DNA of 22,515 bases from a virus. The translations under genes and the position numbers were made by a program. The stretch is taken from the IMG/VR virus record IMGVR_UViG_3300027746_000101, positions 1-22,515 of that record; one strand, 5' to 3'. Positions within the stretch are counted from its first letter, which is position 1, and the number at the start of each line of letters is the position of its first letter. Below the pieces are notes generated by a model. It saw only the letters and a program-made list of their open reading frames with translations, had not been told where the DNA came from and ran no database searches. Positions 1 through 22,515 of this stretch are shown piece after piece.

Positions 1-48
1 GTTTAGACAGTCGATCGGTGTTTTTGAGCGAGTAAGGCCAAAAGCATA

Positions 49-135
49 CGGAACTGGAACTGTGGCCCTTGTTCCGCTTTCGTTCCTTTGACACGCGCCG
101 CGTTCCGTAACCATATATGCAACACGGAAGGGAAC
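49..135. promoter_or_regulatory. Candidate packaging (cos/pac) or terminase-binding region
   Basis: The pentamer GTTCC or its complement GGAAC occurs six times: 50-54, 56-60, 71-75, 82-86, 102-106 and 131-135. CGGAAC at 49-54 is inverted against GTTCCG at 71-76 and 102-107. The cluster lies immediately before and into the small terminase gene, where lambda-type phages keep cos and the terminase-binding R sites. Role is inferred from position and repetition only; autoregulation by the small terminase is an alternative. The rest of bases 1-116 holds no coding sequence I can support. Confidence 0.4.
87..93 (+). promoter_or_regulatory. TTTGACA start-associated motif, small terminase
   Basis: TTTGACA lies 23 nt before the ATG at 117. 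This is the one copy with an AT-rich hexamer at about the right distance for a -10 box (around 112-118). Such a promoter would start transcription at or after the ATG, so a promoter reading is awkward unless the true start is downstream. Confidence 0.45.
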
Positions 136-716
136 AGGCGGAATTAATCAAGACATGCGCGGCGCGCCACGGCGTGACGCCGCGTGCTGTTCGCAAGTGG
201 CGGGACGCTGCGGACCCTCGGTGGGGAAAATTTATAGCCGATCGAGCGATTGCCGGGATGGTTCCTATGGGCTCGGCTGCTGTGGCTCCGGCGCAAAGCG
301 CCAATCCCCGCGAGTGGACCGATGAGGAACTGACCTTGGACACCCAGATCCGAAAATTAAAGGAAGCCACTGCCGATTTGCGGGAGCGTGCCGAGCTTGC
401 CAAGAGCGTAGGTGACCTTGATTCCGAGATGACTCTCCGCCGGATGTGGCTTCAGCACGCCGAAGCCCTTCGCCGTCTGGAAAAAGACGCGCCTGGGATT
501 GCAACAGCCTCGGGAGATGTGGTGAGCAAGCGGCTTTTCCATCAAGCGCTCCTTCAATACTCCGCCGGGGTGGCCGCCGCCGTCTCGAATCTCCCCGACC
601 GCATCCTCAGCCTCCTCCCTCAGCTCGGCGAAGACATCGCCGCAAAAATCCGCGCCGAGATCAGCGACGTGATGCGCTCGGCAAAGGAAATCCGACTCGA
701 TGACGCTATTACTTGA
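117..716 (+). CDS. Terminase small subunit
   Basis: This 199-residue protein is the likely DNA-recognition subunit of the packaging motor. It would bind the packaging site and load the large subunit. Residues 11-29 form a helix-turn-helix (pattern CAARHGVTPRAVRKW). Residues 65-125 are highly charged and helical, probably a coiled coil used for oligomerisation. The rest is helical with no catalytic motif. It overlaps the large terminase gene by 17 nt and directly follows the GTTCC/GGAAC cluster, both typical of small terminases. The ATG at 117 has no Shine-Dalgarno sequence; it is preferred because it keeps the whole HTH and is preceded by TTTGACA. The call rests on position plus the HTH, not on a recognised family signature. 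Confidence 0.75.
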   Translation: MQHGREQAELIKTCAARHGVTPRAVRKWRDAADPRWGKFIADRAIAGMVPMGSAAVAPAQSANPREWTDEELTLDTQIRKLKEATADLRERAELAKSVGDLDSEMTLRRMWLQHAEALRRLEKDAPGIATASGDVVSKRLFHQALLQYSAGVAAAVSNLPDRILSLLPQLGEDIAAKIRAEISDVMRSAKEIRLDDAIT

Positions 717-2409
717 GAACGACCTCCGCGAGCAACTCGCTCGCATCTGGGATCCGGGCCGCCGTCCATCGGCCCTCGAGTGGGCGCAAGATAATGTCAC
801 CCTCGACAAGCGATTCACCCCGCGACCTGGTCGTTACGACGCCGACTACACTCCCTATCTTCGGCAGCTCCACCTTTGGTTTTCCGATCCCCGCGTCCGC
901 CAGCTCACTTTTGTGAAGTCCGCCCAAGTCGGCGGCACCACCTGGCTGGCCAACTGCCTCATGTGGGCGATCAGCGAAGACCCCGGCCCGATCCTCTACG
1001 TCACCTCGACCAACGAGAACGCCAAGAGCTGGTCTGAGCGCGAGTTGCACCCCCGGCTGCGCGCCTGCAAAGCCATCAAGCACCTCCTTCCTGCCAACGA
1101 AGATGACTTCCGAAAAACGGAAATGCACTTTTCCACATGCACCCTCAAGCTCGTCGGTGCCTGTTCTGAAGGCAACCTCGCCTCCCGCTCCATTCGTTAT
1201 CTTTTTGCCGATGAGGTGGACAAGTGGCCCGACGATTCCTCCCTCGAAGCCCCCGCTCTCGAGCTCGCCATCGCTCGGACAAATTTCTACCGCAAGATCG
1301 CCAAGGTCTGCCTCACCTCCACGCCCACCGTCGAGTCCGCTGCGATCTGGCAGAACTTCCTCGCCGGGAGCCAGCACCGCTATCACATCACATGTCCCGC
1401 TTGCGGCACCGCCCAGCCCCTCCGCTTCGAGCAGCTCAAGTGGCCCGAGCACCACCGCGATCTAGCCGGTGCTTGGGATCTCGAAGGAGTCGCCGACGAG
1501 ACCACCTACGCCTGTGAGGCCTGCGAATCTCACTGGCCCCAGTCCATGCAGAGCGATCTCATCCGCGCAGGAGAGTGGATCGCAGGGAATCCCAAGGCCC
1601 CCACCGATCACATCTCCGCGCACATCTCCGCCCTCTATTCCCCTCAGATGTCTTGGGGCGATTTAGCCAGGACATTCCTTCAAAAAAAAGACAGCCCCGG
1701 CGGCCTCCACGATTTTCATAATAACTTCCTCGGCATCCCGTGGGAGAACCGCGCCGCCACCGTCAAAGAATCGTCCATCCTCGCCCTCCGGTCCACCGAC
1801 TACCGCATCCGCGAGCTGCCCATCGAGCCCGTCATTCTCACCCTTTGCGCCGACCCCGGCGAACGCCAGACCCACTGGACCGTCGAAGCCCGCATCGCCA
1901 CCGGCGAGAGTTGGGTTATTGATTACGGCACCGTCCTCGCCATCGAGGATCTCATCTCCACCGACTTCCTCGCGCAGCGCTCCTACACCTTCGGCGAAAA
2001 AACATTCACCCCCCGCTTCGGCCTCATTGATTCCGGTTGGTCCGCCGAGCGAGTCTATTCCGTCTGCGCCAAGAGTGGCGGCCTATACATCCCCTCCAAA
2101 GGCTCGTCCGCCGCATTCGGCACATGGAATCAATCCGCCATTAATGGCTACCCCGGCCTCCGCCTCGTCACCTACGTTGACCACACAGCCAAGATCGAGC
2201 TCTACCTCGAGCGCATTAATAAAAAAATGCCGCCCCCCTTCCATCTTCCCTCCGACGCAGGCAACGACTTCATCGTCGGACACTCCGGCCAGCAACTCCT
2301 CCAGAATAAACACTCCCGCCTCGCCCCATTCTATTGGAAAAAAGTCGCCGAAGATCACTACGGCGACTGCACCAAGCTCCACGGCGTCGCTTGGTGGGTT
2401 ATCAAATAA
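700..2409 (+). CDS. Terminase large subunit, lambda gpA-like
   Basis: This 569-residue ATPase and nuclease pumps DNA into the prohead and cuts it. The N-terminal ATPase domain has a Walker A-like segment at about 72-81 (VKSAQVGGTT), Walker B at 167-174 with acidic D171-E172, and a coupling motif near 203-210 (VCLTSTPT). A zinc-ribbon-like insert follows, with C232/C235 and C272/C275, which is typical of the gpA family. The C-terminal nuclease domain shows acidic residues in ADPGER and LIDSG (about residues 385-450). Length is close to the 641 residues of lambda gpA. Its start lies inside the small terminase gene, suggesting translational coupling. The order small terminase, large terminase, gpW position, portal matches lambda. 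Confidence 0.95.
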   Translation: MTLLLENDLREQLARIWDPGRRPSALEWAQDNVTLDKRFTPRPGRYDADYTPYLRQLHLWFSDPRVRQLTFVKSAQVGGTTWLANCLMWAISEDPGPILYVTSTNENAKSWSERELHPRLRACKAIKHLLPANEDDFRKTEMHFSTCTLKLVGACSEGNLASRSIRYLFADEVDKWPDDSSLEAPALELAIARTNFYRKIAKVCLTSTPTVESAAIWQNFLAGSQHRYHITCPACGTAQPLRFEQLKWPEHHRDLAGAWDLEGVADETTYACEACESHWPQSMQSDLIRAGEWIAGNPKAPTDHISAHISALYSPQMSWGDLARTFLQKKDSPGGLHDFHNNFLGIPWENRAATVKESSILALRSTDYRIRELPIEPVILTLCADPGERQTHWTVEARIATGESWVIDYGTVLAIEDLISTDFLAQRSYTFGEKTFTPRFGLIDSGWSAERVYSVCAKSGGLYIPSKGSSAAFGTWNQSAINGYPGLRLVTYVDHTAKIELYLERINKKMPPPFHLPSDAGNDFIVGHSGQQLLQNKHSRLAPFYWKKVAEDHYGDCTKLHGVAWWVIK

Positions 2410-2463
2410 TCACATTCCGCCAGCCATCGCCTCCGCGCCTCCGCGTGAGTCCTCCCCCTCCCC

Positions 2464-2470
2464 TTTGACA
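2464..2470 (+). promoter_or_regulatory. TTTGACA start-associated motif, gpW-position gene
   Basis: TTTGACA lies 13 nt before the GTG at 2484. The stretch 2464-2486 matches 2773-2795, upstream of the portal gene, at 18 of 23 positions, and all five differences are transitions. No -10 box is found 15-19 nt downstream. Confidence 0.55.
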
Positions 2471-2483
2471 CACCCACCCCAAC

Positions 2484-2765
2484 GTGAACGACAACTCCAT
2501 CGCCCGAGTGGCCTACAAAGCCCTGCTCAAAGCCCAGGGAAAAACCAAAGCCGAGTTGCTCGCCATGGCATCCGCCCTCGAGAGCGGCATCGAGGAGACC
2601 ATCATCACCTCCCTCAATACCGACGGCACCGGCACCTCCGCCCAGCTATCCGCCCTCACCAAGACCGACCGCCTCTCGGCGATCATGGAGGTTTACACCG
2701 AAGGCAACGGCGTCCGCTCCCTCTCCTCCGTCATCGATCGCTCCCTTTACGAGACCCCGCTTTGA
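2484..2765 (+). CDS. Small head protein in the gpW position
   Basis: This 93-residue protein starts with GTG, 13 nt after a TTTGACA motif. It occupies the place of lambda gpW, between large terminase and portal. It is mostly helical in character: residues 4-45 are Ala/Leu/Lys/Glu-rich, followed by a Thr/Gly-rich turn and a second helical stretch ending in LSSVIDRSLYETPL. I see no clear similarity to gpW, which is 68 residues, so the head-completion role is only positional inference. Codon use is the GC-rich pattern of its neighbours. The stop TGA sits in CCCCGCTTTGA, an 11-mer repeated just downstream at 2767-2777. Confidence 0.75.
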   Translation: MNDNSIARVAYKALLKAQGKTKAELLAMASALESGIEETIITSLNTDGTGTSAQLSALTKTDRLSAIMEVYTEGNGVRSLSSVIDRSLYETPL

Positions 2766-2777
2766 TCCCCGCTTTGA
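2755..2777 (+). repeat. 11-bp direct repeat at gpW-position/portal junction
   Basis: CCCCGCTTTGA occurs at 2755-2765 and again at 2767-2777. The first copy carries the TGA stop of the upstream gene. The second forms the beginning of the TTTGACA motif of the portal gene. A local duplication may have created the motif here. Confidence 0.7.
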
Positions 2778-2779
2778 CA
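2773..2779 (+). promoter_or_regulatory. TTTGACA start-associated motif, portal gene
   Basis: TTTGACA lies 13 nt before the portal GTG at 2793. A 6-bp hairpin, CACGCC (2778-2783) pairing with GGCGTG (2790-2795), begins inside the motif and ends on the start codon itself. Confidence 0.55.
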
Positions 2780-2792
2780 CGCCCGCCTCGGC

Positions 2793-4238
2793 GTGTCCGC
2801 AATCAAACCGAATTCAAATAAATCAAACCGAGGCGGTCCCCGTCCCGGAGCCGGTCGCAAACCCAAAGCCGCCGCCTTCGAGGCCGCCGAGTTCTCCCGC
2901 AATCGCGGCCTCATCGTTTTAAATACCCTCGAGCCCAAGCGCGAAGCCACACCCGCCACCCGCCTCGAGCTACTCAAAAAATCCCGCTGGCTTTACAATA
3001 ACGTCGGCATCGCCTCCTACCTCATCGAGCATCTCGCCCAGCGCGCCGTCGGCACCGGCATCGTCCCGCAGGCCCGCACATCCGATCCCGAGTGGAACCG
3101 CCGAGCCGAGCGCCTTTTCGAGGACCGCGCCTGCGCCGAGTCATGGGCCTTCGACGCCAGCGCCCAGGTGAATTTCTACGGCGCGCAGTCTCTCATCCTT
3201 CGGCAAGTCGCCGTCGACGGCGACTTCTTCGCCCAGTTCATCCGCACCGAAGCAGGCGGCACCCGCGTCCGCTTCATCGGCGGCGAAGCCATCGGCAGCA
3301 CCGCCGACTCCTCCGACCGCGCCTACGACGGCGTCCTACTCGATAAGTTCGGCGCACCGACCAGCTACCGCGTCATCACCGACCGCGCCAATGGCAAGTA
3401 CCAAGACGTCCCCGCCGCCGACATGCTGCATTTCCGCCACGTCCGCCGCAGCGGCTACCCACGCGGCATCTCCTGGCTGCACAACGCCATCATCAACTGC
3501 CACGACCTCGCCGAGTATATGGCGTACGAGAAAGGATCCGCCAAAGCCGGAGCCCAAGTCGCCTTCGCCATCACCTCCGACGAAGCCGTGCGCCTCGGCG
3601 GCGGCCTGTCGAATCTTCAGACCGCCGACAACCAGGAGATCTCCGCCGAGACCCTCTACAACGGCACCATCATTCCCAAGCTCAAGCCCGGCGAATCCAT
3701 CCAATCCTTCAAGAACGAACACCCCGGCACCGCCTTCGAGCCATTCATCCGCACCATCATGGGCGAGATCGCCCGAGGCATCGGCCTTCCCCCCGAGGCA
3801 CTCATGGTCTTCGTCGGCACCGCAGGCACCGAGTTCCGAGGCCTCCTCGAAGTCGCGCAGAACTTCCTCGAGCGCCTGCAACAAATGCTCGTCGATCAAT
3901 TTTGCCGCCCCTTCTGGAAATACTGGCTCTGGCATGAGATCCAATCCGGCAACTTGCCCTACCCCGGCGACGACTGGTGGAGGCACGAATGGGTCACCCC
4001 AAAGAAAATCACCGTCGACAACGGACGCGATGGCCGTCTCTACGCCCAGCTCCTCGACTCCGGCTACATGAGCTGGGAGCGCTACTGCAACATCCACGGC
4101 TTGGACGCCCAAGCCGAGGAAGACGACATCCTCCATACCTACATCCGCCGCCAGCAAAAATGCGCCGCCCTCGGCCTCAACCCCTCCGACGTCTTCCCAA
4201 GCCATGCCTCTTCCATTCAAGACAACCCCATCCCCTGA
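2793..4238 (+). CDS. Portal protein, lambda gpB-like family
   Basis: This 481-residue protein should form the dodecameric ring at the capsid vertex through which DNA passes and to which the tail joins. Family hallmarks include RSRWLYNN-type entry helices (residues 60-90, LIEHLAQRAVGTGI), the block FRHVRRSGYPRGISWLHNAI (near 211-230), LKPGESIQSF (near 291-300), and the C-terminal helical block EIARGIGLPPEALMVF. Length fits the family (lambda gpB is 533). The N-terminus is odd: residues 14-24 read GGPRPGAGRKP, a basic motif more often seen at the start of small terminases and other phage DNA-binding proteins. The start is GTG, with TTTGACA 13 nt upstream and no Shine-Dalgarno sequence. It overlaps the next small gene by 35 nt. 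Confidence 0.93.
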   Translation: MSAIKPNSNKSNRGGPRPGAGRKPKAAAFEAAEFSRNRGLIVLNTLEPKREATPATRLELLKKSRWLYNNVGIASYLIEHLAQRAVGTGIVPQARTSDPEWNRRAERLFEDRACAESWAFDASAQVNFYGAQSLILRQVAVDGDFFAQFIRTEAGGTRVRFIGGEAIGSTADSSDRAYDGVLLDKFGAPTSYRVITDRANGKYQDVPAADMLHFRHVRRSGYPRGISWLHNAIINCHDLAEYMAYEKGSAKAGAQVAFAITSDEAVRLGGGLSNLQTADNQEISAETLYNGTIIPKLKPGESIQSFKNEHPGTAFEPFIRTIMGEIARGIGLPPEALMVFVGTAGTEFRGLLEVAQNFLERLQQMLVDQFCRPFWKYWLWHEIQSGNLPYPGDDWWRHEWVTPKKITVDNGRDGRLYAQLLDSGYMSWERYCNIHGLDAQAEEDDILHTYIRRQQKCAALGLNPSDVFPSHASSIQDNPIP

Positions 4239-4392
4239 GCACATCACCTTCATCAACGCGCTACGCACCAAGTGGCAGCGCCCCTTGATGGCCCCACTCC
4301 CACCACAAAAAGAAAATGATAAAGAACCACAAAGAGTACTTCAGCTCACTCTCGCAGACATCGTCCGTAGCCGACGAGAATCTCGACGCTGA
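4204..4392 (+). CDS. Small protein of unknown function
   Basis: This 62-residue open frame starts at ATG 4204 inside the end of the portal gene. I do not recognise it. Third codon positions are GC-rich over 4240-4300 (for example ATC ACC TTC ATC AAC GCG), as in the neighbouring genes, and no other frame accounts for 4239-4315. The last 25 codons overlap the next gene and lose that bias, so the C-terminus is probably constrained by the overlap. It is Pro-rich in the middle and ends in a basic tail (RSRRESRR). It may be a genuine small head gene or a non-functional leader. Confidence 0.5.
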   Translation: MPLPFKTTPSPEHITFINALRTKWQRPLMAPLPPQKENDKEPQRVLQLTLADIVRSRRESRR

Positions 4393-4630
4393 GTCCAAGC
4401 CCCTCCGCCGCCTCCTTTGCGCGCTCATCGACCGCGCCGTCGAGGATCTCCGATCCACCGCCACCTACCAATCTCCGCAGATGAACAACGCCGCCGCATA
4501 CGACAAGAGCACCGCCAGCCATTTCATCGATTCCCGCATTTACCGTTGGATGTGCGCCCGCATGCACCTCCCCAGTGCCCGCATCCGCAACGCCGCCCTT
4601 TTTGACAACCAAACAGAATCACATGCGTAA
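4316..4630 (+). CDS. Hypothetical head-region protein
   Basis: This 104-residue protein of unknown function lies between portal and protease. Codon bias matches neighbouring genes from the first codons on, which supports ATG 4316. It is helical in the middle (LRRLLCALIDRAVEDLR, about residues 30-46). The rest is polar, with a Tyr/Arg/Met-rich C-terminal part (RIYRWMCARMHLPSARIRN). Its last 8 nt overlap the protease start, and the TTTGACA motif of the protease lies in its coding sequence as Phe-Asp-Asn codons. A decoration or stabilisation role is possible but nothing in the sequence shows it. Confidence 0.7.
   Translation: MIKNHKEYFSSLSQTSSVADENLDAESKPLRRLLCALIDRAVEDLRSTATYQSPQMNNAAAYDKSTASHFIDSRIYRWMCARMHLPSARIRNAALFDNQTESHA
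4601..4607 (+). promoter_or_regulatory. TTTGACA start-associated motif, protease gene
   Basis: TTTGACA, in the longer context CCCTTTTTGACAACC, lies 15 nt before ATG 4623. It is embedded in the 3' end of the upstream gene. Confidence 0.55.
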
Positions 4631-5747
4631 CTGGTATGCCCTCACTCCGAAGCCCTCGGTCAGCGAAACCGAAATCTCCATTTTCGACGAGATCGGTATG
4701 TATGGCATCAGCGCCAAGCAATTCATCACCGACCTCAAGGCCATCCCTGCCACCGACCGCATCGTCCTCAAGATCCACTCCCCAGGCGGAGAAGTCTTCG
4801 ACGGCAACGCCATCTTCAACGCACTCCAGCGTCGCGGCAACGTAGAGGTCCAGATCGAAGGCCTCGCCGCCAGCATGGCCACCGTCATCTCCCTCGCCGG
4901 TATGCCAGTCAAGATGGCCGCCAATGGATTCTACATGATTCACAATCCCTGGGGCGTTGCCATGGGAGACGCCGCCGAGCTCCGCGACCAAGCCGAGTTG
5001 CTCGACAAGATCCGGTCCAACATGGTCGGAGCCTATGCCGCCAAGAGCGGACAAGACCCCGAGCAGATCCAAGAGTGGATGGACGCCGAGACATGGTTCA
5101 CCGCCGCCGAAGCCCTCTCCGCCGGATTCATCGACGAGATCACCGACACCCTCGCCCTTGCCGCCTCCTCCAATAAATTCGCCAGATTGGCGAAATTCAA
5201 AAACGCCCCCGCCAATTTGACAGCCCAGCCACATCGTATGGAAATAGAAATCACACCCTCGCCCGAGATCGTCGAAGAAGTCATCGCCGATAGCATCGTC
5301 AGCGAATCCGTTCCCGCCGAAGAGATCGAAATCATCGAAGAGATCGCGCCCGCCGACCAAGTCGAAGTCGCACCAGATGCAACACCCCAGCCCATTGTCA
5401 GCCCCGTATCCCTTGCCGCCGCCGATTCGATCTTGGCAAAATACAACGCCATCTTAGCCGAGCGTGACTCCGCCATCATCGCCCTCCAAGCCTACTCCGC
5501 AAAAGTGGAGACCCTCCGCGACGAGCTCAACGAAGAGCGCGAATCCTTCGCCCGCCTCGAGCGCAGCCTCGGCCTCTCCGCCGCCCGCGTCGTTCCCATC
5601 ATTTCCAATGCCGCACCCGAAGCCCTCGACCCCGTCGCCGAGTATCTCGCCGCCGTAGAGTCCGGCGACCGCAAGGCCGCATCCGCTCTTTTTGAGAAGC
5701 ACAAATCTCTCATCTGGCAAGCCCGCCAAAAGATTTCCAAGGCATAA
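4623..5747 (+). CDS. ClpP-like head maturation protease with C-terminal scaffold domain
   Basis: This 374-residue protein cleaves scaffold and capsid-associated proteins inside the prohead. The N-terminal part (about 1-180) has the ClpP/S14 fold: HSPGGEVFDG (52-61), nucleophile S84 in GLAASMA, H107 in MIHNP, and a probable acidic member near D154 (WMDAETWFTAAEAL). Residues 206-374 form a second part, acidic at 206-255 and coiled-coil at about 275-330. That is the organisation of lambda gpC, whose C-terminal part is also made separately as scaffold. ATG 4623 is chosen over the in-frame ATG at 4575 because it has TTTGACA 15 nt upstream and overlaps the preceding gene by only 8 nt. Confidence 0.92.
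   Translation: MRNWYALTPKPSVSETEISIFDEIGMYGISAKQFITDLKAIPATDRIVLKIHSPGGEVFDGNAIFNALQRRGNVEVQIEGLAASMATVISLAGMPVKMAANGFYMIHNPWGVAMGDAAELRDQAELLDKIRSNMVGAYAAKSGQDPEQIQEWMDAETWFTAAEALSAGFIDEITDTLALAASSNKFARLAKFKNAPANLTAQPHRMEIEITPSPEIVEEVIADSIVSESVPAEEIEIIEEIAPADQVEVAPDATPQPIVSPVSLAAADSILAKYNAILAERDSAIIALQAYSAKVETLRDELNEERESFARLERSLGLSAARVVPIISNAAPEALDPVAEYLAAVESGDRKAASALFEKHKSLIWQARQKISKA
5216..5222 (+). promoter_or_regulatory. TTTGACA motif inside the protease gene
   Basis: TTTGACA lies 15 nt before the in-frame ATG at 5238, the same spacing as at the protease start. In the protease frame it uses AAT TTG ACA, codons that are unusual in this CTC/ACC-rich gene. This suggests selection on the nucleotide motif rather than on the protein. 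Confidence 0.6.
5238..5747 (+). CDS. Internal, in-frame scaffold protein (Nu3-like)
   Basis: The proposed product is 169 residues, identical to the C-terminal end of the protease. Lambda makes its Nu3 scaffold this way, from a start within gene C. The segment has scaffold character: a strongly acidic first 50 residues rich in Glu, Ile and Val, then a Ser/Pro linker and a coiled coil (LAKYNAILAERDSAI to FARLERSLGL), ending in a basic tail (LIWQARQKISKA) that could contact the capsid protein. The start is ATG 5238, marked by TTTGACA 15 nt upstream. What is seen: motif, spacing and domain boundary coincide. What is inferred: that initiation really occurs here. Confidence 0.75.
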   Translation: MEIEITPSPEIVEEVIADSIVSESVPAEEIEIIEEIAPADQVEVAPDATPQPIVSPVSLAAADSILAKYNAILAERDSAIIALQAYSAKVETLRDELNEERESFARLERSLGLSAARVVPIISNAAPEALDPVAEYLAAVESGDRKAASALFEKHKSLIWQARQKISKA

Positions 5748-5795
5748 GCCGAGGAGAACCCAACCAACAACCCAAACACAACCACATCACCCATT
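5748..5795 (+). promoter_or_regulatory. A/C-rich leader of the major capsid gene
   Basis: GAGGAG at 5751-5756 is too far (39 nt) from ATG 5796 to act as a normal Shine-Dalgarno sequence. From 5757 to 5792 the leader is almost only A and C, hence likely unstructured. A similar A/C-rich leader precedes the fibre gene at 19511. It may favour initiation by ribosomal protein S1 binding or simple accessibility at highly expressed genes. Confidence 0.4.
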
Positions 5796-6644
5796 ATGGC
5801 CAATACATTCGATAGCGCTCTGGTTGCGGACTCCATCGCCGCACAGACAAAAACCATCCTCAGCAAGCGCCTCACCGCGTTGAACCTGTTTGCGTCCGAC
5901 TTCTCGTCCGACGTGAAGAAACCCAAAGACACCGTCCACGTGCCTATCGCATCAGCGACAGCGAGCACCGAGGTCAACCCATCTGTCTTTAACAGCATCG
6001 GCGGCACGACCATCGGCAAAGCCTCGGTCGTTCTCGATCACATCTATCAACCTTTCGGGTTGGCATACAGCGACCTCCAAAGCGCGCACCGCTTGGACCG
6101 CCTGATCCAGATCAACTTGGACGCGATGGCAGACAAAATCTGGGCGCTCGTTACCGCTCCGATCACTGCCGCTAACTTCGGCGCAGCGACCGTCACCACA
6201 GCGGCAGCCAGCATCAACGCAGCAAGCGGAGACCTTCCTAAACTCTGGGCAGCAGTATCGAAGAGCGCACGCAAAGGCCTCGTAGTAAATCCCGTCATTT
6301 ACTCGAACCTCATTCCAACGAACACCACTAATCTGAGCTTGAGCGAAGGCGCTTATGGCTTTGAGAATGGTGTGCATTACGCATCCTCATTCGGCGGCCA
6401 AGCCAACCTCGCTGGTTTCGCTTGCGCTCCCGAAGCGCTCGTCATGGCCTCCGCCGTGCCAGCACTTGCAGACAACGATTACATGGTCTCCGACAGCGTG
6501 ACCCTCGATCAGATCGGCCTCACGATCGCTTACAACGTGTACAGCGACAAGAGCACCCGCTCACTCATCGCTTCGCTTGAAGTCATGTTCGGTGCTGCCA
6601 AAGGCATCACCGGTGGAACGATGGCCCTCATCGTGCCAGTGTAG
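5796..6644 (+). CDS. Major capsid protein
   Basis: This 282-residue protein should build the icosahedral shell. The assignment comes from its position directly after protease/scaffold and before the connector genes, its length, and its composition. It is rich in Ala, Ser and Thr, with an N-terminal helical arm (residues 1-35), a central segment with helix LIQINLDAMADKIWALV, and a C-terminal SLIASLEVMFGAAKGI. This resembles small HK97-fold coat proteins that lack the long delta domain. I do not recognise the exact family. Codon use is more balanced than in neighbouring genes (more GCT, GGT, GCG, TTG), as often seen in highly expressed genes. It is followed at once by a strong terminator. No separate lambda gpD-like decoration gene is visible. 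Confidence 0.82.
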   Translation: MANTFDSALVADSIAAQTKTILSKRLTALNLFASDFSSDVKKPKDTVHVPIASATASTEVNPSVFNSIGGTTIGKASVVLDHIYQPFGLAYSDLQSAHRLDRLIQINLDAMADKIWALVTAPITAANFGAATVTTAAASINAASGDLPKLWAAVSKSARKGLVVNPVIYSNLIPTNTTNLSLSEGAYGFENGVHYASSFGGQANLAGFACAPEALVMASAVPALADNDYMVSDSVTLDQIGLTIAYNVYSDKSTRSLIASLEVMFGAAKGITGGTMALIVPV

Positions 6645-6675
6645 CCTTCCTCGCGCTTCACAGCGCCCAACCCGC

Positions 6676-6717
6676 AAGAGCCCGGCAGGAGCCTTTCCCT
6701 GCCGGGCTTTTCTTTTT
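6676..6717 (+). terminator. Rho-independent terminator after the capsid gene
   Basis: AGCCCGGCAGG (6679-6689) pairs perfectly with CCTGCCGGGCT (6698-6708) around an 8-nt loop. The stem can extend through A-U and G-U pairs and is followed by a T-rich tract to 6717. It would separate abundant capsid transcription from the connector and tail genes. The T tract runs straight into the next TTTGACA. Confidence 0.88.
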
Positions 6718-6721
6718 GACA
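6715..6721 (+). promoter_or_regulatory. TTTGACA start-associated motif, head-tail gene
   Basis: TTTGACA lies 13 nt before ATG 6735 and 7 nt before ATG 6729. The 13-nt spacing seen at 2484 and 2793 favours 6735. It overlaps the end of the terminator's T tract. Confidence 0.5.
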
Positions 6722-6734
6722 CAGCAGCATGGGT

Positions 6735-7058
6735 ATGTCGCCCGCATCCCGCAACGCCCTCGCTCTTCGCTCCGCAGCCGCGAGCAATGCGCTCCACGGC
6801 ATCATCGTTAAGTTTCGCGGGCAGGACATCCGCGTTTGTTTGGCGGCCACAGTCATCGGCCTCGACCTCGACACCGGAGGCCTCAAGCAGGGCGGCGAGT
6901 TTAAGTGCCGATTCTTGGTTTCGGATTTCCCGCTCCCTCCTCGCCGTGGCGAGCTGGTCTTGCACAACGGCCGCACCTACCTCATCAACGAAATCACCCA
7001 ACAAACTATCTACACCGGCGAGCATGTGGTCACGCTCACGCCCGGCTCCGCGCAATGA
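6735..7058 (+). CDS. Putative head-tail joining protein
   Basis: This 107-residue protein lies directly downstream of the capsid gene, where lambda carries FI and FII. The second half is a run of beta strands with the pattern RRGELVLHNGRTYLINEI, followed by TGEHVVTLTPG. This parallels the RRGD...V.RV strand layout of lambda gpFII (117 residues). That likeness is by eye and remote. The first 20 residues are helical and Ala-rich. ATG 6735 is preferred over ATG 6729, two codons upstream, because of the TTTGACA spacing. The gene overlaps the next by 4 nt (ATGA), implying coupling. Confidence 0.6.
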   Translation: MSPASRNALALRSAAASNALHGIIVKFRGQDIRVCLAATVIGLDLDTGGLKQGGEFKCRFLVSDFPLPPRRGELVLHNGRTYLINEITQQTIYTGEHVVTLTPGSAQ

Positions 7059-7453
7059 CACTCGACACTCAAAACGCCATCGTTGCCTATCTCCGAGCGC
7101 TCCCTGCGATGGAAGGACTCGCGATCCACGCGAGCACGGACGACAAAGAGATCCCCGGCGACCAGCCCGTGGTCGTCGTCTCATGCGACAACGCCGAGAG
7201 CCCTGTTGCCAAGCTCTACCGCGCCACGGTCCAGCTCACCCTCTCGACGCCCGTGCTTATGGAGGACGCTCTGGAAACTCACCGCACTCTCACCTCGGCC
7301 CTGCGCACGGCCGCGAATCTCTCGGCCGTCGCCACGTTCTTTCCGCCGACTCTCGTTTTCAGCGGCCGTCACCTTAACACCTGGCACGAATCCCGCGAAG
7401 ACGGTCGCCTCGTCACTACCGCCGAACTCGTCGTCGGCGTGCGCGAAATTTGA
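7055..7453 (+). CDS. Putative tail terminator protein
   Basis: This 132-residue protein would cap the growing tail tube and set its junction with the head. It shows the helix-strand layout of tail terminators: an N-terminal helix (TQNAIVAYLRAL), strands around VVVVSCDNAE and YRATVQLTLSTPV, a helix (ALETHRTLTSALRTA), and a final strand TAELVVGVREI. Length is close to lambda gpU (131). The start overlaps the upstream stop as ATGA. Its TGA stop lies inside the TTTGACA motif of the following gene. The family assignment is based on shape and order, not on conserved residues. Confidence 0.6.
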   Translation: MTLDTQNAIVAYLRALPAMEGLAIHASTDDKEIPGDQPVVVVSCDNAESPVAKLYRATVQLTLSTPVLMEDALETHRTLTSALRTAANLSAVATFFPPTLVFSGRHLNTWHESREDGRLVTTAELVVGVREI

Positions 7454-7455
7454 CA
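7449..7455 (+). promoter_or_regulatory. TTTGACA start-associated motif containing a stop codon
   Basis: TTTGACA lies 15 nt before ATG 7471, and its TGA is the stop codon of the upstream gene. The same overlap with a stop codon recurs at 19453-19459. Confidence 0.55.
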
Positions 7456-7470
7456 ACCCCTTTTTATCAA

Positions 7471-7626
7471 ATGCCCGAACTTGAATCCAAACTCCGAGCC
7501 CTTCTTGAAGAGGCCAATGCCGCAGGCGCATTCGCCAGCGTCGGCAGCGCACCAGTCGAAGACGGCACCAAACTGGAATTCTACTTCACCCTCCGCGTTA
7601 CCGCGCCACAACCTACCAAAGAATAA
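7471..7626 (+). CDS. Small tail-region protein of unknown function
   Basis: This 51-residue protein has an acidic N-terminal helix (PELESKLRALLEEANAAG) followed by a strand pair (TKLEFYFTLRVTAP). I do not recognise it. It is supported by GC-rich third positions, tight packing (stop at 7624-7626, next ATG at 7629), and TTTGACA 15 nt upstream of its ATG. It sits between the tail terminator candidate and the tube-like genes. Confidence 0.65.
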   Translation: MPELESKLRALLEEANAAGAFASVGSAPVEDGTKLEFYFTLRVTAPQPTKE

Positions 7627-7628
7627 TT

Positions 7629-7937
7629 ATGGCTTTTGCATCCATCGATCTTTTCGGAGTGACTGACCCCGCCTCCGGCTATTTACAAGAAACGACCAAG
7701 ACCGAGACCGCCGAAATCGCCTCCGTGCGAGACACGACCGGGGTCACCAAGGTCGCCGTGCTCAAGGGCGTTCTGACCACGGAGGTCGTGCTTAAAGGCA
7801 AAGGCACCTACACCCCAGCCGTCACAGCCAATCTGAATGTCGCTGGAACGGCTGTCATCACGTCCGCTAAAGTTTCCGAGTCGGCCGAAGATTTCCCCGA
7901 CTACGAGATCACCTACCAACAATTCGCCGCGAACTAA
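7629..7937 (+). CDS. Tail tube-like protein, paralogue A
   Basis: This 102-residue beta-rich protein is probably a tail structural component. The central block TKVAVLKGVLTTEVVLKGKG aligns with SKAAVYDPKFTFTVSGKG of the next gene, and the overall strand order is similar. The two therefore look like tandem paralogues. Position just before the chaperone frameshift pair and tape measure is where the major tail protein is usually found. I cannot tell which of the two, or whether both, form the tube. There is no Shine-Dalgarno sequence; the start context is ATTATG. Confidence 0.6.
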   Translation: MAFASIDLFGVTDPASGYLQETTKTETAEIASVRDTTGVTKVAVLKGVLTTEVVLKGKGTYTPAVTANLNVAGTAVITSAKVSESAEDFPDYEITYQQFAAN

Positions 7938-7940
7938 CCT

Positions 7941-8261
7941 ATGGCCGCTCCAACCGCAATCGGACTCACCCTCATTTCAACGGCGACCGCGCAAAGCGTG
8001 GAAGTCACTTCCCAGGGCGAAGTGGCTATCCTTGTTGGCCATGACGGCAAGTTTTCTAAAGCCGCCGTCTACGATCCGAAATTCACTTTCACCGTTTCGG
8101 GCAAAGGCGCTGTCTGCCCCGTCTCGATCAACGTCAGCGGCAGTGGCAAACCCTCCGGTGTCACAGGCAAGGTCATCATCAACTCTATTAAAAACCAGAC
8201 GAATAACGACGATTGGGAATCCTGGGAATACTCCGGCGAAGCCTACCCGTCCGCCACCTAA
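7941..8261 (+). CDS. Tail tube-like protein, paralogue B
   Basis: This 106-residue beta-rich protein is related to the preceding gene (shared K-A-V...T-V-x-GKG block). It begins 3 nt after that gene's stop. It ends in an acidic, Trp-containing segment (NNDDWESWEYSGEAYP) that the first copy replaces with EDFPDYEITYQQF. A heteromeric tube or a tube plus a tail-surface domain are both possible. A 51-nt gap with a hairpin follows. Confidence 0.6.
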   Translation: MAAPTAIGLTLISTATAQSVEVTSQGEVAILVGHDGKFSKAAVYDPKFTFTVSGKGAVCPVSINVSGSGKPSGVTGKVIINSIKNQTNNDDWESWEYSGEAYPSAT

Positions 8262-8281
8262 CCGCGCCACCGCGCCCGCTC

Positions 8282-8298
8282 GCAGACCGGCCGTCTGC
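8282..8298 (+). other. Hairpin upstream of gene at 8313
   Basis: GCAGAC (8282-8287) pairs perfectly with GTCTGC (8293-8298) around a 5-nt loop, in the 51-nt gap before ATG 8313. No T tract follows, so it is more likely a translational or processing element than a terminator. Confidence 0.45.
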
Positions 8299-8312
8299 CC
8301 ACCGATCCCATT

Positions 8313-8816
8313 ATGTTAAAATCAGGCGACAGCTACCACTACCTCACCGAGGTCTCCCTCGGCGAGACCACCAAAGACGGCCGCATCCGTTACGGCAATA
8401 ACCCTCTCAACGCGCAGAATACCCGGCTTATCGCCGACGCGCTCACCAGTGGCTTTCGCTTAGTCGAAGGCGGCGGATTCCGCGACACGGTCGAGCAGAC
8501 CGATGGCGGTCCTCTCCGCAAAATCGAGTGGTATATCGACGGTTCCAGCATGGGCCTATTCGTCACCGCCGAAGGCCGCGAGGAAATCGACTTTGCCGAA
8601 TTCCAACGCCGATACCAGAGCGAGCAATGGTGCCTCGAGCACAGCCACCACCCGATCGCCTTCATGCGGTGGAGCGCCCGCCACCTCTCCGAACTCCGCG
8701 ACAAGATCCGCGAGCTCACGCCCGCAGCCGTCCTTCGTCGCGGCAACCGCACCGTCACCGTCCCCGCCAATCTACCCCAAGACAAAAAAGACAAACTCCT
8801 CTCCTACCTCAAATGA
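8313..8816 (+). CDS. Tail-region protein of unknown function
   Basis: I do not recognise this 167-residue protein. Residues 1-55 are polar. Residues 60-90 form a strand-like segment (KIEWYIDGSSMGLFVTAEG). Residues 95-125 are rich in aromatic residues and His (RRYQSEQWCLEHSHHPIAFMRW). The C-terminus is basic and helical. It lies between tube-like genes and the tail assembly chaperone pair and overlaps the latter by 4 nt (ATGA), so it is probably co-translated with it. Codon use matches the core phage genes. Confidence 0.75.
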   Translation: MLKSGDSYHYLTEVSLGETTKDGRIRYGNNPLNAQNTRLIADALTSGFRLVEGGGFRDTVEQTDGGPLRKIEWYIDGSSMGLFVTAEGREEIDFAEFQRRYQSEQWCLEHSHHPIAFMRWSARHLSELRDKIRELTPAAVLRRGNRTVTVPANLPQDKKDKLLSYLK

Positions 8817-9199
8817 TCGATCCAAAAACCGACTACTTATTCCTCGAACCCGACACCATCGAGGTCGCCGGGCTTCGCCTCCGCCCGTTTTCGATTGCCA
8901 GCTTCAATCTCATCCAGCGGCTCGGCATCAAGCTGGACGGCACGCAAACCGACGCCGAGCAAATGCGAAACCTCGCCGCCCTCGCATGGATCCAAAGCGC
9001 GCCGATTCCCGAAGTGATAAAATCCGTCCACTGCGGCAAGGCCGACGAATCCATCGACGCTTTCATGTTTACGATCGACCTCTCGCGGGTCGGTGAACTC
9101 TCGGCCGAACTCAACCGCATCGGCGAGCAAGTCGCAGCGGCGTCTTTCGGCGTTGAGGCCAAGCCCGGCGATAAAGAGGAATCCACCCCCCCAAACTAA
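8813..9199 (+). CDS. Tail assembly chaperone, short form (gpG-like)
   Basis: This 128-residue product is the zero-frame form of a gpG/gpGT-type pair that coats the tape measure during tail assembly. The N-terminal part reads PFSIASFNLIQRLGIKL, followed by helices and a polar, disordered tail ending ESTPPN. Its stop TAA (9197-9199) follows directly after the heptamer CCCAAAC, which is in the correct C CCA AAC phase for -1 slippage. It lies right before the genes leading to the tape measure, as in lambda. The family call comes mainly from the frameshift architecture and position. Confidence 0.8.
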   Translation: MIDPKTDYLFLEPDTIEVAGLRLRPFSIASFNLIQRLGIKLDGTQTDAEQMRNLAALAWIQSAPIPEVIKSVHCGKADESIDAFMFTIDLSRVGELSAELNRIGEQVAAASFGVEAKPGDKEESTPPN

Positions 9200-9423
9200 T
9201 TGAGCCAGGGCAGACCGCATCGATGGTCTTCACCCTGGCCCGAGAAACCGGATGGCCCGAACACTACATACTCTGGCAACTCCCGCTGCACCGCGCCCTC
9301 GCCTACCAGCACGCCGCCCTGCGTGCTCACGGCGTCTGGACCGTCACTCCCTCAGCACCAGCCGAGCACGACCTCGCCGCACTTTTGACTTCGCTGCCAA
9401 CTATTGACGAGGAAGACGAATAA
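8813..9423 (+). CDS. Tail assembly chaperone, -1 frameshift fusion (gpGT-like)
   Basis: If ribosomes slip back one base at 9190-9196, translation continues from CTA at 9196. It reads LIEPGQTASMVFTLARETG and goes on to a stop at 9421-9423, giving about 203 residues. The -1 frame is open from before the slippery site, and the linker between 9196 and ATG 9223 has normal codon bias. That argues for a fusion rather than a separate gene starting at 9223. The added 75-residue T-like domain contains WPEHYILWQLPLHRALAYQHAA and an acidic end (IDEEDE). In lambda the GT form recruits the tube protein to the tape measure complex. Confidence 0.78.
9190..9196 (+). other. Slippery heptamer CCCAAAC for -1 frameshifting
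   Basis: The zero-frame phasing is C CCA AAC, a canonical X XXY YYZ site, directly followed by a TAA stop in the zero frame. It sits at the end of a C run (9186-9192), which offers a second slip site, C CCC CCA, at 9187-9193. I have not identified a clear downstream pseudoknot by eye. Confidence 0.8.
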
Positions 9424-9424
9424 A

Positions 9425-10207
9425 ATGCCAGCGCCCACCATAAAAATTGACGACGCCAAAATGCTTCGCAAAATGAAGCAATACGAAAAGATCGTCGGCA
9501 AAGAGATAAAGCAGCTCGTCCACAATGCTGGCCGTCTCTGCTGCTTGGAACTCGCCAAAAGCACCGCCCCCAAAGGCACCGGCGTTGCTGCAAAAAAACA
9601 GGGCGAGAAAAAGATCACAAAAAACCTAAGTGGCATTTTTACCATCGTGAACCAAAAGTGGTGGAAAGAAGTCACAAGCGGGAAGGCATTTAGCAGTGGC
9701 GGCGCGGCCATCCATTCCAAGAGCGGAGTGGTGTGGGCAGTCGATTCGCAAGAGACTATCGCCAGCGTGGATTCCGCAAAATCCTTCCACCGATCCCAGC
9801 GCGGATCGGATGGTGTACCCGCTCGCCTCGGGATGTTGGACCGCGCCATCGTGCGGCAAGCCGTGTATCGAAAATTCTTGAAAGAGACCTTGGCAAAGGT
9901 CGGCCTCTCAAAAGCCGGTTGGGGCGTGGCCGCCATCGCTTGCAAGGCCGATACACGCCAACCACTCCGAGGCATTCCCGCATGGGTTCGTCGCCACATG
10001 GGCAAAGCTAAGGGCTCCATTAGCGACCGCAAAGCCAGCGGATTCTCTTGGCAAATCAAACTCTCCAACCGAGTCCGATATTCCCGCGAAACTCTTTCCG
10101 GTAACGGCCAATCTTTCGCGGTCAACCTCGCCCGCCGCAAATTCTTTTCGATGATGAACCACGCAATTCGTGCCCAAAAGGCCAAGGAAGCCGGACTCAA
10201 ACAATAA
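9425..10207 (+). CDS. Minor tail-region protein of unknown function
   Basis: This 260-residue basic protein lies between the tail chaperones and the tape measure. It begins with a Lys-rich helical stretch (KMLRKMKQYEKIVGKEIKQL). It contains Trp/Lys patches (NQKWWKEV, GIPAWVRRHMGKAKG) and ends in a basic helix (ARRKFFSMMNHAIRAQKAKEA). I recognise no domain. Genes in this position in other siphoviruses are often minor tail or tail-completion proteins. The start ATG lies 1 nt after the upstream stop; GAGGA lies about 12 nt before it, but that is also Glu codons of the upstream gene. Codon use is slightly less GC-biased than in neighbours. Confidence 0.78.
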   Translation: MPAPTIKIDDAKMLRKMKQYEKIVGKEIKQLVHNAGRLCCLELAKSTAPKGTGVAAKKQGEKKITKNLSGIFTIVNQKWWKEVTSGKAFSSGGAAIHSKSGVVWAVDSQETIASVDSAKSFHRSQRGSDGVPARLGMLDRAIVRQAVYRKFLKETLAKVGLSKAGWGVAAIACKADTRQPLRGIPAWVRRHMGKAKGSISDRKASGFSWQIKLSNRVRYSRETLSGNGQSFAVNLARRKFFSMMNHAIRAQKAKEAGLKQ

Positions 10208-10208
10208 T

Positions 10209-11795
10209 ATGGCAGACGTCACAGTCACACTCGGCGCCAAAGACACCGGCCTGCAAGCCGCTCTTAAAAATGCCAGCACTTCCGTTAGTAATCTCAAGCC
10301 CGCTATGGTCGGAGTCGCCGCCGCCGGAGCTGCCGCCTTTGCCGCTCTCGGCATCGCGGCCACCGGAGTGAAGGCCGCTCTCGATATGGGCGGCGTGCTG
10401 TCCGATGTCGCCGGTCAGACCGGAATGACAGCCGGGAAAGTCATGCTCCTTCGCACCGCCTTCGACCAGGCAGGCCTCGGAGCAGATCAAGTCGGCGGGA
10501 CGATCAATAAAATGCAGAAGGCGATTGCCGAGGCCACCACCGGCAGCGGCCCGGCAGCCGATGCCCTTTCAAAGCTAGGCCTTTCCGCATCGGCACTTTC
10601 CGCTCAATCTCCTGATGAGGCCTTTAACGCCATCGGCGCGGCGCTCGCAGGCATTGCCAACCCCACCGAGCGCGCCGCGACTGCCATGGACATATTCGGC
10701 AAGAGCGGCGGCAAGCTCCTGACCCTCTTCGGAGATTCGGGCGCTCTCGCCACCGCAAGCGACACTCTCGGCGCGCAGGCATCCATCATGGATAAAAACG
10801 CCAGCATTTTTGACCGCACCTCCGATCTCATCAATGGATCGTCGAATAAACTCCAAGGCGTCTTCGTCGGCATGGCCGAATCGATCGCCCCGGCGATCCT
10901 GCCGCTCCTCGAGCAATTTAATAAAATGGATTTTACCGCTCTCGGCCAGCAGATAGGCAGTGCCGCCGCCATGTTTATCACCGCCATGACCGACGGCTCC
11001 ATCTGGTCGATCATGGGTGACTCCATCAAAATCTCGCTGGGGAATGCTGTGAATTTCCTTTGGGCGAGCCTGCAAGGCATCATGGCCGCACTCGGCGCAC
11101 TGCTGCCTGAGTTGATACAGAATGCCGTCACAATGTTTGGATTCGTGACATCGCCGGATTTCTGGAAAGGCATGCTCGATGCGCTCGTTGGCGCTGCTCA
11201 AGCATTCGGAGCAATGCTTCTTGGCATCATTGGCAAAGCTCTGGAACTATTTTCAAAAATCCCCGGCCTTGCGGGAAGGCTCGAGGGCCCAATGGCAGCA
11301 ATCAAAGAGGCCGGCCAATCTCTTCAAGGCAGCGCCGACTCCAATCTGGCCTCTGGCGCAGACAAGCTCACCCCATTTATGGACGCCGCCAAGCAACGCA
11401 TCGGCGCCTCGCTTTCCGCCGCAGGCACTGGATTCCAGCAAGGTTTCGACGGAGCCAGCAGCGCCGTGGATGTTTCCGGCGTGCAGGCCAATCTGGACGA
11501 AACCTTTGCCCGCCTGGGCAACACCGTGGAATCCATGAAAGCCTCAGCCCAAGCCGCCCTGCCTGGTCCCAATACAAGCGGGGCAGCCCCCGCTTTTGGT
11601 GCCATGGACACCAAAGAGCCCGGCAAAGCCACCAACCAACCCCTCTTTACCAGTTCGCTCGCCAAGATCGGCGGTGGGGGCGGCATCGCCGGGGGACCCA
11701 GCGCCCTCCTAGACGAAAACCGCCGCCAGACGAATTACCTCCGCCAGATCGCCCTCCGCCTCGGCAACCAAAACTCCACCCCGCTTCTCGCCTAA
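10209..11795 (+). CDS. Tape measure protein
   Basis: This 528-residue protein fixes tail length and is thought to help DNA or the tail tip cross the host envelope. It is Ala/Gly/Ser-rich and helical. It has a hydrophobic segment at about residues 31-58 (VGVAAAGAAAFAALGIAATGV) and two more in the middle (around ASLQGIMAALGALL and LVGAAQAFGAMLLGIIG). The N-terminal block DVAGQTGMTAGKVMLLRTAFDQAG is typical of tape measures. The C-terminal part is Ala/Gly/Pro-rich and ends in a short helix (RRQTNYLRQIALRLG). At the usual 0.15 nm per residue, this predicts a tail of roughly 80 nm. Start context is AATATG, one base after the upstream stop. Confidence 0.9.
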   Translation: MADVTVTLGAKDTGLQAALKNASTSVSNLKPAMVGVAAAGAAAFAALGIAATGVKAALDMGGVLSDVAGQTGMTAGKVMLLRTAFDQAGLGADQVGGTINKMQKAIAEATTGSGPAADALSKLGLSASALSAQSPDEAFNAIGAALAGIANPTERAATAMDIFGKSGGKLLTLFGDSGALATASDTLGAQASIMDKNASIFDRTSDLINGSSNKLQGVFVGMAESIAPAILPLLEQFNKMDFTALGQQIGSAAAMFITAMTDGSIWSIMGDSIKISLGNAVNFLWASLQGIMAALGALLPELIQNAVTMFGFVTSPDFWKGMLDALVGAAQAFGAMLLGIIGKALELFSKIPGLAGRLEGPMAAIKEAGQSLQGSADSNLASGADKLTPFMDAAKQRIGASLSAAGTGFQQGFDGASSAVDVSGVQANLDETFARLGNTVESMKASAQAALPGPNTSGAAPAFGAMDTKEPGKATNQPLFTSSLAKIGGGGGIAGGPSALLDENRRQTNYLRQIALRLGNQNSTPLLA

Positions 11796-11800
11796 TCATT

Positions 11801-12460
11801 ATGCCTGTTGTCACTCGCCGTGAAAAAACCGTCAACAACCGCAACCGAGGCGTCACTTCCATTACAATGGAAGAAGTGGGCGCAGCGAACGAGAACGCCA
11901 TCTCCGCCCCGTCAGGAACCAAGATTCGCAATGTCCGCCGCTCGATCGCCGACGGCCGCGCCGTCCTGACCTACGACGAGGTCGATCCCACCGTCGGGGA
12001 CACATACAGCGTCAGCGGCACCGCCAGCCAAGAGCCCCTCGCCACGCATCCTTATTTTCAAAAAGGCGCAAAATGGGAAGTCACCGAGAGCGAGTGGAAA
12101 AAATGGGATAAATGGCAGAAAGAAGGCACCGACTTGTCCAATCTCACGATCAAAAACGAAGGAGGCGTTGGATTTCAGAGTTTTGTATACCTGTACCTGC
12201 GTGGGTTTACGGACTACCTCCAACCCCGCGTTTCCATCAGGGTCACTGACGCAAATACCACCGAGCCGAAGTTCGACGATCTCGGAAAAATCGCCACACC
12301 ACCCAAAGCCCCCGAGCTTAAAAATGATGCAAACTGGCTTATGACCGGGTGCGACGCAAGCCAAGACGCGGATGGCAACTGGGAAGTCACACGCGAATAT
12401 ATGAGCTCCGGCCCAAACGGGTGGAATAAGTACATCTACGGCACCGACACTCCCCCCTAA
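11801..12460 (+). CDS. Putative tail-tip or baseplate protein, unknown family
   Basis: This 219-residue protein directly follows the tape measure, where distal-tail proteins lie. I do not recognise a domain. The first 30 residues are basic (VTRREKTVNNRNRG). A segment follows resembling an immunoglobulin-like strand set (VRRSIADGRAVLTYDEVDPTV), then a Lys/Trp-rich block (WEVTESEWKKWDKWQKEG) and a beta-rich C-terminus with several Trp and Tyr. The start context is ATTATG. Its stop overlaps the next ATG by one base (TAATG). Confidence 0.75.
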   Translation: MPVVTRREKTVNNRNRGVTSITMEEVGAANENAISAPSGTKIRNVRRSIADGRAVLTYDEVDPTVGDTYSVSGTASQEPLATHPYFQKGAKWEVTESEWKKWDKWQKEGTDLSNLTIKNEGGVGFQSFVYLYLRGFTDYLQPRVSIRVTDANTTEPKFDDLGKIATPPKAPELKNDANWLMTGCDASQDADGNWEVTREYMSSGPNGWNKYIYGTDTPP

Positions 12461-13161
12461 TGCAATACCCGTTGTTCCAAAAAAAGGGCGCCCTCTCCGC
12501 AGCGGATCTCAACCTCGCTATGGATGCGCTCAAGCGCGCCCGAGTGCTCCCTGGCGTCGGCATAAAATTGACCGAGACACTCAATGGCACCGTCGTCTCC
12601 CTCAAGCCCCTTCGCACAGCCGGAGGAGGATCAACCGAGCATTGTGCGTTTAGCATAAGCTCGGAAGGGAAGGGCAATCTAGACGCCACAACGGGACTTT
12701 ACAATCAATTCACCGCTCGGGTTACGGTGGGAGCAATTAACAGCGTATTACCTACGAATTGGTGGGACTCAACAACCAAAGGATTTAAAGGATTTGATTA
12801 CGGAAAAGACTCGCTGCAATATGTGTCTCTTGATGTTAAAGCGGACACAACAGGGATTCTTAGTTGCGAAATAAAAGTTGATTCAACTCTGCCTGCCGCG
12901 CAAAAAGCCACTTCAGGAAATCCTCCAACTCAGTTTAACGTAACTCTGGGCATTCTGTTCAATGATGCAGTGTATCAAATCATAAAGGGTAACATCAGAG
13001 CTTCAACTTCTGTTGTTTCTGCTACTTTTGACGGGGATGGAAAAATGGTTCCCACGTCTTTTTGGGTTGCTTATTCATCTGGTTGCTGTGGAAGCGGGGA
13101 CAGCGGTGTAAGCAATGTTTCAAGTGGAGGTGACGGAAGTGGATTTGGAGGGTATGGATGA
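12460..13161 (+). CDS. Chimeric tail protein across a composition break
   Basis: In this 233-residue protein, residues 1-57 are GC-rich in codon use and read ALSAADLNLAMDALKRARVL, a helical module. After a Gly-rich linker (TAGGGS) near base 12630, codon use switches abruptly to AT-rich, with Asn, Lys, Ser and Thr more frequent. The C-terminal domain is beta-rich and ends in a Gly/Ser tail with a CC pair (SSGCCGSGDSG to GFGGYG). A conserved phage-core N-terminus joined to an exchanged C-terminal domain would explain this. It overlaps the next gene by 4 nt. Function is unknown; a tail-tip or fibre-anchoring role is inferred from position. Confidence 0.75.
   Translation: MQYPLFQKKGALSAADLNLAMDALKRARVLPGVGIKLTETLNGTVVSLKPLRTAGGGSTEHCAFSISSEGKGNLDATTGLYNQFTARVTVGAINSVLPTNWWDSTTKGFKGFDYGKDSLQYVSLDVKADTTGILSCEIKVDSTLPAAQKATSGNPPTQFNVTLGILFNDAVYQIIKGNIRASTSVVSATFDGDGKMVPTSFWVAYSSGCCGSGDSGVSNVSSGGDGSGFGGYG
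13147..13152 (+). promoter_or_regulatory. Rare Shine-Dalgarno-like site
   Basis: GGAGGG ends 5 nt before ATG 13158. It is the only well-placed SD-like sequence I see before any start in the window, and it lies in the AT-rich island. It also encodes part of the Gly-rich C-terminus of the upstream protein, so it may be incidental. Confidence 0.35.
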
Positions 13162-15296
13162 TTACTTACTTAACTAGCGCAGAAGCGACTCCAACCCTGA
13201 CAAGTAAAAAGGTATGGGATGGGGGCAATACCGAAACTTGGGATGATATAGGAAATTTTCTTGGAAATTATTCTAACACAAGATCAGGTGATAACGGATA
13301 TACATCTACTTTCACTAAAGAATACGAGGTAAAAGATGGAGTTACATCTTGGAGTTCTTCTGCATCGGAAAGCGGACGTGTTACAGTAGTTGTTTGGCTA
13401 GGAGGTGGTCAACATTGCGAATCTTGGTCGGCGGCTGTTGTAAATTGGGTTTCTACTTCTGGCACTAGCCTTTATACTACCACTCAAACTTATGCAGCTT
13501 TACAGGGGACTAAATCAATAACTGAAACTGAAACCTACGAGGAACTACAAATAACGACATCTCAATCTTCAAGTAGTTCGGTTCAAAATGGTCAAAATTG
13601 TTGGGGCTCCGGCGCAACGGGGTCAACTACACAGGTAAGTCAAACAAGCGCCTCTGGAAGCTCGTCTTACTCTGCTCAGGGCGCTTACATTGTCGGATGG
13701 CAAACCACAGCAACCTCAACTGTATGGGGGTGGGAAACTTCCTTAACTGTCTTTACAGGCAATTATGTAGATACCGCTGGGACTATTAAAGTTGTAACAT
13801 ATTCCACAGGGGCTTACTCTGGAACAAACTCCACAACAAAGAAAATAATTACAACTACAAGCACACAAGGCGATTCATACGGGGCTTCACTTGTAACACA
13901 AGGAACAGAAACCACCGAGGTTACTATAACGATAATTAAATCAAAATCTACTACGTCTCGTAAAAGTGTTCTAAATTACCATACGGTTTACCAGTGGGAA
14001 CCTAAAGAAACAACGACTTTATACATATTCACAGCAACAGAGATTGGGAAATCAACAACGAAGTTTGAAGATTTTTGCACGTCTTACACAACTAATACCA
14101 CATTGACTGCTCCCCTTGGGATTTTAAGCGGAGAGAGAGAAACGTATGATGCTAATGGAGCTTTGACATTTAGATCGAAAACCAAGGGGGGCCGTGTTAC
14201 TGCGCCATATACGATACTTAAAGAATCGACTTTAACAATCACAACATTTACTGAAACTTCAATTAGGTTGGCTTATCCTTACCCCGCTGTAACAACAGCA
14301 GATTATTTCAGAGGCACAGAAACAGAAATAGCCTCGTATGCACAAAATTCTTGGGAAAGAGATGAATACGCAACCACAAGCGATGGTCGAGGAAATCAAA
14401 ATATGTCAGAAACGTATGAATACTTGGATTATACAACAACAACAGCAAATCCAGCAGGGTTTCCAAGTCCAGTGCTAGGAACAGCAACCTCTTTTCGCGA
14501 TTATGCTTTTAAATTAGGAACAAACACGCGCACTGATAGCGACGGTAACATTGTTGGCAAAACTGAATGCTCTGGGAATTATACATATAGCTTGGGACAT
14601 GGAAAGGTTTCACCTTTTTTTCAATTTTATATTAAAAGGTTGTCTGGACAAGCGGCTGCTGGGGCAGGAAGCAATACTGCAAGCTATGGGTTGTATTCTA
14701 GCGCAGATGTTAGCGGGACAAATAGCCCTCTTGGGAAACCTAATTTGTCTAACACAACAGACATCGCTTTTCCTGTTGCTGGGATAACAGCAAAAAGACC
14801 TTATTGCAATCCTCACATTATCCTTGAGACATCTGGATCAAGTAAAAACACGTCAAGAACTTCCAATATGATATATGTCAATGGTGGAGAGGTCGCCTTC
14901 GTTACAACTTCAGAAAATTCCTCCACTGGCTCAAGCTCATCTAAATCTGCGAGCGTAAAAACTGTTGGGAAACCTATTACTTATTATGGAGGTGATATAA
15001 AACTTAGCGAAGTTGACATAGCATTTGGGACATTAGCCCTTGGTGAAAGTATAAATAATACAAGTTTTAGAAATGCGTGGACTACACAAAGAGCAGGAAC
15101 CGATAATTACAAGCGTTTTTGTTGGGCGCAATCCGTCAGTTTTATGGATTTTGAAGACACATTAGTTTTGGTGGGTCTATTTGATACTCGTACATCTGGC
15201 ACTATTCCGCAAACGACATCATACTCCTATACAACTCTAACAAAAAGCTCAGTGAATTTGTCATTTGGGCAACTCGATATGTATTTTGTATGTTAG
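13158..15296 (+). CDS. Large Ser/Thr-rich protein, putative fibre or surface protein
   Basis: This 712-residue protein of unknown family is dominated by Thr and Ser, especially at residues 95-260, where runs such as TTTSTQ, TTSQSSSSS and SGSSSYS recur with Tyr, Gly and Asn. Alternating polar and hydrophobic residues suggest an extended beta structure. The last 150 residues are more globular (for example ITYYGGDIKLSEVDIAFGTLALGES) and end in LDMYFVC. There is no signal peptide or membrane segment. It begins with an ATGA overlap and shares 7 nt with the glycosyltransferase gene behind it, so the two are probably translated together. That suggests it as an acceptor for O-linked sugars; this is inference. 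Sequence is about 40% GC, against over 60% in the core genes. Confidence 0.8.
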   Translation: MITYLTSAEATPTLTSKKVWDGGNTETWDDIGNFLGNYSNTRSGDNGYTSTFTKEYEVKDGVTSWSSSASESGRVTVVVWLGGGQHCESWSAAVVNWVSTSGTSLYTTTQTYAALQGTKSITETETYEELQITTSQSSSSSVQNGQNCWGSGATGSTTQVSQTSASGSSSYSAQGAYIVGWQTTATSTVWGWETSLTVFTGNYVDTAGTIKVVTYSTGAYSGTNSTTKKIITTTSTQGDSYGASLVTQGTETTEVTITIIKSKSTTSRKSVLNYHTVYQWEPKETTTLYIFTATEIGKSTTKFEDFCTSYTTNTTLTAPLGILSGERETYDANGALTFRSKTKGGRVTAPYTILKESTLTITTFTETSIRLAYPYPAVTTADYFRGTETEIASYAQNSWERDEYATTSDGRGNQNMSETYEYLDYTTTTANPAGFPSPVLGTATSFRDYAFKLGTNTRTDSDGNIVGKTECSGNYTYSLGHGKVSPFFQFYIKRLSGQAAAGAGSNTASYGLYSSADVSGTNSPLGKPNLSNTTDIAFPVAGITAKRPYCNPHIILETSGSSKNTSRTSNMIYVNGGEVAFVTTSENSSTGSSSSKSASVKTVGKPITYYGGDIKLSEVDIAFGTLALGESINNTSFRNAWTTQRAGTDNYKRFCWAQSVSFMDFEDTLVLVGLFDTRTSGTIPQTTSYSYTTLTKSSVNLSFGQLDMYFVC

Positions 15297-16354
15297 CTAT
15301 AACTGTATCTGCAACTAAATCCTACCTACACGCATGGAAACAATGCGTGAGAGCTATCGCCGCCGCATCAAGCCACCATGCCGAGGCACATTTTATATTT
15401 GCAACTGACGAAAGCAAGGAGGGCAAGGCGGCTGCGGAAGTAGCGAGATGCGAACTCCCCGAAGGATGGAAGGTCAGTGTTTTAACACTGCCTATAAAGG
15501 ATGATACAACAGTCAGGTACAAGGATGAAGCTCAAATGCGGATCGCCGCATTGCAGGGGGCTTGTTTTTCTTTGGCTAGGAAAACAAGGGCGACTAGATG
15601 CCTTGTTGTGGAAAGTGATACCATCTTGCCAGCAAATGCGCTACGGGTCTTGGAATGGACGTTGGATATGCCCAAGGCAGATGGGTCGCCGTTCTACCAC
15701 ATAGCGGCGGCAACATACCCGAATGGGGCGTTTCTGGGAGGGTTTGGCACACCGCAGAATCAGATCGCAGAAGACTTTCTGCCAAGTGAACGAAAGTTGC
15801 CAGTGCGACTTAAATTATGCCTAGATCGATGCGAGGAAAGGCTAAAGGCAATTAAAAAGCCAACAAATGAATCAGAACATAAGGCGGCGGACAAAATTGG
15901 TGAAAAAGAACACCGCAGGATGGGGAGGTTGATGCAGAAAATCAAAAACTGTCCGCCAGATGGGAATGTGTGGGAAGTCACGGCAAAATATGGTTGGCGT
16001 AGGCGAGGATGGATGGATGCAGCATACCCCTCAATAGGGCGAGGAGCAGTAGTGCCTAGTGATTGGTGTGGTCTTGGATGCACTCTGCTGTCAGCAATCG
16101 CGCTGGCCCACTCTGATTTTAATGGTTATGAAGGAAAGGGAACGCAAGATTTGTTTTTATGCTGGAACAGATGGTATCCAGAGGGACTAAAGATAGCTTG
16201 TGTGCCACACATTGCCTGCGATCACATTAAGCAAAAGCCTGACGGGGATTTAACCGACTCGCCAAAAATCCTACACCATCGAGCTTACCATGAAACTGAT
16301 CCCGCATACGCAGGGCATCTCCGGTGCAGATCGCAACCGTTTGTTCCCGTGTGA
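15290..16354 (+). CDS. GT-A-type glycosyltransferase (family 2-like)
   Basis: This 354-residue protein probably transfers a sugar from a nucleotide-sugar donor. The N-terminus has a Rossmann-like start (ITVSATKSYLHAWKQC, then FIFATDES). Residues 104-112 read CLVVESDTI, with E108-S109-D110 in the place of the metal-binding DxD motif. The C-terminal half has a pattern usual for family 2 enzymes: GLGCTLLS at 261-268, TQDLFLCWNRW with D287, and a His after VPHIACDH (H312). A charged helical insert lies at about 170-215. It lacks a membrane segment, so a cytoplasmic protein or nucleotide-linked substrate is likely. Nothing shows the sugar or the acceptor. It sits between the Ser/Thr-rich gene (7-nt overlap) and the fusion enzyme (2-nt gap). 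Confidence 0.72.
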   Translation: MLAITVSATKSYLHAWKQCVRAIAAASSHHAEAHFIFATDESKEGKAAAEVARCELPEGWKVSVLTLPIKDDTTVRYKDEAQMRIAALQGACFSLARKTRATRCLVVESDTILPANALRVLEWTLDMPKADGSPFYHIAAATYPNGAFLGGFGTPQNQIAEDFLPSERKLPVRLKLCLDRCEERLKAIKKPTNESEHKAADKIGEKEHRRMGRLMQKIKNCPPDGNVWEVTAKYGWRRRGWMDAAYPSIGRGAVVPSDWCGLGCTLLSAIALAHSDFNGYEGKGTQDLFLCWNRWYPEGLKIACVPHIACDHIKQKPDGDLTDSPKILHHRAYHETDPAYAGHLRCRSQPFVPV

Positions 16355-16356
16355 TT

Positions 16357-17955
16357 ATGCTTGTCGTGATTCCAGTCTCCAGATCGGACTTTAAACGAGC
16401 GGATGCGTTGATTCCAGTTTTCAAAAAGTTTGGCGGGTGCAAATCGCACAAATTGCTTGTGGTATCTCGACATTCTGAAAATGCTTTTGCATTTGAAGTG
16501 GAATCCCAGTTGAGAGGTCTTTTTGGTGAAAGCGATTGCTTCATCTTTAATAATGAAGGCTCAACGGGATGGCCGATGGGGGCTAATTTTTACTTTCAAG
16601 AAACCGTAAGGCATTTGAAAGAAACAGACAATCGGCTCCCTTGGTTGTGGATGGAACTGGATGCCACGCCATTAAAAGAAGGGTGGCTGGATGCCATCTC
16701 TAATGAATACGCCGAAGTGCAGTCTCCGTTTCTGGGAGTGCTCAATGAATGGAATGAGCTAAAATGGATGGATGGAGTTGGAGTTTACCCGCCAAACTTC
16801 CACGAATATTGCACACTTTGGGATAGCGATTTGCCAAAAAGACCGTTTGATTTTGCATTTCGAGATCAAATAGTACCCCACGCACAGGCGTCCAAGTACA
16901 TACAACATTGCTTTAGGACGCAGAACTACTCTGTTTGCGATGGTGGAAAGATAAAGGGGGAACACGCTGTTGAGCCTGAGATCGGTCGGCGTGACGATTT
17001 CATAAATCCAGAAACGGTTCTTTTGCATGGGTGTAGTGATGGATCGTTGGCTAAAATGATTGCTTCTGCTGAAAGGAAGCATCAAATCACTCAGCCTAAT
17101 AGGACGCCTGTTTATATTCAACAACCGAAGTCTGCGAGTACCTATATCCGAACATCCATCTCCGCATTATTGAAATGTCATGCTGTGTGTTTGGATAAAT
17201 ACGAAACCTATGTAGTTATCCAGATTACCAAACAGCAAGAGCCAATTTTTGATGTGTTTGCTTTTGTTAAAAACGAATACGCTATTTTTTTTAAAGAAAA
17301 AAGGAATGGGAACAGAAGACTCTCGTTGGAGTGGGATAGGTATGAACTTTTTTTTAAACACAAGATCAATGACGTGTTTTGTGTTGTTATCAATGCGACG
17401 GAGCGATCCAGAAGAGAAGATGTCATTTCAATTCTGCATCGTATAATTTCTCGAAAGCCACACTATTTTAGCTTTATAGAGAACCCATTCAAAAGGGTTG
17501 CTTCGATGTATTATGTGCATAAGAAGATCGGGCATCTGAGGCATACGCTCCCATCTATTGAGGAGTTTTCCAAGTTTATGCTATCCGAAGACTCCGAGCC
17601 GAACTATGTCACCAAACAAATAGTATCTTACTTTGGGCAAAGCGCAGATCATTATAGTGGAACAGAGGGGATGAGCAAGTTTGCGACCCAGTTTATCAAC
17701 CAAAACATCAAAATGTTTATGTTGAAAAATGTCAACGCTGCATTGTCTCAGGTGTTTTGCTCAATTTATGGGGAACACATTAACCATACTGTGAGCAATC
17801 TTGGTGAAGGCAAAACTCACATAAAACGAGATTACAATATCACAGAAAAGCCAATCCCATTTAATAGGGATTGCATAGCAATAGATGTGCTTGAAAGGTT
17901 TGACCAACTTCACAACTACGATCTTGCTATTTTTAGAATGATTTGTGCTAAATAA
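16357..17955 (+). CDS. Probable glycosyltransferase-sulfotransferase fusion
   Basis: This 532-residue protein has two parts. Residues 1-235 look like a GT-A glycosyltransferase: LVVIPVSRSDF start, STGWPMGANFYFQ at 69-81, and WMELDATPLKEGW with E100-L101-D102 as the likely metal motif. Residues 250-532 look like a sulfotransferase. PKSASTYI (257-264, K258) fits the 5'-phosphosulfate loop of PAPS enzymes, and FIENPFKRVASMYY (373-386, R380, S383) fits the 3'-phosphate motif. In that motif the usual Arg-Asp before Pro is Glu-Asn (375-376), an odd substitution. It could weaken PAPS binding or mean a related non-sulfating enzyme. ATG 16357 is preferred over 16324 because it begins the first strand. 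Very AT-rich. Confidence 0.7.
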   Translation: MLVVIPVSRSDFKRADALIPVFKKFGGCKSHKLLVVSRHSENAFAFEVESQLRGLFGESDCFIFNNEGSTGWPMGANFYFQETVRHLKETDNRLPWLWMELDATPLKEGWLDAISNEYAEVQSPFLGVLNEWNELKWMDGVGVYPPNFHEYCTLWDSDLPKRPFDFAFRDQIVPHAQASKYIQHCFRTQNYSVCDGGKIKGEHAVEPEIGRRDDFINPETVLLHGCSDGSLAKMIASAERKHQITQPNRTPVYIQQPKSASTYIRTSISALLKCHAVCLDKYETYVVIQITKQQEPIFDVFAFVKNEYAIFFKEKRNGNRRLSLEWDRYELFFKHKINDVFCVVINATERSRREDVISILHRIISRKPHYFSFIENPFKRVASMYYVHKKIGHLRHTLPSIEEFSKFMLSEDSEPNYVTKQIVSYFGQSADHYSGTEGMSKFATQFINQNIKMFMLKNVNAALSQVFCSIYGEHINHTVSNLGEGKTHIKRDYNITEKPIPFNRDCIAIDVLERFDQLHNYDLAIFRMICAK

Positions 17956-17969
17956 AGCCTGTCTAAGAC

Positions 17970-17998
17970 CTCCGAGTCTTTACAGGAGTGACTCGGAG
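17970..17998 (+). terminator. Hairpin at the right edge of the AT-rich island
   Basis: CTCCGAGTC (17970-17978) pairs perfectly with GACTCGGAG (17990-17998) around an 11-nt loop containing AGGAG. It lies 15 nt behind the stop of the fusion enzyme, where a terminator would be expected, but no T tract follows. It could be a terminator of another type, an RNA stability element, or a mark of the island boundary. Confidence 0.4.
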
Positions 17999-18008
17999 AG
18001 CCTCCCGA

Positions 18009-18015
18009 TTTGACA
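18009..18015 (+). promoter_or_regulatory. TTTGACA motif with hairpin before a fibre gene
   Basis: TTTGACA lies 21 nt before ATG 18037. A 6-bp hairpin, GCCGCT (18020-18025) pairing with AGCGGC (18031-18036), ends exactly at the start codon. Folding it would bring the motif close to the ATG. Confidence 0.5.
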
Positions 18016-18036
18016 GCCCGCCGCTCCTTAAGCGGC

Positions 18037-19233
18037 ATGAAACTATATCTTGACATTAAAGCCAGGCGATTCGTTAAAAGCGCCGCCAGCAATGTCGCCC
18101 TCCAGACGCTCGTCCTCAAGCGCCGCGATTCAGTCCCCCTCGAGGTCGTCTTCGTGGAGAATGGCGTGGCCGTCTCTCCCGCCGCTGGCACCGCAACCAC
18201 GGTCGCCCTCAAGTCCTCATTCGCCGCCGCGAATTTCCTCGCTCTCGCGTCCCCTGGCCAAACCATCCTCGACCTCAACACGATCCCCCTCGAGGCCGCA
18301 TTCGCCACCGCGCCCTCGGTAGTCAGCGCCCTCCTCGAGGTCAAGTGGACCGCCACCGGCGAAGCTCTCCGCACCGCCACGCTCCCAGTGGAGATCCAGA
18401 ACTCCGTCATCATCGGCAACGAGGCCACGCCAATCGCCATGCCCGACGGCAAAGCGACCCAAGCGCAAGCCGAGGCAGGAACGGACAACGTCACATGGAT
18501 GACCCCGCTCCGCACAGCGCAGGCCATTCTCCGCCTCGCCGCCACTTCCTGGGGGTCGATCACCGGCAAGCCGACCGACTTTCCAGCCTCTCCGCACACC
18601 CACCCCGCCGCACAGATCACCGATTTTGCCGCCGCCGTGGTCGCCGTATCGCCCCCCGTCGCCTGGTCAAACTTGACTGGCAAGCCAGCCACATTTCCCG
18701 CCACCGCCCACACGCACCCTGCCACGGACATCACCGGCCTATCCGCTTTCATCGTCGCCTCGGCCCCCGGTCTCAGCATCACCACCACCGTCCGCACTGG
18801 CGACGGCACCTCCAAAACATACCCAATCAACGGCCTCGTCAGCAACAATGCTGAGACCGTTCTCGTCGCCCTCAATGGCGTCACCCAGACCCCCACCGCC
18901 GACTACACGGTGAGCGCCGCCAGCGGCACCATCACCTTCGACGCCGCGCCATCGAGCGGAATGCAAATCTCCTGCACCGCCCTCGGCCTCCGCAGCGTCC
19001 AGCCGCCTATCGATCCGACTCTCTACCTCTTCGCATTCGCCACCAGCACGGACGGACTCACGACCTACAGCGGACGCCTCCTCAACGCCAACCGCCCCGC
19101 CTTGCCAGCCCTGCCAGAGACCGCGACATCGTGGACCGTCCGCCGCTCCACGACAGACGCCGCCGGGCGCGTCCTCGCAGCCGCCACCGCCACTGGATCG
19201 TGGCTCAACCGGGAGACTCTCGTTTACGCATGA
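18037..19233 (+). CDS. Tail fibre protein with collar repeats
   Basis: This 398-residue protein belongs to the adsorption apparatus. Residues 1-130 form a beta-rich N-terminal domain (EVVFVENGVAVSP and a strand-like IPLEAAFATAP). Two copies of a fibre repeat follow from W172 and W210: W-x-x-[IL]-TGKP-x-x-FP-x-[ST]-x-HTHP-A, the type with HxH metal-binding in trimeric fibres. A beta domain of the form TGDGTSKTYPINGL to TADYTVSAASGTITFD comes next. The last 33 residues, from WTVRRSTTDA, match the end of the protein at 20480 at 17 of 33 positions. GC-rich codon use resumes here after the island. A TTG at 18010 could extend the frame, but ATG 18037 fits the hairpin and motif better. Confidence 0.88.
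   Translation: MKLYLDIKARRFVKSAASNVALQTLVLKRRDSVPLEVVFVENGVAVSPAAGTATTVALKSSFAAANFLALASPGQTILDLNTIPLEAAFATAPSVVSALLEVKWTATGEALRTATLPVEIQNSVIIGNEATPIAMPDGKATQAQAEAGTDNVTWMTPLRTAQAILRLAATSWGSITGKPTDFPASPHTHPAAQITDFAAAVVAVSPPVAWSNLTGKPATFPATAHTHPATDITGLSAFIVASAPGLSITTTVRTGDGTSKTYPINGLVSNNAETVLVALNGVTQTPTADYTVSAASGTITFDAAPSSGMQISCTALGLRSVQPPIDPTLYLFAFATSTDGLTTYSGRLLNANRPALPALPETATSWTVRRSTTDAAGRVLAAATATGSWLNRETLVYA
18550..18762 (+). repeat. Two fibre collar repeats (HTHP)
   Basis: Coding repeats of about 33 residues begin at Trp codons 18550 and 18664, 114 nt apart. Both contain TGKP, FP, HTHP and an Ile-Thr-Asp/Gly end. They are in frame in the fibre gene. Confidence 0.85.
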
Positions 19234-19457
19234 CAACAATTACCGAGAGCAACCTCAGCCAGCAACTCGACCTCTCGAGCTTCGACCTCACCCTGCCAGG
19301 CATCGTCGTAGAGTATCCCACCCGCTCCAATTTCCCGAGCGTCGGAAAATCAGACCGCCTCTACATGGCCCTCGACGAAGGCATGCCCTACCGCTGGTCG
19401 CCCTCCGCATCCGCCTACGCCCTCATGATCCCGATCATCGATTGCGGCAATTTTTGA
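19230..19457 (+). CDS. Small fibre-associated protein
   Basis: This 75-residue protein begins by ATGA overlap with the fibre gene. It contains FPSVGKSDRLYMALDEGMPY followed by RWSPSASAY. This matches a module widespread in phage tail fibre proteins, with the form FP..G....-Y-A-D....Y-RW....Y, which is normally fused inside a larger fibre. Here it stands alone, so it may be a separate fibre subunit or chaperone. Its stop TGA lies within a TTTGACA motif. Confidence 0.75.
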   Translation: MTTITESNLSQQLDLSSFDLTLPGIVVEYPTRSNFPSVGKSDRLYMALDEGMPYRWSPSASAYALMIPIIDCGNF

Positions 19458-19459
19458 CA
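19453..19459 (+). promoter_or_regulatory. TTTGACA motif overlapping a stop codon, distant from next start
   Basis: The TGA inside TTTGACA is the stop of the upstream gene. The next start is 51 nt away (ATG 19511), beyond an A/C-rich leader from 19460 to about 19500. The long gap is the exception among the nine sites. Confidence 0.35.
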
Positions 19460-19510
19460 ATCTCCCTACCACGAACACCCAACCAAAACCAACAAACACC
19501 CTAATTAGCC

Positions 19511-20404
19511 ATGCCCAATCCAATCATTCGCATTAAACGCGGCTCCGGTAGTCCGGTCTCGCTTCAAGTCGGGGAAGTAGCCTTCGACAGCACAAACAAG
19601 TCACTTTTCGTCGGCACAGCCGAAGGCGTTTTGCCAATCGGTGGCGAGCACATCTTCGCAAAGAAGACCTTCGTTTCCGACGCCGTAGCCGCTGAAGCTT
19701 CGCTTCGCAGCTCAGGCGACTCGACACTCACCTCCTCGCTGAATTCGGAAATTTCACGGGCACAAAGTGCCGAAGGCGTCATTGCCGCGAACCTCGCAAC
19801 TGAGATCACAGACCGCGCCGCCGCGATCAGCTCAGAAGCCTCCGCTCGTAGCTCCGCTGACACAACCCTCGACGGAAAGATCACGACTGAAAAAGGCCGT
19901 ATCGACGCGATCCTCTCCGCAGCAGGCGCGAACAGCGACACTTTTGCCGAGATCGTCAGCTTGATCAACAGCGTGGATGCCACGAACGATTCCGCATTTG
20001 CTGGATACGTCTCATCGAACAACGCCGCACTCGCAACTGAAGTCTCGAACCGCACCAGCGCCGACACAGCCCTCGGTGGCCGCATCGACACCGTTGAGTC
20101 CGCCGCGACAGCACTCGCTACCCGCGTCACAGCAGCAGAGGCCGACATCAACACCGAAGAGTCCGCACGCGCAGCCGCCGACACGACCCTTCAGTCGAAC
20201 ATCACCGCCGAAGCAAGCACACGCTCCAGCGCTGACACGACTCTGCAAAGCAACATCACCGCTGAAGCGACAACCCGCGCCAGCGCTGACACCAGCCTGC
20301 AAACGAACATCACGGCAGAGGCAACAGCCCGCGCCAGTGCAGACGACGCGCTCGACGCACGCATCGACGCCCTCGAGGCCAGCATCGACGGCGGAACTTA
20401 CTAA
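19511..20404 (+). CDS. Tail fibre with coiled-coil repeats
   Basis: This 297-residue protein has an N-terminal attachment module (residues 1-45: IIRIKRGSGSPVSLQVGEVA then SLFVGTAEGVLPIGG), typical of fibre proteins that plug into the tail. The rest is a long helical rod of degenerate 18-residue repeats (E-A-[ST]-x-R-x-SADTxLxxxIT), most regular in the last 75 residues. Such repeats form trimeric coiled coils. A non-repeat insert, ILSAAGANSDTFAEIVSLI, lies near the middle. No receptor-binding head follows the rod; that may be supplied by one of the next genes. The ATG has no SD sequence and an A/C-rich leader. Confidence 0.88.
   Translation: MPNPIIRIKRGSGSPVSLQVGEVAFDSTNKSLFVGTAEGVLPIGGEHIFAKKTFVSDAVAAEASLRSSGDSTLTSSLNSEISRAQSAEGVIAANLATEITDRAAAISSEASARSSADTTLDGKITTEKGRIDAILSAAGANSDTFAEIVSLINSVDATNDSAFAGYVSSNNAALATEVSNRTSADTALGGRIDTVESAATALATRVTAAEADINTEESARAAADTTLQSNITAEASTRSSADTTLQSNITAEATTRASADTSLQTNITAEATARASADDALDARIDALEASIDGGTY
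20153..20368 (+). repeat. Four tandem 54-bp coding repeats
   Basis: Four consecutive in-frame units of 54 bp (18 residues each) have the protein consensus [AT]-E-[AE]-[ST]-x-R-x-[SA]-AD-[TD]-x-L-[QD]-x-[NR]-I-[TD]. More diverged units lie upstream, from about 19690. They could expand or contract by recombination and so change fibre length. Confidence 0.9.
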
Positions 20405-20421
20405 GCCAACCAACCAACCCC

Positions 20422-20464
20422 GGCGGGGCGCTCCATAGCGCCTCGCCACGCGGGGGTCTCCGCG
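20422..20464 (+). other. Two consecutive strong hairpins between fibre genes
   Basis: The 11-bp stem 20422-20432 pairs with 20437-20447 around a CCAT loop, with one G-U pair in RNA. A second stem follows, CGCGG (20449-20453) with CCGCG (20460-20464). Then comes AAATAAAA and ATG 20480. There is no T tract on the + strand. It may be an attenuator, mRNA processing or stability site. Confidence 0.6.
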
Positions 20465-20479
20465 AAATAAAACTGCCCT

Positions 20480-20845
20480 ATGGCCACCCAAATCATACCC
20501 AAAAAATCCTCCGTCCTCGGCAAGATCCCTGTCGCTGGCGATCTCGCAGTCGGAGAACTAGTGCAAAATCTCGCCGACCATTGCCTCTACTCAAAAGATG
20601 CAAGCGGCAATGTCTTCCGCATCGGCACTCGTCCGGTGCCCGATAAAGTCGAAGTCTTCGACATCATCGGATCCAATCTTTACTACGGCAAACTCGCCTA
20701 CGCCGACTTCCCAAACAGCGGCAGCATCTACGACTCCGCCCTCTGGGACATCTCCCGCACCACCACCAACGCCTCCGGCAACGTCACCGCCGAAGCCAGC
20801 GCCACCGGCGCGTGGAGCAACCGCACCTCACTTTCCTACTCCTAA
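20480..20845 (+). CDS. Small tail fibre-type protein sharing a C-terminal module
   Basis: In this 121-residue protein, residues 1-50 read KKSSVLGKIPVAGDLAVGEL followed by NLADHCLYSKDASGNVFRIG. That is the attachment module common at the N-terminus of phage tail fibres. The C-terminal 33 residues, from WDISRTTTNA, match the end of the large fibre encoded at 18037 (17 identities, no gap). The likeness extends weakly about 25 residues upstream (YYGKL against YSGRL). With only these two modules it may be an adaptor joining fibre parts, or an alternative fibre tip. Confidence 0.8.
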   Translation: MATQIIPKKSSVLGKIPVAGDLAVGELVQNLADHCLYSKDASGNVFRIGTRPVPDKVEVFDIIGSNLYYGKLAYADFPNSGSIYDSALWDISRTTTNASGNVTAEASATGAWSNRTSLSYS

Positions 20846-20860
20846 CCTAATACCACCACC

Positions 20861-21142
20861 ATGAACGCTACCAACCCCATTACCATCGACGGTAAATCCT
20901 ACCCGAAATTCTCGCTCAACCTCGCCATTACAGGACGATACCTCGGTGATGGATCGAGTGACGCAAATGTCGCCATGCGGCTTGTCCCGACCCGCATCGA
21001 AAACGGCGAGGTCATTACCGCAGACGAGTCCGCCATCGGCATTGCACTCGGATCACTGGCAGGCAGCGACGAAGCCACCCAGCAAGCCGTGGCCGCGATC
21101 CAACAAGCCCTTCAAACCTACATCACCGCAAAAGGACTCTAA
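20861..21142 (+). CDS. Small fibre-cassette protein of unknown function
   Basis: This 93-residue protein lies 15 nt after the preceding stop and 3 nt before the next gene. The first part is beta-like (ITIDGKSYPKFSLNLAITGRYL). The middle includes VAMRLVPTRIENGEVIT, and the end is helical (EATQQAVAAIQQALQTYITAKGL). I do not recognise it. Its packing and codon bias show it belongs to the fibre cassette, perhaps as a fibre assembly factor or a structural cap. Confidence 0.72.
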   Translation: MNATNPITIDGKSYPKFSLNLAITGRYLGDGSSDANVAMRLVPTRIENGEVITADESAIGIALGSLAGSDEATQQAVAAIQQALQTYITAKGL

Positions 21143-21145
21143 GCC

Positions 21146-22515
21146 ATGGCCACCTACTACGCTCGACTTGCTGGAAACATTAACGCCGCCAATGTCTGGG
21201 CGACCACTCCCAGCGGCACAGCCGCCGCCGTCACATTTACGTCGGGCGATGTGCTGGTCGCAAACTCTTTTGCCATTGCGATCAATGTCGATACTAACCT
21301 CGGCGGGGCAGGCCAAGTTCGCAACGACACAACGGGAGGGGCTACAGCAGGCGGGACATTTACACTAAACGCAGGGGTGACACTCACAGCTAATTGTTTT
21401 GCTGGTTCATCGGCAACAGCCTGCGTTACATTTTCTTCTACATCTCCATCTACTGCATCCATCGTTGGAAACTGCACAGGAGGATCAGCGAGTGGAGCGA
21501 GGGGGGCATTAAACTCCTCGACTGGGACGCTTACAATCACAGGAAATCTGTTAGGCGGAAGTGTATCTGCACAAGCGAATGGGGCAGGGAATACGTCAAC
21601 GGGAACGCTTAACGTCACTGGGAATGTAACTGGTGGCACATTAGGCGAGGGGGCCAGAAATTCAGTTGGTGGCACTATTAACATTACAACAGGCATTGCA
21701 ACGGGCGGTAGTGTTTTAAACGCATATGGAATTAACAATGTTTCGACAGGAACAATAAATGTTACTGGAACTATAATTGGAGGTTCAGCGGAAGCGGGCG
21801 CCCTTAATTCTTCGACTGGGACTATCGTTGTCACTCGCGCAGTAGGCAATGGCTATGGGCCGGGGTCGGTTGGACTTGTCGCAGCCGTTGGAGTTCAAAA
21901 CTCCGCGCTTGGAGTTGTGAGCGTCGAAGAGATTGAATACGGGACACTAGGAATGTCACCAACAAGTGGCACAGGCATCCGCCTCAAAAAGCTCTCCACC
22001 AATGTCGCGATCTTTAACTACTGCGACACGGCAGGCGCAAAAACCCTTATCGACGCAACCGCGAACGCCGCAATGCCAGCAGCCAGCGATGTCCGCAACG
22101 GCGTGAGCTATGCAAGTGGAGCTTTGACGGGGTCGGCATATATACCAGCCGCCGCCAGTGTGGCAAGCGGAGTCCCTGTGGGCTCCGGCACTGGCACGGC
22201 AGTCCTCACCGCCGCAGCAATTCGCACTGAGTTAGCCGTGGAGTTGGCCCGCATTGACGCCGCCGTCTCCAGCCGCCTCGCGCCATCCGGCACGCTGGCG
22301 ACCGTCACAACATTGACCAATGCGCCAACGGTCCCGTCCGCAGCCGCCATCGCCACACAAGTTCGCACGGAGCTTGCCACCGAACTTGCGCGAGTGGACG
22401 TAGCGACCTCCAGCCGCCTCGCAAGCTCGGCATACAGCGCCGCACCGACAACCGCGCAGATCGCCACAGCGGTCGAAGGATCGCTCTTGAACGAAGCAGA
22501 CGGGCAAGCCGTCCT
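21146..22515 (+). CDS. Beta-repeat adhesin-like tail protein, partial at 3' end
   Basis: The frame is open from ATG 21146 to the right edge without a stop (456 codons). Residues 1-110 are beta-rich (TYYARLAGNINAANVWATTP, then a TFTSGDVLVAN strand). Residues 123-252 hold at least five units of [NS]-x-[SV]-x-[GT]-T-[LI]-x-[VI]-T-x...GG, 23 or 26 residues long, as expected for a beta-solenoid. A further stretch repeats AAIRTELAVELARIDAAVSS twice (near 22211 and 22343), a helical repeat common in phage tail proteins. Bases 21380-21900 are less GC-rich than the flanks, hinting at an exchanged receptor-binding segment. Likely role is host attachment. The start lies 3 nt after the preceding stop. 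Confidence 0.82.
   Translation, partial: MATYYARLAGNINAANVWATTPSGTAAAVTFTSGDVLVANSFAIAINVDTNLGGAGQVRNDTTGGATAGGTFTLNAGVTLTANCFAGSSATACVTFSSTSPSTASIVGNCTGGSASGARGALNSSTGTLTITGNLLGGSVSAQANGAGNTSTGTLNVTGNVTGGTLGEGARNSVGGTINITTGIATGGSVLNAYGINNVSTGTINVTGTIIGGSAEAGALNSSTGTIVVTRAVGNGYGPGSVGLVAAVGVQNSALGVVSVEEIEYGTLGMSPTSGTGIRLKKLSTNVAIFNYCDTAGAKTLIDATANAAMPAASDVRNGVSYASGALTGSAYIPAAASVASGVPVGSGTGTAVLTAAAIRTELAVELARIDAAVSSRLAPSGTLATVTTLTNAPTVPSAAAIATQVRTELATELARVDVATSSRLASSAYSAAPTTAQIATAVEGSLLNEADGQAV
21512..21898 (+). repeat. Beta-solenoid coding repeats
   Basis: Units begin at 21512, 21590, 21659, 21737 and 21806, and a weak sixth at 21899. Spacing alternates 78, 69, 78, 69 and then 93 nt. Each unit codes for an Asn/Ser-Thr-Gly-Thr strand, a second strand and a Gly-Gly turn. 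Confidence 0.75.

Follow-up and report, generated by a model that had tools for sequence, protein, structure and literature searches.

The window analysed here, an entire viral contig of 22,515 bases, carries genes for terminase, portal, protease, head protein, tape measure and fibre, arranged as is usual for tailed phages. An initial annotation had pointed at three genes in the tail region, encoding a Ser/Thr-rich protein of 712 residues, a protein of 354 residues and a fusion protein, and all three reading frames are present where it had placed them. Their location between tape measure and fibre genes is confirmed by PHROGs. The region is organized as follows:

10170-11795, + strand: tape measure gene, marking the left edge of the tail-tip region (hit to PHROGs tail length tape measure, E 1e-18)
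11801-12460, + strand: conserved protein of the tail region, encoded next after the tape measure (67-75% identical in G016, G032 and L171)
12460-13161, + strand: small protein directly upstream of the Ser/Thr-rich gene (cluster c1, 38 ORFs in 47 enzyme loci)
13158-15296, + strand: 712-aa Ser/Thr-rich protein, proposed acceptor (from its sequence and the partner statistics)
15290-16354, + strand: 354-aa predicted GT-A glycosyltransferase (alignment of 21 sequences, AF2 model, Foldseek)
16357-17070, + strand: fusion protein, predicted N-terminal GT-A domain (homologous to the L143:7045-8034 family; GT8/glycogenin-like by AF2 and Foldseek)
17071-17955, + strand: fusion protein, C-terminal domain (PKSAST and FSFIENPFKRVASMYY are similar to PAPS motifs of sulfotransferases; motifs only)
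18037-19233, + strand: tail fibre gene, right boundary (PHROGs tail proteins; likely start at ATG 18037)

The reading frames for the Ser/Thr-rich and the 354-aa protein share 7 nt (15290-15296), the overlap noted initially. The third frame is open from a GTG at 16324 and comprises 543 codons (16324-17955), but ATG 16357 is the better start because homologues begin there, which results in a protein of 532 aa. Homologues of the fibre protein begin with MKLF or MKLY. The three-gene block is AT-rich as described, with a GC content of 0.39-0.49 versus about 0.60 in its surroundings. GC3 amounts to 0.29, 0.46 and 0.43 in the genes for the 712-aa protein, the 354-aa protein and the fusion, and to 0.68-0.81 in those for terminase, portal, protease, tape measure and fibre. 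A foreign island, as the low GC content might imply, was considered and rejected, because in G032, G034 and L171 the gene for the 354-aa enzyme is as GC-rich as the phage itself, and only the gene for the Ser/Thr-rich protein is AT-rich. In L133, L164 and L171, a Ser/Thr-rich gene with a GC3 of 0.31-0.42 adjoins an enzyme gene with a GC3 of 0.82-0.84, as if the partner alone had been replaced from outside or were drifting in composition.

Some features of the genomes as a whole deserve mention. Terminase, portal and protease of the window (1-6650) are 91-100% identical to those of G003, G004, G007 and G037, the tape measures of which share only 27-35% identity with that of the window, while its tail genes (6700-19000) match G016, G032, G034 and L171 at 70-81%. 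Judged by these identities, the window is a mosaic genome with an exchange around the major head protein and the gene at 6729. G016 (57.5 kb) contains two related sets of head and tail genes (72-8973 and 35366-47578), with duplicates for terminase (39% and 84%), portal (56% and 81%) and several others, representing either two tandem phages or an assembly join. Multiple partial copies of fibre genes, some with internal stop codons, occur in G012, G019, G020, G032 and G034, as if the module had been duplicated and had decayed.

Searching with the three window proteins directly, against families, by tblastn, in viral contigs and in PDB sequences, gave nothing useful, and the 354-aa protein matches no family in Pfam, PHROGs or NCBIfam; one of its homologues weakly matches Glyco_tranf_2_3 (E 0.07). 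Among 41 terminase relatives, the enzyme is present in two, G032 and G034, at 74-75% identity, and neither the 712-aa protein nor the fusion was found in any. The enzyme family was reached only via a profile of three homologues, which led to 42 enzyme loci in viral contigs, and a profile of 21 sequences added four contigs from genome bins assigned to Burkholderiales, Chthoniobacter, Betaproteobacteria and Verrucomicrobiota. The enzymes of L172 and L173 are distant relatives with an identity of only 39-41%, and that of L172 has no match in phage records. Hosts were assigned on the basis of binning and of the isolate most closely related, Akkermansia phage Moulinsart, whose terminase is 35% identical.

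The structural model of the 354-aa protein (AF2, mean pLDDT 79.6) has glycosyltransferases as its top PDB matches in Foldseek, with a probability of 1.00, the best being collagen galactosyltransferase COLGALT1 and the blood-group transferases; glycosyltransferases among viral models are matched as well. TM-scores to known glycosyltransferases are low (0.2-0.4) because it is mainly the nucleotide-binding half that aligns. E108-x-D110, T285-Q286-D287, H307 and D311-H312 are invariant in 21 enzyme sequences, the first metal-type motif thus being ExD and not DxD. The model supports the assignment as a GT-A glycosyltransferase made in the initial annotation. In related pairs the enzyme shows a dN/dS of about 0.03-0.15, and its sequence is therefore held by strong purifying selection.

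The fusion protein was initially described as a glycosyltransferase joined to a sulfotransferase. Profile searches and structure prediction, which had been proposed as a check, bear out the first half. The N-terminal part belongs to a family of phage proteins, among them L143:7045-8034, and its AF2 model matches GT8/glycogenin structures in Foldseek, so that a second GT-A enzyme is supported by homology and predicted fold. What both window enzymes have in common with COLGALT1, the blood-group transferases and GT8/glycogenin is the fold of the half that binds the nucleotide sugar, with partial alignment only and identities of 8-19%. A row of several genes with the look of glycosyltransferases is present in L185 (1763-6011) without a Ser/Thr-rich neighbor, and the last gene of this row is homologous to the N-terminal half of the fusion.

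The second half of that description finds no backing in profiles or structures. The C-terminal domain contains PKSAST and FSFIENPFKRVASMYY in the right order, resembling the two PAPS-binding motifs 5'-PSB and 3'-PB, but in the second the leading arginine is replaced by glutamate (IENPFKR versus RNPYKR). Apart from this domain, a regular expression for both motifs had no match among 1,947 ORFs, nor in any of 20,000 shuffled sequences; it was dropped as proof, as it had been written after the fact and matched just one of six true members. There is also a weak phmmer alignment to the Sulfotransfer_2 protein L189. On the other hand, the domain has no match in Pfam (E up to 10), PHROGs, NCBIfam or PDB, hhalign assigns a probability of 2% to its comparison with Sulfotransfer_2 sequences, the AF2 model, computed from a single sequence for this domain, stays below a confidence of 50 and gives no assured fold, and relatives were found neither in four nor subsequently in 388 genomes of the phylum from which the Sulfotransfer_2 sequences came. 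A further point in favor comes from L172, a contig of a betaproteobacterial bin, in which a protein scoring above the Pfam cut-offs of Sulfotransfer_3 and Sulfotransfer_1 is encoded directly downstream of the enzyme. Sulfotransfer_3 proteins have been noted in OM43 phages and in Synechococcus phage S-SRM01, the authors calling their function unclear (PMC10580990). L172 resembles these phages in its Pfam-positive sulfotransferase, unlike the window, whose C-terminal domain matches no sulfotransferase family. Taken together, a C-terminal sulfotransferase that sulfates a glycan built by the two glycosyltransferases, as the initial annotation had it in full, appears rather doubtful, and sulfation by the fusion protein, as read from its motifs, is no more probable.

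Serine and threonine make up 30.7% of the 712-aa protein (T 17.6%, S 13.1%). The mucin-like surface envisaged at the outset is nevertheless doubtful: Pro/Thr/Ser-rich repeats of the mucin kind are a poor fit to a protein with 31% Ser/Thr and a proline content of 2.4%. The pairing of such a protein with the enzyme turned out to be recurrent. The enzyme adjoins a Ser/Thr-rich protein in 44 of the 45 loci with a readable flank, the window included, where, if several ORFs were adjacent, the one richest in Ser/Thr counted as the partner, and where the loci are related and not independent. Partners comprise 337-807 aa with 21-37% Ser/Thr and 2-8% proline. The remaining ORFs of 300 aa or longer in these loci show a median Ser/Thr content of 13.7% (Mann-Whitney p 5e-17 versus partners), although 23% of them likewise reach 21%. 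The partner gene mostly lies upstream on the same strand, with an overlap of at most 7 nt or a gap of at most 42 nt, except for L134 with 182 nt. The L150-L160 group has it on the opposite strand, where it converges with the enzyme gene to within 3-33 nt. Epimerase and glycosyltransferase form a two-gene unit with a 4-nt overlap in this group (e.g. L151:1389-2839), convergent with the Ser/Thr-rich gene on the other strand. The pairing extends to the distant relatives L172 and L173 with their 39-41% identical enzymes. The exception is L167, where an enzyme without such a partner adjoins a GT4, with a probable sugar-nucleotide dehydratase close by. Searches starting from two partner families, a small test, returned enzyme loci only, plus L205, which is cut at the contig end. 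In the open-access literature searched, the pairing of enzyme and partner is not described.

The partners themselves are highly variable. Only 29 of 946 partner pairs are detectably related, and partners can be unalignable where the enzymes share 92-97% identity; in L128 and L129, enzymes that are 95% identical go along with partners aligning at 24%. A comparison of the same site within two phage groups revealed that enzyme and Ser/Thr-rich partner are present or missing jointly, contigs without the enzyme carrying instead a gene that is smaller or less rich in Ser/Thr (141-595 aa with 14-23% Ser/Thr). Several sister contigs lacking the enzyme also encode, in its position or close by, a small protein or domain rich in Cys (REATCxxCPEW...GRCxxCxCSTWAKLRMATERCPLGKW; G016 33008-32553, G007 4233-3400, G033 14408-14707, G041 12394-12696, L176 4727-4999), which in L176 directly precedes a glycosyltransferase of the fusion's family.

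These observations make it reasonably probable, in our view, that a tail glycosylation cassette is present in which a conserved, soluble GT-A enzyme modifies a variable Ser/Thr-rich tail protein. Counting against it, adjacency of the enzyme alone leaves the substrate open to doubt, and tail fibers are often Ser/Thr-rich. The main rival is an enzyme acting on another virion protein, be it the small upstream protein, the fiber or a head protein, with the Ser/Thr-rich protein merely a fast-evolving tail-tip or receptor-binding protein. Conservation of the enzyme far exceeds that of the Ser/Thr-rich protein, the small protein of cluster c1 is conserved beside the Ser/Thr-rich gene, and the acceptors in mycobacteriophages (see below) are capsid and tail tube proteins, all of which would suit this explanation. 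It sits poorly with the sister phages, in which the small protein and the fiber are present and the enzyme is missing together with the Ser/Thr-rich protein, and with the L150-L160 group, where the enzyme is encoded on the other strand and still abuts the Ser/Thr-rich gene. We regard it as unlikely.

Further sugar enzymes accompany the pair in many of the loci. A sugar epimerase of the RmlC/FdtA kind adjoins the enzyme in 11 loci and a GT4 lies upstream of it in six, while L143 encodes a second enzyme belonging to the same family as the third protein of the window and without a match in phage records. This company has the look of a glycan-building module. Epimerase and GT4 would equally suit a surface polysaccharide, and phages carry receptor-modifying glycosyltransferases. 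It is conceivable that the enzymes modify surface sugars of the host, thereby changing the receptor or blocking superinfection, and that the link to a tail protein arises through co-evolution with the receptor; the initial annotation had listed host surface modification as an alternative. However, neither window enzyme contains a membrane-like segment (highest 19-residue hydropathy 1.45 and 0.98), and no flippase or bactoprenol-linked glycosyltransferase adjoins the enzyme, as would be expected for serotype conversion of the Gtr type with its membrane-bound glycosyltransferase and flippase. Expression is predicted to occur with the late structural genes, and the constant companion of the enzyme is a variable tail-region gene that is swapped while the enzyme remains unchanged. 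Host surface modification is less likely than glycosylation of the tail protein and in our estimation quite improbable. The core of the original proposal, a Ser/Thr-rich tail protein with a dedicated glycosyltransferase, gains support from comparison: the pair recurs as a cassette in phage contigs by the dozen and frequently has additional sugar enzymes nearby. Sulfation is possible and finds little support in the window.

Comparison with known systems is instructive. Self-glycosylation of phages is known from a few mycobacteriophages. In virions of Che8, Corndog and Myrna, it is capsid and tail tube proteins that receive the sugar (Freeman et al. 2023, via PMC12363180). The window resembles these phages in encoding a glycosyltransferase whose targets are presumably structural proteins of the same phage, and its predicted glycosyltransferase is indeed encoded in the virion gene cluster between tape measure and fiber. 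It differs in the link of its enzyme to a Ser/Thr-rich, hypervariable protein of the tail region, and no sequence relation was detected in 50,697 phage records, mycobacteriophages included. A second parallel is provided by the serine-rich repeat adhesins, in which GtfA/GtfB are the first enzymes. Fap1, GspB and the Lactobacillus SRRP are described as encoded with their own glycosyltransferases (PMC5207161, PMC6291802), and the gene for a Ser-rich protein beside dedicated cytoplasmic glycosyltransferases is a likeness of working. These adhesins are built from repeats and rely on accessory Sec export, whereas the window contains no Sec gene and its GT-A enzyme is unrelated. By analogy, the system of the window may work like those of mycobacteriophages and adhesins, and it shares no detected sequence with either.

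For the tail glycosylation cassette we envisage that the 354-aa enzyme (15290-16354) would transfer a sugar from a nucleotide-sugar donor to the 712-aa protein (13158-15296), which would receive it while still in the cytoplasm, either ahead of tail assembly or in the course of it. The second GT-A domain (16357-17070) would probably extend or branch the glycan, and the C-terminal domain of the fusion might, as a guess, add another group such as sulfate. The Ser/Thr-rich protein would form part of the tail tip or fiber base and change rapidly between phages, and the enzyme could stay unchanged because it recognizes a generic Ser/Thr-rich substrate. We infer that the sugar goes to the neighboring protein, that serine or threonine residues are the points of linkage and that the product is carried on the virion, where it may serve in receptor binding or shielding.

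More tentatively, and with somewhat less than even confidence, the loci may represent a widespread new class of phage tail glycoprotein system, in which a generic soluble O-glycosyltransferase is combined with interchangeable, hypervariable Ser/Thr-rich tail proteins. In some phages, second glycosyltransferases, sugar epimerases and sulfotransferases would add to the system, and the tail-tip coat would then differ chemically from phage to phage. If this is true, a constant enzyme with unrelated, replaceable apparent substrates would constitute a design unlike the self-glycosylation of mycobacteriophages, and the role of virion glycans in receptor binding, shielding or stability would become testable by removal of single genes. 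An enzyme accepting many unrelated Ser/Thr-rich proteins could furthermore serve as a laboratory tool.
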